From Bacteroidaceae bacterium (GTDB taxonomy: Bacteria; Bacteroidota; Bacteroidia; Bacteroidales; Bacteroidaceae), in the NCBI GenBank assembly GCA_017451645.1, contig JAFTNZ010000007.1, positions 1 to 64,000 on the forward strand: 64,000 nucleotides of DNA. Direction: 5' to 3'. Positions 1 through 64,000 of this stretch are shown one piece after another. A program made the position numbers and the translations under genes. The notes under the pieces were generated by a model. That model was not told the origin of the DNA and searched no databases. It saw only the letters and a list, made by a program, of their open reading frames with translations. Numbering within the stretch: position 1 is the stretch's first letter; each line of letters begins with the position of its first letter.

Positions 1-24
1 GTTCGTATCTTGCTTACCACTCAT
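1..24 (-). CDS. 5' end of an unidentified gene leaving the window
   Basis: A leftward reading frame opens with ATG at 24-22 and reads M-S-G-K-Q-D-T-N to the window edge. A good Bacteroidetes promoter on the same strand lies about 90 nt upstream. Eight codons are too few to name a product. Confidence 0.45.
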
Positions 25-117
25 TTCTTAAATAAATGGCTCCTTGTACTACTTGTCTGTTCTATGTAAATCTTTCAAAGACCGCTTATACAACTGCTTT
101 CCGTTCGAAAGCGGGTG

Positions 118-149
118 CAAAATTACTGCTTTTAGCAATACAAACCAAA
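118..149 (-). promoter_or_regulatory. Promoter of the leftmost gene
   Basis: On the minus strand TTTG (149-146) and TAATTTTG (125-118) are separated by 20 nt. This matches the Bacteroidetes -33/-7 consensus (TTTG, 19-21 nt, TAnnTTTG). Transcription would start near 110 and run into the gene at 24. Confidence 0.55.
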
Positions 150-765
150 CTTTTATGAAAGTTTTTTTGAGAAAAATACAAAATAAAACGCTAAACCGCT
201 GAATGACAAAGAAGAAAAATGTGTTGTAAAACATAAAATAGAAAAGAAAAAAAGGGAAGGAAGAGAAATACTACACCTTATTATATTAATAAGGCTGACT
301 CAATCAGTCGACCATACCTTAGTGTAAAAGTCTGAAGCGCTTTTCGTTGAGAACTCTGCTCGAAAAGTGGGTCCCGGAGCATTGCTGACGGTCCATATTT
401 TGCTGTACTCTAAGACCCTTCGACTGCGCTCAGGGTGACAGAGACGGCATGAACCCGAATCTTGTTTAAGACTCAAAGTTTTACCGACACCAATAATAAA
501 AAGTAAGAGGGCAAGAGGGAGGAGGGACTCCAAAAGGTTCAGCTTGGAAACTAAAGAAGCGAGGGTGAGCCAAGCATTTGACCCACCCTCGATCACAAAT
601 AGATTTATTCAAACTTATATATCGCAAGCTCAACTTTCAAGAGTTGCAGAAGTCGAATTATATGGACCGAATTATTCCCACTCGATTTTAATTGTTAAAA
701 TAAGACTTGATATTATAACTTTATTATCAATACTTTAACTCTTTATTTTGCTCTTTGAAGAGTGA
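150..765. other. Non-coding left flank of the integrated element
   Basis: About 600 bases without a convincing gene. The short reading frames show no ribosome site, domain or codon bias. The only recognisable item is the CHPERSRR-type repeat near 416-445. The stretch from about 580 to 765 is AT-rich and leads straight into the left direct repeat of the element. It is probably the original intergenic region between the leftmost gene and guaA. Confidence 0.5.
416..445. repeat. CHPERSRR-type dispersed repeat
   Basis: The bases CTTCGACTGCGCTCAGGGTG and their flanks translate on the minus strand to C-H-P-E-R-S-R-R-V-L-E. This peptide is a well-known by-product of a short repeat scattered between genes in many bacteria. 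It is treated here as a non-coding repeat, one copy in this window. Confidence 0.55.
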
Positions 766-790
766 ACTGGTGTCAAAAACTGGTGTCAAA
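766..790. repeat. Left attachment repeat (attL)
   Basis: A 25-bp sequence made of the 13-mer ACTGGTGTCAAAA followed by ACTGGTGTCAAA. The identical 25 bases recur at 5477-5501 in the same orientation, and homology stops at both sides. It supplies the last codons and the stop of the gene at 773. Confidence 0.8.
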
Positions 791-1075
791 AGTGTATTCT
801 TTGGGTATTTCCATATACTCCGATTTTCTTGAATATGGAAGTTGTTGTACAATAATGACAGCATTGTTTGGTGCAGGATATAACTTTATTGTATTGCCCT
901 CAATAGATGTCAAGAGTAAGTCAAATGTCTTTATGGAATAATCATCTGTGTCTTCCCATTCATTTTTGCATACAAGAAATATGCCATCACCTATATTATC
1001 ATTTTCATAATCAGTTTTTCGACAAACAGCAACAAACTCTTGTTCATCAAACATAAGAATAAATTTAACTTTCAT
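773..1075 (-). CDS. Unknown 100-aa protein at the left end of the element
   Basis: I do not recognise this protein. It has 100 residues, starts M-K-V-K-F, is acidic in the middle, and has no signal peptide or membrane segment. It follows the 212-aa gene by 17 nt, so the two are likely co-transcribed as cargo of the element. Its last residues (F-D-T-S-F) and stop codon are read from the left attachment repeat, so the C-terminus depends on the integration junction. In a circular form the same repeat would be rebuilt, so the stop would probably survive. Confidence 0.6.
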   Translation of the reverse strand: MKVKFILMFDEQEFVAVCRKTDYENDNIGDGIFLVCKNEWEDTDDYSIKTFDLLLTSIEGNTIKLYPAPNNAVIIVQQLPYSRKSEYMEIPKEYTFDTSF

Positions 1076-1092
1076 TTTAATTGAGATAAAAA

Positions 1093-1731
1093 TTAAAAAA
1101 CAGCAATGACAGGTTTGTAAGAAACTCGTTCAAAACGACCATCCATATATAAAATATAGTAAAATTCACGTTCTTCAGAACCGCTTGTATTAAGACTTAC
1201 AATTTTTGCAAATGTAGATATAAAAATGCGTGATGTATATTTACTATTTAGAGTTCCTTTATTGGTTTTAATTAAGTATGATTGATTACCAAGATATTCA
1301 AATGTGTAAATCTCAACATTGTCAAGTTCAAAATAACAATTATCTTCTTGTTGGATTAGTAAACGACAAAAATTATTTCTTTGAACAACACTCAAATAAG
1401 GAATATTCTTGAATAAAACAAAATTTTTAGTCTCTTTTAGTTTATAATCATTTAAAAAACCTTTCATAAATAAATACCATTTTCTTTCTTTATATCTATA
1501 CCCATTTTCATCATAGTTGTCTTCAGCAAATAATACAAAAAATGAATGTTTTATTGTATTTATATCTAATGATATTATTTGCTCTTCGATAGCCTTTTTA
1601 TAGTGGCAAGAAAGATTAACCACGATATTTTTAATTGTTAATAATGTGGCTGTTTCATTGTTTACAATAACAATCTCTCCATATTCATTTATGAATTCAG
1701 GATAGGAGTATAATTTTAGAAAATCGCTCAT
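1093..1731 (-). CDS. Unknown 212-aa protein, element cargo
   Basis: I do not recognise this protein. It is soluble, rich in aromatic and charged residues, without signal peptide, membrane segment or an obvious catalytic motif. It starts 13 nt after the serine recombinase stop and is followed 17 nt later by the 100-aa gene, so recombinase and both unknowns form one transcription unit. Base composition is as AT-rich as the rest of the element. Defence, anti-restriction or regulatory cargo is possible by position only; nothing in the sequence proves any of these. Confidence 0.65.
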   Translation of the reverse strand: MSDFLKLYSYPEFINEYGEIVIVNNETATLLTIKNIVVNLSCHYKKAIEEQIISLDINTIKHSFFVLFAEDNYDENGYRYKERKWYLFMKGFLNDYKLKETKNFVLFKNIPYLSVVQRNNFCRLLIQQEDNCYFELDNVEIYTFEYLGNQSYLIKTNKGTLNSKYTSRIFISTFAKIVSLNTSGSEEREFYYILYMDGRFERVSYKPVIAVF

Positions 1732-1744
1732 ATATATTTGATAT

Positions 1745-2389
1745 TTAATTATTACTTATTATTTTGAACTCTTTCTTTATCCTCTGAACGGTACTAACAC
1801 TAACACCACCCAACTTAGCAACATTACGCACTGAATACCCTTTGCGAAGAAGTGAAATCACTTCCTTGTACTCCTCTCGTTTCTGCTCAGAAGTCTTCAC
1901 TGAACCTGGTTTCCTGCCCAATTTTCCACCGTTCTTAATGTAACTATCCCTACCACTATTCAAGCGGTAAACGATGTTAGAACGCTCTATATTTGCCATT
2001 TCGGCAAGCACCGTAACCATAATGCTGGCAACTGGATTAACCTCTCCATTGGGTTGCAAAGTATGGATGCCAAGATTCTGAATGTAAACAGATACACCCG
2101 ATTCGTGAAGTTGTTCCAATGACTTCAATACTTGAAGCGTTGAACGACCCAAGCGAGAAAGTTCAGAAAGCAGGAGATAGTTCACTTTGTTCTCAATGCA
2201 GTAGTTGATACATTCCATCAGAACCAACCGATTTTCGTTTTTGGTTGCACCACTGATATGCTCTTCGTATGTTCCCATCAACTGGTAATCGTTACGACTG
2301 GCAAACTGGGTCAAGTCCTCGATTTGACGCTGGGTGTTCTGTCTGTCATTACTGGATGATACTCTGGCGTAAATTACTGCTGTCTTCAT
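1745..2389 (-). CDS. Serine recombinase (resolvase/invertase family)
   Basis: 214 residues. The N-terminal resolvase domain begins K-T-A-V-I-Y-A-R-V-S-S, with Ser11 as the expected nucleophile, and continues to S-R-L-G-R-S (residues 78-83), which carries two conserved arginines. A basic linker (G-G-K-L-G-R-K-P-G) leads to a C-terminal helix-turn-helix (about 184-208). The size fits the small resolvase/invertase type, not the large serine integrases. ATG at 2389 is preferred over an in-frame upstream start because the domain begins there. It may resolve multimers of an excised form, invert DNA, or act on the element. The two unknown genes lie directly downstream. Confidence 0.88.
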   Translation of the reverse strand: MKTAVIYARVSSSNDRQNTQRQIEDLTQFASRNDYQLMGTYEEHISGATKNENRLVLMECINYCIENKVNYLLLSELSRLGRSTLQVLKSLEQLHESGVSVYIQNLGIHTLQPNGEVNPVASIMVTVLAEMANIERSNIVYRLNSGRDSYIKNGGKLGRKPGSVKTSEQKREEYKEVISLLRKGYSVRNVAKLGGVSVSTVQRIKKEFKIISNN

Positions 2390-2767
2390 AATGGTTACTT
2401 CTTTAACACTGGCAAATATAACTGGAATATCCTGTTCCAGCAAATCTCTGATGCATAAAATTCAAAGAATATTTTGAATACAAAAAATGCTGGGCTTGGG
2501 ATATGAATACAGATTTATTTGAATACAAATTATTTTTGAGTACAAGAGATAAACGATAAACAGATATGTTGAATTGAATATCAAGATTTTATATAAAAAT
2601 TGAAGAAATGACAAATACTACCCTTGTTTTTAATGATTGTAAAAATCGTTTTATTTACTTGAATTGATAATAATTTTATCAAAATAAGCTATAAATATGA
2701 TAATCATTATATTACGTTTATAAACAAGTAGTGGTAAGGTACTTTACTAATACCTTACCATTTACCA
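2390..2767. other. AT-rich non-coding region between rep and recombinase
   Basis: About 380 bases without a gene. It holds the perfect palindrome GTTTATAAAC (2716-2725) and the hairpin at 2732-2760, both close to the 3' end of the replication gene. Such a region could contain the replication origin, the recombinase promoter, or both. No TAnnTTTG promoter is obvious. Confidence 0.45.
2732..2760. repeat. 10-bp hairpin downstream of rep (possible nick site or terminator)
   Basis: TGGTAAGGTA and TACCTTACCA form a perfect 10-bp stem around the 9-nt loop CTTTACTAA. It begins 8 nt beyond the rep stop. There is no T-run after it in the direction of rep, so a plain rho-independent terminator is not the best reading. 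A double-strand origin hairpin nicked by the Rep protein is an alternative. Confidence 0.5.
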
Positions 2768-3646
2768 TTAGATTAAATCCATTACTCCATAGACTTTTCT
2801 CCCTTTGACTGCTTGGAATCGTATCACTCTGTTTAAGAAAGTGAGATAGAACAACCATAACCAATCGTCATTGATAAACATTGATGGGTCGTATTCAATA
2901 TGCTCTCTTGTAAAGAAATCTTTCATTGCGTCAGAATTGATTCTAACTTCCAATCTATGCAACTGGTTTGGATTGTCATAGCTTTCCATTATGTATTCCT
3001 TATGGCTTTTGTTCTCAATCTCACGCTTCTTGTTGTATGCGTTGATGCTCAAATCATTTTTCTTTTGCTGGATAAGGATGCTATATTCTTTGATGCGTTC
3101 AAGATTTCCGATTCCGATATATAGAATGTCTTCTATCAATTTCTTTCTGTCTGTTATCTTTGTGCCATTGATGATAGGGTAGTAGTCTTTGTTCCTAATC
3201 ATCTTGACTAATGCTTTGGAAAAGTTGGTGCTGGTATCAATGGCTAAATCCAAATGGGTAATGTTGTTGAATTGTAGTCCTAACATCTGCTCTATGTAGT
3301 CCAAGAACATAAGTCTGCCTTTGGTGCAATGGTTGTACTTCAAATAGAATTGCTGGTTATCTATCTGCAACCATACATAAGGCTGGAAAGCATCATCGTG
3401 GTCCGAACGCAAACCCCATTGGATTGTTCCAAATACTTGTTCTTCCATATCTTCAAAAGTGTTATCATTGTAGAATGTATAGACTATCTCATAGATATAG
3501 TTGAAATGAGTTCCGTCTATTCTTCGTAACTGGAAATCCCATCCTTGTACCTCATAGGCTTCTATTGGATTTTCTCTTAAATCGTGTAGTCTGCTTGATT
3601 CAGACAATGTGTAACAAATCTTTAACTTGTCGATTACTGGTACCAT
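2768..3646 (-). CDS. Replication initiation protein, Rep_trans-like
   Basis: 292 residues. The pattern fits rolling-circle initiators of the Rep_trans type: a hydrophobic strand H-L-D-L-A-I-D (131-137), then A-Y-N-K-K-R-E-I (203-210), where Tyr204 is a candidate nicking tyrosine, then R-L-E-V-R-I (231-236). No helicase domain is present. The enzyme would nick one strand at an origin and start single-strand replication of the excised element. It starts 8 nt after the 59-aa gene. Related proteins occur in plasmids, conjugative transposons and filamentous phages; the choice among these is open. Confidence 0.75.
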   Translation of the reverse strand: MVPVIDKLKICYTLSESSRLHDLRENPIEAYEVQGWDFQLRRIDGTHFNYIYEIVYTFYNDNTFEDMEEQVFGTIQWGLRSDHDDAFQPYVWLQIDNQQFYLKYNHCTKGRLMFLDYIEQMLGLQFNNITHLDLAIDTSTNFSKALVKMIRNKDYYPIINGTKITDRKKLIEDILYIGIGNLERIKEYSILIQQKKNDLSINAYNKKREIENKSHKEYIMESYDNPNQLHRLEVRINSDAMKDFFTREHIEYDPSMFINDDWLWLFYLTFLNRVIRFQAVKGRKVYGVMDLI

Positions 3647-3654
3647 AAAATCGT

Positions 3655-3834
3655 TTAGTTTTGTTTATTATATTTATTCTGCCAATATGCTTTCATTGCT
3701 TCGCTTATGGCTTGTTTATGTTGTTTAGTCTTTGGCTGGTTTTTCAACGCTTGGCTAATCAACTTCTTTGTTGTAGCAGATTTCTTTCTACCTCGTAAAG
3801 CGTATGAAATCTTTCTCTTTACTTGTTCATTCAT
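3655..3834 (-). CDS. 59-aa basic protein with NUMOD3-like repeats
   Basis: ATG at 3834 opens a 59-codon frame ending TAA at 3655. The protein is very basic and contains related short units: K-R-K-I-S-Y-A-L-R-G-R-K-K-S, then K-K-L-I-S-Q-A-L-K, then K-Q-A-I-S-E-A-M-K. These resemble the NUMOD3 DNA-binding motif (K-I-S-E-A-L-K-G-R-K-H-S) found in homing endonucleases, but here there is no nuclease domain. It ends 8 nt before the rep start and so is probably translated with rep. An auxiliary DNA-binding role in replication or excision is inference. Confidence 0.65.
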   Translation of the reverse strand: MNEQVKRKISYALRGRKKSATTKKLISQALKNQPKTKQHKQAISEAMKAYWQNKYNKQN

Positions 3835-3965
3835 TGTTAAACCTTTTTACTATAAATAGTAGGTAGGTTGAAAAAAGTTAGAAAAAATTACAGGAAATTT
3901 TATGGAAAGAACGCTTTACTGGTAGAAAGGTTAAAATCGGCTCTATTAGAAAGCAGTTACCTACA

Positions 3966-5309
3966 TTAGTGGGCAAATGCTTGTGCTACTATTTTTGCGT
4001 GTTGTAATTTATCCACTTTGATGTACTTCAAGAAATTGGCTTCTGTGGTGTGTCCTGTGATTGCCATAATGCTAATGGATGGAACACCTCTTAGATACAT
4101 ATTCGTAGCAAAACTTCGTCTGGCTGTATGGTTCATGATGAACTGGGATTTTGTTCCAGTTCTGATAACGCTTTGCCCACCTTTGACACGACCCAAAGAT
4201 ACTTGTTCATTTATACCTGCCAACTCTGCACACTTGCGAATGTGTTTCAGTGTATGTGTCTTGTGGGTACTTTTAGGCAACACACCATTATACTTGGCAA
4301 TGATGTCTTTAACCATTGGATGCAATGGAATGACTACGGTTGTGTTTGTTTTATGGGTATGTACTATCATCGTGTCATTGATAATGTTTGCTCCCGATAA
4401 GTCTTTCCAGTCCCCGAAGCGAAGTCCCGTCCAACATGCAACAACAAATAAATCTCTTGTGATTTCAATCTGCTCACGAGGGTTTATTTGTTCCTTGACT
4501 GCCTCATCTTCAAAGTTGATGGCATAGATTTTATTGATGTCCTCTTCTGTCAGATAAACATTCTCAACATCTTGGCATTTGGTGCGGTAACGATGGAATG
4601 ATTTATCTGTTATCAGTCCTTGAATTTCCGCTTCACTCAACCATACTTTCATTATGCTATATTGGGATGCGATGGTATTGGCTGTGTAGTTTTTACTCAT
4701 CATCCAAGCTGTAAAACGTTCCTCTAATTGGGTATTGAAGAGTTCCCAAACTAACCTTATGTGCTTGTCTTCGCAAAACTTCTGCAATCGTTTTAACGCA
4801 TTACGATGGTTATAGATTGTACCATTTACGATTTTTCGCTGGGTGTCTTTGTTGACCATTTGGCTTTTGCGTTCAATATAGGCATTGATAAACTCTACTG
4901 GGTTCTTACGGGTGTTGGCTTCAACACCTCTAATCTTTCCATTGATGAAATTAGTGAAGTTCTTTGCATTGTGTTCCATTCCATTGCTCATTAGATGGCT
5001 TTGGCTAACTTGGATTCCGTACTCGTGGCAATATCCAAGAATCTTTTTCAAGCCTTTGTTTATACCTTTATTATATTTAAGTTGAACATTACCCAAAGCA
5101 CTATCTTCTGATGCTCGTTCACCGACTTGGGTTCTTGTAGTCTTAATCCAGAACTCTGGTTCAATCAATAAGCCAGTATATGCTCTTACTCTTTCCTTAT
5201 TGATAGTTGTTGTCAACCATATTTGAGATTTCTTTCCTCCAATCCCTTTGAGATTGAAGTTAATCTTCATACTAAATCTACCATTTATCGAAACTTCGTT
5301 TTCAACCAT
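3966..5309 (-). CDS. Tyrosine recombinase / integrase of the element
   Basis: 447 residues, typical of Bacteroidetes phage-type integrases. An arm-binding N-terminus (M-K-I-N-F-N-L-K-G, then T-T-I-N-K-E-R-V-R) is followed by a SAM-like core-binding domain (about 135-235) and the catalytic domain. The active-site set is visible: Arg297 in T-G-L-R-F-G-D, His394 and Arg397 in H-T-A-R-R-S-F, His420 in T-G-H-T, and Tyr429 in F-L-K-Y-I-K. It should join the 25-bp attachment repeats; the right one lies about 170 bp upstream of its start. An internal ATG at 5270 also fits the family's N-terminus. Confidence 0.92.
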   Translation of the reverse strand: MVENEVSINGRFSMKINFNLKGIGGKKSQIWLTTTINKERVRAYTGLLIEPEFWIKTTRTQVGERASEDSALGNVQLKYNKGINKGLKKILGYCHEYGIQVSQSHLMSNGMEHNAKNFTNFINGKIRGVEANTRKNPVEFINAYIERKSQMVNKDTQRKIVNGTIYNHRNALKRLQKFCEDKHIRLVWELFNTQLEERFTAWMMSKNYTANTIASQYSIMKVWLSEAEIQGLITDKSFHRYRTKCQDVENVYLTEEDINKIYAINFEDEAVKEQINPREQIEITRDLFVVACWTGLRFGDWKDLSGANIINDTMIVHTHKTNTTVVIPLHPMVKDIIAKYNGVLPKSTHKTHTLKHIRKCAELAGINEQVSLGRVKGGQSVIRTGTKSQFIMNHTARRSFATNMYLRGVPSISIMAITGHTTEANFLKYIKVDKLQHAKIVAQAFAH

Positions 5310-5476
5310 AACATTATATATTTTAATGTGTCCTATTGTGAGGACTTATTTTTGTTTACCTTTTTATTTAAAGTATATCGTCCCTTAAATAGAAGTCAAT
5401 ACCTTGGATGAAAATATTTTTTCTTTTCCTCAAAATTACTGGTAAAAAATGAACAGGAGAAATAGTAGAAAATGGT

Positions 5477-5501
5477 ACTGGTGTCAAAAACTGGTGTCAA
5501 A
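5477..5501. repeat. Right attachment repeat (attR)
   Basis: Identical over 25 bp to 766-790: two copies of ACTGGTGTCAAA(A). The sequence diverges immediately on both sides. It does not resemble a tRNA 3' end, so the target appears to be an intergenic site. Confidence 0.8.
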
Positions 5502-5565
5502 TTACATTCGTTAACAAAAATACTAAAAAAACTTCCTGAGAGCACTGGAGGCTATATATCAACGA

Positions 5566-5597
5566 AATAGCCCCGACTTTTTAGAGTCGAGGCTATT
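5566..5597 (-). terminator. guaA terminator
   Basis: A 13-bp stem with one G-T pair (AATAGCCCCGACT with AGTCGAGGCTATT) around a 6-nt loop starts 28 nt beyond the guaA stop. The T-run after the stem is short. The element integrated just beyond it. Confidence 0.6.
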
Positions 5598-5624
5598 AAA
5601 AATATGCTTTAAAAAGGGTTTATT

Positions 5625-6935
5625 TTATTCCCACTCGATGGTTGCAGACGGCTTCGGCGACATATCGTAGCATACGCGATTGATACCCGGCACCTCTTTT
5701 AATATTCGGTCGGTGATTTTCATCAGGATAGGCCACTCGATCTGTTCAATGGTGGCGGTCATGGCATCTACGGTATTGACAGCACGAATAATGACGGGCC
5801 AATCGTAGCTGCGGGCATTATCCTTCACACCCACGCTCTTGAAGTCGGGCACCACAGTAAAGTATTGCCATACCTTCTTATCAAGACCGGCCAAAGCAAA
5901 CTCTTCGCGCAAGATGGCATCGCTCTCGCGCAAGGCTTCCAAGCGGTCGCGAGTAATAGCGCCAAGGCAACGCACTCCCAATCCTGGTCCGGGGAAGGGC
6001 TGACGATAAACCATTTCATAGGGCAAGCCAAGCTCTACACCGCAAGCACGCACCTCGTCCTTGAACAACTGCTTCAAAGGCTCTACCAACTGGAACTGCA
6101 AATCTTCAGGCAAACCGCCCACGTTGTGATGGCTCTTCACCATCTTGGCTGTCTTCGTTCCACTCTCCACGATATCGGGATAAATGGTTCCCTGTCCAAG
6201 GAAATCGATGCCTCCGGCCAATTTGCGTGCCTCTTCTTCAAACACACGGATAAATTCTCCACCAATAATCTTACGTTTTTGTTCAGGATCAGCTACACCG
6301 GCCAACAGTCCGAGGAAACGGTCGGTGGCATCAACATACACCAAATTGGCATTCAATTGGTTCTTGAATACTTCAATCACATTCTCCGACTCTCCCTTGC
6401 GCATCAGTCCATGATTCACATGTACACAGACAAGATTGTCTCCGATAGCCTTCAGCAACAATGCCGCAACCACCGAACTGTCAACACCGCCTGAAAGAGC
6501 GAGCAGCACCTTCTTTTCGCCCACCTGACGACGCACCAGTTCTATTTGGTCAGCCACGAAATTCTTCATGTTCCAGTTGGCCTCTGCCTGGCAAGTGTCA
6601 AAAACAAAAGACTTGACGGTATCCTTAATAGCCTCTTCGTCATTTGCCAATTGCGGCAACTTCACATCGCACAATGCCTTGTCGTGGCCGGCAGCCATTA
6701 CAGGAATTCCTGTCTCATAAATTTCCGGCAACACATCAATGGCTACACCATCAATGACATTGTTGGGGCCACCGTTAATGATAACACCCTTCACATTGGG
6801 CAATGCCTTCAACTCTTCAGCAGTGATGTCATGCGGATAAATCTCGCTATACACACCCAATGCACGGATTGCTCTGGCCAGCACGGTGTTCTCGTGACTA
6901 CCCAAATCCAGAATTACAATCATGTCTTGCTTCAT
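5625..6935 (-). CDS. guaA: GMP synthase with a degenerate, shortened glutaminase domain
   Basis: 436 residues against roughly 510 for usual GuaA. The ATP-pyrophosphatase part is intact: P-loop S-G-G-V-D-S-S at 148-154, and the dimerisation end finishing P-S-A-T-I-E-W-E. The N-terminal class I amidotransferase part starts normally (G-G-P-N at 55-58), but where the nucleophile elbow G-x-C-x-G should stand it reads P-V-M-A-A-G-H-D-K-A. The rest of that domain, including the His-Glu pair, is missing. The protein should still adenylate XMP and amidate it to GMP, but probably with free ammonia or a partner glutaminase. It is a single gene with its own promoter and terminator. Confidence 0.9.
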   Translation of the reverse strand: MKQDMIVILDLGSHENTVLARAIRALGVYSEIYPHDITAEELKALPNVKGVIINGGPNNVIDGVAIDVLPEIYETGIPVMAAGHDKALCDVKLPQLANDEEAIKDTVKSFVFDTCQAEANWNMKNFVADQIELVRRQVGEKKVLLALSGGVDSSVVAALLLKAIGDNLVCVHVNHGLMRKGESENVIEVFKNQLNANLVYVDATDRFLGLLAGVADPEQKRKIIGGEFIRVFEEEARKLAGGIDFLGQGTIYPDIVESGTKTAKMVKSHHNVGGLPEDLQFQLVEPLKQLFKDEVRACGVELGLPYEMVYRQPFPGPGLGVRCLGAITRDRLEALRESDAILREEFALAGLDKKVWQYFTVVPDFKSVGVKDNARSYDWPVIIRAVNTVDAMTATIEQIEWPILMKITDRILKEVPGINRVCYDMSPKPSATIEWE

Positions 6936-7054
6936 ATCTCTTTTATCTTTAAAGTATATTGGTTCGTACTATTTGTCTTTCTATTATAGTCTTGGATTAC
7001 AATATCTTACTTGTTTACCGTTCCTATTTTTAGTCCAATTCTCAGAAAACGCTG

Positions 7055-7062
7055 CAAAAATA
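7055..7062 (-). promoter_or_regulatory. -7 box of guaA promoter
   Basis: TATTTTTG on the minus strand matches TAnnTTTG, about 120 nt upstream of the guaA start. No clear -33 box is seen at the right spacing. The leader would be about 110 nt; I recognise no riboswitch in it. Confidence 0.4.
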
Positions 7063-7114
7063 ACACAAAATTGGAACATACACGATAAAAAAAAGGCATT
7101 ATTTCATTAAAAAA

Positions 7115-8317
7115 TCACTCCTTATGCCTCCAAATAGCCATCACCTTTTTGCGGATAGCCCAAACATTCAAGACTGAAAAGAGCAGAAACAACCCGCCAC
7201 CAACCAGCAAAGATACAGCAATCCCCCCATCCGGCAATTGAGGCGCCAGTTTTTGCAGGACATCCAAATACAAGTTGCGCACAGGCAAGAGTAACACGAT
7301 AGCCAGCAACAACACCACCCCATTGAGTACAACAGTCAGCACCTGATAAGGTCGAGCCACTTGATCAGGCGAATAGCCTATGAGCAACAGATTTTCCAAC
7401 TTACCCGTATTCTTCTGCAAAAGCAGATAGACACTGAGCATCAACAAGTAGAATGAGAGCAAGCTGATCAGTACCCCTACAGACAACACAATGCCCACCA
7501 TCAGGCGGAGCAACCACGTGGTTTTTCCGGCATCCAGCTTCCCATCCTCAATGTCATACCCTTTTTGACGGAAGAACTGGGCTATACGTTCGTCTGCCGG
7601 ATTGCCCACTTCCACAATCAGCCTCACCGGACGGCTCTCCCTGCCATCAGCATATATGCCATTGGCCCAAAAAAGAAATTCTTCCGGCACAAGAATGGTA
7701 TTCAAACGGTCTGAAAACCCGACTATGCGTCCGGTAAAATGATCAGATTTACCATTCCCACGAATCAGTATGTCCAACTGTATCATACTCATAAGTCCTT
7801 CGGAGATTTTAGGCATATTGCGGCTTTGGGCAAAACCGAAGTTATAGAGATTGAGATAATTGCGTGGGATGACAATCGGTATATTCTCTTCTCCCGCCAC
7901 ATATCCCCAATCCTTCGTGGAGACATCCACATAAGCAGCCGGTACGGACTCGAAAAACATATCTGTGGAAACATGTATTCCCGTGCCCTCCATACTCACT
8001 CCCGCAGTCACTCTGAACTGAGATGGCATAAAGGCACCTACCCCCTTCGCGAAAGGTTGTCCCTCTATTTCCTCCATCTCCTCACGGGAAAAAGAGTTAT
8101 CTCTTCCTACAAAAGAACCTATCGTGCTTATCTTTTTCGACACTACCAGAAATTCATTCTTCATAAAGCTGCCGCCACCCGCAAAAAGGGGTAGCACATC
8201 CTTATAGAACTGTATTCCCAAAAGGATTATACCCAATCCGAAAAGATTGGCCAATGAGAACCCTAACAATTGAGACGGACTGATGTGCTGCCTCAACAAT
8301 TTCCATACCAACCTCAT
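7115..8317 (-). CDS. ABC transporter permease, FtsX/MacB-like topology
   Basis: 400 residues. One membrane helix near the N-terminus (L-L-G-F-S-L-A-N-L-F-G-L) is followed by a periplasmic domain of roughly 220 residues. Three C-terminal helices follow (around 275-310, 320-345 and 365-390). This four-helix plan with a large external loop is that of FtsX, LolC/E and MacB permeases, which act by mechanotransmission. The start overlaps the stop of the ATPase gene by 4 nt (ATGA), so the two are translationally coupled and should form one complex. The substrate is unknown; the lipoprotein gene upstream suggests an envelope role. Confidence 0.75.
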   Translation of the reverse strand: MRLVWKLLRQHISPSQLLGFSLANLFGLGIILLGIQFYKDVLPLFAGGGSFMKNEFLVVSKKISTIGSFVGRDNSFSREEMEEIEGQPFAKGVGAFMPSQFRVTAGVSMEGTGIHVSTDMFFESVPAAYVDVSTKDWGYVAGEENIPIVIPRNYLNLYNFGFAQSRNMPKISEGLMSMIQLDILIRGNGKSDHFTGRIVGFSDRLNTILVPEEFLFWANGIYADGRESRPVRLIVEVGNPADERIAQFFRQKGYDIEDGKLDAGKTTWLLRLMVGIVLSVGVLISLLSFYLLMLSVYLLLQKNTGKLENLLLIGYSPDQVARPYQVLTVVLNGVVLLLAIVLLLPVRNLYLDVLQKLAPQLPDGGIAVSLLVGGGLFLLFSVLNVWAIRKKVMAIWRHKE

Positions 8318-8958
8318 AGCTTCAATTTTCTGTCATAATCCAACATGATATGCCGCCCGATAGAAGTCACAATGATGCCAGCTCCTTGTTTGTCGGCTTC
8401 CTCCGTCAATATCTTTGCCATGATGACCGCATTCGGTTCATCCAAGTGACTCACCGGTTCATCCAAGAAGATGAAGTCAAAAGGCTGGCAAAGCGCCCGA
8501 ATGAAGGCCACCCGTTGTTGTTGCCCGAACGACAGATACCTGACCGGCACATCCACTTTGTCGGCAATGCCCAACGAATCAAGCCACCATAAGATTTCCT
8601 TCTTCTTCCGGAACCCGGTCAACTGGTTTTTCAGTTGCACATTTTCCAATGCCGACAGTTCCGGGAAAAGGCGCAAATCCTGAAAAAGTATAGCCAACGA
8701 TTGTCTGCGAGCCATCACCCAATCGGGCTCCGTCAGACTTCGGATATTCTTTCCATCAAAAGTAATTATTCCCTGATAATCATTCCGATAGCCATACACA
8801 TAGCTGCAAAGCGAAGACTTCCCCGTACCAGAAGCAGCCTCTATCAGGTAGCTTTTCCCTTTCTCCAAGGCCAGCACTGAATGCCACACATCGGAAGAAA
8901 CAGAATCCCTCCCCGCGAAAACTTCGGGGAGGGCCTGCTGTAGTTCTATACAATTCAT
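8314..8958 (-). CDS. ABC transporter ATP-binding protein
   Basis: 214 residues with Walker A A-S-G-T-G-K-S-S (42-49), Q-loop Gln93, signature L-S-F-G-Q-Q-Q-R (142-149), Walker B F-I-F-L-D-E (162-167) and D-loop S-H-L-D. The usual H-loop histidine after the last strand is not visible: the strand G-I-I-V-T is followed by S-I-G-R-H. It is coupled to the FtsX-like permease by a 4-nt overlap and follows the DUF4836 lipoprotein gene by 19 nt. It belongs to the MacB/LolD/FtsE class by partner topology. The cargo cannot be told from the sequence. Confidence 0.85.
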   Translation of the reverse strand: MNCIELQQALPEVFAGRDSVSSDVWHSVLALEKGKSYLIEAASGTGKSSLCSYVYGYRNDYQGIITFDGKNIRSLTEPDWVMARRQSLAILFQDLRLFPELSALENVQLKNQLTGFRKKKEILWWLDSLGIADKVDVPVRYLSFGQQQRVAFIRALCQPFDFIFLDEPVSHLDEPNAVIMAKILTEEADKQGAGIIVTSIGRHIMLDYDRKLKL

Positions 8959-8977
8959 TGTTATACGCTTGCCAACC

Positions 8978-10414
8978 TTACATATTCATGGAAACCACCA
9001 ATTGAATCAGTTGTTTCAAAGCATTGTCCTCTTTGTTGTCAAAGTGGATTGTTGCCTTTGATTCCGTCAAAGAGACAGCCTCCAGCTCTGCACGTTCCAA
9101 CTTCTCCAATACGACCTCTGCCTGACGCATCTCTCTACGGTTCAAGAACATTTTTGCCAAATCTTTCATTGGCTCAGCTTCCACCACCAGACAACAATAA
9201 GAACCATCCGCCTTATCGGCCCACGCTGCATCAGCTACGGAATTGTCCAGGTCCTTTCCCGGCTCATTCATCACTTCACTATTGGTAGTCAGATAGAAGA
9301 CATCATCTTCAGCCATACCGAAAGCAATCCCCGGAGCATCACCCAGTTTTTTGAGTTCTTGTTCCCAACTATTGTCTTTTACCTTGGCAAAGACTGTCAA
9401 ATCAGGAACTCCAGACTTTCCGCCTTGAGATATTCCATTCATCGCGAAAGCCAACTCTCCATCGATATTCTCCAAAAGAGGTTTCAAGTCCTCCATTTTC
9501 ACATTCCGGGCAGCATCAGGCATGGCCTCCAAAACCCGCTCCATCAGTCCGCACAAAGCTTCACCATTCATATTGAAAGCCATCCATACAACCGGATTTG
9601 CAGGCATTTTCTTCAAGAAACTGCCATCCAGTTTGTCAAGCAAATCCTCTTGTATCTTCCCATATTCTTCGGAGACTTTCACCTTGCCTGTAACAACAGC
9701 CTTACCCGGTTGGAAGTCCAATCCAAGCACCTGTGTAGCCTCCTGTACGTCTATTCCCAGTGCCTTGTACAGTTCGGCAATCTCTGCCTGATTCATCAAT
9801 TCCTTAAATTGCTCCAACTGTCCCTGAGCTACAAACAGTTTGACGTCACCCGCTACAGTCTCCAACTCATCCCACCGGTCAGTAGATGCAAAACTTTCGC
9901 CTGCGGTCTGCTCAAGCAGTTTTTCCATAGCCACCCGATTCTCTCCGACAAGGAGCAATTCATCTGTCACCACAATTGCCACCGGGCCGGATATCCACAA
10001 GCGGTCACCTTCTTCTTGGTATTCGAACCCCTCTTGTGTAAGCACTTGTTGTACCAGTTGCTTTACCTTATCACCATCATCCACTTTCATGACGGCAGCA
10101 CCACTCTGTCCGCCTTCCAGCGAGAAGACGTAAAGAGGTTCATTCAGAGCCAATCCCAAGGAAAGGGGGTCATCCACAATCTCCTTCAATTGCTCATACA
10201 ATGCCTCGTCACTCTTTTGAACTTTCAACAATGCCATATCTATGAATCCTTTGTAGTCTTTCAGCGAAGCCTTTTCGCCCAAAGATTGCAAATCCACAGA
10301 AGCGACAACTGCCACATCCTTTGGAATGACGTTCACATAACTGTCCGTTTGACTACAGGCAACACACAGCACCGCCATCAGCAGCACCATGAACAAGTTT
10401 CTCATCGTTTTCAT
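8978..10414 (-). CDS. DUF4836 family lipoprotein
   Basis: 478 residues. A signal peptide ends in the lipobox V-L-C-V-A-C, so the protein is a lipoprotein, probably in the outer or inner membrane. The mature start Y-V-N-V-I-P-K-D-V-A-V-V-A-S-V-D-L is typical of the DUF4836 family, which is common in Bacteroides and has no established biochemical role. It lies 9 nt after rsmE and 19 nt before the ABC ATPase, so it may be the periplasmic or outer-membrane partner of that transporter; this is inference from order alone. Confidence 0.8.
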   Translation of the reverse strand: MKTMRNLFMVLLMAVLCVACSQTDSYVNVIPKDVAVVASVDLQSLGEKASLKDYKGFIDMALLKVQKSDEALYEQLKEIVDDPLSLGLALNEPLYVFSLEGGQSGAAVMKVDDGDKVKQLVQQVLTQEGFEYQEEGDRLWISGPVAIVVTDELLLVGENRVAMEKLLEQTAGESFASTDRWDELETVAGDVKLFVAQGQLEQFKELMNQAEIAELYKALGIDVQEATQVLGLDFQPGKAVVTGKVKVSEEYGKIQEDLLDKLDGSFLKKMPANPVVWMAFNMNGEALCGLMERVLEAMPDAARNVKMEDLKPLLENIDGELAFAMNGISQGGKSGVPDLTVFAKVKDNSWEQELKKLGDAPGIAFGMAEDDVFYLTTNSEVMNEPGKDLDNSVADAAWADKADGSYCCLVVEAEPMKDLAKMFLNRREMRQAEVVLEKLERAELEAVSLTESKATIHFDNKEDNALKQLIQLVVSMNM

Positions 10415-10423
10415 TTTCTCTTT

Positions 10424-11128
10424 CTATTTCTGGTTAAACAAATTCAACAGATGGCAGGCTACCAATGCTGCCGTTTCAGTACGCAGGCGCGAGCGTCCCA
10501 AACTGACGGGAACAAACCCCTGCTCTATAGCCGACAACACCTCTTCGCGACTGAAATCCCCTTCCGGACCTATCATCACCACTGCATCTTTTCCGGGAAC
10601 AATTACCTCTTTTAAAGGGTGTTTCTCTCCCAAATCATCGTAGCAATGGCAAATGAACTTCTGACCGTCAAAACTTCTGCTGACAAATCGTGAAAACTCT
10701 GTCATCTCATTCAATTTGGGCTTGACAGGTTTCAACGACTGCTTCATAGCTGACACCAGGATTTTGTCAATCCGTTCCGTTTTGATGACTTTGCGTTCAG
10801 AGAAGCGGCAATTGAGGAAAGTCAACTCATCAAATCCTATTTCTGTAGCCTTTTCTGCAAACCATTCCACCCTGTCCATGTGTTTTGTCGGTGCCATTGC
10901 CACATGCAAGCGCCCACTCCAAAGGGCTTCCGGTACATGCGTCTGCAACACTTTGAACAAACATCTCTTGGGAGTGACAACCGTCAATTCGGCTTCATGA
11001 AAACAACCTTTCCCATCTGTAATGGTCACCACGTCGCCTTCATTCATCCGCAACACACGGGCACAATGAGCAGCTTCCTCCTCCGGCAGTTCCAGTCTCT
11101 CTATGTCCGGTACATAAAACACATGCAT
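10424..11128 (-). CDS. rsmE: 16S rRNA (uracil-1498-N3)-methyltransferase
   Basis: 234 residues. The N-terminal PUA-like part carries H-C-A-R-V-L-R-M. The C-terminal SPOUT knot shows the SAM-binding signatures M-I-G-P-E-G-D-F-S-R-E-E and L-G-R-S-R-L-R-T-E-T-A-A. The enzyme methylates U1498 of 16S rRNA in the assembled small subunit. The gene starts 1 nt after the bifunctional nuclease stop, so both are read from one mRNA. Confidence 0.95.
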   Translation of the reverse strand: MHVFYVPDIERLELPEEEAAHCARVLRMNEGDVVTITDGKGCFHEAELTVVTPKRCLFKVLQTHVPEALWSGRLHVAMAPTKHMDRVEWFAEKATEIGFDELTFLNCRFSERKVIKTERIDKILVSAMKQSLKPVKPKLNEMTEFSRFVSRSFDGQKFICHCYDDLGEKHPLKEVIVPGKDAVVMIGPEGDFSREEVLSAIEQGFVPVSLGRSRLRTETAALVACHLLNLFNQK

Positions 11129-11129
11129 A

Positions 11130-11699
11130 CTATTCTGTCATTTTTTCGTTTTCCTTGTCTGCCCGACGGGCTATTTCATCACGAAGTTGGGCAGCCAACT
11201 CATAATTCTCATCCTTGACAGCCCGTTCCAAAGCCTCCTTCAGCACACTGACATTCACCGAAGATACAGGTATGGAGATTGCCCCATTGCTATCTTCGTA
11301 TATGTGCTCTCTCACCATCAAGGTTTCAACCGTATAGATAGGCACCGTATAACGGACAGCCAAAGCAACGGCATCCGATGTGCGTACATCGATATACTCC
11401 GTTCCGTCATCGCCCTCCAACACCAACGAAGAGTAATAGACCCCATCCTCCACTTTATAGATAATCACTTCACGCAACTTGATGCCAAAAGTATCCAAAG
11501 TACTGATATACACATCACACAACAACGGGCGAGGCACCAATATACCACGCAGACCTATCAGAATAGCCTGCGCCTCTGTTGCCCCTATCATCACCGATAG
11601 TTTGCGGTCTCCGTCCATTTCCTGAAGTATCAGAAAAAAAGGCTTTCCCCCCATCGTACCTTGTGTGACATCCAGCACCTTCAATTCCACTTTTTTCAC
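11130..11699 (-). CDS. Bifunctional nuclease family protein with UvrB/UvrC motif
   Basis: 189 residues from a GTG start at 11699, preceded by GGAGGA; an in-frame ATG at 11768 would add 23 residues that do not look like the family. The body (V-E-L-K-V-L-D-V-T to about residue 140) is the DUF151 bifunctional nuclease fold, with I-G-A-T-E-A-Q-A-I and D-V-R-T-S-D-A-V-A-L-A. The C-terminal helix pair (A-V-K-D-E-N-Y-E-L-A-A-Q-L-R-D-E-I) is a UvrB/UvrC motif. Family members have reported RNase/DNase activity; a link to stress or repair is inferred. It heads the five-gene block running to 7115. Confidence 0.85.
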   Translation of the reverse strand: MKKVELKVLDVTQGTMGGKPFFLILQEMDGDRKLSVMIGATEAQAILIGLRGILVPRPLLCDVYISTLDTFGIKLREVIIYKVEDGVYYSSLVLEGDDGTEYIDVRTSDAVALAVRYTVPIYTVETLMVREHIYEDSNGAISIPVSSVNVSVLKEALERAVKDENYELAAQLRDEIARRADKENEKMTE

Positions 11700-11802
11700 G
11701 ACTGTTCCTCCTACTATAAATTTATTGTTGTCTCTATTGTCAACAGCAGAAACTGTTCTGTGGTTCAATGCCCGGCAGTTTTCCCGCTGTACATAGGAAT
11801 TG

Positions 11803-11810
11803 CAAAAGTA
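11803..11810 (-). promoter_or_regulatory. -7 box for the nuclease-rsmE-transporter block
   Basis: TACTTTTG on the minus strand fits TAnnTTTG. It lies about 100 nt upstream of the GTG start and about 35 nt upstream of the alternative ATG at 11768. No clear -33 box. Confidence 0.4.
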
Positions 11811-11852
11811 GCGAAACTTTTTCTATTCCGATTCATCCGGCAATAAAAAATA

Positions 11853-14800
11853 TTATTTTACCAACACCTTACTGTTCCCCACAATATAGACTCCCTCCGA
11901 CAGCCCGTCAACGGCCTTTCCCTCCGCTACGGCAGAACGCACGAGCACACCTTCTGTGCTATATACATCCACCCTGTCAACGCTGTATTCCTCTGGATGA
12001 CGGACAGTCTGAGCTTTCAAGAAGCTGTTTACTGAATCGTAAAATCCTATATGACTGATTGTTGAACTTCCAGTAGTGGAAGTCAACCCGAATATGGTCA
12101 TACCCATAGACAGGCTGTATTCACTGCCTTTACAATTATCATCCAATCCACTTTGGGTCAAATCCCATCCGACAATCACCTCTCCATCGCTCATCCTGCT
12201 TACCACTGTCGGCTGCACACTGCTTCCCCTATTGGTTCCATTGAGCCACCAAAGATAAGAGTTCGTTTTCGTCATGCTCAGGTTCGTCCCTTTGACTATC
12301 AGATAACGGTCTGCCTCGTTGGCAGTATAGTCACAATGTGCATGGTCAAGCATCAGACATACATTGTTTTTTCCGGTGCCGGCATTGACCGTCAACGTAT
12401 TGGCCGTTTCATCATAGCTGATATTGTCTTGGTTTACCCTCCCTGCATCGCCCGTTATCCAGTCCGATGCACAAAATTTATAAGCCTTGCTCTCATACCC
12501 ATTGACAAGGCGCAGATAGTAAAGGCCCGGGCAATAGGTCGATGAAGAGGCAACGATTCTGAATACGAGATTTTCCTTCACTGTGCCATCCTCGCGGGTC
12601 AACATTGACTCAGGAAGTTGGTATTCCACATTGAAGAAACCATTTTCATCCGCCTTGGCATATGCCGAAGGTATTGTTATATCAGCCAATGCTTCTCCAT
12701 CGATATAGAGAGTAGCCATGCGTCCTTTGTCCGCTAACGTAAAACGACACATGATTGCCACCCCTTCCGTCTGCCCTGTTGTGTTGGCAAGGGTATATTG
12801 GATAAATCCTCCAGCCGGAGCATCCCGATAGAACTCCCCGTTGTACGAACCGGACGTCGATGCTGTGCTGTACAGAGCATCATGTCCGGCTTCACTCTGT
12901 TGCTCACCCGTGGCCACGAAATCAAGTGTACGCTCCAATAAAGCCTTTTCTTCCGCATCAGCCTTCCCCATATTGCTCTGCTCATACTGCTCCATCGTCT
13001 GTTGGTACCAATAGCAGGAGTAACGGCTATGGTGAATACCATAAAACGGTTCCAGCATCAGTCTGCCCCAGTCACCACTACCTGCCTCGGATGAAGCGTC
13101 AATGCTAAAGTGCAACTTCTCCATGTTGACAGGTTCGACAAGTTCCAACACCGATGTCCGTTCACCTATCAACAGCGGTGCACTGTTCAATCCCTTCAAT
13201 GTCGCTCTACTTCCGGGAGCATGATCCATACGTCCTTCCCCTGCATATTCATTCTGCAAAGTTTCATACTCTACCCCCAAAGAGTCTGCCTCCTGTAGCG
13301 TGGATGCAGTCGTTCGGGCGGCCAAAAGCACTGGCCCGTATTTGAAAGCGATGTAATTGCCATAACCCGGACACTCTTCGTAGCGCAAACTCATTGGCAG
13401 ATTCACCACCACCTCATCTCCCTCTCTCCATTGACGCCTGATTCGGGCATAGGAGGCTTCTCCCACGTTGACGGACAGGGATTGTTTCTCTCCATTGACC
13501 GCTACAGAGAACCCCTCTCCCACCCATGCCGGGTGACGGATAGCCAAAGTGAAATCTCCTCCTTTGCGGAGTGTAAGTTTGGTTGCCTGCGTATAAGGGA
13601 AACCTGTTTCTTGTGTCAATGCAAAATTCTCGGCATCCAACCGGCTGGCCGTAAACAGGTTGACAAACAGCGTATCCTCCCCCGTGTGAGTGTAGATGAA
13701 ATGACCGTACTTGGAATGATTCTCCATTCCGGTGCCTACACAACACCACATGGCCTGATTGACTTGTGAATAAATGCGATAGCTTTGAGGTCTCAACGAG
13801 GTGAAATAGACATAGCCACCCGTTGCCGGGTCTTGAGTTGACAGGATATGGTTCCACATCGTACTTTCATAAAAATCCGCATAGCGTGCTTCGTGTGTCT
13901 CATCGAAAAGCATTTCAGAGAGTTTCAACATATTGTTGGAGTTACAACTCTCCGGTCCATCCAGATTGGTCATGTATTCCGCACTGCGCTCGTGTGGAAG
14001 GAAATGCTCGCTTACACTGTTTCCGCCAATGCACACCGTGCGATGCATGGCCACATCGTGCCAAAAGTTATGCGCTGCGGTCCTGTACGACGCGTTCTCG
14101 CCGGCCTCTTGCCAGATTCGTTCAAACCCGATGAATTTTGGCACCTGCGTATTGGCATGCTGTCCGTTCAGGAAAGTAGTAGAGTAGGTAGCCTCCGTCC
14201 CCTGCATACCGTTGATTTCATACAAATGGCTGTAACGCTTTGCCGCCACGAGGTAACGTTCTTCCCCAAAAAGGCGGTAGGCATCTGCCAAAGTCTCATT
14301 CATACCTCCATGTTCCCATCCCAATACATCTTGCATTTGGGCATCTGTAAGATTGGCTATGAGGTTCACGCTCCAGTCACACAATCCCCTGAACAGTTCT
14401 TTGGCCGTTTCACTGCCCACGTATATCCAGGCATCGCGCAAGCCTGCCAAAATTTTATGGCTACAATAGAAAGGCACCCACCCGCCGTATTGTTTGAAAG
14501 CCGTGAGGTCTCCTCGATACAGTCCTGTCCAGATTTGGTTGATTGGCTGTCCGCCAATGAATCCTTCCATTCCCCCGGTATGTCCGGCATAGGCATCCTG
14601 ACACTCCTTCATCACCTCCAGCATATAGTCTATCCGGTTCTTCAATTCCGCCTTCAGTCCCGCATCTTCCGTTGCAGCATAAGCCAATGCCAAAGCGGTC
14701 AGATAATGTCCGCCCACATGTCCTTCAAGCGACCATGAAGAGAGCCCCCAGTTGGCAAACGAAGGGTGTTTGGCCGTCCATTGGTAATATTTGCTCCCGC

Positions 14801-15038
14801 TCTTCTCATGAAGTCCGGCTTGACGGACAAAAGGTGTCAGCAACCTGTCCGTATCATATTGCAGCAGCAAATCGATGTTGATTCCCATCGCCTGTTTCAG
14901 CGGGCTGTCAAGCAATCTCACCTCTTCCAAATCAAAATGCTCAGGATAAAGTTCACTCTGCGCATACCCTCTAACACCCGGCGCCAACAATGATAACGTC
15001 AATGCAACGATTCTCCATCCACTCTTCATAAATTCCAT
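11853..15038 (-). CDS. GH127-type glycoside hydrolase (DUF1680), secreted
   Basis: 1061 residues with a signal peptide (cleavage near G-Y-A-Q-S). Residues about 30-550 are the DUF1680 (alpha/alpha)6 barrel of the GH127/GH146 group, which contains beta-L-arabinofuranosidases; the cysteine-rich stretch Q-A-M-W-C-C-V-G-T-G-M-E-N-H is the region that binds zinc and supplies the nucleophile in characterised members. Beta-rich domains follow. The end (D-V-Y-S-T-E-G-V-L-V-R and G-V-Y-I-V-G-N-S-K-V-L-V-K) resembles a short T9SS-like sorting tail. No SusC/D pair is nearby, so it is an orphan, not part of a visible polysaccharide locus. Exact substrate unproven. Confidence 0.85.
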   Translation of the reverse strand: MEFMKSGWRIVALTLSLLAPGVRGYAQSELYPEHFDLEEVRLLDSPLKQAMGINIDLLLQYDTDRLLTPFVRQAGLHEKSGSKYYQWTAKHPSFANWGLSSWSLEGHVGGHYLTALALAYAATEDAGLKAELKNRIDYMLEVMKECQDAYAGHTGGMEGFIGGQPINQIWTGLYRGDLTAFKQYGGWVPFYCSHKILAGLRDAWIYVGSETAKELFRGLCDWSVNLIANLTDAQMQDVLGWEHGGMNETLADAYRLFGEERYLVAAKRYSHLYEINGMQGTEATYSTTFLNGQHANTQVPKFIGFERIWQEAGENASYRTAAHNFWHDVAMHRTVCIGGNSVSEHFLPHERSAEYMTNLDGPESCNSNNMLKLSEMLFDETHEARYADFYESTMWNHILSTQDPATGGYVYFTSLRPQSYRIYSQVNQAMWCCVGTGMENHSKYGHFIYTHTGEDTLFVNLFTASRLDAENFALTQETGFPYTQATKLTLRKGGDFTLAIRHPAWVGEGFSVAVNGEKQSLSVNVGEASYARIRRQWREGDEVVVNLPMSLRYEECPGYGNYIAFKYGPVLLAARTTASTLQEADSLGVEYETLQNEYAGEGRMDHAPGSRATLKGLNSAPLLIGERTSVLELVEPVNMEKLHFSIDASSEAGSGDWGRLMLEPFYGIHHSRYSCYWYQQTMEQYEQSNMGKADAEEKALLERTLDFVATGEQQSEAGHDALYSTASTSGSYNGEFYRDAPAGGFIQYTLANTTGQTEGVAIMCRFTLADKGRMATLYIDGEALADITIPSAYAKADENGFFNVEYQLPESMLTREDGTVKENLVFRIVASSSTYCPGLYYLRLVNGYESKAYKFCASDWITGDAGRVNQDNISYDETANTLTVNAGTGKNNVCLMLDHAHCDYTANEADRYLIVKGTNLSMTKTNSYLWWLNGTNRGSSVQPTVVSRMSDGEVIVGWDLTQSGLDDNCKGSEYSLSMGMTIFGLTSTTGSSTISHIGFYDSVNSFLKAQTVRHPEEYSVDRVDVYSTEGVLVRSAVAEGKAVDGLSEGVYIVGNSKVLVK

Positions 15039-15089
15039 ATAATTCCTATATTTATTGTATAAGTTTTCCCTTTAATGTCCTGTAAGGGA

Positions 15090-15097
15090 CAAAGGTA
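15090..15097 (-). promoter_or_regulatory. -7 box of the GH127 gene
   Basis: TACCTTTG on the minus strand, about 52 nt upstream of the start. It is back to back with the rightward promoter at 15182. Confidence 0.45.
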
Positions 15098-15181
15098 ATG
15101 TTTTTTTTATTCCGAATGGAAAAAAAAGGATATTTTTACTAAAAAAGAATATAAAATAGGGGAAAGCATCTCTTTTATATC

Positions 15182-15189
15182 TACCTTTG
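15182..15189 (+). promoter_or_regulatory. -7 box of the P-type ATPase operon
   Basis: TACCTTTG on the plus strand, about 77 nt upstream of the ATPase ATG. No clear -33 box at the expected distance. Confidence 0.45.
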
Positions 15190-15265
15190 CTGAGCAAATC
15201 CGGAAAGGAGACAAAAACGTTATCTTGTAAATAAAGCATTTCATTTACCTGTAATTTACCTGCCG

Positions 15266-17938
15266 ATGGCAACTACAAAATCCAAGTATCAGGGCCTCAA
15301 TGAAGAAGAGGTCAAGCAGAGCCGTTCCCAGCATGGAGAGAACAGCCTGACTCCCCCAAAAAGAGAAAGTATCTGGAAACTTTATCTGGAAAAGTTCAAG
15401 GACCCCGTCATTAAGGTCCTCTTGGTTGCGGCCCTCCTCTCGTTAGGCATCTCCATGATAGAGAATGAATATGCTGAAACCATCGGCATCATATTTGCCA
15501 TTTTTCTGGCCACAGGCATCGGATTCTATTTCGAGTACGATGCAGGCAAGAAATTCGACCTCCTCAGCGCCGTAGGCGAAGAGACCGAAGTGAAAGTCGT
15601 CCGTGGCGGACAGATACACAGCATTCCACGCCGGGAAGTGGTCGTGGGTGACACTGTAATTATAGAGAATGGCGAAGAGATTCCCGCTGATGGGGAGCTG
15701 TTGGAAGCGACTTCACTGCAAGTGAACGAATCGAGCCTGACAGGTGAACTGATGGTGGAGAAGACCATCTTGCCGGAAGAGTTTGATGCCGAAGCCACCT
15801 ACCCGAGCAACCAAGTGATGCGTGGTACTACAGTGACCGATGGGCATGGCATCATGCGTGTTCTCCATGTGGGCGACCAGACGGAGATAGGCAAAGTGGC
15901 CCGCCAATCGACAGAGAAAAACGAAGAAGAGACCCCGCTGAACAAGCAACTGACCCGTTTGGCCAACCTCATCGGCAAAGTGGGATTCACCATTGCGGGA
16001 GTAACTTTTGTCGTGTTCGTCTGCCGCGACCTTATGGCATGGTTCCAAGTACACAACGGCATTCAAGGATGGCATGATTGGATGGCCATCGCACAAATCG
16101 TACTGAAATATTTCATGATGGCCGTGACCCTCATCGTTGTCTCTGTCCCCGAAGGGCTTCCCATGAGCGTCACTTTGAGCCTTGCACTGAATATGCGCCG
16201 CATGTTGGCCACCAACAATCTCGTACGCAAAATGCACGCCTGCGAAACAATGGGAGCCGTCACCGTCATCTGTACCGACAAGACGGGAACACTTACACAA
16301 AACAAGATGCAGGTGTATGAGACGCAATTCCCTTCGCTGGCTACAAGCAACGAAAAAGAGGCCGCAAGTGCAGCATCGCGCATCTACCTCTCTATGGCAG
16401 CAAACAGCACCGCTTTTATTGAGCGCAAAGGGGATGAATTAAGCCCCATCGGAAATCCCACAGAGGGTGCACTCCTACTCTGGCTACACAAAAATGGTCA
16501 GAATTATGAACAGCTCCGTGAAGAGGTGAAAACCATCAGCCAACTCCCTTTCTCTACCGAACGCAAATACATGGCAACTTTGGTGGAGGAAGAGGGGAAA
16601 CGCACTTTATACGTCAAAGGTGCGCCCGAAATTATTCTCAGACACGCAAAAAACTTTTTGAGCACGGGAGAGAAAAAAAGTCCCATCGAAGAGTACCTGC
16701 CTATAGTCAACCAGCAACTGATGAACTATCAGAACATGGCAATGCGTACTTTAGGATTTGCCATGGCTGAAGTCAGCGCTGATGCAGGCACCGATTGCGA
16801 AACATTAGTGAACAATTCCGACATTACGTTCCTCGGCATTGCCGCTATCTCCGACCCCATCCGCCCCGATGTTCCTGCCGCGGTAAACAAATGCCAAAGT
16901 GCCGGCATCGACATCAAGATTGTCACCGGCGACACACCGGGCACAGCAACGGAGATTGCCAGACAAATCGGTCTTTGGAAACCTGAAGACACTGACCGGA
17001 ATCATATTACAGGTGTAGAGTTTGCCGCACTTAGCGACGAAGAGGCTCTTGACCGTGTTATGGATCTCAAGATAATGTCGCGTGCACGCCCTACCGACAA
17101 GCAACGCCTCGTACAACTCCTGCAACAGAAGGGGGCGGTGGTAGCCGTTACGGGCGATGGCACCAACGATGCTCCTGCACTCAACCACGCACAAGTAGGC
17201 CTCTCCATGGGTACGGGTACCTCCGTAGCCAAAGAGGCAAGCGACATCACCCTGCTCGACGACTCATTCAACAGCATCGGCACCGCCGTCATGTGGGGAC
17301 GTTCGCTCTACAAAAACATCCAGCGCTTCATCGCTTTCCAGCTGACCATCAACGTTGTGGCACTGGCCATCGTCCTGTTGGGGGCCTGCATGGGTTCAGC
17401 CATTCCTTTGACGGTAACACAGATGCTTTGGATTAACCTCATCATGGACACCTTTGCCGCTATGGCGTTGGCTTCCATTCCGCCCAGCGAGAGTGTAATG
17501 AAAGAGAAGCCACGCAAAAGCACCGACTTCATCATCACTCCATCCATGTACCGCAACATCGGCGGCATGGGGTTGCTCTTCGTTGCCATCCTTTTGGGAT
17601 TGTATCTCTACATGAACGCCAACGGATTGCTCGACATTAAGGGACTCACCGTCTTCTTCACCATCTTCGTCATGCTGCAATTCTGGAATCTTTTCAATGC
17701 CCGTGTATTGGGCACCAACGACTCTGCCTTCAAGGGATTGGGCAAGTCATACACCCAATGGATTGTAGCCGGCATCATCCTCATCGGCCAATTCATCATC
17801 GTCCAATGGGGAGGAGACGTATTCCGCACCACACCGCTCAATTGGCAGACGTGGGGCATCATCATTGCCTCCACCTCACTCATTCTTTGGGGAGGTGAAA
17901 TCTATCGTGCGGTAAAACGAATGAGAAAGAGCGCATGA
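15266..17938 (+). CDS. Calcium-transporting P-type ATPase (PMCA/SERCA type)
   Basis: 890 residues. Cation-ATPase N-domain at the start, actuator motif S-L-T-G-E-L, transmembrane V-V-S-V-P-E-G-L-P-M-S, phosphorylation motif C-T-D-K-T-G-T-L-T-Q with Asp338, nucleotide motif Y-V-K-G-A-P-E, hinge T-G-D-G-T-N-D-A-P-A-L, and four or more C-terminal helices. The P-E-G-L-P segment and overall length fit type IIA/IIB pumps that expel Ca2+ from the cytoplasm; Mn2+ or other cations cannot be excluded. It overlaps the next gene by 4 nt (ATGA). Confidence 0.9.
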   Translation: MATTKSKYQGLNEEEVKQSRSQHGENSLTPPKRESIWKLYLEKFKDPVIKVLLVAALLSLGISMIENEYAETIGIIFAIFLATGIGFYFEYDAGKKFDLLSAVGEETEVKVVRGGQIHSIPRREVVVGDTVIIENGEEIPADGELLEATSLQVNESSLTGELMVEKTILPEEFDAEATYPSNQVMRGTTVTDGHGIMRVLHVGDQTEIGKVARQSTEKNEEETPLNKQLTRLANLIGKVGFTIAGVTFVVFVCRDLMAWFQVHNGIQGWHDWMAIAQIVLKYFMMAVTLIVVSVPEGLPMSVTLSLALNMRRMLATNNLVRKMHACETMGAVTVICTDKTGTLTQNKMQVYETQFPSLATSNEKEAASAASRIYLSMAANSTAFIERKGDELSPIGNPTEGALLLWLHKNGQNYEQLREEVKTISQLPFSTERKYMATLVEEEGKRTLYVKGAPEIILRHAKNFLSTGEKKSPIEEYLPIVNQQLMNYQNMAMRTLGFAMAEVSADAGTDCETLVNNSDITFLGIAAISDPIRPDVPAAVNKCQSAGIDIKIVTGDTPGTATEIARQIGLWKPEDTDRNHITGVEFAALSDEEALDRVMDLKIMSRARPTDKQRLVQLLQQKGAVVAVTGDGTNDAPALNHAQVGLSMGTGTSVAKEASDITLLDDSFNSIGTAVMWGRSLYKNIQRFIAFQLTINVVALAIVLLGACMGSAIPLTVTQMLWINLIMDTFAAMALASIPPSESVMKEKPRKSTDFIITPSMYRNIGGMGLLFVAILLGLYLYMNANGLLDIKGLTVFFTIFVMLQFWNLFNARVLGTNDSAFKGLGKSYTQWIVAGIILIGQFIIVQWGGDVFRTTPLNWQTWGIIIASTSLILWGGEIYRAVKRMRKSA

Positions 17939-19212
17939 AAGAAATTGTCATCATCTTGCTCCTCATTCTGCTCAATGGGATATTCTCATTGGCGGAGATA
18001 GCTCTTATTTCTGCCCGAAAGACCAAATTGGCCACCGAAGCGAAACATGGCAACCGTTCGGCACAACGGGCTTTGAAGATGGCCAACGAGCCGGACAGGT
18101 TTCTGTCCACCGTACAGATAGGCATCACGCTTATCGGTATCCTCACAGGTCTCTATTCGGGTGATGTTCTGGCCGCAGACTTCACCTCCATCCTCATCGG
18201 TTGGGGATTTCCTGCAGTTTATGCACACTCCATAGCGCAGACGTTGATAGTCCTCTTCGTCACCTATCTGTCTATTGTGGCCGGCGAACTGGTGCCGAAA
18301 CGCATCGGGCTTGCCTTGGCCGACCGTGCAGCCAAATTGTTGGCACCTCCTATGCACCTGCTATCGGTGGTTGCCAAGCCTTTTGTATGGCTTTTATCGC
18401 AAAGCACAGCACTTATAGTCAGACTAATGGGTATCCGCGACAATGAAAGCCGGGTGACAGAAGAGGAAATCAAGACCATGATACAAGAGGGAGCCGAATC
18501 CGGCGAAGTGCAGGAGGTGGAGCAAGACATCATGGAGCGTGTCTTCGTGATGGGCGACCTGAAGGTATCCTCCATTATGACTTATCGCAAAGAGCTGGTA
18601 TGCCTCGACATACACATGAGCGCTACCGAAGTGCGCAACATCATCCGCGACAGCCTCTACGAAGCCTACCCCGTGATTGACGGCACATTGGAAAAAGTGT
18701 GCGGCATTGCCACCCTCAAAGCCTTGATTGTAGGACTCGACCGCCCAGACTTTTCACTGGAGAGCATCATCTGCCAACCGCTCTACCTGCCGGAAAACAT
18801 GACCGTCTATAAGGCTCTCGAACTGTTGAAGGAACAGAAGGTCAGTCGTGCCCTTGTCTGCGATGAATACGGAAGCACACAGGGCATCGTCACCACCAAG
18901 GACATCCTTGAGGGACTTGTAGGCGAAGTGGGTGATACGGCTGACAACGAACAACCCTACATCGTCGAACGCCAAGACAACAAGGGATGGTTAGTCGATG
19001 GCCAATGCCCCCTCTACGAATTCCTCACCCACTTCGAGTGCGAAGAGTTGAGTGCCCATGCTCCCAATTGCAATACTTTGGCAGGGCTGATATTAGAGCA
19101 GCTCGGTCATATCCCCGAAACCGGCGAACGCCTCGTGTGGCAAGACTTCCGGATGGAGATTATCGACATGGACGGTGCCCGCATCGACAAAGTACTGGTG
19201 GTAAGGGTGTAG
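17935..19212 (+). CDS. CNNM/CorC family membrane protein (hemolysin-like)
   Basis: 425 residues. An N-terminal DUF21 membrane domain with three to four helices (from K-E-I-V-I-I-L-L-L-I-L-L-N-G to about 150) is followed by a CBS pair (about 205-330) and a C-terminal CorC_HlyC domain (about 345-420). Such proteins are linked to Mg2+/Co2+ efflux; the name hemolysin is historical. Its start overlaps the P-type ATPase stop by 4 nt, so ion pump and CNNM protein are made together, suggesting joint divalent-cation homeostasis. Confidence 0.88.
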   Translation: MKEIVIILLLILLNGIFSLAEIALISARKTKLATEAKHGNRSAQRALKMANEPDRFLSTVQIGITLIGILTGLYSGDVLAADFTSILIGWGFPAVYAHSIAQTLIVLFVTYLSIVAGELVPKRIGLALADRAAKLLAPPMHLLSVVAKPFVWLLSQSTALIVRLMGIRDNESRVTEEEIKTMIQEGAESGEVQEVEQDIMERVFVMGDLKVSSIMTYRKELVCLDIHMSATEVRNIIRDSLYEAYPVIDGTLEKVCGIATLKALIVGLDRPDFSLESIICQPLYLPENMTVYKALELLKEQKVSRALVCDEYGSTQGIVTTKDILEGLVGEVGDTADNEQPYIVERQDNKGWLVDGQCPLYEFLTHFECEELSAHAPNCNTLAGLILEQLGHIPETGERLVWQDFRMEIIDMDGARIDKVLVVRV

Positions 19213-19226
19213 TATAGAGCGGACAG

Positions 19227-19276
19227 CCTTATAATTCACGGAATCTATGCTTTTTGCGATTCCGCGAGTTATAAGG
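19227..19276. repeat. 50-bp palindromic element, copy 1
   Basis: Outer arms CCTTATAA and TTATAAGG and inner arms CGGAATC and GATTCCG give an almost continuous hairpin around TATGCTTTTTGC. It sits between two convergent genes, where it could end transcription from both sides. The same element recurs at 30385-30434 and 31966-32015. Confidence 0.75.
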
Positions 19277-19293
19277 CAGACAGTATTGCATCA

Positions 19294-20250
19294 CTATTTT
19301 CTTTCATTTCCACAATTCCCCGCAAGGATAGAAGCATGTCTTTTCTGCATCCTGTTTGTGGCATTGGCAAAACAGTTTTTGGGATTACCTTTCAGCAAAA
19401 GATAGATTGGCAACCGGGCATCCATCATTTCAAACCAAGCCTTTTCTTCATTGTGGACAGCCCTTGTGAGTCTTTCTTTGATGTCGCTTGGGGCATTTGA
19501 AAATCCCTTGTAAAGGTCCTGATACAGGTCTTTCATCTCTGCATCCGGCAACCTTTGATAGCCTTTATCGGACGGCATATAGTCTGCATCAAGCAAAGAA
19601 TGAGCCAAATCCCTGTAGTCCTCCATACGCATTTCGTTTGTCACACAGAACATTCCAGATTGGAGTGTACCCTCCTCATATTCTCCGGCAAAAGTCAGAA
19701 AGACTTCCCCATATGCATCAGCCAAGCTGTCGTATTTGCTCCACGCCTCTTTCAGAGGAGGCTCCATTTGCCCATTGATGATTCTCGCATAAAATGCCAC
19801 CAGATAGTCGGCCAGCAGTTCTTCAATATAAAGTGCGGTGTTTATTTGGGACATATCGTCTGCATATCCGTACAAGTTGACAGCTCTCATACGGGCTACC
19901 ATATCCTCCACCAAAGCCTGCAGGGAGCAAGCATTCGGTTCAGGTACAGTTTCTTGCTGCTCTTTACATAAAAGGTATGTGATGTTCGCTTCTCTGAAAC
20001 CGGTCTCTTCCTCCCTCAGCAAATCATAAAGATGATAGACTGTTGCCACCAATCTAACCTGTTCGCCTTCATATTCAGACAGTCCTGGAAAAAGTTCTTC
20101 AAACATAGTCACTTCTTCTGCTTTCCGAATATTCTCTTCAATGACGGCAATATCTACATCATGGAAAGCCCTCTGCTGAGTGCAGGATACCCACCAGACA
20201 CAGCCAACCAGATAGAGCAGAAGACTTGATTGTCTTATCGTCTTTTTCAT
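19294..20250 (-). CDS. Unknown lipoprotein, 318 aa
   Basis: I do not recognise the family. ATG at 20250 is chosen because it overlaps the upstream stop as ATGA and directly begins a lipoprotein signal (M-K-K-T-I-R-Q-S then W-W-V-S-C-T-Q-Q). The mature part is mostly helical and acidic, with no catalytic motif that I can see. It is the last gene of a leftward cluster with the 395-aa membrane protein and the DUF1232 gene. Confidence 0.6.
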   Translation of the reverse strand: MKKTIRQSSLLLYLVGCVWWVSCTQQRAFHDVDIAVIEENIRKAEEVTMFEELFPGLSEYEGEQVRLVATVYHLYDLLREEETGFREANITYLLCKEQQETVPEPNACSLQALVEDMVARMRAVNLYGYADDMSQINTALYIEELLADYLVAFYARIINGQMEPPLKEAWSKYDSLADAYGEVFLTFAGEYEEGTLQSGMFCVTNEMRMEDYRDLAHSLLDADYMPSDKGYQRLPDAEMKDLYQDLYKGFSNAPSDIKERLTRAVHNEEKAWFEMMDARLPIYLLLKGNPKNCFANATNRMQKRHASILAGNCGNERK

Positions 20251-21434
20251 TTTGAAGGTATCTGATAAAAATGGTATGACCTTCTTTGCCACTCCTCCAT
20301 CCGGTTCAAGTCACCTCTCGGATATCCTGTTCCACACGTGTTCAGGCTTTTCCATTCCCCATTCTCTTTCACCCGTACCAAAGGCAAGCAGTCCGGTTGG
20401 ATGTCGGAATACCTCAAAGGAGTAATCAGATGGTATCTGTCCCGCAAAGCAAGAGCCCCTTCGCTATCTTCTACAATCAATACGCCCGTAAAGCAGTATT
20501 TTTCGCGAAAGTTCCCTACTCGTTTTGCCTCTTTCACGGTATAGACATCATATCCCAAACAAAATGACGGCAACAAGATGCCCACAGCCACAAAAGCCCA
20601 ACAGCCATTTACCCATTTCTTAGTCCGCAGGATATAACCTCCGGCAGATACCAATGCCAGCAGAAGCGAACTCCATAAAAGCCCATTACGGTATGTACCT
20701 GTTTCGTATTGGGCAAACCACAAAAGCACAGGCGCCACCCCGATAAACACATATTCATAGAGCACCCTTTTGCCATTATCTCCTTTATTAAGAAACCGAT
20801 AGGCCAATAAGGGCACAGCTATCATGGCCACAAGTGAAAGCCATTCGTTCATAATGATGCCCACACACCATGCAACAAGGAAATAGCAGCATCCGCCAAA
20901 ATACTTGCCCCGCAAAGGGTCTTTCCACAGATAAAGTCCGCTCCATATCCATCTGTCCGCCACTCCCGACAGCCGGCACCTCTTGTAGTTTATCAGGAAA
21001 TAGGCAATTGGCACTATTACCCACCAACAACAGAATAACATTCCCATCATAATCCTAAATCCATACGGCATCAATTGCGAAGTGAGCCAGCGGGGAGAGA
21101 ATATGTAATTGGTAGCCACCATGCAGTAGTTATACATATCCCTCCATGCATCGGACATCGCTTCTCTGGGCAACAATATCAGGCAAAGCATCCAAATAGG
21201 TGCATACACCAAAGTAGCATACAAACCCCGTTTTTCTTTTCTATACATCATGAAACTGAGGCTCAGTCTCATCAACACGGTGTAAGCCACAAGCGGCAAC
21301 GTCCACTCTGCAAACAATGTCGCGTCTTCAATGCAGCAACTCGTAAATACATCGGCAATCCACAGCCGAAGTATAAACATGGCCCAAACGCTGCCACACA
21401 AAAGGTCTAATTTGAAAAGGAAATGCTGTTTCAT
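20247..21434 (-). CDS. Unknown multi-pass membrane protein, 395 aa
   Basis: I do not recognise the family. At least eight hydrophobic segments fill residues about 10-300, including W-M-L-C-L-I-L-L-P and C-C-W-W-V-I-V-P-I-A-Y-F-L-I. The C-terminal 90 residues are soluble and mixed in charge (Y-S-D-I-Q-P-D-C-L-P-L-V-R). It is translationally coupled (4-nt overlap) to the lipoprotein gene, so the two may form an envelope complex. It follows the DUF1232 gene by 11 nt. Confidence 0.65.
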   Translation of the reverse strand: MKQHFLFKLDLLCGSVWAMFILRLWIADVFTSCCIEDATLFAEWTLPLVAYTVLMRLSLSFMMYRKEKRGLYATLVYAPIWMLCLILLPREAMSDAWRDMYNYCMVATNYIFSPRWLTSQLMPYGFRIMMGMLFCCWWVIVPIAYFLINYKRCRLSGVADRWIWSGLYLWKDPLRGKYFGGCCYFLVAWCVGIIMNEWLSLVAMIAVPLLAYRFLNKGDNGKRVLYEYVFIGVAPVLLWFAQYETGTYRNGLLWSSLLLALVSAGGYILRTKKWVNGCWAFVAVGILLPSFCLGYDVYTVKEAKRVGNFREKYCFTGVLIVEDSEGALALRDRYHLITPLRYSDIQPDCLPLVRVKENGEWKSLNTCGTGYPRGDLNRMEEWQRRSYHFYQIPSK

Positions 21435-21445
21435 TGTAAGAATTG

Positions 21446-21817
21446 CTAATCTATGATTAATTCATAAGGTGTATAATCCGCGAACCACCTGTCAAGCACT
21501 GCATCTACCTCTGCTTCTATCTCAGGAGTGATATGTCGGCATATCTTTTTATAGGCGACAGAGACTGCCACAATCTCATCAAGCCATCCGATCAGAGGCA
21601 ACCGTCTGGCATCAAGGATGTCAACGGGCAACACCAAATAAGACAGTGTAGAGCATATCAGCAATTTGTCAGTTTTAGGCGTCTGTTCACTTTTCATCAC
21701 ATAATAGAGCAGCAACACCGGGCGTGCACTGACTCTTCCCACTTTGCGAGCATAACCTTTCATTTTCTCCCAAAGTTGGGCATAACTGATCATTTGTCTG
21801 TTTTCCATAACGAACAT
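21446..21817 (-). CDS. DUF1232 (YkvA-like) protein
   Basis: 123 residues. The stretch L-I-C-S-T-L-S-Y-L-V-L-P-V-D-I-L-D-A-R-R-L-P-L and L-I-G-W-L-D-E-I fits the DUF1232 signature (hydrophobic helix, P-x-D-x-x-P, then G-x-x-D-D/E). DUF1232 proteins are small, probably membrane-associated, and without an established function. First gene of the cluster running to 19294. An internal ATG three codons in is an equally good start. Confidence 0.7.
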   Translation of the reverse strand: MFVMENRQMISYAQLWEKMKGYARKVGRVSARPVLLLYYVMKSEQTPKTDKLLICSTLSYLVLPVDILDARRLPLIGWLDEIVAVSVAYKKICRHITPEIEAEVDAVLDRWFADYTPYELIID

Positions 21818-21884
21818 TTTTTATTGTATAGAGTCCGGGGAGGTGGAAAATCTATCACTGAAGTGTTGAAGGAGACATCCTTTA

Positions 21885-23714
21885 TTATATTAGCCAATCT
21901 TTTTTGAATAATACCCATTGTTTCTCTCCCCCCCTAACGTAAATTGGAATCCAAAGCATTCCCTCCGAGAATGTATTAGAATTACAAGGAAAAAAAATAC
22001 CTCTAGGAATGATTTCGTTTCCTTTTATATCAATGAATCCACCAGAGTCCACATTTGCCAACCCATCTACTCCTACAGAATTTATGAAAGATGATGAGAA
22101 AACCACTTCTCCTTTTTTATTGATTAATTGACCTCTATAACCATATACAGGATCTTTATTAAATACAACTGCTAATCCATTTGTAAAACTGTAATAATTA
22201 CAATGATCAAACCTCCACGTCTCAAATCGACAGGGGATGACCACTTTTCCTGTTTTATCTATGAAACCTACCTTATCGTCCTTTTTTATTGCCGCTAATC
22301 CGTCTTTGAAACTTTTACAGCTCTCCCCCAGTGTAGAAAAAACGATTTTCCCTGTTTTATCAATAAATTTTGAATGACAATTAATATCCAATTGAATCTC
22401 AGCTAAACCTTCAGAAAAGGAACCTCCATTGAAATATTGATGGGGAATGACAGCAGTTCCGGTTTTATCAATAAATCCCACGCGCCCTGTTGTTGCTTCC
22501 CTAATACGTGCTAAACCTTCTGAAAAAGAACTTGCACCTATAAAACGACATGGTATAACTACAATCCCTTTTTTATTAACAAATCCATACCTATCATTAA
22601 TTGCTACACAGGCCAAACCGTCTTCAAAGCTAGATGCCCAATCAAATTGACATGGTATAACAATTGTTCCTGTTTTATCTATAAATCCACTCTTGCCATT
22701 GATTCTTACCATGGCCAGACCTTCTTTAAAATCATTACATCCACCATCACAATGGATGTTTATCATTTCTCTTCCCTCTTTATTTATATAAGCATAGTTT
22801 CCACAATAATCCTTTCGGACTCTAGCTAACCCATTAGAAAAATCATATACATCACGATAATCATAGCTCGGTATGCCATGAGGACTACCCGTTTTATCAA
22901 TTTGAAAAGCCCTATATTTGTCATAAACAAAAGCAAAACCATCGACAAAATTGGCACAGAAATCATACTCGCAAGGTATAACTATTTCCATTTGTTCATT
23001 AATGAATCCATATTTTTTTGTCTTCTTATCCCTTATTCTGATTCTTTCATCACGAAGTGGATACAACTCATACATGGACTCCAAAGTTGCTTTTTTCTCT
23101 GCAACCATTTTCTCAGCAACATATGTATCTAAAAACTTTTGGCGACTAATAACCTCTAAACCTCTAAAAGAATTATTCAGCTGTTTTAGATAATTGATAA
23201 ATGGTGTAACTTCATCTAATGATTGAAAACTTATCGCGATAAAATCAATTTCATCAGTTATTTTACTTAATGTAAAACGCAACCGTTTCATTAAAACGGA
23301 TGCAACCAATTCTTTATACAAATCTTCTCCTTTAAAAGAAAGATGCAAAAATTGTTTGTTCCCGATTTCTCTAAAAATAGAATTATCATGATGTGACAAC
23401 CAATTGATGTAAGTCGCGGGTAGATTCATTTCGAAGTGTAAGTTTTCTCCGTGGTCAGACCCTAACAACTTTACAAGCATACTTTCCCACTGAACAATAA
23501 TCTCATTGTAAATGTCAGGAAAAGAATCCTTAAAATCGGAGATTATCTTTCCTGAAAAAGGAACAGGTTGATTTATGTTGACTTCTTCCAATAACTTTTT
23601 TCCAAACAAAGTGCAGAAATAGTTTTCTAAATTCAAATCAAATACAATTCCGCTCTCTACTTTTGGTGGAAGTGGAGACGAATCTATTTTACAATATACA
23701 AAATTCTTATGCAT
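21885..23714 (-). CDS. WG-repeat protein 1, 609 aa
   Basis: Residues 1 to about 215 form an N-terminal domain of unknown fold. From about 225 onward there are many WG (KWG) beta repeats of the form Y-G-F-I-N/D-K, V-I-P-C, F, S/F-E/D-G-L-A. Such repeats probably build a binding surface or propeller-like structure. The N-terminal domain shares layout with the next gene (an early F-x-L/W-N-L-x-x-Y-F-x-T-L/I-x-G and a central Y-K/Q-E-L segment), so the two are paralogues. No signal peptide, so likely cytoplasmic. AT-rich. Last gene of the sigma-factor operon, 41 nt after its paralogue. Confidence 0.8.
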   Translation of the reverse strand: MHKNFVYCKIDSSPLPPKVESGIVFDLNLENYFCTLFGKKLLEEVNINQPVPFSGKIISDFKDSFPDIYNEIIVQWESMLVKLLGSDHGENLHFEMNLPATYINWLSHHDNSIFREIGNKQFLHLSFKGEDLYKELVASVLMKRLRFTLSKITDEIDFIAISFQSLDEVTPFINYLKQLNNSFRGLEVISRQKFLDTYVAEKMVAEKKATLESMYELYPLRDERIRIRDKKTKKYGFINEQMEIVIPCEYDFCANFVDGFAFVYDKYRAFQIDKTGSPHGIPSYDYRDVYDFSNGLARVRKDYCGNYAYINKEGREMINIHCDGGCNDFKEGLAMVRINGKSGFIDKTGTIVIPCQFDWASSFEDGLACVAINDRYGFVNKKGIVVIPCRFIGASSFSEGLARIREATTGRVGFIDKTGTAVIPHQYFNGGSFSEGLAEIQLDINCHSKFIDKTGKIVFSTLGESCKSFKDGLAAIKKDDKVGFIDKTGKVVIPCRFETWRFDHCNYYSFTNGLAVVFNKDPVYGYRGQLINKKGEVVFSSSFINSVGVDGLANVDSGGFIDIKGNEIIPRGIFFPCNSNTFSEGMLWIPIYVRGGEKQWVLFKKDWLI

Positions 23715-23755
23715 ATGCTTCTTATAGATTAAATAGCTTAATTCACTAGTGTCTG

Positions 23756-25645
23756 TTATAATAAACTTAATAATTCTTTATTGAGAAATCCTTCTTTATT
23801 CTTTTTTGTAACCTCGTGTGCTACTGTTGCTAAAACTCCGAACATATTAGTTCCGAACATATTAGTGAAGTTTGCTTTTGATTCTTGGGCACGAATAAAA
23901 AGAAGTTCTTTCCCTATATTGTAGATATCATTGATGAAATAATATTCTTCTCCGCTTTGATTAATTATTCCTTTACTGTTTTTGTCAAGGGTTATTCGTG
24001 CGTATCCATTGTGAAAATCATATGCTTTCTGATATTTGCATTCTATTATTTCATTGCCTGCTTTATCAATAAAGCCCCATTTCCCATTCCGCTTTATTCT
24101 GGCAAAACCTTCAGCATAAGATTTTATATCATCGCACGAGATTGAGAATATTTTATCATTATTTATACTAATAGCGTGCCATAAATTTCTTTGTTTCACA
24201 AAGATAATCCCTTCTGATACTCCCCTTATATCTTCATATTCACATGGTAATGCTTCTATTCCCTTCATGAAATCAACGATACCCCATTTGTGCCCTTTTC
24301 TTGCACAAAATAGTTCCGTTGTGGAATTCTTCAAATCATCATAGATGCATGGAATTATTATTTCCCCTTTTGAATTGATTATGCCATATTTCTCATTTTG
24401 TATAAAGCGTGAATATCCAATATGGATTACATCGTCAATAATAGAACCATACAAAGAGAAAACGGAGGCCCCCGTCCCATTTATATATTCCCTTTTGAAA
24501 AGTTCCTTGTACACACATGCAATTCCTTTTTTAAATTCAGAAATATGTTTATATATACAAGGAATCACTTTATTAAATTTTGTATCTATATACCCCCACT
24601 TCGTTTGCAATTTGACCCCCGCTAGTCCTTCACTATATGAGGAGACATCTTCAAAATCAAAAGGTATCACAATTTTGTTGTATTTATCAATTAGTCCACA
24701 TTTCCCTCGCATATAGGCTTTTGCAAATCCATTTAAAAAAGGCATTGCATATTCATATACAAACGGAACAGTTGTTATTCCTAATTGATTAATATACCCC
24801 CATTTCCCATTAAGTTTAGCGTTTGAAACACCTTCCGAAAATAGGCCTCCACTTTCATAAACGAATGGAATAACTGTCTTGTTATTCTTGTCAACGCACC
24901 CCCATTTTCCATTTAACTTTACCCATGCTAATCCTTCTGAAAATTTGCAAATATCGTTGTACACAAATGGAATGACTGTATTGGCATTCTTGTTTGCAAA
25001 TCCCCATTTGTTTTTTTTTACTCCAATTAGTTCTTCTTGACAATATAAAATCCTTTCATTGGAAAAGTATCCGACATTTGGGTAAAGGCCAAATATTTCT
25101 TTTATTTTTTTTGAAAAACAAGAATTCTGCAAAAATATATCTACATCAAACTTGATTGAACTTAATTTACATTCATGAATTTGATTATTATTTAGAATAA
25201 TTAGTTTTTTTAATAATACATTCTCAATCAACTCTTGATACAAGTAATTAAAAGGTATATTTATAGGTTCTTCCAATAATGTTTCATTTGCTCGAATTGA
25301 GAACTCGTATTTAAACCAAATATAAAAAGATTTTGGAAGTATTATTGAACATTCTGCGCTGTCAATCTTTCTTGCATTAAGCAACCTTGTCAAAATGGTT
25401 TTCCATTGTTCCATTATAGATTGAAAGTCATTGTAATGCATATCCTTATAATTTAGGTATATTAAACCTGGATATAGTAATTCTACTTTTAGATTATTAA
25501 TCCTTAGAAAATACTCCCCAAGAATTGTAAAAAAATAGCAATCAAGATTCCAATCCTTTATAATTACAGTTCCTTCTGTAAATATGCTAAAATCCTTTTT
25601 AGGAGTAACAGGTGTACCACAATTTATATATATAGATGTTCCCAT
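23756..25645 (-). CDS. WG-repeat protein 2, 629 aa
   Basis: Same plan as the 609-aa neighbour: an N-terminal domain to about residue 205, then roughly nine to ten WG repeats (N-G-K-W-G-C-V-D-K, N-G-K-W-G-Y-I-N, N-G-K-W-G-F-I-D-K with V-I-P-F-V-Y and F-S-E-G). The last 60 residues leave the repeat pattern (F-T-N-M-F-G-T-N-M-F-G-V-L-A). No signal peptide or enzyme motif. It starts 10 nt after the frameshifted gene, so it belongs to the same transcription unit. Markedly AT-rich, unlike the sigma factor end of the operon, suggesting separate acquisition. Confidence 0.8.
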   Translation of the reverse strand: MGTSIYINCGTPVTPKKDFSIFTEGTVIIKDWNLDCYFFTILGEYFLRINNLKVELLYPGLIYLNYKDMHYNDFQSIMEQWKTILTRLLNARKIDSAECSIILPKSFYIWFKYEFSIRANETLLEEPINIPFNYLYQELIENVLLKKLIILNNNQIHECKLSSIKFDVDIFLQNSCFSKKIKEIFGLYPNVGYFSNERILYCQEELIGVKKNKWGFANKNANTVIPFVYNDICKFSEGLAWVKLNGKWGCVDKNNKTVIPFVYESGGLFSEGVSNAKLNGKWGYINQLGITTVPFVYEYAMPFLNGFAKAYMRGKCGLIDKYNKIVIPFDFEDVSSYSEGLAGVKLQTKWGYIDTKFNKVIPCIYKHISEFKKGIACVYKELFKREYINGTGASVFSLYGSIIDDVIHIGYSRFIQNEKYGIINSKGEIIIPCIYDDLKNSTTELFCARKGHKWGIVDFMKGIEALPCEYEDIRGVSEGIIFVKQRNLWHAISINNDKIFSISCDDIKSYAEGFARIKRNGKWGFIDKAGNEIIECKYQKAYDFHNGYARITLDKNSKGIINQSGEEYYFINDIYNIGKELLFIRAQESKANFTNMFGTNMFGVLATVAHEVTKKNKEGFLNKELLSLL

Positions 25646-25655
25646 TTTAGCTATC

Positions 25656-26525
25656 TTAATGTTGCATCAAATCAAACAATTTCGTACTCAATTTTATATA
25701 TAAATCATCAGAAGATTCCATATTTTTTAGCAAATTCTCAAAAAAAGGAACATCATCATGAGTAAGGTAATCCCCATAGAGAGTTTCATCTATGATTTCT
25801 TCAAAACTTTCGTTTGTTATATGGAAACGTTCCGTCACATAATTTCTCCACAGTTTTTCAACAACTTCGCGAGATGAAGCTTGAGATAATTCCAATTCCT
25901 TGTTTATGACTTCATACTGTGATTCTCTAATTCCTTCCATTGCAGTCAAACCCATTTCTTCTTTTCTGAGAAATCGGTACGTGTCTTCGTACGCTTCCGC
26001 CAGACTCTTACGCAACTCAATATCCTTGTATAACTTAGGGAAATAAGATTTCATCAATTTGGGAAGTAACGGTTCTGCATCAACAGACCGAAGATGATGA
26101 ATGTCGGCCAATGCAGCCAAATTCAATCCTATGTATGCAGAAAAGATGTCAGCCAACGGATTTAAATCCTTCAGAGGCTCTACCTTAAATATGTTATAGA
26201 TGTCCAATGCCTCTATTTCTTCCATCCTGTTCTCAGCCATACGTTGTTCAATGTGGAGGGCTTGGTACAAATCCACATTCCGTTGCAATGTATCACGCAT
26301 CATCTTAAATCCTAAGGCATTAGCATCCAACAAACAGTCTATCTCTTTGATGGCATTCAGTGCTTTTATAGATCGCTCATATACGGCATTTGCCAACACT
26401 ACATCTATATTTATAGGAAAATTCAGTTCCGTGCGATGATGGATGGTTGAATTGTATCCAATTCCCCATGACGAGAACATCAAACGAAATGTCGTTCCAT
26501 CAAAACGGGGTCGATAACGATACAA
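25656..26525 (-). CDS. Downstream half of a probably frameshifted protein
   Basis: This frame has no good start: it opens with TTG at 26525, inside the previous gene, and its first in-frame ATG is about 17 codons in. It reads naturally if joined by a -1 shift at the CCCC run near 26507 to the 261-aa frame: I-V-I-D-P then R-F-D-G-T-T-F-R-L. The body is helical (E-R-S-I-K-A-L-N-A-I-K-E-I-D, then long acidic helices), with no recognised domain. Either it is a programmed -1 frameshift product of about 540 aa or a gene broken by loss of one C. It is 10 nt upstream of the WG gene. Confidence 0.6.
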   Translation of the reverse strand: MYRYRPRFDGTTFRLMFSSWGIGYNSTIHHRTELNFPINIDVVLANAVYERSIKALNAIKEIDCLLDANALGFKMMRDTLQRNVDLYQALHIEQRMAENRMEEIEALDIYNIFKVEPLKDLNPLADIFSAYIGLNLAALADIHHLRSVDAEPLLPKLMKSYFPKLYKDIELRKSLAEAYEDTYRFLRKEEMGLTAMEGIRESQYEVINKELELSQASSREVVEKLWRNYVTERFHITNESFEEIIDETLYGDYLTHDDVPFFENLLKNMESSDDLYIKLSTKLFDLMQH

Positions 26526-27265
26526 GGAATGTCTTTTAAGAAAAAATGCAAGGTCTCGCTGGCATGCATTCCCGGATTATATTTGTCGCTCCATGCCGTA
26601 GGAAAAAACATAACCGGATGGTCACTGTTCCGATTGTAATTTTGAGTAAAGAAACTCTCCATCTTCTGATACACTGTGTCCCAGATTTGTTCACTCAATA
26701 TTTTCCGATTTTTTATTTTTGCATCGACATGAACCGGAGCTACAAAAACATTTAAGGCTTCAGGATGTTTGACCGCATCCATCACTTCCTCATAGACCTG
26801 CTGTACAGCTGTGCTTTTATCACCTCCTTCATCTGAAAAACGCAACAATGAATATAGTGAGGGGGTCTGATTCTTTAATAAAACCAAGGGAGAGACATTC
26901 AAAGGGAATGTCTTCAGTGCCTCTTGCATCAGATGGTCTTGTAACAGATTGCGTGCGTTTTCACGTGCCATTAACATTTGTGTTTGCCGGGCAGCCTGTG
27001 CCTGAAATATTGCAATTTCACGACTGTTTTCAATATTCAATTCTGTCAAATGAGTCTGAAGATTTTCTTGGAACTTCATTCGCTTCATTTCCATCTTTTC
27101 TTGGAAACTCATACGTTCATGTTCCAACCTCATTTGAAACTTCTTTTGTTCTGCAAAAGCTTTTCCTTGCGGAGTATGGTTGAAGGGCACTATATAATCA
27201 ATCAATTTCGAAGCAACAATGCCTCCACCTATACTTCCTAAACCTAGCATTCCCAGTATATCCAT
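26480..27265 (-). CDS. Coiled-coil protein, upstream half of the frameshifted gene
   Basis: 261 residues as read. A short glycine-rich hydrophobic N-terminus (M-L-G-L-G-S-I-G-G-G-I-V-A-S) may touch the membrane. A strongly charged coiled coil follows (about 40-115: K-M-E-M-K-R-M-K-F-Q-E). A globular part from about 120 ends with D-I-P-C-I-V-I-D-P, then V-L-M-E-R-H-F-V before the stop. The last eight residues look like out-of-frame reading; the next gene continues the sequence in the -1 frame. It starts 6 nt after the HEXXH gene. Function unknown; the context suggests a scaffold of the operon's system. Confidence 0.6.
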   Translation of the reverse strand: MDILGMLGLGSIGGGIVASKLIDYIVPFNHTPQGKAFAEQKKFQMRLEHERMSFQEKMEMKRMKFQENLQTHLTELNIENSREIAIFQAQAARQTQMLMARENARNLLQDHLMQEALKTFPLNVSPLVLLKNQTPSLYSLLRFSDEGGDKSTAVQQVYEEVMDAVKHPEALNVFVAPVHVDAKIKNRKILSEQIWDTVYQKMESFFTQNYNRNSDHPVMFFPTAWSDKYNPGMHASETLHFFLKDIPCIVIDPVLMERHFV

Positions 27266-27271
27266 ATTCTG

Positions 27272-28135
27272 TTATTTTTTATTTTCGTTATACTTTCGCT
27301 CATAATATGCTTTCTGCATATATTCATCTCCTCTCTGTCGCCATTTCTTTGCTTCATTCAAATTATGCCTTGCATCATCAGGATTATCGCATCGGGCAGC
27401 TTTATCCATATAATGCCTTTCTTCTTTATAACAGTTTTCAGCTTTGGATTCATATTCATTAGCAGAATAAGCAGATCCAAATGAAATACTTTCGCCATGA
27501 CCATATTCCTTTGGTTCTGCAATTCCCATGGAATCAGCATGTTCAGTAAGGAATTCATGAAAAGCCTCCATGCTACCATCAAATGTGATGGGCAAGCCTT
27601 TATCCAACATTGACTGTGCATAGTTTTGCCCATATTCAATGATTTCTGCCCTTAGCTCCCCTGCTGGGTGGCTCTCACTTTCATTTGATTCCCCCAATGC
27701 ATTCACTAACAATTCTGTATCCATTCCATCCATTCCCGCATGAACACCTGCAAAGAAATCACAAGCCAACTCTTTCTCCTTTCCGCTTAATTCTTCATTG
27801 TCTTGCAAAACCCGATGGGCACATTCATGAGTATATACAAGTGTCAATGAGTCTTCACCGCTTATTCCCATATTCATTAACTGCTCTCGGCTGAAGCCAA
27901 ATACATCATCCGACACCGTGCTTATATCCCCCGGCCAGATGCATACATCTGCATTATCCAAGATGGGAGCAGCAGGTAAGCCAAAGAAATCACACGCACG
28001 AGAAACTGCATCATTGACCATCGCATCAGGTAGCAAGATGTCATTGTTCTCTTGTATCACCATCTGAGTCTCTTGTAGAAGATTGTCTAATTGCAAATCT
28101 CCAGTCGGTTCGTATTCAAATTCCGTCATACTCAT
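27272..28135 (-). CDS. HEXXH putative metallopeptidase, 287 aa
   Basis: The motif H-E-C-A-H (103-107) follows a hydrophobic strand L-T-L-V-Y-T, and E-L-A-C-D-F-F-A-G (122-130) follows in the place of the third zinc ligand. That is the pattern of zincin-type metallopeptidases (ImmA/M48-like layouts); I cannot assign a named family. The C-terminal 90 residues are a basic-acidic helical tail (E-A-K-K-W-R-Q-R-G-D-E-Y-M). No signal peptide, so the protease would act in the cytoplasm. It lies between the acidic sigma partner (7 nt) and the coiled-coil gene (6 nt). A plausible role is regulated cleavage within this operon's system. Confidence 0.65.
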   Translation of the reverse strand: MSMTEFEYEPTGDLQLDNLLQETQMVIQENNDILLPDAMVNDAVSRACDFFGLPAAPILDNADVCIWPGDISTVSDDVFGFSREQLMNMGISGEDSLTLVYTHECAHRVLQDNEELSGKEKELACDFFAGVHAGMDGMDTELLVNALGESNESESHPAGELRAEIIEYGQNYAQSMLDKGLPITFDGSMEAFHEFLTEHADSMGIAEPKEYGHGESISFGSAYSANEYESKAENCYKEERHYMDKAARCDNPDDARHNLNEAKKWRQRGDEYMQKAYYERKYNENKK

Positions 28136-28142
28136 ACACTGT

Positions 28143-28574
28143 TTATTCTAAATCTACATCATTAAAATCTATCATTGTGTCTTCCATATCGGAGATGTAA
28201 TGAGTCAAATCCATATCGCATTCATTACCTGTTTCAATAAAGTCATCAAAATCATCCATCGCCTGAAAATCGTAATCATTTGATATATAGTCACGTTCAT
28301 TACCAAACATATTGAATGCACTGTTGTCTGATTCTTCTATAGAGAATATTGGAGGAATCCCCATTTCCCAAAAACCATAGTCTCCTTGCCACACATCCAT
28401 GCAATCACTGTTTTGATTAATGGATATTGAGTCATTAGCTATATCCAAGCATTCTTGAAGAGTGCCATCAGATGCTATAGTGCTTTCTATACGGAATGCC
28501 TCTTCCGCCGTAGCATTCCCATCGATATAGGCCGCCAGCATTTCGTCAGAGATTTCATCGTTCCATTCTATCAT
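28143..28574 (-). CDS. Acidic 143-aa partner of the sigma factor (possible anti-sigma)
   Basis: Its start overlaps the sigma factor stop by 4 nt. The first 45 residues (D-E-M-L-A-A-Y-I-D-G-N-A-T-A-E-E and E-C-L-D-I-A) resemble the N-terminal helical module of anti-sigma factors, though the zinc-binding HxxxCxxC set is absent. The rest is very acidic, rich in Asp, Phe and Tyr, with no membrane helix. By position and coupling it is a candidate anti-sigma or co-regulator; this is inference. Confidence 0.55.
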   Translation of the reverse strand: MIEWNDEISDEMLAAYIDGNATAEEAFRIESTIASDGTLQECLDIANDSISINQNSDCMDVWQGDYGFWEMGIPPIFSIEESDNSAFNMFGNERDYISNDYDFQAMDDFDDFIETGNECDMDLTHYISDMEDTMIDFNDVDLE

Positions 28575-29143
28575 ACGTAGTCCTCCTTTCTGCCCATGAC
28601 CATGCGCAATTGAAGTAGTGCACGGCGATGGATATTGTACAAGTTATCGACTGTGATGCCCATCTCCTCTGCCAAGAGTTCCGGGCGTACTTCTTTCAGG
28701 TCTAGCATCTGAATCACTCTACGGTAACGGGCATTGGGCATCTTGTCCATAGCCTTCAGAATGTCAATCCGCCGGTCGATGTGGACATTAGGGGTAAACC
28801 CGATGTCCTTTTTCTTATTTATATCCTCCAAAAAGCCGGAATCTATCAGTTCATTGCGTTTTTTTTGGAAATAACGGATAGACACCACACTTATCCAAGT
28901 GGTCAGCCTGCTGCGATAATCAAACTGGCGCACCTTGTACCAATCATTTGCCTGAAGATAGATGTAAAGCTCACTGATAAGTGTATGCTCATCTATTTGG
29001 AATTCAAAAATGGCCTGTATGATGTAGGCAAACATCGGTTTGCACTTCCGATAAAAGAAGTGTTCTATCATCAATCGGTCATCGCTGAGGATGCCATTGA
29101 CGATCTGTTCGTCTGTGTATTCTTCTGTTCTTTTCATTTTCAT
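28571..29143 (-). CDS. Sigma-70 family (ECF-like) RNA polymerase sigma factor
   Basis: 190 residues. The region-2-like part includes D-E-Q-I-V-N-G-I and R-S-R-L-T-T-W-I-S-V-V-S-I-R-Y-F, and the region-4 helix-turn-helix reads R-P-E-L-L-A-E-E-M-G-I-T-V-D-N-L-Y-N-I-H-R-R-A. The start is taken at ATG 29143 because the upstream in-frame residues come from a T-run leader; ATG 29137 is also possible. It heads the operon to 21885 and should direct RNA polymerase to its own promoter set, perhaps this operon. The leader contains nested inverted repeats. Confidence 0.75.
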   Translation of the reverse strand: MKMKRTEEYTDEQIVNGILSDDRLMIEHFFYRKCKPMFAYIIQAIFEFQIDEHTLISELYIYLQANDWYKVRQFDYRSRLTTWISVVSIRYFQKKRNELIDSGFLEDINKKKDIGFTPNVHIDRRIDILKAMDKMPNARYRRVIQMLDLKEVRPELLAEEMGITVDNLYNIHRRALLQLRMVMGRKEDYV

Positions 29144-29160
29144 GGATATAAAAAAAACGC

Positions 29161-29307
29161 GAACCATTCGTTTGCTTGTTTTTACGTAAGGTTACCGCCA
29201 AGTGACCTGTCACATACAAGCATAGAATGGTTCACGCCCTATACGGAACGTGAACCTCTCAACACTTGTCCTCATGTGACGAATAATTTGGCGGTATTCT
29301 ACGTAAA
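29161..29307. repeat. Nested inverted repeats in the leader of the sigma operon
   Basis: Four arm pairs are visible: GAACCATTC (29161-29169) with GAATGGTTC (29225-29233); GGTTCACG (29229-29236) with CGTGAACC (29249-29256); TTTACGTA and TACCGCCAA (29181-29201) with TTGGCGGTA and TACGTAAA (29288-29307); and GTGAC-CT-GTCAC (29202-29213). The first two share an arm and so could switch. Confidence 0.6.
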
Positions 29308-30241
29308 GAGAACAAGAGCAAAAAGCTCAAATCAATATTTCAAGTTTGAACGGAACGCTTTTTTGTCTTGATTTTCTATTTTATCTCATTGATATACTGA
29401 TATTTATTTGTTAGTATTTCACTTGTCGCCACAAAAATAATGAATAAAAGCGAAAAAGAGTAATGACAACTGGAAAATTTAAGGAAATGATGTTGAAAAA
29501 CATATATTCAATTTTAAAGAAAGAAATGTGTCGTAACATCATTCTTACAAATTTTAGAGACTCTTTTACGCTCTTTTAGACAATAAAGTCGTCACTCCAT
29601 TTTGAATGATTCCCACGCGAGCATTCTGTACAACTTCATATTGATTATAGAACAATCAACCCCATCTTGACAAAATGTCAAATTGTATATTTTACACACG
29701 AGAATCGCGTATATACATCCGCAAGTGAGTTTGAACGTGCACAGGCGAATTTTGGGGATTAGAATTGCACTATATAGCTAACTTATAGCAAATTAAAAAA
29801 ATAAACCGGCTGAAAAGAGGAAATTCTACAACGGAAAAACGGGAAAGAAACGAAGAAATGGAAGGAGAGCAGAAAGATGAAAAACAACGCCAACTTAGTC
29901 CGATAGCTATCCGTCCGGAGGAGAATAGCTATCGGACTACTGTCAAACAGCTGTTCATTGGCTATACGGATGGCTATCCGCCAACGGACGGATAGCTGTT
30001 TGTCTGCAGACGGATAGCTGTTCTCCTCCAAAGGGGATGGGAGCAACTTGGCTACCCCATTCCAATTTTGACACATAAAAAAAGCTGTTTCCGCAGAAAC
30101 GAATGAATGAAAGAACGGTTATTCCTACATATTTATGTAAAATCAAACCTGAAAACATCGCATAACTATACAACCCCCCCCTATAAAACTGCCACCTGAA
30201 GTAGCAAAATGTAAGCGAATTACCACACATAAAATGTGTCA
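29308..30241. other. Repeat-rich non-coding region
   Basis: Close to 1 kb without a credible gene. It contains TTGACAAAATGTCAA (a short palindrome), the clustered GGATAGCT repeats at 29896-30022, and a run of seven C near 30173. Short frames on the minus strand here are translations of the repeats. Confidence 0.5.
29896..30022. repeat. Clustered GGATAGCT palindromes
   Basis: TAGTCCGATAGCTAT (29896-29910) and ATAGCTATCGGACTA (29925-29939) form a perfect 15-bp stem. GCTATCCG (29973-29980) and CGGATAGC (29989-29996) form a second. ACGGATAGCTGTT occurs twice (29988-30000 and 30010-30022). Confidence 0.7.
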
Positions 30242-30307
30242 TCACCAAAAGCGGTTGTTTTCCTTGCTGTATTCAAAACCAGCGGAGGCAAGAGTGGCAA
30301 GAAGGCT
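30242..30307 (-). pseudogene. C-terminal fragment of a second DUF4250 gene
   Basis: The minus strand reads L-L-A-T-L-A-S-A-G-F-E-Y-S-K-E-N-N-R-F-W and a TGA stop. This matches the C-terminus of the intact DUF4250 gene at 32037-32210 (L-L-S-T-L-A-A-S-G-F-E-Y-S-E-E-N-N-R-F-W) with a few substitutions. No upstream part is present, so it is a diverged relic. Confidence 0.75.
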
Positions 30308-30326
30308 GCATAAGTGTCAAAAATGC

Positions 30327-30440
30327 CAATTCTTCCGGCAAGCATAATTTTTCTTTATTTATGCCACACAAGATACAAAAACAGCCTTATAATTCACAGA
30401 ATCTATGCTTTTTGCGATTCCGCGAGTTATAAGGCCAAAT
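30327..30440. repeat. Direct repeat A flanking the DUF4143 ATPase
   Basis: About 114 bp, starting CAATTCTTCCGGCAAGCATAA and ending after the palindrome with GGCCAAA. It is similar by eye at close to nine in ten positions to 31908-32021, in the same orientation. Together the copies bracket the ATPase gene. Confidence 0.7.
30385..30434. repeat. 50-bp palindromic element, copy 2
   Basis: Same hairpin as 19227-19276 with one inner-arm change (CACAGAATC instead of CACGGAATC). It lies just beyond the 3' end of the ATPase gene and could end its transcript. Confidence 0.75.
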
Positions 30441-30488
30441 AACGGTATTTCGCTCTTACGTTCTGGAGCATAAAATTATGGCTCAAAA

Positions 30489-31772
30489 CTACAATACTGC
30501 ATAGAGCGGCACATTGGTCAGCTGCCCCTGTTCTTTATAGGGAAGCATAGAGTAACGAATTGCCCTCAGTTCCTCGTTCTCGCTAAGCAAACGTGAGAGA
30601 GAGTTTGCGCGGACATTTCCTTCGGCTTTCACCTCTATGGGAAGCAGATGTGCATTGTGCTGAATAAGAAAGTCAATTTCAAGACGCGAATTGTCCGAGT
30701 TGTGATAATAGATTGGCTTCTGATGATGACTTGTCATTTGCTGAAGCACGTATTCCTCCGTCATTCCCCCCTTGTATTCGCTAAAAATATTGTTTGCAAG
30801 CAGAATTTGTACGGCCTCTACACCCACCATAGCTCCCAGCAGGCCGATGTCGAGCAGATAGAGTTTGAATGCTGAAAGGTCTTCGTAGATGGGCAATGGC
30901 AAGGCCGGTTTGGTGCATCGGGGCACCTTGTACACCAATCCTGCATCGACCAGCCATTTGATGGCCAATTCAAAATCCGTTGCACGTGCGCCCTTCCGCA
31001 AGGCACCGTAGATGAACTTCTTGTTTTCTTTGAAAAGTTGCGAGGGGATTGACTTCCACACCATCCGTATGCGTGGCACCTGTTCCTTAGGTGCATGTTT
31101 AGAAAAGTCGCGGTCGTATCCGTTCAGTATTTCCATCTGTATGCGTCTGACCTCTTGCAAGGCTCCATCTTCCACATACCTGGCCACGGCTTCGGGCATA
31201 CCTCCTACGTAATAATATTGGCGGAGCAAATCCACATAACGCTCATGCAATAGGTTCATGGTATCAAAATCCTGTCCGACAAGCAGTTTGTACATTTCCA
31301 TCTCGCCTTTTGCCAAGAGAAATTCCTCAAAGTTCATGGGATAGATGTTCATCTCGTTGACTTTTCCCACGGGATAAGACACTTCACTATGAAGTGAAAT
31401 GCCCAACAACGACCCTGCTACGGCTATATGATACGTTGGTGCATCCTCACAGAAGTACTTTAATGCTTCAATGGCTTCAGGAATGTCCTGCACTTCGTCC
31501 AGAATGATGAGTGTATCCCCCGGAGTTATATCCACCCCAGTCAAAGCCCGTAGTGCACGAAGGATACGGTCAATGTTGAAGTCTTGCTTGAAAATCAGGT
31601 TAGCCTGTTCATTCTTACGACAATTTACGTAAGCCTCCTTTTTGTATTCCATTCGTGCGAATTCACGCAGAAGCCAAGTTTTTCCCACCTGTCTGGCACC
31701 ATTCAGAATCAGCGGCTTTCTATCTATTTTACTCTTCCATTCTATAAGTTGTTGTAATGCAACTCTTTCCAT
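30489..31772 (-). CDS. AAA ATPase with DUF4143 domain
   Basis: 427 residues. Walker A G-A-R-Q-V-G-K-T-W (about 20-28) and Walker B L-I-I-L-D-E-V-Q-D with the sensor strand H-I-A-V-A-G-S-L-L-G belong to the AAA_14 domain. The C-terminal DUF4143 domain includes the PD-(D/E)XK-like end R-L-E-I-D-F-L-I and P-I-E-V-K-A-E-G. Such proteins are very common in Bacteroides as single genes and have no settled role; a mobile, toxin-like or DNA-processing role has been suggested. It stands alone between 114-bp repeats, with its own promoter. Confidence 0.88.
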   Translation of the reverse strand: MERVALQQLIEWKSKIDRKPLILNGARQVGKTWLLREFARMEYKKEAYVNCRKNEQANLIFKQDFNIDRILRALRALTGVDITPGDTLIILDEVQDIPEAIEALKYFCEDAPTYHIAVAGSLLGISLHSEVSYPVGKVNEMNIYPMNFEEFLLAKGEMEMYKLLVGQDFDTMNLLHERYVDLLRQYYYVGGMPEAVARYVEDGALQEVRRIQMEILNGYDRDFSKHAPKEQVPRIRMVWKSIPSQLFKENKKFIYGALRKGARATDFELAIKWLVDAGLVYKVPRCTKPALPLPIYEDLSAFKLYLLDIGLLGAMVGVEAVQILLANNIFSEYKGGMTEEYVLQQMTSHHQKPIYYHNSDNSRLEIDFLIQHNAHLLPIEVKAEGNVRANSLSRLLSENEELRAIRYSMLPYKEQGQLTNVPLYAVL

Positions 31773-31807
31773 ATATAAAACACATTTTCTAACACATAAT
31801 TACATCG

Positions 31808-31815
31808 CAAAGATA
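31808..31815 (-). promoter_or_regulatory. -7 box of the ATPase gene
   Basis: TATCTTTG on the minus strand, 36 nt upstream of the ATPase start; no clear -33 box. Confidence 0.45.
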
Positions 31816-31907
31816 CAAAAATCGACACATAAATTAATGTATTCAATACATTTTTCGTCACTTTATTTTCACTCTTTGTACCAGCCTCAAAAAGTAGACA
31901 CTAAAAT

Positions 31908-32021
31908 CAATTCTTCCGACAAGCATAAATTCCCTTTATTTGTGCCGCATAAGATACAAAAATAGCCTTATAATTCACAGAATCTATGTTTTTTGCGATT
32001 CCGCGACTTATAAGGCCAAAA
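31908..32021. repeat. Direct repeat B flanking the DUF4143 ATPase
   Basis: Partner of 30327-30440, starting CAATTCTTCCGACAAGCATAA and ending GGCCAAA. Here the repeat is followed by the 3' end of the intact DUF4250 gene. Confidence 0.7.
31966..32015. repeat. 50-bp palindromic element, copy 3
   Basis: Third copy of the hairpin, with small changes (TATGTTTTTTGC loop, GCGACTTATAAGG arm). It is downstream of the DUF4250 gene, so again in a 3'-end position. Confidence 0.75.
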
Positions 32022-32036
32022 AGCAGTATTGTGTCA

Positions 32037-32210
32037 TCACCAGAAGCGGTTGTTCTCCTCGCTATACTCAAACCCCGAGGCTGCAAGAGTGGACAGAAGG
32101 ACATCTTTGTCTATATCCATATCGTCGCACAGGGCATCGAGCGAGGGGTATTGGTCGCGCAGCTTCATGTTGATGAAGCTGTAAAGCATCATAGGGTCGG
32201 TAGGAATCAT
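32037..32210 (-). CDS. DUF4250 domain protein, 57 aa
   Basis: ATG at 32210, TGA at 32037. The protein reads M-I-P-T-D-P-M-M-L-Y-S-F-I-N-M-K-L-R-D and ends S-E-E-N-N-R-F-W, the full length of the small DUF4250 family seen in Bacteroides and Firmicutes. No function is established. It follows tsaE by 27 nt and is probably co-transcribed with it. A diverged fragment of a second copy lies at 30242. Confidence 0.85.
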   Translation of the reverse strand: MIPTDPMMLYSFINMKLRDQYPSLDALCDDMDIDKDVLLSTLAASGFEYSEENNRFW

Positions 32211-32237
32211 GCTGATTCGTATAGTTATGTGACAGAC

Positions 32238-32651
32238 TCAGAAACGGATGACGCGCACCCCGTCTTCCTGCTCCTCGATGGTGACGCGGACAGCATCTTC
32301 CGGAAGCACATCTTCTATCAGTTCCGGCCACTCGATGAAGCAGAGGGCACCGCTGTAGAAGTAGTCTTCATACCCCATGTCATAGACTTCCTCCAAGCGT
32401 TTGATACGGTAGAAGTCGAAATGATAGATGAGTTCGCCGCTCTCGTCGGCACGGTATTCATTGACAATGGCAAAAGTGGGCGAGTTGATGACATCCGTCA
32501 CTCCCAGCACTTCGCACACAGCCTTTACGAACGTTGTTTTCCCGGCTCCCATCTTGCCATAAAGGGCAAAGACGGTGCTATCCTCCATAGCTGCCACAAA
32601 CTGCCGGGCAGCCTCATGGATATGTTCCAATGATTCGATTCTTATTTCCAT
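32238..32651 (-). CDS. tsaE: tRNA threonylcarbamoyladenosine biosynthesis ATPase TsaE
   Basis: 137 residues with Walker [11 protein letters not shown] (about 32-41) and the family motifs [17 protein letters not shown] and F-I-E-W-P-E. TsaE hydrolyses ATP to reset the TsaB-TsaD-TsaE complex that makes t6A37 in ANN-decoding tRNAs. It lies between porX (about 50 nt upstream) and the DUF4250 gene. Confidence 0.95.
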
Positions 32652-32703
32652 AGTTACATTTACAAAGTCATAGCTTACATATTACGGTTCAGCCCGTATT
32701 GTC

Positions 32704-34254
32704 TCACCTTTTCTTCGGCTGCAGCACAATTAACGGCACCAACATCTCTTCCATCGAGATTCCTCCATGCTGGAAGGTATCCTTGTAGTAAGACACATAG
32801 TAGTTGTAATTGTTCGGATAGGCAAAGAAATCTCCCCCTGTAGCAAAGATGTAGGTTGTGCTGATGTTTGGCGAAGGCAGCTGGGCCTTGGCCGGTTCCT
32901 TTATATCGAACACCTCCTTGGCATTGTATCCGAGGTTCTTTCCCAACTTATAGCGCAGGTTGGTATTGACATTCCGGTCGCCCACCACTTTGATGGGTTT
33001 GTCCACCCGGATGCTGCCATGGTCTGTCGTGATGATGACAGTATAATGGCTCTCTGCCAACATCTTCAGCAATTCGCGCAGGGGCGAATGCCTGAACCAC
33101 GAGAGGGTGATACTGCGATAGGCAGCCTCGTCTTTGGCCAGTTCGCGCACTGTCTTGCTCTCGGTGCGTGCATGGCTGAGCATATCAATGAAGTTGAACA
33201 CCACGACGTTGAGGTCATACCGGTCCAGCTGCTTGAACTGCCCTATCAGTTTCTCGGCCCCGGCAGAGTCGTTTATCTTGTGGTAAGAGAATGTGTCCCT
33301 CCGGCGGTAGCGGTCGATTTGCGTTTGTATGAGCGGTGCCTCGTTCAGGTTCTTCCCCTCCTCTTCGTCCTCATCGACCCACAGGTCGGGAAACATTTGC
33401 GCAATCTTGTTCGGCATCAGTCCGCTGAAGATGGCATTGCGGGCATACTGTGTAGCTGTGGGCAATATGCTCATATAGAGTTCCTCTTCAATGGAATAGA
33501 GTTGTGCCAGTTCACCGGCCACCAGCCTCCATTGGTCATACCGGAAGTTGTCGAGCACGAGCAGGAAGACTTTCTCTCCTCTGTCGAGTGCCGGGAACAC
33601 CTTCCGTTTGAAGAGGTCGGGACTCATCAACGGTCTGTCTCCCACACCGGCAATCCAGTCGAGGTAGTTCCGCTTCACAAACTTGGCAAAGCCATTGTTC
33701 CCCTCCGTCTTCTGCATCTGCAGCATCTCCGTCATGCGGCTGTCTGCCTCAGAGAGTTGCAGTTCCCACGATACCAGCTGCCGATAGACCTCTGTCCACT
33801 CTTCCGTAGTACGTGCATCGTTTATCAGCATTCCCAAGCGGGCAAAATTCTGCTGATAGTTCGTGTCGGTTGTCTCTGACAGGATGTCCCGTTGATGGAT
33901 GTTCTTCTTCAGCGTCATCAATATCTGATGGGGGTTGACAGGCTTTATCAGATAGTCGGCGATCTTGCTGCCGATAGCCTGATCCATGATATTCTCCTCC
34001 TCGCTCTTGGTCACCATCACCACCGGCACGGCAGGAGCAATCTCTTTGATTTGGGCCAAGGTCTCCAGTCCGCTCAGTCCGGGCATGTTCTCATCCAGCA
34101 GTATCAGGTCGAAGGCTTGACTGCGGCACTCATCGAGCGCATCTTGTCCGTTGGTCACCGTCACCACCTCGTATCCCTTATTTTCCAAGAAGAGCACGTG
34201 CGGCCGGAGCAGTTCCATCTCATCGTCAGCCCATAGCAAATGTCCGTTCTTCAT
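32704..34254 (-). CDS. porX: PorX-like response regulator with PglZ domain
   Basis: 516 residues from ATG 34254, where the receiver domain begins (K-N-G-H-L-L-W-A-D-D-E). The receiver spans 1-115 with acidic pocket D10-D11-E12, phospho-acceptor Asp54 (L-I-L-L-D-E-N-M-P-G) and Lys104. The rest is a PglZ alkaline-phosphatase-superfamily domain with L-V-L-D-N-F-R-Y-D-Q-W, S-I-L-P-T-A-T and T-T-D-H-G-S-I. This fusion is the architecture of PorX, the regulator of type IX secretion in Porphyromonas; the PglZ domain of PorX has been shown to be a phosphodiesterase. The PorY kinase is not in the window. Confidence 0.9.
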   Translation of the reverse strand: MKNGHLLWADDEMELLRPHVLFLENKGYEVVTVTNGQDALDECRSQAFDLILLDENMPGLSGLETLAQIKEIAPAVPVVMVTKSEEENIMDQAIGSKIADYLIKPVNPHQILMTLKKNIHQRDILSETTDTNYQQNFARLGMLINDARTTEEWTEVYRQLVSWELQLSEADSRMTEMLQMQKTEGNNGFAKFVKRNYLDWIAGVGDRPLMSPDLFKRKVFPALDRGEKVFLLVLDNFRYDQWRLVAGELAQLYSIEEELYMSILPTATQYARNAIFSGLMPNKIAQMFPDLWVDEDEEEGKNLNEAPLIQTQIDRYRRRDTFSYHKINDSAGAEKLIGQFKQLDRYDLNVVVFNFIDMLSHARTESKTVRELAKDEAAYRSITLSWFRHSPLRELLKMLAESHYTVIITTDHGSIRVDKPIKVVGDRNVNTNLRYKLGKNLGYNAKEVFDIKEPAKAQLPSPNISTTYIFATGGDFFAYPNNYNYYVSYYKDTFQHGGISMEEMLVPLIVLQPKKR

Positions 34255-34289
34255 TTTTTCGTCTGTCTCCTTTAATTCGTTATGTAGCG

Positions 34290-34297
34290 CAAAGATA
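34290..34297 (-). promoter_or_regulatory. -7 box of porX
   Basis: TATCTTTG on the minus strand, 36 nt upstream of the porX start. No good -33 box. Confidence 0.45.
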
Positions 34298-34391
34298 GCA
34301 TTTTGCCGGCATACCGCAGACAGCAGCGGCATACGCTCCGCGCTTTTTTATCTTTATTTAAGAAGGATTTCACAGATTCTTCCCGAGGCCC

Positions 34392-34760
34392 TCACTTCAT
34401 GAAAGCGAAATAGACTGCTGCCACCAGACAGAGGAAGGCCATGGCGTGGTTCCAATGCAGCCCCTCTCCCTTGAACAGCGCTGTGACAATCACCGTGAAG
34501 ACCACCAGCGAAATGGCCTCCTGTATCACTTTCAGTTGCATCAGCGAATAGGGTCCGCCGTTGCCTTGGAAGCCTATGCGGTTGGCCGGCACAGCCAGGC
34601 AATATTCAAAAAAGGCCACACACCACGAGAATGCGATGACACCTATCAGAGGCCAACCGGTACTGACCTTCATCTCTTGCAGCTTCAAATGGCCATACCA
34701 GGCGAAGGTCATCAGCACATTCGACCCCACAAGCAACAACACTGTGTAGATACTTTTCAT
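34392..34760 (-). CDS. DMT family membrane protein (DUF486)
   Basis: 122 residues with four membrane helices (Y-T-V-L-L-L-V-G-S-N-V, W-P-L-I-G-V-I-A-F-S-W-C, I-S-L-V-V-F-T-V-I-V-T-A-L-F, A-M-A-F-L-C-L-V-A-A-V-Y-F-A). The N-R-I-G-F and Q-L-K-V-I-Q-E motifs match the DUF486 family of small DMT-superfamily proteins. No substrate is known. The gene stands between ttcA and porX on the same strand. Confidence 0.8.
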   Translation of the reverse strand: MKSIYTVLLLVGSNVLMTFAWYGHLKLQEMKVSTGWPLIGVIAFSWCVAFFEYCLAVPANRIGFQGNGGPYSLMQLKVIQEAISLVVFTVIVTALFKGEGLHWNHAMAFLCLVAAVYFAFMK

Positions 34761-34806
34761 TATTCCGTCTCTTTATCTATGTTTGTAGTTCTGTCCAACA
34801 ATGGAT

Positions 34807-35553
34807 TCAGTTGTTTTTATCCGGCAACAGGTCCGTCTGCACATTAGTCATGCTTCCCCACAGGCTATAGCGTGCTTCGGGATTGAGTTTTTCCAGTTCG
34901 GCCAGCAGTCTCTTCATCTGTGAGCGGTTGGAAGCCGTTTCATAGGGGCAGTTTTTCACCTGTTTGCGGTAGCCTCTGAGCTTGGCCAGTTCGGTCAGGT
35001 CGCGCTCGTGCACCAGACACATGGGACGGATGATGGTCATGTCAAACTTGCGCATCACCAGCCGGGGGGGCATGGTGCTGAATGCTCCTTGGAAGGAGAT
35101 GTTCATCAGCAACGTTTCCAGGATATCGTCCATGTGATGTCCCAGAGCTATTTTGTTGCATCCCCACTCCTTGGCCACGGTAAAGAGTGCTTTCCGCCGA
35201 TTCCACGAGCAGAGGAAGCAAGGCGACTTCCGGGTGTCGGTAGAGGGGTCGAACGAAGTGTCGTACACTTGGAAAGGCACGCCAAGCTCCTCCGCATAGC
35301 GGCGCAGATAACCGGTGTCCGACTGGTAGGGGATGTTGGTCATGCGCACATGCACGGCCTTGACCTCAAAGTGCGGCTTGTGTATGCGCGACCGTCGGGC
35401 CAGCAGTTCAAGCAGTGCCAACGAATCCTTGCCACCCGAAAGCCCTACCAGAATCACATCGCCATCCGTTATCAGACGGTAGTCCACCACCCCTTTGCAG
35501 AAGTGCTTTGTTATACGCCGCACCAAGCGTTCTTCTTCTGTAAATGTCGCCAT
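34807..35553 (-). CDS. ttcA: tRNA 2-thiocytidine(32) synthetase, TtcA family
   Basis: 248 residues from ATG 35553, which directly precedes the conserved body; an upstream in-frame ATG would lie over the promoter. The PP-loop S-G-G-K-D-S is at 39-44. C-F-L-C-S-W-N-R-R holds the CxxC pair that, with a later cysteine (R-P-M-C-L-V-H), binds the Fe-S cluster. A-L-G-H-H-M-D-D follows. It adenylates C32 of some tRNAs and inserts sulfur. The promoter overlaps the divergent TPR gene's control region. Confidence 0.88.
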   Translation of the reverse strand: MATFTEEERLVRRITKHFCKGVVDYRLITDGDVILVGLSGGKDSLALLELLARRSRIHKPHFEVKAVHVRMTNIPYQSDTGYLRRYAEELGVPFQVYDTSFDPSTDTRKSPCFLCSWNRRKALFTVAKEWGCNKIALGHHMDDILETLLMNISFQGAFSTMPPRLVMRKFDMTIIRPMCLVHERDLTELAKLRGYRKQVKNCPYETASNRSQMKRLLAELEKLNPEARYSLWGSMTNVQTDLLPDKNN

Positions 35554-35571
35554 AATTTCTGAAAACGGGGG

Positions 35572-35603
35572 CAAAAATACATCAAAAACACCATTTTAAG
35601 CAA
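35572..35603 (-). promoter_or_regulatory. ttcA promoter
   Basis: Minus strand: TTG (35603-35601), 21 nt, TATTTTTG (35579-35572). It fits the Bacteroidetes consensus and gives a very short leader before ATG 35553, which supports that start. Confidence 0.55.
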
Positions 35604-35630
35604 CATTTAACTAAATGATTTCACAAAACA

Positions 35631-35662
35631 TTCGTCAATTCATGAAAAACTGCGTACTTTTG
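35631..35662 (+). promoter_or_regulatory. Promoter of the TPR/PD40 gene
   Basis: TTCG (35631-35634), 20 nt, TACTTTTG (35655-35662), followed by ATG at 35677. Confidence 0.5.
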
Positions 35663-35676
35663 GGCGGACAAAAGCA

Positions 35677-37125
35677 ATGAGATACCTGAATATGACGCTG
35701 AAAAGAAACTGCTGCATACTGCTCTGCAGCCTGATGTTCAACTGCCTGCCGGGGATGTCCCAAAGCCAGGAGCAGGCAAAAAAACTCTTCAATGAGGGCA
35801 ACTACACCGAAGCCAAACCGATGTTTGAGAAACTCCTCAAGAGGAATCCGCGTAACGGAAGCCTCAACTATTGGTATGGCGCCTGCTGCTATGAGACCGG
35901 CGAAGCGGACAAGTGTCTGCCTCATCTGGAACTGGCAGCCGAACGTAAGGTGCGCGAAGCACACCGCTATCTGGCCATGTACCATGCCGACTGCTACCGG
36001 TATGCCGAGGCTGAGGAGAGCTGGGAGGAATACATTGCCCTGATGGAAAAGGCCAAGAAGCCCACTGACGAATACCAACCGGCTTACGACCAGGCTTCGT
36101 TGGGCAAGCAGATGATGCGCAGCGTACAGGACATCTGCTTCATCGACAGCTTTATAGTGGACAAAGAAGGATTCCTCAGCACTTACCGCATCAGTCCGGA
36201 AGCCGGCACGCTGACGGACTACAATGCGTTCTTCAACGGACAGGACCAACCCGATGGAGTGGTTTACCAGACTGAAATGAAGAACAAGGTTTACTACAGT
36301 GCACGCGGCAACGACGGACAGATGCATCTCTATGCCTCCGACCTGATAGGCAATCGTTGGGGAAACGGCACACAGCTGAACGGATTGCCCGAAAAACACG
36401 ACACGAACTATCCCTATATGCTGTCCGATGGAGCCACCTTCTACTATGCCACCCAAGGGGAAGGTTCGTTGGGGGGGTACGACATCTTCGTTACCCGATA
36501 CGACTCCGAGGACGACCGTTTTTTCGTACCCGAAAACATTGGCATGCCTTTCAACTCACCGGCCAACGACTATATGTTTGTCATCGACGAGTTCAACGGA
36601 CTGGGGTGGTTTGCCACCGACCGCAACCAGCCGGACGGAAAAGTCTGCATCTATGTGTTCCTGCCCAACGAAGGGAACAAAATGCTGAACGAAGAAAAAA
36701 TGTTGCCCGAAGTGCTGCAAGCACGTGCCCGATTGGCCTCCATCAAGGATACATGGCAGGACGAGGATGCCGTCAGGACGGGGAAACAACGGTTGGCCAC
36801 CTGCATCTACAGCCAACCGGAAGCTGTCCGGAGGCACGACTTCACATTCATCATCGACGACCTCACGGTCTATCATACATTGGACGACTTCCGTTCGGCC
36901 AAAGCACGCGAACTGTTCATCCGGCGCCAACAGCATCAGAAGAGCTTGGACATCCTCTCCGACCGACTCGAAGAGAAACGTATGGAATATGCCCGCAGCA
37001 ACGACCGGCAACGACAACAGATGACCACCTCTCTACTGGAAATGGAGCAACAGGCAGAAGCGCTGGAAACGGCCATCGGACGGATGGCTACGGACATACG
37101 CAATGCCGAAATCGGCTCCAAATAA
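35677..37125 (+). CDS. TPR and PD40 beta-propeller exported protein
   Basis: 482 residues. A signal peptide (C-C-I-L-L-C-S-L-M-F-N-C-L-P-G-M-S-Q-S) precedes TPR-type helices (A-K-K-L-F-N-E-G-N-Y-T-E-A-K-P-M to about 150). Several PD40/WD40-like strands follow (about 190-330: G-A-T-F-Y-Y-A-T, G-G-Y-D-I-F-V-T, A-T-D-R-N-Q-P-D-G-K). A charged coiled coil closes the C-terminus. It has the first two modules of PorE but no OmpA domain. It is divergent from ttcA and two genes from porX, so a link to type IX secretion or outer-membrane assembly is possible but unproven. Confidence 0.75.
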   Translation: MRYLNMTLKRNCCILLCSLMFNCLPGMSQSQEQAKKLFNEGNYTEAKPMFEKLLKRNPRNGSLNYWYGACCYETGEADKCLPHLELAAERKVREAHRYLAMYHADCYRYAEAEESWEEYIALMEKAKKPTDEYQPAYDQASLGKQMMRSVQDICFIDSFIVDKEGFLSTYRISPEAGTLTDYNAFFNGQDQPDGVVYQTEMKNKVYYSARGNDGQMHLYASDLIGNRWGNGTQLNGLPEKHDTNYPYMLSDGATFYYATQGEGSLGGYDIFVTRYDSEDDRFFVPENIGMPFNSPANDYMFVIDEFNGLGWFATDRNQPDGKVCIYVFLPNEGNKMLNEEKMLPEVLQARARLASIKDTWQDEDAVRTGKQRLATCIYSQPEAVRRHDFTFIIDDLTVYHTLDDFRSAKARELFIRRQQHQKSLDILSDRLEEKRMEYARSNDRQRQQMTTSLLEMEQQAEALETAIGRMATDIRNAEIGSK

Positions 37126-37144
37126 CCTCCTGACTTTTTTCCTT

Positions 37145-38038
37145 ATGCAGCACTCCATGTCATCCCCCATCCCCGAATCGGAACTGATGATCAATGCAGA
37201 CGGTTCCATCTTCCACTTGCACCTGCGCCCCGAGCAGTTGGCTGACAAAGTCATTTTAGTGGGCGACCCGGGGCGTGTTTCTCTTGTAGCCTCCCACTTC
37301 AATGTCGTCGATCACAAGGTGGAGAGCCGGGAGTTCCGCAGTGTCACCGGACGTTATCAGGACAAAAGGCTGACTGTCGTATCCACCGGAATCGGATGCG
37401 ACAACATCGACATCGTGCTGAACGAGCTGGATGCCTTGGGCAACATCGATTTCAGCACCCGCCGGATAAGGGATGTACACCGCACGCTGGAACTTGTACG
37501 CATAGGCACATGCGGTGGTCTGCAGCCCTACACCCCCACCGGGTCTTACATCATCTCAGAACGTTCCATCGGATTCGATGGTCTGCTCAATTTCTATGCC
37601 GGACGTTCCCGTGTGTGCGACCTCGCCTTCGAGACTGCCTTCAAGGAACAGGTGAAATGGAATCCCGTACTGGGGAATCCTTATGTTGTCCGTGCCGACG
37701 GAGAGCTGACCGCCCGCATCTCCGGCAGAGACGACAGCCGTTTCATCAAAGGTGTCACCATTGCCTGCGGAGGTTTCTATGGCCCACAAGGACGGATGCT
37801 CCGCCTTCCTTTGGCCGATTCAGACCTGAACGAAAAGATTCGGTCCTTCGAGTACCAAGGCCGGCACATCACCAATTTCGAGATGGAGAGCAGTGCCTTG
37901 GCAGGACTTTCCGCTCTCCTCGGACACAAGGCCACCACAGTCTGCATGGTTGTGGCCAACCGCTTTGCACACAAGTCTGACACCGGCTACCACTCTTCCA
38001 TCGACGATCTCATACAGATAGTATTGGACAGGATTTAA
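37145..38038 (+). CDS. Nucleoside phosphorylase (uridine/purine phosphorylase family)
   Basis: 297 residues from ATG 37145 (an ATG at 37157 is also possible). PNP/UDP family motifs are clear: V-I-L-V-G-D-P-G-R-V near residue 40, I-G-T-C-G-G-L-Q with T-G-S-Y-I-I-S-E, and the base-binding F-E-M-E-S-S-A-L-A-G. The enzyme cleaves a nucleoside with phosphate to base and ribose-1-phosphate; uridine is the likeliest substrate, but side-chain determinants cannot be read with certainty. It starts 19 nt after the TPR gene. Confidence 0.85.
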   Translation: MQHSMSSPIPESELMINADGSIFHLHLRPEQLADKVILVGDPGRVSLVASHFNVVDHKVESREFRSVTGRYQDKRLTVVSTGIGCDNIDIVLNELDALGNIDFSTRRIRDVHRTLELVRIGTCGGLQPYTPTGSYIISERSIGFDGLLNFYAGRSRVCDLAFETAFKEQVKWNPVLGNPYVVRADGELTARISGRDDSRFIKGVTIACGGFYGPQGRMLRLPLADSDLNEKIRSFEYQGRHITNFEMESSALAGLSALLGHKATTVCMVVANRFAHKSDTGYHSSIDDLIQIVLDRI

Positions 38039-38085
38039 GGGGGGGATGTTTTCATAGGTTCAATAGCATGTGTCTGTAAAACTCT

Positions 38086-38192
38086 AAAAATGCGCCTTGC
38101 TTTTTTTCAAATGCGCCTTACTTTTTCCCAAATGCAAGGCGCATTTACACCAAGTGCAAGCCGCATTTTGGAAAATACAAGGCGCATTTTTT
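38086..38192. repeat. Cluster of AAATGCGCCTT repeats in both orientations
   Basis: AAATGCGCCTT occurs near 38088 and 38109. Its complement AAGGCGCATTT occurs near 38136 and 38179, with a variant GCCGCATTTTG near 38160. The copies can pair into long alternative stems immediately downstream of the phosphorylase gene. It may act as a terminator or 3' stability element. Confidence 0.7.
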
Positions 38193-38310
38193 GAACTTCC
38201 CAGTTTTAGGGGAATCAATATTCGACCTCTATTCGTATCGTTGGAGTCGTTTTAAGGAGGTTCTTATCAATCTTTTCTATCTGGTTTACAGTCGTTTTTT
38301 TCATCTTTTC

Positions 38311-38341
38311 TTGCTCATTCGACGAAAACACTGTAAATTTG
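38311..38341 (+). promoter_or_regulatory. Promoter of the secreted-protein locus
   Basis: TTG (38311-38313), 20 nt, TAAATTTG (38334-38341). A near-perfect Bacteroidetes promoter; the leader to ATG 38391 is about 45 nt. Confidence 0.6.
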
Positions 38342-38390
38342 CAAGCAGAGGAATAACTTTTTGTCTAACCCTTAACGGAAATTGCGACTA

Positions 38391-39638
38391 ATGAAAAAAC
38401 TACTTTTTTGCGTAAGTGTGATGCTTGCAAGTGTGTGTGCACAAGCTCAATTGAGAGTAAATGAAAACGGAGATGTCAGTATCCAGACAACGGACAGTGT
38501 GGTGTCTCCATTAGCTGTCGGATATGCAGGAAATTCCACCTACAGCATAGCTGCCACAGGAGTTAAAGATGGAATTTTCGGAAGGAGATATGGGACACCG
38601 ACAAATACTACAGATTCATGGACAGGCGGAATAGTGGGAGTAAATTATCCTAATTCAAATCGTTTCTACATTGGCACAAAAGGACAAGCCAGAAGAACAA
38701 CGGCATCAACATCAGGCAGGTCGTATGGAATTTACGGTGATGCAGGCAATTGTACATCCGGATACAACTACGGTGTGTTCGGTGTGATTTATGGCAGCAA
38801 TTATGGTGCTGCAGTCTTCGGGACTGTCAACCCATACAATGCTTACGTACCCGGACTATATGCCGGCTATTTTGCCGGAGACATCAAGGCAACAGGAAAC
38901 ATCTATGGCACAGTGTTAACAGCAAGTGCATCGTCAAACAGCAGTGCGGTGGCACAAACACTCAACATTTCAGACGAAAGCACCACGGAAACGGTATCTG
39001 CCAAGTTGGCACAACTTTCTCCCATACAATATATGTTGGAGACTCCCGTAGCACCGGCATCCATGGACAGCGACACCATGGCAACTGTCGCTTTATGCGA
39101 GGCTGAGGTGCAGGCATTGGAAAAGACCCACTACGGCATTGATGCCACCGCACTACAAGCTGTCTTCCCCGACCTTGTCTATGAAGACCAACATGGGGAA
39201 CTCTGTATCAACTACATTGAGATGGTGCCGCTGCTTGTGCAGTCCATCAAGGAACTCCAATCCGAAATCACAGCTCTGAAAAGCGGGAATGTATCGCTTA
39301 TGGGTAACAATGGGACTGTTCATGCCCGTTCGCTTGGTAACAATGCCACCCCGGTAGAGGATGCAACGAGTGTCACCATCCCCACTTTGGAACAAAACGA
39401 TCCGAACCCGTTCACGGAAAACACCACCATCGCCTACTCACTGCCTGAAAACGTGCAGCATGCCACTATCTATATTTACGACATGAACGGAACGCAAATC
39501 CATCAGATTCCCCTGTCTGAAAGAGGCAATGCAGTGGTAACAATCAGCGGTGGCGAGCTCAAGGCTGGGATGTACCTCTATTCACTCATTGCTGACGGAA
39601 AAGTGATTGATACGAAACGGATGATATTGACGAAGTAG
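38391..39638 (+). CDS. Secreted S74-chaperone protein with T9SS sorting domain
   Basis: 415 residues. Signal peptide ends near C-A-Q-A-Q. The middle is glycine- and tyrosine-rich (Y-G-I-Y-G-D-A-G, Y-G-V-F-G-V-I-Y). Around 215-300 it has the layout of the S74 intramolecular chaperone (L-S-P-I-Q-Y, F-P-D-L-V-Y-E-D, Y-I-E-M-V-P-L-L-V-Q-S-I-K-E-L). The last 80 residues (N-D-P-N-P-F-T-E-N-T-T-I, I-Y-D-M-N-G, L-K-A-G-M-Y-L-Y-S-L) are a type A T9SS sorting domain. It should be exported and attached to the cell surface through type IX secretion. It is 12 nt upstream of the C25 protease. Confidence 0.85.
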   Translation: MKKLLFCVSVMLASVCAQAQLRVNENGDVSIQTTDSVVSPLAVGYAGNSTYSIAATGVKDGIFGRRYGTPTNTTDSWTGGIVGVNYPNSNRFYIGTKGQARRTTASTSGRSYGIYGDAGNCTSGYNYGVFGVIYGSNYGAAVFGTVNPYNAYVPGLYAGYFAGDIKATGNIYGTVLTASASSNSSAVAQTLNISDESTTETVSAKLAQLSPIQYMLETPVAPASMDSDTMATVALCEAEVQALEKTHYGIDATALQAVFPDLVYEDQHGELCINYIEMVPLLVQSIKELQSEITALKSGNVSLMGNNGTVHARSLGNNATPVEDATSVTIPTLEQNDPNPFTENTTIAYSLPENVQHATIYIYDMNGTQIHQIPLSERGNAVVTISGGELKAGMYLYSLIADGKVIDTKRMILTK

Positions 39639-39650
39639 AACAATAATGCC

Positions 39651-42095
39651 ATGAAAGTTCAGATCCTTTCCTTCCTTTTTTCCTGCATTCCCCTTTTGGT
39701 TATGCAGGCACAAACCATTATTCCGTTCCGGAACGTGGCACGTACATTTGCAACTGATGATAGCATTGCAGCCGAGTCTGTTGTTCCTAATTGTATCATT
39801 TCGATAACCGATGACTCCAAAGCCAAGATAAATTACACTTTCGAAAATGCCGTGGAGAACAAAAGCCTTGTGGATGGTGTGAATTATTCCCACCTGCGCA
39901 TCAAGGGATTCGGAATCAACACCCGTATCGGTTGTCCGCAATTGCCGGGCTATACCGATATTATTGCCGTAAAGACAGAGGCTCCGACAGTCCGCATTGT
40001 CTCTTCCGACTATGTAGAATACACGGACTTTGACATCTTCCCCGCACAGATACCCGAAACGGAGAGTGACACTGCGAGCCATCCTTTCGTCAAGGATTCT
40101 ACCATCTATGCCACTAATGCATTCTACCCACAAAATCTGGTGGAGGTACAGGATGTGCAGAAATATCGTGGCATCCCACAAGCTCTTGTTCGTGTGAATC
40201 CCGTGCAATATAACCCTGTGACACGCACCATCCGTTGCCATTCCAATATTGTGTATGAGTTGGACAACGCTATGACAACAGAAGAAATAGAAGACGCAGT
40301 TCCTTACGAAGTTGTGGCTGCATTAGAAGACACTGATACGGTAGAAGCACTTTATTACACTTCGCCAGACAAATACATTATTGTGACAGTGGACAAATAC
40401 AAGAGTACTCTCACATCGTTTGTCCAATCCAAGGAACAATTGGGGTATAAGGTCGTAGTACTTTCTAAACCATCATGGAGTAGCTCTACGGAAGTGAAGA
40501 GTGCCATTCAGACAGAGTATGACAGGAGTGAAAATTCTCGCCCTCGTTTCTTGCTGATTGTAGGAGGACATGAGGATGTGCCAGCTGGAATAAAATATAA
40601 TTGGTGGTTTAAGTCTAATGAATGGAATCAACAAGAACCTTATGTGACAGATCATTATTATTCTTGTATGGATGGAGAGAATGATTATTGGCCCGATTTG
40701 GCGAGAGGGCGTTGGGATATTAATGGAGTTTCTGAGCTATCTGTTATAATTGAAAAGATTACCAATTACACTCGAACGCAACATTATACAGGAAACATTG
40801 CTTTATGTGCAGAGTTTGAACCATTAAAAATGAAGTCTAATTATTGGGAATCAGACAATACTATGGAGAATGCACGTTTCATCAAAACGAGTGAAGAGGT
40901 TCGGGATTATCTGTTAACATATCAAGATTATCAAAATGCCGAACGTATATATTATGCTCCACAAGGTTGTACTCCATTGCGTTATAACGTTTATCATTAT
41001 TCCGATGGTTCCTTATTTCCTGAAGAATTAAGAGACTCGAATTTTAATTGGCAAGGAAGTAATGGGGATGTTATAGACGCAATTAATGGAAATGTAGATT
41101 TTATATTATATCGCGGACATGGTAACGTTGACAGTTGGACAAACAATCTGTTTTCTATCACGGATATCTCCTTTTTGACAAATACACAATTATATCCCTT
41201 CATATTTAATACAACCTGTCTGACTGGAAAATTTTATAATATGACTGATAACTTACCTACAAATTGTTTTGCGTCTTCATTATTGAATGCCCCCCAAAAG
41301 GGTGCATGTGGAGTGATTGCAGCTTCTGAAGCAACCTTTTCGGGATACAATGATGTTTTTGTTGAAGGAATGTTTAATGCAATATTCCCTAATCCTGGAA
41401 TTTCTCCTCAAATGGCCGAAACTTACGAAAATGGTTATGGAAACTCTTTAAGTTATACACCTTATTCCGTTTTTGATACCACTGCTGTGTATGCTATGGG
41501 TGAGGTCATGAATGAAGGTATCAAGAAACAAATACAGTGTTATGGCATTGTTTATGAAGATAACTTGCAGACGAATACTCAGATTCAGAACATACAACGT
41601 TTTCATCTCTTTGGAGATCCCAGTACGGAAATCTATACAGGAATTGCACAAAATTTGAACAATATCACCATTAGTCAAGTAAATGGCCGGATATCAGTAA
41701 ATACCAACGGGCTTGAAGATTGTCGGATTATTCTTAAGCCCACTGAAGATGAAGACAGTTTAGAGTTTCAGATGGTGGACCATTTAATAGGTACATTCAC
41801 ATTTGAATACAGTGATTGCGACTATGAGATTATCATACAAAAGCACAATTGCCGTCCAGTATATAAGACTTTAACTAATGCCCATGACATTTATTTGCAA
41901 AATCAAGTGCAGACGACTGATAAAATCTATAACGGAAGGAATATATATGTAGGTAAAAATGTAACCGCAGAAATCTCCACAGGGGATTATGTCGTAAAAA
42001 GTGGCGCAAATCTTGAACTCAATTCAACGGGAAATGTCACATTGTCCAGTGGATTTACAGTAAAAAAAGGAGGAACATTGGAAATAAACAAATAA
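39651..42095 (+). CDS. Gingipain-like C25 cysteine peptidase
   Basis: 814 residues. Signal peptide, then a propeptide-like region (about 25-235), then the caspase-fold C25 catalytic domain: R-F-L-L-I-V-G-G-H-E-D-V near 300, A-R-G-R-W near 352, catalytic His490 in L-Y-R-G-H-G-N, and Cys523 in F-N-T-T-C-L-T-G. The end (N-V-T-L-S-S-G-F-T-V-K-K-G-G-T-L-E-I-N-K) is a short beta-stack of the kind found at the ends of type IX cargo. It would be a secreted protease. The same C-terminal motif recurs after each of the three following genes. Codon use becomes AT-rich from about 40500. Confidence 0.88.
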   Translation: MKVQILSFLFSCIPLLVMQAQTIIPFRNVARTFATDDSIAAESVVPNCIISITDDSKAKINYTFENAVENKSLVDGVNYSHLRIKGFGINTRIGCPQLPGYTDIIAVKTEAPTVRIVSSDYVEYTDFDIFPAQIPETESDTASHPFVKDSTIYATNAFYPQNLVEVQDVQKYRGIPQALVRVNPVQYNPVTRTIRCHSNIVYELDNAMTTEEIEDAVPYEVVAALEDTDTVEALYYTSPDKYIIVTVDKYKSTLTSFVQSKEQLGYKVVVLSKPSWSSSTEVKSAIQTEYDRSENSRPRFLLIVGGHEDVPAGIKYNWWFKSNEWNQQEPYVTDHYYSCMDGENDYWPDLARGRWDINGVSELSVIIEKITNYTRTQHYTGNIALCAEFEPLKMKSNYWESDNTMENARFIKTSEEVRDYLLTYQDYQNAERIYYAPQGCTPLRYNVYHYSDGSLFPEELRDSNFNWQGSNGDVIDAINGNVDFILYRGHGNVDSWTNNLFSITDISFLTNTQLYPFIFNTTCLTGKFYNMTDNLPTNCFASSLLNAPQKGACGVIAASEATFSGYNDVFVEGMFNAIFPNPGISPQMAETYENGYGNSLSYTPYSVFDTTAVYAMGEVMNEGIKKQIQCYGIVYEDNLQTNTQIQNIQRFHLFGDPSTEIYTGIAQNLNNITISQVNGRISVNTNGLEDCRIILKPTEDEDSLEFQMVDHLIGTFTFEYSDCDYEIIIQKHNCRPVYKTLTNAHDIYLQNQVQTTDKIYNGRNIYVGKNVTAEISTGDYVVKSGANLELNSTGNVTLSSGFTVKKGGTLEINK

Positions 42096-42098
42096 AAG

Positions 42099-42944
42099 AT
42101 GACTATGAAGAAAATTTTGATGATATTTTTAATTGGTATTATAGGTACTCATCCTATTTCTACACATTCACAGGAGTTACGTAAATCTCTTGATGATTAT
42201 ATCAAGAAAGGTTCGGCATGGATTGATGTGCGTGTGAAAACCGGTGGTTATGGTGTCTATGGAGAATACACTCCAGGTGATACGTATAGTGTTGAACTCA
42301 ATTATATCACAGGAGATACCTTAATAGGAGAAAGCATATACCAAAGAGTCAACACCAGAACTTGGAAAAGTAGTTGTTCCTATGATTGGTTTGACATGAA
42401 AGATCTTTATTTTATCCAAACTGACAGTTCGAATTGTATGTGGACTAGGTATCGGAATGAAGAAGAAAATATCTTTCTTATAGACTTTAGTAGGAATTTT
42501 GAAATAGGCGACACTATAAATAATCGCGATGGATATCTGAAACATGTCATTTCGAAAGTAGATACCATCACTTTCATGGATGGCAGCAAAGGGCTTATTG
42601 CTAACAATGAATATATATATGGCATAGGGCATTGTTATTGTTCTCCTGTCGCGCCGGAGGAAGAAGGTATTGAAGATGGTCGGTCATGGGTATTTCTCGC
42701 CTTCATCCGTGATGGTGAGTTCTTATATGTCAGAGATCATCTGAAAGAAATCCTCAACAACGACGGTTTTGTGGAGCGTGTAATGAAAAGTTTCAAGAAA
42801 GATGCCGACCACATCCTTCCGTCCACTTTCGACGACCGCACGGATACCGATGCCCCCATCTACAACCTGACCGGACGCAGACTTAATAGCGTTCCCGAAA
42901 AGGGTGTTTATATCCAAGGGGGAAAGAAAAGGGTGGTGAAATAG
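42099..42944 (+). CDS. Cassette paralogue 1, secreted, 281 aa
   Basis: Family not recognised. A signal peptide (K-K-I-L-M-I-F-L-I-G-I-I-G) is followed by a beta-rich centre and the shared end D-A-D-H-I-L-P, T-D-T-D-A-P-I-Y-N-L-T-G-R-R-L and G-V-Y-I-Q-G-G-K-K-R-V-V-K, which resembles the short sorting tails of Bacteroidales type IX cargo. Conserved inner motif: I-D/S-K-V-D-T-I-T-F then G-L-I-A-N-N-E-Y-I-Y-G. It starts 3 nt after the protease and is the most divergent of three tandem relatives. The stop is TAG, followed in frame by the 30-codon tail. Confidence 0.7.
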   Translation: MTMKKILMIFLIGIIGTHPISTHSQELRKSLDDYIKKGSAWIDVRVKTGGYGVYGEYTPGDTYSVELNYITGDTLIGESIYQRVNTRTWKSSCSYDWFDMKDLYFIQTDSSNCMWTRYRNEEENIFLIDFSRNFEIGDTINNRDGYLKHVISKVDTITFMDGSKGLIANNEYIYGIGHCYCSPVAPEEEGIEDGRSWVFLAFIRDGEFLYVRDHLKEILNNDGFVERVMKSFKKDADHILPSTFDDRTDTDAPIYNLTGRRLNSVPEKGVYIQGGKKRVVK

Positions 42945-43037
42945 CTGACGAAGAAGCTCGTTCTTGATGCGAGAAATAACGTTACCCTTTCGGGAGGATT
43001 TACGGTAGAGAAGGGTGCTACGTTGGAAATAAAATAA
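42945..43037 (+). repeat. Post-stop coathanger tail, copy 1
   Basis: Directly after TAG, the same frame stays open for 30 codons (L-T-K-K-L-V-L-D-A-R then N-N-V-T-L-S-G-G-F-T-V-E and G-A-T-L-E-I-K) to TAA at 43035. It matches the end of the C25 protease. It would be translated only by readthrough. Confidence 0.75.
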
Positions 43038-43050
43038 AAAAAGGTGTATT

Positions 43051-43884
43051 ATGAAAAGACTATTGATTATATTCACTATATTTTGTGCAAGCAATATCAC
43101 ATTGCTTGCACAAAAGGACTCCATTATTACCGACTTTTTAGAAGAGGGAACAGCATGGGTAGAGGTTCGTCCTTCTTATTATTTCTTTCATGCTTTAAAA
43201 CAAAATGATATATCTGGTGCACAAGCAGAAATAACATATTATTATATTACAAGTGACACCATCGTACGAGGTGTAAAATATTGGAATTTGGCTTGTAAAG
43301 TATTATACAATCATCATTTGGATGTTTCCTATGGGGGAGTTGATTATGCCTACATTGGTTTGAATGATGAAGGAGTACTGAGAGAGAAGTTCTTTTTTAA
43401 TGCCAAAGACACTTCACATATTCTGTATGATTTTGGTAAACAATATAATATAGGGAATAGAATCAGGTATGCCCAAAGGGGAGATTATAATACTCTGTCG
43501 GAATGTACGGTAGAAAAAATTGATACAATAACGTTTCTAAATGGGATAAAAGGACTTATCGCCAATGATGAGTATATTTATGGATTAGGGCATAAAAGCC
43601 ATCCTTTCTATTGGGCCTTTGTTGTTGATGACGGAAATGAAGGTTTTGACATTAGCCGTTTTTTATGTCTCTTCTATCGTGGTGAAATCATCCTCCAAGA
43701 TGATGAACTGATGGAACAGATAAAGAAAAGTATCGGTATGGATGCCGACCACATCCTTCCACCCACTTTCAACAATCGCACGGATACCGATGCCCCCATC
43801 TACGACCTGACCGGGCGCAGGTTAAAGAGTGCTCCCGAGAAGGGAATCTACATCCAAGGAGGGAAGAAACGGGTGGTGAAATAG
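43051..43884 (+). CDS. Cassette paralogue 2, secreted, 277 aa
   Basis: Family not recognised. The first 35 codons (K-R-L-L-I-I-F-T-I-F-C-A-S-N-I-T-L-L-A-Q-K-D) are almost identical to paralogue 3, as are the last 65 (D-D-E-L-M-E-Q-I-K-K-S-I-G-M-D-A-D-H and G-I-Y-I-Q-G-G-K-K-R-V-V-K). The centre differs strongly, keeping only scattered motifs such as T-I-V-R-G-V-K-Y-W, I-D-T-I-T-F and L-I-A-N-D-E-Y-I-Y-G-L-G-H-K-S-H-P. Signal peptide and type IX-like end indicate a secreted product. Stop is TAG, with the in-frame tail behind it. Confidence 0.72.
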   Translation: MKRLLIIFTIFCASNITLLAQKDSIITDFLEEGTAWVEVRPSYYFFHALKQNDISGAQAEITYYYITSDTIVRGVKYWNLACKVLYNHHLDVSYGGVDYAYIGLNDEGVLREKFFFNAKDTSHILYDFGKQYNIGNRIRYAQRGDYNTLSECTVEKIDTITFLNGIKGLIANDEYIYGLGHKSHPFYWAFVVDDGNEGFDISRFLCLFYRGEIILQDDELMEQIKKSIGMDADHILPPTFNNRTDTDAPIYDLTGRRLKSAPEKGIYIQGGKKRVVK

Positions 43885-43977
43885 CTGACGAAGAAGCTCG
43901 TTCTTGATGCGAGAAATAACGTTACCCTTTCGGGAGGATTTACGGTAGAGAAGGGTGCTACGTTGGAAATAAAATAA
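43885..43977 (+). repeat. Post-stop coathanger tail, copy 2
   Basis: Identical by eye to 42945-43037, at an offset of exactly 940 bp. The identity continues through the spacer into the start of the next gene (to about 44092). Confidence 0.8.
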
Positions 43978-43990
43978 AAAAAGGTGTATT

Positions 43991-44806
43991 ATGAAAAGAC
44001 TATTGGTTATATTCACTATATTTTGTGCAAGCAATGTGATATTGCTTGCACAAAAGGACTCCATTATTACCGACTTTTTAGAAGAGGGAACAGCTTTTGT
44101 AGAAGTGTGGCTACTCTATGATGATAAATCATTTAGCGGGAAAAGAGTTCAAAAGATTTTTCTCAATGAAATTGAAAAAGATACAATAATAAACGATACA
44201 AAGTATTGGGCTGTATCAATCAGAAGTTGGTCTGATTATGATTTTGATTCGTGCTATAAATCTACAGATTACTATTATCTTGCAATGAAAGAAAATGGTA
44301 AATTACAGGTATTGTATCATAATGCAGTTTCTCCAACAGTTCTCTATAATTTAGGAGAAAAAGGATTTACTATGGGAAACAATATAGTTTATCTAAATCA
44401 AAACAATGAATACTCACAGGAAACTGTCACACAAATAGATACCATCATATTAAATGGAGGATATAGGGCGATTATTGCAAATGAAGAATTCATCTACGGA
44501 TTAGGACATAAATCACATCCTTTATTTTGGTCTGATGAGGATTGGAATCCAGAATTAGAAAGCTATCATAGTTTAAATCGATTCCTCTGTCTCTTCTATC
44601 GTGGTGAAATCATCCTCCAAGATGATGAACTGATGGAACAGATAAAGAAAAGTATCGGTATGGATGCTGACCACATCCTTCCACCCACTTTCAATGATTG
44701 CACGGATACCGATGCCCCCATCTACGACCTGACCGGACGCAGACTTAATAGCGTTCCTGAAAAGGGTGTTTATATTCAAGGAGGAAAGAAACGGGTGGTG
44801 GAATAG
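43991..44806 (+). CDS. Cassette paralogue 3, secreted, 271 aa
   Basis: Same plan as paralogue 2: near-identical signal peptide and first 35 codons, divergent centre (W-L-L-Y-D-D-K-S-F-S-G-K-R-V-Q-K against R-P-S-Y-Y-F-F-H in paralogue 2), then L-I/I-A-N-E-E-F-I-Y-G-L-G-H-K-S-H-P and the shared end G-V-Y-I-Q-G-G-K-K-R-V-V-E. The 3' end is closer to paralogue 1 in places (R-R-L-N-S-V-P-E-K-G), a mosaic that suggests gene conversion between copies. The TAG stop and in-frame tail follow. Function unknown; probably surface or secreted. Confidence 0.72.
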   Translation: MKRLLVIFTIFCASNVILLAQKDSIITDFLEEGTAFVEVWLLYDDKSFSGKRVQKIFLNEIEKDTIINDTKYWAVSIRSWSDYDFDSCYKSTDYYYLAMKENGKLQVLYHNAVSPTVLYNLGEKGFTMGNNIVYLNQNNEYSQETVTQIDTIILNGGYRAIIANEEFIYGLGHKSHPLFWSDEDWNPELESYHSLNRFLCLFYRGEIILQDDELMEQIKKSIGMDADHILPPTFNDCTDTDAPIYDLTGRRLNSVPEKGVYIQGGKKRVVE

Positions 44807-44899
44807 CTGACGAAGAAGCTCGTTCTTGATGCAAGAGATAATGTAACTCTTTCAGGAGGATTTACGGTAGAGAAGGGTGCTACGTTGGAAATAAAATAA
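44807..44899 (+). repeat. Post-stop coathanger tail, copy 3
   Basis: Third copy, with several synonymous or near-synonymous changes from the other two (for example GATAATGTAACTCTTTCAGG), yet still open to TAA at 44897. Confidence 0.72.
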
Positions 44900-45389
44900 T
44901 TCAAGTTTCGCAAGTAGAAACCGAACACTCCTCCACCGCAAGCCCACAGGTTATTTGGGGCGGCGGTCCCCCTCGGACTCCGTCGCTAAAGCTCCCCGAT
45001 TGCTGTGCCAGCTCGCAATCGCTATAAACAGAGGAGGAGCTCGGGAGCACAAACGGAAGAATGGTAACGGTAACTCAGTGGGGCACCCCAAAAGACACAG
45101 ATTACCTGACACCTCACCACAAACGGCAGCAGAAAAAGAAACAGACATCCCCACTACCCTACCACAAACAGCAGACTGGTGAGCAACCAGAACTCTCCCT
45201 CTGTTTATAGAGGGAGTACCCCGAAGGGGGGAGGGAGTTCAGAAAAAATCACTTGCAAAGTTGGGTCAAACTGATGCACTTTGTTTTTCACACATCACTA
45301 AAAGGTTATAAAACATAATGAAGAACATACTGATAGAAAAGATTTATTCACTATCTTTGCGTCTTCAATCAACCAAATAGAGACAAGAA
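44900..45389. other. Non-coding region with intergenic repeats, upstream of topB
   Basis: About 490 bases without a credible gene. At 44955-45060 there is GC-rich, low-information sequence (CGGACTCCGTCGCTAAAGCTC). At 45189-45240 are nested inverted arms (CTCCCTC and GAGGGAG; ACCCCGAAGGGG) of a kind that I recall as dispersed intergenic sequence in Bacteroides. The topB promoter is at the right end. Confidence 0.5.
45352..45359 (+). promoter_or_regulatory. -7 box of topB
   Basis: TATCTTTG, 30 nt upstream of the topB ATG. No TTG at the standard distance. Confidence 0.45.
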
Positions 45390-47450
45390 ATGATAGTTTG
45401 TATTGCCGAAAAACCCAGCGTGGCCAAAGACATTGCCGACGTGCTGGGAGCCAGAAACCGCCACGAGGGATACATCGAGGGTAACGGTTATCAGGTGACA
45501 TGGACCTTCGGCCACCTCTGTACACTGAAAGAACCGCACGAATATACTCCGGCATGGAAAAGCTGGAGTTTGGGCAGTCTGCCCATGATTCCACCGCGCT
45601 TCGGCATCAAACTGATAGCGGATACGGGTATCGAGAAACAATTCAATATCATCCAACGGCTGATGCAACAGGCCGACGAAATCATCAATTGCGGCGATGC
45701 CGGCCAGGAGGGTGAACTGATACAGCGATGGGTCATGCAGAAAGCCGGAGCCAAATGCCCCGTCAAACGGTTGTGGATATCATCGCTCACCGAAGAGTCC
45801 ATCCGGGAGGGATTTGCCCACCTGATGGACCAGTCGGAAAAACAATCGCTCTATGAGGCCGGACTGAGCCGGGCTATCGGCGACTGGCTGCTGGGGATGA
45901 ATGCCACCCGACTCTATACGCTGAAGTACGGGCAAAACCGGCAGGTGCTCTCCATCGGACGGGTGCAGACCCCTACATTGGCCCTCATTGTGAACCGCCA
46001 ACTGGAGATTGAGAACTTCAAACCGGAGCCTTATTGGGAACTGAAAACCGTCTATAGGGAAACAACTTTCTCGGCCACCAAAGGAAAATTCACCTCCAAA
46101 GAGGAGGGTATGGATTTTCTGGAAAAGGTGAAGAATGCCCCCTTCACCGTCACGAACGTCGCTGAAAAGAAGGGGACAGAAGCCCCTCCACGACTCTTCG
46201 ACCTGACTTCACTGCAAGTGGCCTGCAACAAAAAGTTCGGCTATTCGGCAGACGACACCCTGCGCATCATACAGTCGCTCTACGAAAAGAAGTTCACCAC
46301 CTATCCGCGCGTAGATACCACTTTCTTGAGCGACGACATATACCCCAAGTGTCCGGCCATACTGAAAGGGCTGCGCGACTATGAAGCCCTGACGGCTCCA
46401 CTGGAGGGAAAGAAACTGAATAAGAGCAAAAAGGTGTTCGATTCGTCGAAAGTGACCGACCACCATGCCATCATCCCCACGGGAGTACCTCCACAAAACC
46501 TCACCGACATGGAACGCCGGGTGTTCGATCTGGTGGCACGCCATTTCATTGCCATATTCTACCCAGACTGCCGTTTCTCTACCACTACAGTGCTGGGGGA
46601 TGTGGAAAAGATCGAGTTCAAGGTGACAGGCAAACTGATTACTGACCCCGGATGGCGGACAGTCTTCGGACAACCCTCCAACACAGAGAAAAGCGAAGAG
46701 GGGAAAACCGACGATGAGGAGCGGACACTACCCCTCTTCACCGTAGGCGAAAGCGGACCGCACCTGCCCGACTTGGGAGAGAAATGGACACAACCACCCA
46801 AACCCTACACCGAAGCCACTCTGCTACGTGCCATGGAAACAGCCGGCAAACTGGTAGATAACGATGAGCTGCGAGATGCACTGAAAGAGAATGGCATAGG
46901 GCGGCCCTCCACCCGGGCTGCCATCATTGAGACCCTCTTCAAGCGAAGGTATATACGCAAGGAACGAAAGAACCTGATAGCAACACCTACGGGGGTGGAG
47001 TTGATACAGTTGATTCATGAAGACTTGCTGAAATCGGCTGAGCTGACAGGTCTATGGGAAAAGAAACTGCGTGAGATAGAACGCCGCAACTACGATGTAC
47101 GCACCTTCATCGACGAACTGAAACAGATGGTGGGAGACATTGTACACGAAGTGCTGAGCGACAACTCCAACCGGCGCATCACCGTGACAGAACTCCCCTC
47201 GCCTGCCGAGGAGATAAAGGCCAAAGCTGCCGGGAAAAAGGCACGGAAAGCGCAAACCGACGGGGCAAAGAAGAGTGGCTCCGGCAGGAAAAAGAAAGAG
47301 GCTGCAGCGGCATCTGCCACCACAGCCCCCCAACATAGCATTGAAGGCCAACCGTGTCCGCTCTGCGGAAAAGGTGTCATCCTACGGGGAAAAACCGCCT
47401 TCGGATGTTCAGAGTGGCGCAACGGTTGCACATTCAGAAAACCTTTCTGA
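45390..47450 (+). CDS. topB: DNA topoisomerase III
   Basis: 686 residues. Toprim domain at the N-terminus (M-I-V-C-I-A-E-K-P-S-V-A-K, then C-G-D-A-G-Q-E-G-E-L). Type IA core with active-site Tyr305 in T-T-Y-P-R-V-D-T, preceded by S-I-G-R-V-Q-T-P-T. The C-terminus has a Lys/Ala-rich linker and one zinc-finger-like module (C-P-L-C-G-K-G-V and F-G-C-S-E-W-R-N-G-C). The enzyme decatenates DNA through single-strand passage. It converges with the phosphate transporter gene with only 7 nt between the stops. Confidence 0.93.
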   Translation: MIVCIAEKPSVAKDIADVLGARNRHEGYIEGNGYQVTWTFGHLCTLKEPHEYTPAWKSWSLGSLPMIPPRFGIKLIADTGIEKQFNIIQRLMQQADEIINCGDAGQEGELIQRWVMQKAGAKCPVKRLWISSLTEESIREGFAHLMDQSEKQSLYEAGLSRAIGDWLLGMNATRLYTLKYGQNRQVLSIGRVQTPTLALIVNRQLEIENFKPEPYWELKTVYRETTFSATKGKFTSKEEGMDFLEKVKNAPFTVTNVAEKKGTEAPPRLFDLTSLQVACNKKFGYSADDTLRIIQSLYEKKFTTYPRVDTTFLSDDIYPKCPAILKGLRDYEALTAPLEGKKLNKSKKVFDSSKVTDHHAIIPTGVPPQNLTDMERRVFDLVARHFIAIFYPDCRFSTTTVLGDVEKIEFKVTGKLITDPGWRTVFGQPSNTEKSEEGKTDDEERTLPLFTVGESGPHLPDLGEKWTQPPKPYTEATLLRAMETAGKLVDNDELRDALKENGIGRPSTRAAIIETLFKRRYIRKERKNLIATPTGVELIQLIHEDLLKSAELTGLWEKKLREIERRNYDVRTFIDELKQMVGDIVHEVLSDNSNRRITVTELPSPAEEIKAKAAGKKARKAQTDGAKKSGSGRKKKEAAAASATTAPQHSIEGQPCPLCGKGVILRGKTAFGCSEWRNGCTFRKPF

Positions 47451-47457
47451 CCAACAG

Positions 47458-49710
47458 CTATCGGGCCACTCCCTGAAACTTGCCGTTGGCACGAAGGATG
47501 TGACGCAACGAGCTGGCCAGCTCCTCCGACTCCTGCAGGAGGTTGAGATAGACAAGGGAGACCTCGATGCTGCCGGCTTCATTCTGATGCACCCGGTCGA
47601 ACAAGGCACGGCGCAAGCTCGAGAATTCACGTTTGAGGTCGCTGCACTCCTGACGGATGTGGTCGAACTCATCGTAGATACCGGTAGCAATGGCACTCTC
47701 GGCACGGCCCATCAGCACCAACAGGGTGTCGCGCAGCGGAAGGAATTCCTTGATACATACTGCAGGCAACGGCTGGAAATGGTTGTCCACATGCTCCAGA
47801 CAGGGTTCGCCCATCCGCTTGAGGCAGTAGAGCATCTGGGCACTGCTGTTGCTTCCCAGGTGGAACCATGTATTCTTCTCCATAGCCAGCGTACGGTCTA
47901 TCTTACGGATACCTATCAGTTCACGACGGCGCATACGCTTGTGCTTCTTCCGTTCTTCCTCGACTTTGGACAACGACTTGCGCAACATACGCAGGTTCTC
48001 TTCTATCAGTCCGTCCGTTATCCCCTTGTAGTTGCTCACCACAAACTCAATACCACCACTCAGGTTCTGCTTTACATGACGGCTCAACAGTTGCCATGCT
48101 TCTTCCTTGTCGCGGGTGTTCTGCAGACGCTTGAAAAGGTCGTCATCGGCCAGTTCTTGCTGTTTCTTCCGATAGGCAATGTTGCTGCGCACCAACAGGA
48201 AGACGGCCAAAGCTATCATGGCTGCCATAGCGATGAATCCTCCGTAGTACATCACAAGCACCACCAGCGCTGCAAGCACAAAGGCCACACCGGCAGTGAG
48301 GAACCATCCACCAATCACACTGAGCATGCCGGTGATACGGAACACAGCGCTTTCGCGGCTCCAGGCACGGTCGGCCAATGAAGTACCCATGGCCACCATG
48401 AAGGTAACGTAAGTGGTGGAAAGCGGCAGTTTCAACGATGTGCCCAAAGCTATAAGCAGACCTGCCAACACCAGATTGACCGAAGCCCGGACAAGGTCGA
48501 AGGCGGCACCATCGGCCATGATGGCTTCATCCCGATTGAAGCGTCCGTTAATCCATGTACGTACATTCTGGGGCACCAACTTGACCACAGCTGCTACTCC
48601 ATTGGTGGTAGAACGGACAATGCTACGGGCCACCGCTGATGAGCCGAACATCTCTTCCCCTTCGTCCTGACGGCTGAGGTTGACCGAAGTCTTGATGACA
48701 TTCTGAGCCTTCTTGCTGGTGGCCAGCGATACGACCATGATAAGGCCGGCACCTATAAGAAACACTATCGGGGTCTTGGCCGAACTGTTAAGAGAATCCA
48801 TCAAAAAACCTTCTGCATTGCCCTGACCATTGACAACATAATCGAGATAAGCATCATATCCGGCCAAAGGTACACCGATGAAGTTCACCAAGTCGTTGCC
48901 GGCAAAAGCCATGGCCAAAGCAAAAGTGCCTAACAGTACTATGATTTTGAAGACATTCACCTTGCACCAATGCAGAATCTGCATCAGTATGGTAAAGCCT
49001 ATGAAGCAATATCCCACAATCGCCAATGTGTGCTCGTTTACCCATGCCTTGTTCTCTGAAGTCATGAAAGAAGAGTCCTTCAACCCCTTGATGAGCATAA
49101 AATAGATGATGGCCGTAGCTGCTATACCACCAAACAGACCAATGGTCCACTTCAGACGCGGTTTGTAGTTGAAGGTGAAGATGATGCGCGAGAGCCACTG
49201 GACCAACGTTCCGAAGAAGAAGGCTATGGCCACACTAAGGAAAATACCGAAAATGACGGAGAGTGCCTTCTCTGTGTTCAACAAATCATCAAAGCCAAGC
49301 ATACCGGTTTCGTCGGCAGCCAGTTTGAGTATGGCCAAGACGAATGTACCTCCCAACAGTTCGAACACCATCGACACGGTGGTGGAGGTGGGCATACCCA
49401 AGGTGTTGAACACATCGAGCAACACCACATCGGTCACCATCACAGCCAAAAATATACACATGATGTCATAGAAGTAGAACTGTTCGGGGCGGAAGATACC
49501 ATGACGGGCAATGTCCATCATGCCGTTGCTCATGGCCGCCCCACAGAACACGCCGATAGCGGCTATGGCAATAATGGTCTTCACTTTGGCGGCTTTGGCA
49601 CCTACCGCCGAATTCAAGAAATTGACTGCATCGTTGCTTACCCCCACGCTGAGGTCGAAGACGGCAAGTACAAACAGAAAAACAATGATTCCAAAATAGA
49701 CTGTTTCCAT
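47458..49710 (-). CDS. PiT-type inorganic phosphate transporter with PhoU-like tail
   Basis: 750 residues. The N-terminal PHO4 signature F-D-L-S-V-G-V-S-N-D-A-V-N-F and a second G-N-D-L-V-N-F-I-G-V-P-L-A-G flank a bundle of about ten to twelve membrane helices that extends to about residue 520. The last 200 residues are soluble and helical (R-D-K-E-E-A-W-Q-L-L and following), resembling a PhoU-type regulatory domain fused to the carrier. It should import phosphate with a cation. The fused layout is common in Bacteroidetes. Confidence 0.88.
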   Translation of the reverse strand: METVYFGIIVFLFVLAVFDLSVGVSNDAVNFLNSAVGAKAAKVKTIIAIAAIGVFCGAAMSNGMMDIARHGIFRPEQFYFYDIMCIFLAVMVTDVVLLDVFNTLGMPTSTTVSMVFELLGGTFVLAILKLAADETGMLGFDDLLNTEKALSVIFGIFLSVAIAFFFGTLVQWLSRIIFTFNYKPRLKWTIGLFGGIAATAIIYFMLIKGLKDSSFMTSENKAWVNEHTLAIVGYCFIGFTILMQILHWCKVNVFKIIVLLGTFALAMAFAGNDLVNFIGVPLAGYDAYLDYVVNGQGNAEGFLMDSLNSSAKTPIVFLIGAGLIMVVSLATSKKAQNVIKTSVNLSRQDEGEEMFGSSAVARSIVRSTTNGVAAVVKLVPQNVRTWINGRFNRDEAIMADGAAFDLVRASVNLVLAGLLIALGTSLKLPLSTTYVTFMVAMGTSLADRAWSRESAVFRITGMLSVIGGWFLTAGVAFVLAALVVLVMYYGGFIAMAAMIALAVFLLVRSNIAYRKKQQELADDDLFKRLQNTRDKEEAWQLLSRHVKQNLSGGIEFVVSNYKGITDGLIEENLRMLRKSLSKVEEERKKHKRMRRRELIGIRKIDRTLAMEKNTWFHLGSNSSAQMLYCLKRMGEPCLEHVDNHFQPLPAVCIKEFLPLRDTLLVLMGRAESAIATGIYDEFDHIRQECSDLKREFSSLRRALFDRVHQNEAGSIEVSLVYLNLLQESEELASSLRHILRANGKFQGVAR

Positions 49711-49742
49711 ACGGTTTTTTGGGTTTTACAAAATTTCGTTTG

Positions 49743-49750
49743 CAAAGATA
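49743..49750 (-). promoter_or_regulatory. -7 box of the phosphate transporter
   Basis: TATCTTTG on the minus strand, 33 nt upstream of the start; -33 box unclear. Confidence 0.45.
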
Positions 49751-49853
49751 CGACAGTCCTATTATAGGATTATTACAAAAATGTTACAAAAATATTACAG
49801 ACAACCTTTTCGCCCAAATTGCCCGTTTTCCCCTACCTGAAATAAGAAAAAAT

Positions 49854-49886
49854 CCCCTACCTGAACCGAAACTTTTCAGGTAGGGG
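49854..49886 (-). terminator. Rho-independent terminator of the DUF805 gene
   Basis: A perfect 11-bp stem (CCCCTACCTGA with TCAGGTAGGGG), then ATTTTTTC in the leftward direction, 37 nt beyond the DUF805 stop. Confidence 0.75.
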
Positions 49887-49922
49887 AAGATGTATGGGGA
49901 ATCTTTCTACTCCCTAAGCAGG

Positions 49923-50258
49923 TTATTCAATACCCTTCGGATTTGCACCATACTCGTTTGTGCCCGGTGTACTGTCCAAAATATAGAAGTAAATCAAAAT
50001 GAGGTTTACAACAGGAATCAATACAAGCAAAAACCACCAGCCACTACGACCGGTATCGTGCAGACGACGGACGCATACAGCAAGGCCAGGCAAGAACAAA
50101 GCCAAGCAGATAAGCCAGCCGAGCACCGGAATCCAGCCCAACAAGAGGCTGACCAAGAAATTGAACAATGCAAAGAACCAATACTCTGAGCGACGAGCGC
50201 GTCCCTCAAAAGTTGCATACTTGCCAAAGCATGCTTTAACAGCTTCTAAAAATCCCAT
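49923..50258 (-). CDS. DUF805 family membrane protein
   Basis: 111 residues. The family pattern is complete: F-E-G-R-A-R-R-S-E-Y-W-F-F near the N-terminus, three membrane helices (L-F-N-F-L-V-S-L-L-L-G-W, L-I-C-L-A-L-F-L-P-G-L-A, F-L-L-V-L-I-P-V-V-N-L-I-L), and V-R-R-L-H-D-T-G-R-S-G-W-W between them, ending with G-T-N-E-Y-G-A-N-P. No function is established for DUF805. Single gene with its own terminator. Confidence 0.88.
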   Translation of the reverse strand: MGFLEAVKACFGKYATFEGRARRSEYWFFALFNFLVSLLLGWIPVLGWLICLALFLPGLAVCVRRLHDTGRSGWWFLLVLIPVVNLILIYFYILDSTPGTNEYGANPKGIE

Positions 50259-50401
50259 AATTCGAATCGTATTTAGTTAAAAATTCATTTAATCGGTACA
50301 AAAATATAAAGAACGAACCATTTCTTTGCAAACTGGCTGTTAAATTTACTTAACCATAACGAATTATCAACGAACTTTCGAAGGAAACTTTTGGAAAGCA
50401 C

Positions 50402-50409
50402 TACCTTTG
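50402..50409 (+). promoter_or_regulatory. -7 box of the DUF2752 gene
   Basis: TACCTTTG, about 31 nt before the GTG start at 50440. TTTCG lies about 20 nt upstream as a weak -33 box. Confidence 0.45.
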
Positions 50410-50439
50410 CACCACATTTAAACAGCAATAATCCATCAC

Positions 50440-50805
50440 GTGCGCACGCGAACATTATATATTATGTTGACCGCTTCAGTTATCACAGTTCTGGCCCTCC
50501 CACTCGACGAGCGGTGGCTGCTTCCTTGTCCGCTCCATCGGCTGACAGGATGGCAATGTCCGCTGTGTGGCGGCCAACGCCTGATACGCAGCCTCTTGCA
50601 TGGCGATGTCGTATCTGCCTGGCACTACAATCCGGCATTGATGTGTGCCCTTCCGTTGCTCATCCTTTTGGGGGGGCGGTTGCTCTTTCCCGAGTTTGCA
50701 GCCAAACATCCACGGTGGACACTTGCCTGCATGTTCACCGGACGTGCCCTTCCGGTTTACCTCATTTTGGCTGTCATTTGGGGGATTGTGCGAAACATCC
50801 GGTAA
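50440..50805 (+). CDS. DUF2752 family membrane protein
   Basis: 121 residues from GTG 50440, which gives a basic N-terminus before the first helix; ATG 50464 is the alternative. The family mark C-P-L-H-R-L-T-G-W-Q-C-P-L-C-G-G-Q-R follows helix 1, and two more helices follow (A-L-P-L-L-I-L-L-G-G, P-V-Y-L-I-L-A-V-I-W-G-I-V). The paired cysteines may bind a metal or form a disulfide. Often found near DUF805-like or TM2 genes; function unknown. The 263-aa membrane gene lies 90 nt downstream with its own promoter. Confidence 0.8.
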   Translation: MRTRTLYIMLTASVITVLALPLDERWLLPCPLHRLTGWQCPLCGGQRLIRSLLHGDVVSAWHYNPALMCALPLLILLGGRLLFPEFAAKHPRWTLACMFTGRALPVYLILAVIWGIVRNIR

Positions 50806-50846
50806 AAAAAAATTCCCTCATCCTTCTCTATTTTATAAAATAATCT

Positions 50847-50854
50847 TAATTTTG
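50847..50854 (+). promoter_or_regulatory. -7 box of the 263-aa membrane gene
   Basis: TAATTTTG, about 42 nt upstream of ATG 50896. Confidence 0.45.
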
Positions 50855-50895
50855 CCGATTGAAACAATATTACTACAACTAAAGAAGAAAACATT

Positions 50896-51687
50896 ATGGA
50901 AACAAACACAAGCGTCAATTACCGCGATTTCAACATCAGCGATATCGTATCACAAGCCTGGGAACTCACCAAGAAGCATTTCCCCATCTTCTTGCTTGGC
51001 ATCATCCTGTTAAATACCATCAGCTACCTGCCGAACATGGCAAGCGATACGATGTATCTCAACTCCATACTTGAAAATGGTACAATCATGACTCAGGAGG
51101 AAGTCATCGAATCACTCAGTCCTGCCGAGTTGATTGGAATGTTGGGAGGCATTCTGTTGCTGTCCATCGTCGCAGCATTGCTCTACTGCTACGTATTCAT
51201 CGCATACAACCGTATGCTCTACCGCACCGTTCATGGCGAGAAGCCCGACCTTACCGCAGCCTTGAAGGGTGCATACAAAGGCTACTGGCCTTACGTCGGC
51301 ACCTACCTGTTGGTGGAAACCATTGTGATTATAGGTGTTTGCTGCTGCATCATACCCGGTATTTACCTGAGCGTACGCTTGATGTTTGCCCCCTACATCA
51401 AGTCCGTACACCCCGAGAAGAGCCTCAGCGAATGCTTCTCGCAATCGTGGGAAATGACTAAAGACCACTTTTGGGATCTCTTCCTGTTGGGCATTGTGGC
51501 CGTGCTCATCCTGTTCGTTGGCTTCCTCCTCTGCTGTGTGGGTATCCTCTTCACCATGGTCATCTACTACTTCATCTTCGGTGTCGCTTATGAGCAGTTG
51601 GCTCCATCCATGCCCGAAGAGGCTGTAGCTGAAGGAACCACCACTCCTGCCACAGGAGAAGAGACGGTGATTGTTACAGAATCGTAA
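50896..51687 (+). CDS. Integral membrane protein, 263 aa (YciC/DUF975-like layout)
   Basis: A soluble N-terminus (Y-R-D-F-N-I-S-D-I-V-S-Q-A-W-E-L-T-K-K-H-F) precedes about five to six helices, including G-M-L-G-G-I-L-L-L-S-I-V-A-A-L-L-Y-C-Y and V-G-C-x-C-type segments near 215. The repeated pattern S-Q-S/A-W-E-M/L-T-K-x-H-F occurs at both ends of the membrane part (near 18 and 185), suggesting an internal duplication. The last 35 residues are acidic and Thr-rich. Function unknown. A strong hairpin terminator follows. Confidence 0.7.
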   Translation: METNTSVNYRDFNISDIVSQAWELTKKHFPIFLLGIILLNTISYLPNMASDTMYLNSILENGTIMTQEEVIESLSPAELIGMLGGILLLSIVAALLYCYVFIAYNRMLYRTVHGEKPDLTAALKGAYKGYWPYVGTYLLVETIVIIGVCCCIIPGIYLSVRLMFAPYIKSVHPEKSLSECFSQSWEMTKDHFWDLFLLGIVAVLILFVGFLLCCVGILFTMVIYYFIFGVAYEQLAPSMPEEAVAEGTTTPATGEETVIVTES

Positions 51688-51740
51688 TGTCCAAAGCATA
51701 GATGTGACTCCCGGACACTTGTCGCACACATCCGGTGAAC

Positions 51741-51798
51741 AGCCCGGTTATGAATTTCCGTTTTTCACCGGAGCATTCATAACCGGACTGGCTTTTTC
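51741..51798 (+). terminator. Terminator after the membrane gene
   Basis: A 12-bp stem (CCGGTTATGAAT 51744-51755 with ATTCATAACCGG 51775-51786), then GACTGGCTTTTTC. Confidence 0.65.
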
Positions 51799-51841
51799 AG
51801 GTTGTCACTACAATAAAAACGGCTCTTGAAAGTTATATAAA

Positions 51842-51914
51842 GGGAGGTTCTATAAATCAGCTTGCAAGGATTTCCAACCTGAACAGACGAAGGAACTAAT
51901 TTATAGTACCTCCC
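51842..51914. repeat. 16-bp inverted repeat upstream of the porE-like gene
   Basis: GGGAGGTTCTATAAAT (51842-51857) and ATTTATAGTACCTCCC (51899-51914) pair at 15 of 16 positions across a 41-nt centre. The right arm ends 13 nt before the start codon, so the arm contains the translation-initiation region. Confidence 0.65.
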
Positions 51915-51927
51915 TGAAGGTATAACG

Positions 51928-53922
51928 ATGAAAAGAAAAAAGTTCATATCCCGACTGTCTGCATTCGTACTGACGACCGTGTTGCTATGCTGTTCGTGCG
52001 GTGCGGAGAAGGCTCTGCGCAAAGCAGAGCAGCATGAGGCTTTGGGCGAATATTCCGAAGCGGCCAAATACTACAAGAAAGCCTATTCGAAGACAGCTGT
52101 CAAACAACGGGACAAGCGGGGAGAACGGGCCTTCAAGATGGCCGAATGCTACCGCCGGATAAACAATGCTACACGGGCCGTGGGAGGATACAAGAATGCT
52201 GCACGTTACCACTATCCGGACAGCATTGTGTTTCTTCACCTGGCCGATATGCAACGCATGACCGGCGACTACAAGAGTGCATTGAAGAACTACGAGGTGT
52301 ATCACACCTACAAGCCCGAAGACATCCGCGCCATCAACGGTATGCAATCCTGCAAGGATGCACCTGTATGGAAAAAACACCCCAACCGATACATTGTCAA
52401 GAAGTTCGACCTGTTCAATTCAAGAAGGGCCGAATATGCCCCCATGTATGCAGGGGAAGACACCGAACAGATTTATTTCACCTCCACACGTGAAGATGCA
52501 CAGGGTGAAGACCTCAGCGGCATTACCGGCATGAAGGCACCCGACATCTTCATTTCCAGAAAGAATGAAAAGGGGAAATGGCAAAAGCCCGAACCCATCG
52601 AATCGGAAGTCAACAGCGACTTTGAAGACGGAGCCTGCTGCTTTACTCCGGATGGAAAGACCATGTATTTCACCCGCTGCCAGATGGACAGCGACTATCC
52701 GCGCTATGCTGAAATTTTCAAATCCACCCGAAGCGACGCTTCGTGGAGCGCTCCACAAAAGTGCGAGATAGTGAAAGACACCCTCTCTTCATTGGCACAT
52801 CCGGCAGTTTCTCCCGATGGAGAATGGCTCTACTTTACCTCCGATATGCCCGGAGGAATGGGAGGAAAGGACATCTGGCGGGTACGATTCACGGCTGACG
52901 GATTCGGAGGAGTGGAGAATTTGGGCAACCGGATCAACACTCCCGGCGATGAGATGTTCCCCTCTTTCCGACCGAACGGTGAACTTTATTTTTCATCCAA
53001 CGGTCATCCCGGTATGGGAGGACTCGACCTCTTCAAAGCCATTTGGGATGAAGAGAGAGAACAATGGGACATCACCAACCTGCAAGCCCCCATGAATTCA
53101 CAGGCTGACGACTTCGGCATGACCTTCGAAGGACCATACAACCGGGGATTCTTCACCTCCAACCGTGGCGATGCACGCGGTTGGGATCATCTCTTCACTT
53201 TTGAATTGCCCGAAGTGATCAAGACCATCACCGGATGGGTCTATGAAAAAGAGGGATACGAGCTGCCGGAAGCCCTCGTCCACTTGGTGGGCAACGACGG
53301 CACCAACAAGAAACTCAGCGTCAAGATGGACGGTTCGTTCACCGAACGGGTCAATCCGGAAGTGCACTACGTCCTGCTGGGCACCTGCAAAGGATTCCTC
53401 AACTACAAGCAGGAGGTGCAGATAGACAGCACCAACGAGTCGCGCGACTACGTCCTGCAATTCCCCCTGTCATCCATGACACACCCCGTGTTGTTGGAAA
53501 ACATCTTCTACGAATTCGACAAGGCCACCCTGACAGAAGCCTCTGCCGCCTCACTCGACTCACTGGTTGTCCTCCTGAACGACAATCCCAACGTGACGAT
53601 TGAACTGAGCGCCCATTGCGACTACAAAGGCAGCGATGCCTACAACCTCCGCCTTTCGCAGAAACGGGCAGAAACCGTTGTCAACTATCTGATTGCAGGT
53701 GGCATTTCTCCTGATCGTCTGGTAGCTAAAGGATATGGTGAATCCAGTCCCAAAGTACTCAGGAAAAAGCTGGCAACCCAATTGGGATTCCTGAAAGAGG
53801 GAGACACGCTCACCGAAGAATTTATCCTCACCCTCAGCGAAGAGGAACAGGAAATCTGCAACGGACTCAACCGGCGGACAGAATTCAAAGTCTTGCGCAC
53901 GACTTATGGTCTCTATGAATAG
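51928..53922 (+). CDS. porE: PorE-like T9SS protein: TPR, beta-propeller, CRD, OmpA
   Basis: 664 residues. Lipoprotein signal with lipobox L-C-C-S-C-G. TPR helices (about 25-145), PD40/WD40-like propeller (about 165-420: Q-I-Y-F-T-S-T-R-E-D, T-M-Y-F-T-R-C, W-L-Y-F-T-S-D-M, E-L-Y-F-S-S-N-G), a carboxypeptidase-regulatory-like beta domain (about 430-510: I-T-G-W-V-Y-E-K-E-G), and a C-terminal OmpA domain (N-I-F-Y-E-F-D-K-A-T-L, L-S-A-H-C-D-Y-K-G, N-L-R-L-S-Q-K-R-A) that binds peptidoglycan. This order is that of PorE, a type IX secretion component anchored to peptidoglycan. An inverted repeat covers its 5' leader. Confidence 0.85.
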   Translation: MKRKKFISRLSAFVLTTVLLCCSCGAEKALRKAEQHEALGEYSEAAKYYKKAYSKTAVKQRDKRGERAFKMAECYRRINNATRAVGGYKNAARYHYPDSIVFLHLADMQRMTGDYKSALKNYEVYHTYKPEDIRAINGMQSCKDAPVWKKHPNRYIVKKFDLFNSRRAEYAPMYAGEDTEQIYFTSTREDAQGEDLSGITGMKAPDIFISRKNEKGKWQKPEPIESEVNSDFEDGACCFTPDGKTMYFTRCQMDSDYPRYAEIFKSTRSDASWSAPQKCEIVKDTLSSLAHPAVSPDGEWLYFTSDMPGGMGGKDIWRVRFTADGFGGVENLGNRINTPGDEMFPSFRPNGELYFSSNGHPGMGGLDLFKAIWDEEREQWDITNLQAPMNSQADDFGMTFEGPYNRGFFTSNRGDARGWDHLFTFELPEVIKTITGWVYEKEGYELPEALVHLVGNDGTNKKLSVKMDGSFTERVNPEVHYVLLGTCKGFLNYKQEVQIDSTNESRDYVLQFPLSSMTHPVLLENIFYEFDKATLTEASAASLDSLVVLLNDNPNVTIELSAHCDYKGSDAYNLRLSQKRAETVVNYLIAGGISPDRLVAKGYGESSPKVLRKKLATQLGFLKEGDTLTEEFILTLSEEEQEICNGLNRRTEFKVLRTTYGLYE

Positions 53923-54047
53923 TTGTCGTTAGTTAAATAAGGAATCAAAGAGGTAGAAAAAGTTATTTTTTTGCGAAATAGCGGACAAACATTGCAGACA
54001 TATGCCAAATTTTCCTTTACTTTGCAAGCGAATTCAGGAAGAATCAG

Positions 54048-54788
54048 GTGAATCTGGTAATTGACATAGGCAACACAACCGCCAAAATAGCGGTATTCGA
54101 CGGAGAGGAACTGACCGAAATCCACTACGGTTCAAACCGTTCGTTGGCCTGTCTGCCCACACTTGCCGGAAGCTTTCCGATAAAGCGGGGCATTCTCTCT
54201 TCCGTTGTGACAATCACTGAGGAGATGCGCTCGCAGATAGCAGCATCGGGCATCCCCATGATGTGGCTCACACCGGAGACTTCCCTGCCTGTTGCCAACC
54301 TGTATCAGACACCACAGACCTTGGGCCCCGACCGCTTGGCAGCCGTTGTAGCTGCCAACTATATGCAGCCGGGGAAAAATTGTCTGGTCATTGATGCCGG
54401 CACCTGCATCACTTATGATTTCATCGATGCCGCAGGCAACTACCGGGGAGGGAACATCTCACCAGGGATGCAGATGCGGCTGAAAGCACTGAATGAGTTC
54501 ACAGACAAATTGCCTCTCGTCGCTCACGAAGGAGACTGCCCGTTGTGGGGAGTATCGACAGAGACTGCCATCCGGGCTGGTGTCAGACAGGGAATAGGTC
54601 TGGAAATCGAAGGATACATCCGGAGGGAAAAGGAAAAAGACCCGCACCTTCTGGTCTTTCTGACTGGGGGAGACGGTTTCTCTTTGGCCGGCCCGATAAA
54701 AGAGACGATCTTTGCGGACAAGATGTTAGTGCTCAAAGGACTGAACAGAATATTGAACTATAATATAATAAATGATACATTATCGTAA
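54048..54788 (+). CDS. coaX: Type III pantothenate kinase
   Basis: 246 residues from a GTG start. ASKHA-fold motifs are in order: V-I-D-I-G-N-T-T-A-K near residue 4, T-L-G-P-D-R-L-A-A around 90, V-I-D-A-G-T-C-I-T-Y-D around 112, G-G-N-I-S-P-G-M near 130, and T-G-G-D-G near 206. It phosphorylates pantothenate in the first step of coenzyme A synthesis and, unlike CoaA, is insensitive to CoA feedback. It overlaps the next gene by 17 nt, heading a run of envelope genes. Confidence 0.93.
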   Translation: MNLVIDIGNTTAKIAVFDGEELTEIHYGSNRSLACLPTLAGSFPIKRGILSSVVTITEEMRSQIAASGIPMMWLTPETSLPVANLYQTPQTLGPDRLAAVVAANYMQPGKNCLVIDAGTCITYDFIDAAGNYRGGNISPGMQMRLKALNEFTDKLPLVAHEGDCPLWGVSTETAIRAGVRQGIGLEIEGYIRREKEKDPHLLVFLTGGDGFSLAGPIKETIFADKMLVLKGLNRILNYNIINDTLS

Positions 54789-56064
54789 AACACTTGCAGC
54801 AATCCTCTTCGTCTTCATCGCATCATCTTGCGCATGGGGACAAAACGGTGCCAATTCCCCATTCACCCGCTATGGATTCGGCCAGCTGGCCGACCAGAGT
54901 CTGGGAGGCAACAAAGCCATGGGAGGTATCGGTATCGGACTGCGCGACGGTGCACAAATCAACGTCAGCAATCCGGCATCCTATACTGCCGTAGATTCAC
55001 TGACCTTCTTGTTCGAAGTGGGATTCACCATGCAGAATGCCAACCTCAGCGATGGAACGACCAAGATGAATGCCAAAAATTCCAGTTTCGACTACATGGC
55101 CATGCAGTTCCGGCTGTTCAACAAGATGGGCATGTCACTCGGATTCCTGCCCTACTCCAATGTAGGATACAGTTTCAGCACAACGGAGGAGCATCCTGCA
55201 CAGAGCATCTGGGACGACCCTATGACCACTACACGCAGCTATTCCGGCGACGGCGGACTGCATCAGGCCTTCATCGGTGTAGGATACAAATTGTTCCCCG
55301 ACCTTTCCATCGGTGTGAATGCCTCATACCTGTTCGGAAACTTCACACACCAGGTGGCCGCCAACTTCAGCGATGCCAACATCTACCCCCTGAAACGGAC
55401 TTATTATGCGGAAATCAGCGATATCAAGCTGGACTTCGGTGCACAATACACCCTTCCCCTGAGCAAGAAGGAGAAGCTGACGATAGGTGCCACCTACTCC
55501 CTTGGCAAAGACCTGAATGCCATCAATGCTTACATCTCTGAGCAGAAGTTGAGCGGGAGCAGCATCCTCACCGACAGCGTGCGCCACATCAGCAAGGCCT
55601 TCCAGTTGCCTCACACCTTCGGCGTAGGCGCCACCTACAATTATGACAGCAAGCTCACAGCCGGAGCCGAGTTCCTGCTGCAGAAGTTCGGAGACATCCG
55701 CTTTTTCGGTAAGGAGGGGCAGTTAGCCGACCGGATGAAGTGTGCCGTCGGTGTGCAATACCTGCCCAACCCCATAGGCCGTAACTTCTTCGAACGGGTC
55801 AGATACCGTGCCGGAGCCTATTATTCCAAACCTTATGTGAAGGTCAACGGACAGGAAGCCGCTCACGAATATGGCATCAGTGCAGGTGTGGCCGTGCCCA
55901 TCACATCACAGTGGGGATGGTTGCAGTCGTCCATCCTCAACATCAGCGGAGAATGGGTCAAGATTGACCCGAAGACAGACGGCGTGCTGACAGAGAACTA
56001 CCTCCGGCTGAGCATCGGACTCACCTTCAACGAATGCTGGTTCAGAAAACTGAAAGTAAGATAA
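54772..56064 (+). CDS. Outer-membrane beta-barrel protein, 430 aa
   Basis: Signal peptide ends near C-A-W-G-Q. The mature start N-G-A-N-S-P-F-T-R-Y-G-F-G, then N-P-A-S-Y, is typical of a Bacteroidetes barrel family related in layout to FadL/OMPP1. Alternating hydrophobic strands run to an end F-N-E-C-W-F-R-K-L-K-V-R. No plug or TonB box. The gene order coaX, barrel, TPR, lptC, CNNM, ppiD is one I recall as conserved in Bacteroides, which suggests a role in outer-membrane maintenance, but the substrate is unknown. Confidence 0.78.
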   Translation: MIHYRKTLAAILFVFIASSCAWGQNGANSPFTRYGFGQLADQSLGGNKAMGGIGIGLRDGAQINVSNPASYTAVDSLTFLFEVGFTMQNANLSDGTTKMNAKNSSFDYMAMQFRLFNKMGMSLGFLPYSNVGYSFSTTEEHPAQSIWDDPMTTTRSYSGDGGLHQAFIGVGYKLFPDLSIGVNASYLFGNFTHQVAANFSDANIYPLKRTYYAEISDIKLDFGAQYTLPLSKKEKLTIGATYSLGKDLNAINAYISEQKLSGSSILTDSVRHISKAFQLPHTFGVGATYNYDSKLTAGAEFLLQKFGDIRFFGKEGQLADRMKCAVGVQYLPNPIGRNFFERVRYRAGAYYSKPYVKVNGQEAAHEYGISAGVAVPITSQWGWLQSSILNISGEWVKIDPKTDGVLTENYLRLSIGLTFNECWFRKLKVR

Positions 56065-56109
56065 TCGAATTCATAACATAACAATAAAACAAGAAGCAAC
56101 AGATTTATC

Positions 56110-57495
56110 ATGAAGAAGATGACAACCCTCTTGTTTGCCCTGACAATCGGTGCAACAAGTTCCTTCGCCCAAATTGCCAAAGAAGACAGATTCGGTCACG
56201 GACAAGACAGTATCGAATGTCTCTCCAACATCAGCTTGTACAACGAGCATGTGAAGACCAAGAACTATGCAGAAGCCTACACACCTTGGAAAAAGGTGTT
56301 CACCAAGCATCCTGCTGCACGCAACGACATGTACGACTACGGTGTGGATATCCTCCGTTGGATGATCAAGAACGAAGCCGATGCCGCCAAGAAAGCGGAG
56401 CTGGTCAACGAACTGCTCGGCATCTACGACCAGCGCATACAGTATCTGGAGTCGCTGAACTCACTGATAAAGAAGCCCTATACCAAAGCAAGCATCCTCG
56501 AGAAGAGAGCCCACGACTACATCGTCTATTTCAAACCGTTGGATTTGGTCAAGGCACACGCCATGCTGTTGGAGGTGCTGAACATGGACCCCGAAAATGC
56601 AGGACACCAGATTATGCTCGACCTGATGCAGGTGTCATCACTGATCTGCAAGAAACAGGAAAGCCACAAAGAGCAGATTGTCAGAGACTATCTGCAGACC
56701 AGCGAACTCGCTTCGAAGAAACTTGATGCAGCCAAGAAGAATGCAGAGAAGGGAGATGCCAACCAGGCCACTTACGAAAAGATTGCCGGCATGTGGGAAA
56801 CGGTCAAGAACAACCTGGATGCCTATTTCATCAACAGTGGTGCGGCCAACTGCGAAAGCCTGCAGGCCATCTATGCTCCGCAGGTAGAGAGCAACAAGGA
56901 GAATCTGGAATTCCTGAAACAGGTGATTTCCATCATGGCCATGCTCAAGTGTACTGACCAGGAAGCCTATATGGCTGCTGCCGAATATGCACACAACATC
57001 GAGCCGACATCACGTTCGGCTGCCGGATGTGCCAGCCGTTACCTCAAGAAGGGAGACACCGACAAGGCTCTGGAATTCATGGATCAGGCCATCGAACTGG
57101 AGACTGACGACAAGGAAAAGGCCGAGTATGCCTACAAGACAGCCGCTATCCTCTACTCTGTCAAGCAGTTGAGCAAAGCCAAGAGCTATGCCAGCAAGGC
57201 CATCTCACTCAACGGCAACTATGGAGCACCTTACATCCTGATAGCACAGATGTACGCTTCGAGCCCCAAGTGGAGCGACGAACCGGCCATGAACAAATGC
57301 ACCTATTTTGCCGCTATCGACAAACTGATGCGTGCCAAGAGTGTTGACCCCAGCGTGACAGAAGAGGCCAACAAGCTGATTGGCAGTTATTCTGCATACA
57401 CACCGAAAGCAGAAGACCTCTTCTTCATCGGTCTGAAGAAGGGCGACACCGTGACCATCGGCGGTTGGATTGGTGAAACTACAACCATCAGATAA
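56110..57495 (+). CDS. Exported TPR-repeat protein, 461 aa
   Basis: Signal peptide (F-A-L-T-I-G-A-T-S-S-F-A-Q) followed almost entirely by helical repeats of TPR type (A-E-A-Y-T-P-W-K-K-V-F; G-C-A-S-R-Y-L-K-K-G-D-T-D-K-A-L-E-F-M; L-S-K-A-K-S-Y-A-S-K-A-I-S-L). A short non-helical end follows (G-D-T-V-T-I-G-G-W-I). It would be a periplasmic scaffold. It follows the barrel gene by 45 nt and precedes lptC by 11 nt, so it may help assemble outer-membrane components; partners unknown. Confidence 0.78.
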   Translation: MKKMTTLLFALTIGATSSFAQIAKEDRFGHGQDSIECLSNISLYNEHVKTKNYAEAYTPWKKVFTKHPAARNDMYDYGVDILRWMIKNEADAAKKAELVNELLGIYDQRIQYLESLNSLIKKPYTKASILEKRAHDYIVYFKPLDLVKAHAMLLEVLNMDPENAGHQIMLDLMQVSSLICKKQESHKEQIVRDYLQTSELASKKLDAAKKNAEKGDANQATYEKIAGMWETVKNNLDAYFINSGAANCESLQAIYAPQVESNKENLEFLKQVISIMAMLKCTDQEAYMAAAEYAHNIEPTSRSAAGCASRYLKKGDTDKALEFMDQAIELETDDKEKAEYAYKTAAILYSVKQLSKAKSYASKAISLNGNYGAPYILIAQMYASSPKWSDEPAMNKCTYFAAIDKLMRAKSVDPSVTEEANKLIGSYSAYTPKAEDLFFIGLKKGDTVTIGGWIGETTTIR

Positions 57496-57506
57496 GCCCG
57501 TGTCGT

Positions 57507-58145
57507 ATGCCCATCGGACAACATAGAAGAGCATTTCATCTTTGTATAAACATAACAGTGGTTTTGTGGACCACTGTTATGTTTCTTTTATTTCCTGCTT
57601 GTTCCGGTCAGGACAAGAACATGGCTGCAGCCATCACCAGCCGGGATTCATTGCCCGTCATGCGCACCGTCGGAGTGGAAAGCCTGATATCCGACTCCGG
57701 AGTGATACGCTACAAGATTATAGCCGAAGAATGGCTCATCTTCGACAAGACGGACCCTCCTTATTGGGCCTTCGAGAAAGGGGTCTATCTGGAGCAATTC
57801 AATGAAGAACTGGTGCCCGAGGCTACCATCAAAGCCGACACAGCCTATTACTACGACCCCAAAAAACTTTGGGAACTGAGAGGCAATGTACACATCGAGA
57901 ACCTGAAGGGAGAGAAGTTCGACACCGAACTGCTCTTCTGGAACCAGAAGACAGAGAAGGTCTATTCTGAAAAGAAAATACGCATCGAGCAGAGCGACAA
58001 AATCATCACCGGACAAGGATTCGAATCGAACCAGCAACTGACGGACTACACCATCCACAGCACCGAAGGCATCTTCTACGTAGAAGAAGAGTCGCCGGCG
58101 GCAGCTGCATCCGCACAAGATTCCCTCCGGACAGATTCCTTATAA
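57507..58145 (+). CDS. lptC: LPS export protein LptC
   Basis: 212 residues. A lipoprotein-type signal (M-F-L-L-F-P-A-C-S-G-Q) replaces the membrane anchor of proteobacterial LptC. The LptC/OstA beta-jellyroll follows: F-E-K-G-V-Y-L-E-Q-F, K-A-D-T-A-Y-Y-Y, L-W-E-L-R-G-N-V-H-I-E-N and L-F-W-N-Q-K-T-E-K-V-Y-S-E-K-K-I. It would carry lipopolysaccharide from the LptB2FG pump across the periplasm. No other lpt gene is in the window. Confidence 0.85.
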   Translation: MPIGQHRRAFHLCINITVVLWTTVMFLLFPACSGQDKNMAAAITSRDSLPVMRTVGVESLISDSGVIRYKIIAEEWLIFDKTDPPYWAFEKGVYLEQFNEELVPEATIKADTAYYYDPKKLWELRGNVHIENLKGEKFDTELLFWNQKTEKVYSEKKIRIEQSDKIITGQGFESNQQLTDYTIHSTEGIFYVEEESPAAAASAQDSLRTDSL

Positions 58146-58152
58146 ACACAAA

Positions 58153-59412
58153 ATGGGAGACATCATCATACAGATTATCATCACGTTGGCATTCTCCGCC
58201 TTTTTCTCCGGCATGGAGATAGCGTTCGTATCATCCAACAAACTGCGGTTCGAATTGGAGAAGATGAACAGCAACATCACATCGCACATCCTCTCCATCT
58301 TCTATCGGAGGCCCAACGACTTCATCTCCACACAATTGGTGGGAAACAACATTGCGCTGGTCATCTACGGTATCCTCATGGCAGAACTCATCGAACAGAA
58401 GCTGCTGGCCGGCATCATCGACAACGAGTTCCTGTTGGTGCTGACGCAGACCATCATCTCCACCCTCATCGTACTGTTTACGGGTGAATTCATGCCGAAG
58501 ACCCTCTTCAAACTATGCCCCAACATGTGTCTGCAAGTGTTTGCCATCCCGGCCTTCATCTGCTACGTTGTCCTCTACCCCATCTCCAAATTCGCTTCCC
58601 TGCTCTCCAACGGCATCTTGCGGCTCGTTGGGGTACGGGTCAGCAAAGAGTCCTCCAACATGGCCTTCACCAAGGTTGACCTGGACTACTTCATCCAATC
58701 GAGCATCGACAGCAAAGACGAAGAAGAGATTGACACAGAAGTGCGGATATTCCAAAACGCACTCGACTTCTCCAACATCAAGATACGCGACTGCATCGTG
58801 CCGCGCACCGAAATCATAGCCGTAGATTACGAAGCCGGACTGGACGAACTGAAATCGCGCTTCATCGAATCCGGCATTTCCAAAATCATCGTTTACAAGG
58901 AGAACATAGACAACATCATCGGATACATCCACTCGTCGGAAATGTTTCACCATGCCGACTGCTGGCGCGATCATATCAGCCAGATTCCATTCGTCCCCGA
59001 AACCATGTCCGCCCAAAAGCTGATGCAGCTCTTCATGCAGCAGAAGCGCACATTGGCCGTAGTGGTCGATGAGTTCGGAGGCACCTCCGGCATTGTGGCT
59101 CTGGAAGACCTTGTGGAAGAAATCCTGGGCGACATCGAAGACGAACACGACACCTCCAACTACATTGCCAAGCAACTGGGCGAAAACGAGTATGTGCTAT
59201 CAGCCCGCCTGGAGATCGAACGCATCAATGAAACGTTCGATCTGGAGCTGCCCGAAGATGACGAATATTTGACATTGGGAGGTTTCATCCTCCACCACTA
59301 CCAGCGCTTCCCGAAGCTCCACGAAATAGTCAACATAGACCGCTTCCAGTTCAAAATCGTCAAAATGTCGGCCACCAAAATAGACCTTGTACGGCTTAAA
59401 GTGATGAATTAA
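58153..59412 (+). CDS. CNNM/CorC family membrane protein, second copy
   Basis: 419 residues. DUF21 membrane domain (F-F-S-G-M-E-I-A-F-V-S-S-N-K-L-R to about 150), CBS pair with V-P-R-T-E-I-I-A-V-D and D-E-F-G-G-T-S-G-I-V-A-L-E-D, and a C-terminal CorC_HlyC domain. It has the same architecture as the gene at 17935, but the sequences differ and the setting (between lptC and ppiD) is different. GldE, a gliding-motility relative, shares this architecture. A role in divalent-cation export is the family view. It starts 7 nt after lptC. Confidence 0.87.
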   Translation: MGDIIIQIIITLAFSAFFSGMEIAFVSSNKLRFELEKMNSNITSHILSIFYRRPNDFISTQLVGNNIALVIYGILMAELIEQKLLAGIIDNEFLLVLTQTIISTLIVLFTGEFMPKTLFKLCPNMCLQVFAIPAFICYVVLYPISKFASLLSNGILRLVGVRVSKESSNMAFTKVDLDYFIQSSIDSKDEEEIDTEVRIFQNALDFSNIKIRDCIVPRTEIIAVDYEAGLDELKSRFIESGISKIIVYKENIDNIIGYIHSSEMFHHADCWRDHISQIPFVPETMSAQKLMQLFMQQKRTLAVVVDEFGGTSGIVALEDLVEEILGDIEDEHDTSNYIAKQLGENEYVLSARLEIERINETFDLELPEDDEYLTLGGFILHHYQRFPKLHEIVNIDRFQFKIVKMSATKIDLVRLKVMN

Positions 59413-59519
59413 CGCATTTTTCTGAGAAAAAAGTAGGTCACATAAATGGTTTTTCGTATCTTCGTGCGCTAATTACGGAAATAAAGAAAATAACAATAAC
59501 AAAAACATCTAAATCAACA

Positions 59520-61655
59520 ATGGCAACATTACAAAAGATTCGGAACATGGGACCCGTGCTGGTCGCATTCGTAGGTCTTGCGCTCTTTGCTTTCATAGCC
59601 GGAGATGCATGGCAGGTTCTGCAGCCACACACGGGGCAGCAGGACGTAGGAGAAATTTATGGAGAAAAGATTTCTGCCCAAGATTATCAGAAGGCGGTGG
59701 ACGAATACACCGAAGTTTACAAGTTCATGCGTCAGACAACAGCTGTCAGCGATGCAGAACTGACACAAATCAAGGATAGAATCTGGAATCAGTTGGTTAC
59801 CCAGAAACTGCTGGAGAAAGAGGCAGAAGCACTGGGCTTGCAGGTGACTGATGCCGAAGTGAAGGCTACCGTTGCAGCCGGTGTACACCCCATGCTGCAG
59901 CAGACTCCGTTCAGCAATCCGCAGACCGGACGCTTCGATGTGGAGATACTCAAGAAATTCTTGCACGAGGCATCCACCATCGACATGAGCCAGATGCCCG
60001 CACAGTATGTGGAGTACTACCAGTCCATGACCAACTACTGGAACCATATGGAAAAGGAACTCCGCCATACTCTCTTGTTGGAGAAGTATCAGGCACTGCT
60101 TGCCAATGCACAGATTTCCAATCCCACCGAAGCTAAAGAGGCTTTCGAAGGCAGCAACAATCAGATGGACCTGCTGGTGGCAGCCGTCCCCTATACTGCT
60201 GTGGCCGACTCTACCGTCAGCATCAGCGACAGCGACCTGAAGCAACTCTACAACGAGAAGAAGGAGCAGTTCAAGCAGTACACCGAGAGCCGCAACATCA
60301 AGTACATCGACGTACTCGTCACTCCCAGCCAGGAAGACCGCAATATGCTGAACGAAGAGGTGCGCGAATATGCACAGCAGCTGGCCACTACCGATGCCGA
60401 ACTGGCAGCCTTTATCCGCAGCACTGGCTCAAGCGTACTCTACTCTGAAGTGCCCGTGAAGAGCAGTGCCTATGCCAAGGACATCGCAAGCCGGCTGGAC
60501 ACTGCCAAGATTGGTCAGGTGGTAGGCCCCTACTACAATCGTGCCGACGATTCATACAATGCCTTCAAGGTCATCGCCAAAGTCAGCGGTCCCGACTCTG
60601 TACAGTATCGTGCCATCCAGGTATTTGCTGAGACAGAAGATAGAACCAACACATTGGCAGACAGCATCTACAACGCCATCAAGGGTGGTGCTGACTTTGC
60701 TGAGTTGGCAAAGAAATATAGCCAGACAGGTGAGGCTATGTGGATTTACGGTGCCCAGTACGAAGCCATGCCCGTAGAGGCAGAGGATGCCACCCTCATC
60801 AACACACTGAACAGTATGGCTGTCAATGAGTTGAAAGACCTCCAGCTGGGACAAGGACACCTCATCCTGCAAGTGCTCGACCGCAAAGGTATGACAGACA
60901 AATATCAGGTGGCTGCCATCAAGCGCCCCATCGAGTTCAGCAAAGAGACTTACAATGCCGCTTACAACAAGTTCAGCCAGTTTGTAGCATCCAACAACAC
61001 CTTGGAGCAGATTGAAGCCAACGCCGAAGAGAACGGCTACCGCCTGCTGGAGCGCAATGGCTTCCTCAGCAATGCACACAACGTCAGCAACATCAGCGGC
61101 ACTCGCGATGCACTGAGATGGATTTTCGATGCCAATGTGGGCGAAGTCTCTCCCCTCTACGAATGTGGCGAGAACAACCACCTGCTCGTAGTGGCACTGA
61201 CAGACATCAACGAAGAGGGCTATATTCCTTTCGAGAAGGTAAAAGAACAGTTGAAGGCTGAAGCCATCAGAAACAAGAAAGCTGAAAAACTGATGGCAGA
61301 CCTGAAGGGCATCAGCAACTTCAGCGATGCCAAGGCTGCAGCCAATGTAGTGACCGACACCATCAAGCATGTCACCTTTGCGGCACCTGCCTATGTATCC
61401 ATCACCCGTGGAAGCGAACCTGTGTTGGGAGCTTATGCCGCCAATGCCGAGTTGAACAAGCTGAGCGCACCCATCAAGGGAAATGCCGGTGTCTATCTCA
61501 TACAGGTCATCAACAGGGAGCAGAACTCCACCGAGTTCAATGCTGAGACCGAGGCAGTCAAGCTCAATGCCATGGCAATGCGCAGCATCAGCAGCTTCAT
61601 GAACGAACTCTACATGAAGGCCGACGTCAAGGACAACCGCTACCTCTACTTCTAA
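59520..61655 (+). CDS. Peptidyl-prolyl isomerase, PpiD/SurA type
   Basis: 711 residues. One N-terminal membrane anchor (V-L-V-A-F-V-G-L-A-L-F-A-F-I-A-G) leads into a SurA_N chaperone domain (about 35-200, with D-Y-Q-K-A-V-D-E-Y and L-V-T-Q-K-L-L-E-K-E-A). A PpiC-like parvulin domain follows (about 340-450: A-D-S-I-Y-N-A-I-K-G-G-A-D-F-A-E-L-A-K-K-Y-S), then another helical segment. It should act in the periplasm on exported proteins, including outer-membrane barrels. A terminator follows it. Confidence 0.88.
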   Translation: MATLQKIRNMGPVLVAFVGLALFAFIAGDAWQVLQPHTGQQDVGEIYGEKISAQDYQKAVDEYTEVYKFMRQTTAVSDAELTQIKDRIWNQLVTQKLLEKEAEALGLQVTDAEVKATVAAGVHPMLQQTPFSNPQTGRFDVEILKKFLHEASTIDMSQMPAQYVEYYQSMTNYWNHMEKELRHTLLLEKYQALLANAQISNPTEAKEAFEGSNNQMDLLVAAVPYTAVADSTVSISDSDLKQLYNEKKEQFKQYTESRNIKYIDVLVTPSQEDRNMLNEEVREYAQQLATTDAELAAFIRSTGSSVLYSEVPVKSSAYAKDIASRLDTAKIGQVVGPYYNRADDSYNAFKVIAKVSGPDSVQYRAIQVFAETEDRTNTLADSIYNAIKGGADFAELAKKYSQTGEAMWIYGAQYEAMPVEAEDATLINTLNSMAVNELKDLQLGQGHLILQVLDRKGMTDKYQVAAIKRPIEFSKETYNAAYNKFSQFVASNNTLEQIEANAEENGYRLLERNGFLSNAHNVSNISGTRDALRWIFDANVGEVSPLYECGENNHLLVVALTDINEEGYIPFEKVKEQLKAEAIRNKKAEKLMADLKGISNFSDAKAAANVVTDTIKHVTFAAPAYVSITRGSEPVLGAYAANAELNKLSAPIKGNAGVYLIQVINREQNSTEFNAETEAVKLNAMAMRSISSFMNELYMKADVKDNRYLYF

Positions 61656-61697
61656 GAGGAGTCCGCCAGTATATATATAATAAGGTATATATAGCCA

Positions 61698-61731
61698 AAA
61701 AGGGAATGTGCAGATGCCATTCCCTTTTTTT
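61698..61731 (+). terminator. Terminator of the ppiD operon
   Basis: AAAGGGAATG and CATTCCCTTT pair with a short loop, followed by a T-run; 43 nt beyond the ppiD stop. Confidence 0.75.
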
Positions 61732-61873
61732 ATGAGCGGATTCCGTGGATGAAAAAATAAATGGCACATTGGCATCCGCTGTGCCATTTGCGGATGATTT
61801 TCACCCAAACCTTTGTTTTTCTGAAATAAAAGCTGTTTCTTTGCAGAAGATTAACCCTCAAAACAACTGACTT

Positions 61874-62755
61874 ATGGCAATAGACGACCTGGCGGAGAGA
61901 TACGTGAACTTCTACACCGACTTCGCATTCAAGAAACTGTTCGGAACGGAAGTGAACAAGGACCTGCTCATCAGCTTCCTGAACTCGATGTTCGACGGAA
62001 AAGAGACCATCAAAGACCTGACCTACCTGAACACCGAACATATGGGAACATCCGAATTCGACCGGAAGGCCGCGTTCGATGTCTATTGCGAAAACGAAGA
62101 GGGAGAGAAGTTCCTGGTGGAGATGCAGAAAGGAGAACAGCAGTATTTCAAAGACCGTAGCATCTTCTACTCGACATTCCCCATCCGCGAACAGGCACAG
62201 AGGGGAACCGAGTGGAACTACCAGCTGAAGGCGGTCTATACCATCGGCATACTCAACTTCTGCTTCGACAAGGAGAACCCCGACAACTATTACCACGAAG
62301 TGCGGCTGACGGACATCAATACGGGGGAGGTGTTCTACGACAAGCTGTGCTACGTATATCTGGAGATGCCGAAATTCACCAAAAAGGAAGAGGAACTGGA
62401 GACGCTGTTCGACAAATGGCTATACGCCATCCGCCATCTGCCCACACTGCTGAACCGTCCACAGGCACTGCAGGAAAAAGTGTTCCTACGGCTCTTCGAG
62501 GTTGCCGAGATAGCGAAGTTCAACAAGCAGGAACGCATGGAGTATGAAGATACGCTCAAAGCTTACCGCGACTGGTTCAGTGTGATGGAGACTGCAGAAA
62601 TCAAAGGCCATGCCAAAGGACTGGCTGAAGGATTGGAAAAGGGAAAGACAGAAGAACGTCTTGAGATAGCCCGTAACCTGAAAGCCTCAGGAATGGACAT
62701 TTCAGTGATTGCCGCAGCCACCGGACTATCTGCTGAAGAGATTGACGGAATGTAA
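61874..62755 (+). CDS. Rpn-type PD-(D/E)XK nuclease / transposase family protein
   Basis: 293 residues. The N-terminal half (Y-V-N-F-Y-T-D-F-A-F-K-K-L-F-G; F-D-R-K-A-A-F-D-V-Y-C; K-F-L-V-E-M-Q-K) has the order of the PD-(D/E)XK core of Rpn and related recombination-promoting nucleases: Asp in A-F-D-V-Y, then V-E-M-Q-K. The C-terminus is a charged helix with repeated G-H-A-K-G-L-A-E-G-L-E-K-G and a last helix-turn-helix-like module (A-S-G-M-D-I-S-V-I-A-A-A-T-G-L-S). Such genes occur in many scattered copies in Bacteroides genomes; both defence and transposon-like roles have been proposed. Confidence 0.85.
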   Translation: MAIDDLAERYVNFYTDFAFKKLFGTEVNKDLLISFLNSMFDGKETIKDLTYLNTEHMGTSEFDRKAAFDVYCENEEGEKFLVEMQKGEQQYFKDRSIFYSTFPIREQAQRGTEWNYQLKAVYTIGILNFCFDKENPDNYYHEVRLTDINTGEVFYDKLCYVYLEMPKFTKKEEELETLFDKWLYAIRHLPTLLNRPQALQEKVFLRLFEVAEIAKFNKQERMEYEDTLKAYRDWFSVMETAEIKGHAKGLAEGLEKGKTEERLEIARNLKASGMDISVIAAATGLSAEEIDGM

Positions 62756-63226
62756 TCTGCATTTTTTAGATTGCCAAACTGATGCCACGTGAGTTCGCAC
62801 CATCGGACTCACGCCTTAGCTACCATTTATTTTCGGGCACGGATTGCACGGATTAACGCGGATTGAGTCAATGACTCCAATTACGCCACCTTGTAGTACA
62901 AACTGCTTGGTGGCGTAATTTTTATTATTGGTGCCCGGAAGACAGTGAGTTCATCTTCCTATTCACCTTCTTATTTCATAAAAATAGACACCGTTAACCA
63001 CATTTAACAGATTGGGGGGGTAATTTTCGCTTTATTTAGTACATTTGCAACGTTTTATCTTGCTCCAAAGAGGATTTAAGGCAAATATTCATCCCTACCG
63101 ATGCCATGTGAACAGCGCCTTCCCTCGAGTAAGTTGAAGCCCGGTTACGGTTCTGCCTCACGGCTGCAGGATTCAGGTGATCATGAAAACTGAAATTAAC
63201 TTTACTAACTAATAATTAAAGAACTT
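62756..63226. other. Intergenic region with promoter and long leader
   Basis: About 470 bases without a gene. At 62889-62930 GGCGTAATT-type arms flank a short centre (TTACGCCACC with GGTGGCGTAA), a likely terminator of the nuclease gene. The promoter box TACATTTG lies at 63040. The leader from about 63054 to 63226 is GC-rich in its middle and may fold (CCCGGTTACGG, CTGCCTCACGGCTGC), but I cannot match it to a riboswitch. Confidence 0.5.
63040..63047 (+). promoter_or_regulatory. -7 box of the right-end secreted protein
   Basis: TACATTTG fits TAnnTTTG; the leader to ATG 63227 is about 170 nt, unusually long. Confidence 0.45.
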
Positions 63227-64000
63227 ATGAGAAAATTTACTTCATTTCTTTTATTGCTATTCATGGCGATGGTTGTGAAGGCACAAACAAAGGCTGTGGT
63301 TAAGATGACATACGTTGACTATAACCAACCTTCAACTGCTATGGGTGAAATCGCAGCAGGTGCATCTGCACGTGCCGGATACAACAAGATTTCTGGTGGT
63401 TCTGTGGCATTTGCAAATACCGGTTGGGGTGAGAACAAGATTACCTATATCCAGGTGGATGCTTCATGCTACACTGACGATATTGTCAGCGCAAAATTGA
63501 CCGTAGAAGTATCCGGTTCAAGTGATAACAAGCGTACAACGGGTTGGGGCGTAGGTTACAACAGTTCTGATTGGAGTGCCGATATGACTTATGAGACTGC
63601 CGATAAGACTATCACTACTATTGGCGATCTGCTGTGGACATCAACTAAGTCTTCTACAACATTCGAAACCAAGGAATTTGATATTTTGGATGCATTCAAG
63701 AATGATGAAGATAAGGTCGTAACTCTTCTTGTGTACGAAACTGCAGCTGCCGGTGGTTACATCAAAAACCCACAAGTTACAATCGAGGTTGCAGATGCCA
63801 GTACTATAACCACTTATACTGTGAAATATGTAGATGGTGAGGGTAATGATATTAAGGAATCTGCGGTTTGTAACATAGTTATAGGAGAAACCGCTTCTGT
63901 TACCGATGAAGACAAAGCAGATATTTATACAGATTCGAAAAAATATATCTATGTTTCTTGTGACAACGAAAGCATCACTACAGTTGCTGATGCAGCTTCA
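63227..64000 (+). CDS. Secreted protein, N-terminal part (runs off the window)
   Basis: 258 residues are visible and the frame is open at the edge. A signal peptide (K-F-T-S-F-L-L-L-L-F-M-A-M-V-V-K-A-Q) is followed by a beta-rich domain (about 25-185) and the start of what looks like a repeat-type module (Y-T-V-K-Y-V-D-G-E-G-N-D-I-K), similar in feel to MucBP-like modules. A large surface or type IX-secreted protein is likely. I do not recognise the family. Confidence 0.75.
   Translation, partial: MRKFTSFLLLLFMAMVVKAQTKAVVKMTYVDYNQPSTAMGEIAAGASARAGYNKISGGSVAFANTGWGENKITYIQVDASCYTDDIVSAKLTVEVSGSSDNKRTTGWGVGYNSSDWSADMTYETADKTITTIGDLLWTSTKSSTTFETKEFDILDAFKNDEDKVVTLLVYETAAAGGYIKNPQVTIEVADASTITTYTVKYVDGEGNDIKESAVCNIVIGETASVTDEDKADIYTDSKKYIYVSCDNESITTVADAAS

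Follow-up and report, generated by a model that had tools for sequence, protein, structure and literature searches.

Signs of past recombination at the ends of a tandem array of exported-looking genes interspersed with C25 peptidase-like tails in a Bacteroidaceae genome

The nearest described layout found for the locus considered here appears to be that of the meningococcal tpsA/tpsC/IORF islands, in which, by the portion of that account available, fragments related to the 3′ part of a secreted-protein gene lie between differing downstream genes, and recombination is proposed to gather new downstream genes (PMC3848433). The present array would be alike in layout without being a member of that group. 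Here too, 3′ fragments of a main gene lie between downstream genes, namely three tails resembling the end of a C25 peptidase, with seven further such orphans in the genus, but the tpsC cassettes are described as alternative C-termini, whereas the short fragments here are similar to the C25 end itself, and the genes behind them there are putative immunity genes, whereas those here look exported and match no family. For polymorphic toxin loci that carry standalone cassettes, the available part of the source sets out that one recombination event at the 3′ tip of the secreted gene can import a new downstream gene (PMC3482391). The likeness would lie in the use of a secreted-gene 3′ tip as a recombination site for the gain of downstream genes, although the products of the three genes of the array (P1, P2 and P3) match no toxin or immunity family in Pfam, NCBIfam or PADLOC, and here only the downstream gene varies. 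For Porphyromonas gingivalis, an exchange of domains and alleles among surface proteins, including those of the C25 family, has been deduced as recombination, again by the part of the article available (PMC5266723). Both cases concern Bacteroidetes surface proteins that are mosaic between alleles, but the exchange in P. gingivalis is between strains, and a tandem array bearing peptidase-end remnants is not described in that part of the article. A search of open-licence PMC text, by title, returned nothing on this array or on orphan C25 tails.

The window, meaning the whole 64-kb stretch of contig C34 that was analysed, belongs to an assembly of 2.5 Mb in 38 contigs that is 72.6% complete. Its forward strand carries, in order, a gene for a 418-residue product with a type IX secretion C-terminal sorting domain (38382..39638; Por_Secre_tail PF18962, 32.6 bits against a cut-off of 27; TIGR04183, 35.4 bits against a cut-off of 23), a gene for an 814-residue C25 peptidase with a C25 propeptide (39651..42095; PF01364, E 2e-51; PF08126, E 1.4e-13), and the three paralogues P1 (42105..42944; 279 aa), P2 (43051..43884; 277 aa) and P3 (43991..44806; 271 aa), each encoding an exported-looking protein with a signal-peptide-like start. 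P1 begins 9 bases 3′ of the end of the peptidase gene and has a second in-frame ATG at 42099. A scan of 38000-46000 against Rfam gave no match at the gathering score. The stretch 38088-38189, 5′ of the gene preceding the peptidase, holds short repeats, 21-24 bases long, that contain the words AAATGCGCCTT and AAGGCGCATTT, and GC content, which is 45-55% across much of the window, falls to 31-35% at 1-4000 and 22001-26000.

Past the TAG stop codon of each paralogue, the frame continues for 30 codons to a TAA, yielding three orphan tails on the forward strand (42945..43037, 43885..43977 and 44807..44899) that align over their length with the C-terminus of the upstream C25 peptidase itself. The tails behind P1 and P2 are identical, and that behind P3 differs from them at six bases, five of which are third positions (chance 0.018). 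Neither these in-frame tails nor the palindrome described below featured in the first-pass annotation of this DNA. The tails are probably untranslated remnants, and the repeating unit of the array would consist of a C25 3′ remnant, a short spacer, a signal peptide, a variable centre, a shared linker and a C-terminal tail. Two counterpoints to such a unit are that the tails are only 74% alike to the adjoining C25 tail, too little for ready recombination with it, and that no secreted-type gene lies directly 3′ of the last of them.

Direct repeats of about 300 nt occur in the array at spacings of 940 and 922. The block comprising the end of P1, its orphan tail, the spacer and the P2 signal peptide (42931..43154) recurs on the same strand as the end of P2, its tail, the spacer and the P3 signal peptide (43871..44094) with 220 of 224 positions identical, in good agreement with the junction repeat of about 215 bp, at an offset of 940 and with about four differences, that had been noted by eye. 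The spacer between the genes is identical in both copies, and the longest perfect match between repeats of the array spans 135 bp. Mismatches fall at 43066, 43096, 43098 and 43100, the last three all in the 5-base core between the 15-bp arms of a 35-bp palindrome (43081..43115, no strand assigned) inside the signal-peptide codons of P2. Since the 35 bp at 44021..44055 in P3 (likewise without strand) are the exact reverse complement of those in P2, these three mismatches amount to one flip; the junction copies are thus separated by one point difference and one core flip, and both core orientations leave the signal-peptide reading frame open. Over the 3′ part of P2 and P3 (43684-43977), there are 26 differences in 294 positions at offset 922. 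A search of 399 family genomes that scored two candidates in each recovered the complete junction DNA from its own genome only; of the 18 genomes with a match, the other 17 share 29-51 bases.

The palindrome pattern, with up to three mismatches allowed, occurs in this genome only at the P2 and P3 sites. A site-specific recombinase acting at the palindrome was considered and rejected, as sites with opposed cores would invert the intervening DNA, and a local flip of the loop would be the simpler reading of the two cores. This would resemble the small inversions of chloroplast DNA, in which, by the portion of the source available, the loop between inverted-repeat arms likewise occurs in both orientations, with the difference that the flip here is within the signal-peptide codons of two tandem bacterial genes. 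More strong palindromes, their arms 12-15 bp long and their cores 7-9 bases, are present at 49853-49887, 57548-57584 and 61697-61729.

Comparison of P2 with P3 separates alike ends from strongly diverged centres. The signal peptide has alike residues at 31 of its 34 positions, none of them differing in codon. All 34 linker residues are alike, and 3 of these use different codons; for the centre, the figures are 57 of 157 alike and 35 of those 57 differently encoded, and for the C-terminal tail, 34 of 40 and 11 of 34. The signal peptide and linker taken together (3 of 65) differ sharply in this respect from the centre (Fisher 4.7e-12), and because their identity extends to silent sites, purifying selection on the protein is not the cause of it. 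The 65 last codons that the first-pass annotation had assigned to both P2 and P3 are indeed shared, though not as the single block then envisaged, being composed of the fully alike linker and the less alike C-terminal tail. The divergence it had reported for the centres is upheld by all three comparisons, in which P2/P3, P2/P1 and P3/P1 have 57 of 157, 41 of 157 and 37 of 149 residues alike, respectively. Only 8 of 34 signal-peptide residues and 17 of 34 linker residues of P1 are alike to those of P2, and neither element is therefore common to P1. At third positions, 101 of 157 codons differ between the P2 and P3 centres, which are thus too diverged for a selection test. The centres are also poorer in GC than the last 74 codons, at 34.5% against 48.2% in P2, 30.9% against 45.9% in P3 and 39.0% against 46.8% in P1.

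The 3′ end of P3 had been described as mixing features of P1 and P2, and the pattern of two-against-one sites confirms it. These number 58, with P2 and P3 agreeing at 32, P1 and P3 at 14, and P1 and P2 at 12, and they fall in 16 runs, a count as low as which was reached in none of 100,000 shuffles. With the linker left out, the remaining 32 sites form 14 runs (368 of 100,000 shuffles as low), and the 25 sites from 43804 on form 9 (283 of 100,000). Along the 3′ end the grouping is mainly P2 with P3, then P1 with P3, then P1 with P2, such that neighbouring blocks back different pairings of the copies, as expected of gene conversion among tandem paralogues. In the last 96 bases, P1 and P3 match at 90 positions, as compared with 80 for P1/P2 and 80 for P2/P3. 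On contig C37 of the assembly, the terminal part of a gene for 811 aa matches the same bases of P2 at 84 positions and those of P1 and P3 at 78 each, and although this margin is small, tails at other places in the genome may have taken part in the exchange. Judged from the DNA, past recombination at the ends of the array is evident; from it we infer a homologous, RecA-type machinery, as well as the rate and benefit of the exchange.

Orphan tails of this type are found beyond the window. A search with four query tails, one of them from genome G006, at E up to 0.05 returned 37 matches, 14 of which belong to the genus (15 genomes) and are spread over five genomes. Four of the 14 end long Peptidase_C25 frames (in the window, on contig C9 of the same genome, and in G011 and G014), and the other ten are orphans in three genomes: three in the window, one each on contigs C9 and C12 of the window's own genome, three in G005 and two in G006. 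Behind seven of the ten comes a gene whose start, as judged by eye, is signal-peptide-like, one such gene being cut by a contig end, and behind two the contig stops at an ATG; outside the window, five of the seven orphans in the genus precede a secreted-looking gene. Their lengths, also by eye, are about 14 codons in three cases, about 24-30 in six and about 130 in one, the last being on contig C44 of G005, where only these codons of a C25 gene end are present. Two contigs of G005 have identical terminal stretches of 141 bp, located at an orphan tail. The remaining 23 matches lie outside the genus and include one in G093 that ends a C25 gene and one in G267 that is a 70-aa frame ahead of a 702-aa gene, close to a contig end. 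A contig of G006 (C16; L148:1-6335) displays four secreted-looking genes of differing lengths in a row, with the last 204 bases 75-87% alike to those of the first copy and one orphan C25-like tail between the second and third genes.

A second mosaic is apparent on contig C12, where bases 208-880 are 96% alike to C9:256977-257649, while bases 1-208, from the tail onward, are identical at 206 of 208 positions to the junction that follows the C9 copy of the C25 gene (248712-248919), with both differences altering the tail protein. As C12 thus matches two separate places on C9, stretches from two places appear to have been joined at the C25 tail, although this mosaic lies at a contig end and misassembly is possible. 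The C9 and C12 spacers are the same, and all seven spacers checked outside the window carry the motif TAnnTTTG past the tail, 30-31 bases from its stop in six and 51 bases in one; this is presumably the −7 promoter box of Bacteroidetes. The motif is absent from the window spacers, which are 9, 13 and 13 bases long. With a promoter in the spacer, a unit that keeps its promoter must extend back to the C25 end, and promoter retention may therefore explain the kept tails outside the window, but not those inside it.

On balance, the array is probably a row of tandem units, each a C25-tail remnant with a secreted gene, whose ends have been homogenised by past exchange while their centres have been kept apart. 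The 224-bp end repeats, with their longest exact run of 135 bp, would permit homologous exchange, whether by gene conversion or by unequal crossing-over, which would homogenise the ends, yield mosaic 3′ ends and on occasion gain or lose a unit, while the centres, with about 36% or fewer of their residues alike, would be too diverged to recombine and would retain their differences. The stretch from the C25 tail to the signal peptide may be a recurrent breakpoint or homology arm, because other secreted-looking genes in this genome and in the genus also follow C25 tail remnants. The diversifying array shaped by gene conversion or cassette recombination that the first-pass annotation proposed thus stands as regards exchange at the ends, on the strength of the codon identity, the 3′ mosaics and the C12 mosaic, whereas diversification driven by a host or rival is no more than a possibility. 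If this account is true, the short tail of a secreted-peptidase gene is the recombination arm through which the exported-protein gene beside it is changed, which would give such bacteria a simple route to surface-protein variation, and a search of other genomes for orphan C25 tails could bring similar arrays to light. A broader and rather doubtful extension is that C25 peptidases of the genus have exchangeable partners, such that cassettes of a C25 end, a spacer (often with a promoter) and a secreted gene recombine via the tail, swapping or lengthening the gene or row of genes behind the peptidase and leaving the peptidase end unchanged.

The chief alternative is that the units were duplicated lately and that their centres were imported from other strains or species through the constant ends, a course of events that is possible but less probable. 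It would account for ends nearly free of silent change beside saturated centres and for the low GC content of the centres in all three paralogues, and P1 is not firmly grouped with P2 and P3: in a tree of 12 centres its placement is not settled, with the three forming one group in 14% of bootstrap trees. The same tree, however, places P2 and P3 as sisters (99/99, from slices that include part of the shared ends), and no donor has been found. At E up to 0.01, relatives of the centres are present in 17 of 399 family genomes, counting the genome itself, but below 1e-6 only G138 and G230 are found beyond the genome itself, and these score at most 38 bits as compared with 334-358 for the array members from which the profile was built. 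An old duplication with purifying selection on the ends, which had been named at the outset as the refuting case, would fit the C-terminal tail of P2 and P3 taken alone, with 34 of 40 residues alike and 11 of those 34 differently encoded, but is contradicted by the signal peptide and linker, which are alike at silent sites too, and by the identical intergenic spacer, and is scarcely credible for the array.

Active switching of these surface proteins within a population could be imagined from the near-identical direct repeats that differ by one point difference and one core flip; it is unlikely, however, with all three copies appearing complete, and a single assembly was examined, the genome searches having turned up no other strain of the species. 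The open 30-codon frames, each in frame with the preceding gene, and the excess of third-position changes in the third tail would suit readthrough of the TAG to translate the tail and give two forms of each protein. This was rejected as the main explanation and is very improbable, for each of the two changes in the C12 orphan affects the protein sequence, other orphans are just about 14 codons long or stand behind non-coding DNA, and the C37 gene that shares the C-terminal tail ends in TAG with no such C25-like tail behind it. Still less can be said for an assembly artefact: although the assembly is fragmented into 38 contigs and incomplete, and the 141 bp at which both G005 contigs end indicate that such repeats break assemblies, exact repeats within the array are at most 135 bp long, its copies carry private differences, and all three frames are open.

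As to the products themselves, the centres of P1-P3 gave nothing above cut-off, or at E up to 0.1, in Pfam, NCBIfam or PADLOC, and the type IX sorting models TIGR04183 and PF18962 did not match the three proteins at E up to 1. The genome encodes the type IX component SprA (720.8 bits with the model of its N-terminal family, as against no match in 14 control genomes), and export of P1-P3 through the type IX system would be in keeping with this. A Paraprevotella locus, by the portion of the report available, encodes type IX exported proteins that recruit trypsin (PMC9477747) and exemplifies a role that exported proteins may have in related bacteria. The end of the window C25 peptidase scores 11.6 bits with the 3-coathanger stack domain model (NCBIfam NF045639, GCX_COOH; cut-off 26). 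In a PDB sequence search the best E was 0.34, in the tail, and an AlphaFold model of P2 from a three-row alignment had a mean pLDDT of 41.

At E up to 1e-20, relatives of the C25 peptidase are found in 10 of 201 family genomes, this one among them, and five of the nine other loci were examined (G214, G067, G191, G070 and G011). In all five, a gene for 415-436 residues lies ahead of the C25 gene and one or two other genes lie behind it, encoding 254 aa in G214, 259 in G067, 345 in G191, 505 then 253 in G070, and 620 in G011. The G011 product has a weak C25 propeptide match (E 0.0025; 17.4 bits against a cut-off of 22), a hint that some genes behind C25 could act on the peptidase; P1-P3 have no match to the C25 propeptide in Pfam. 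That P1-P3 are alternative surface partners of the neighbouring peptidase is a tentative guess from their position. With BLAST at 0.01, P1-P3 match genes in G138 and G267 also beyond the common tail, P2 further matches G369 over a long stretch and G067 over the last 100 residues, the match in G191 is confined to the tail, and G214, G070 and G417 give no match. The genes behind C25 in G214 and G070 are thus alike to P1-P3 in place and, by eye, in pattern, with no BLAST match to speak for homology.

The C-terminal tail of P1-P3 is widespread at the C-termini of proteins in relatives. Named records bearing it come from Prevotella, Prevotellaceae, Bacteroidaceae and Bacteroidales assemblies, several with rumen or other ruminant-stomach sample names, and a profile search of contigs found 12 loci with every match confined to residues 224 onward. 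A search of IMG/VR with the alignment of the centres found no relative. In G138 (L109:742-3220), a subtilase-like gene lies immediately 5′ of a short lipoprotein-like gene, the product of which matches the P1 and P2 centres at E about 1e-7.
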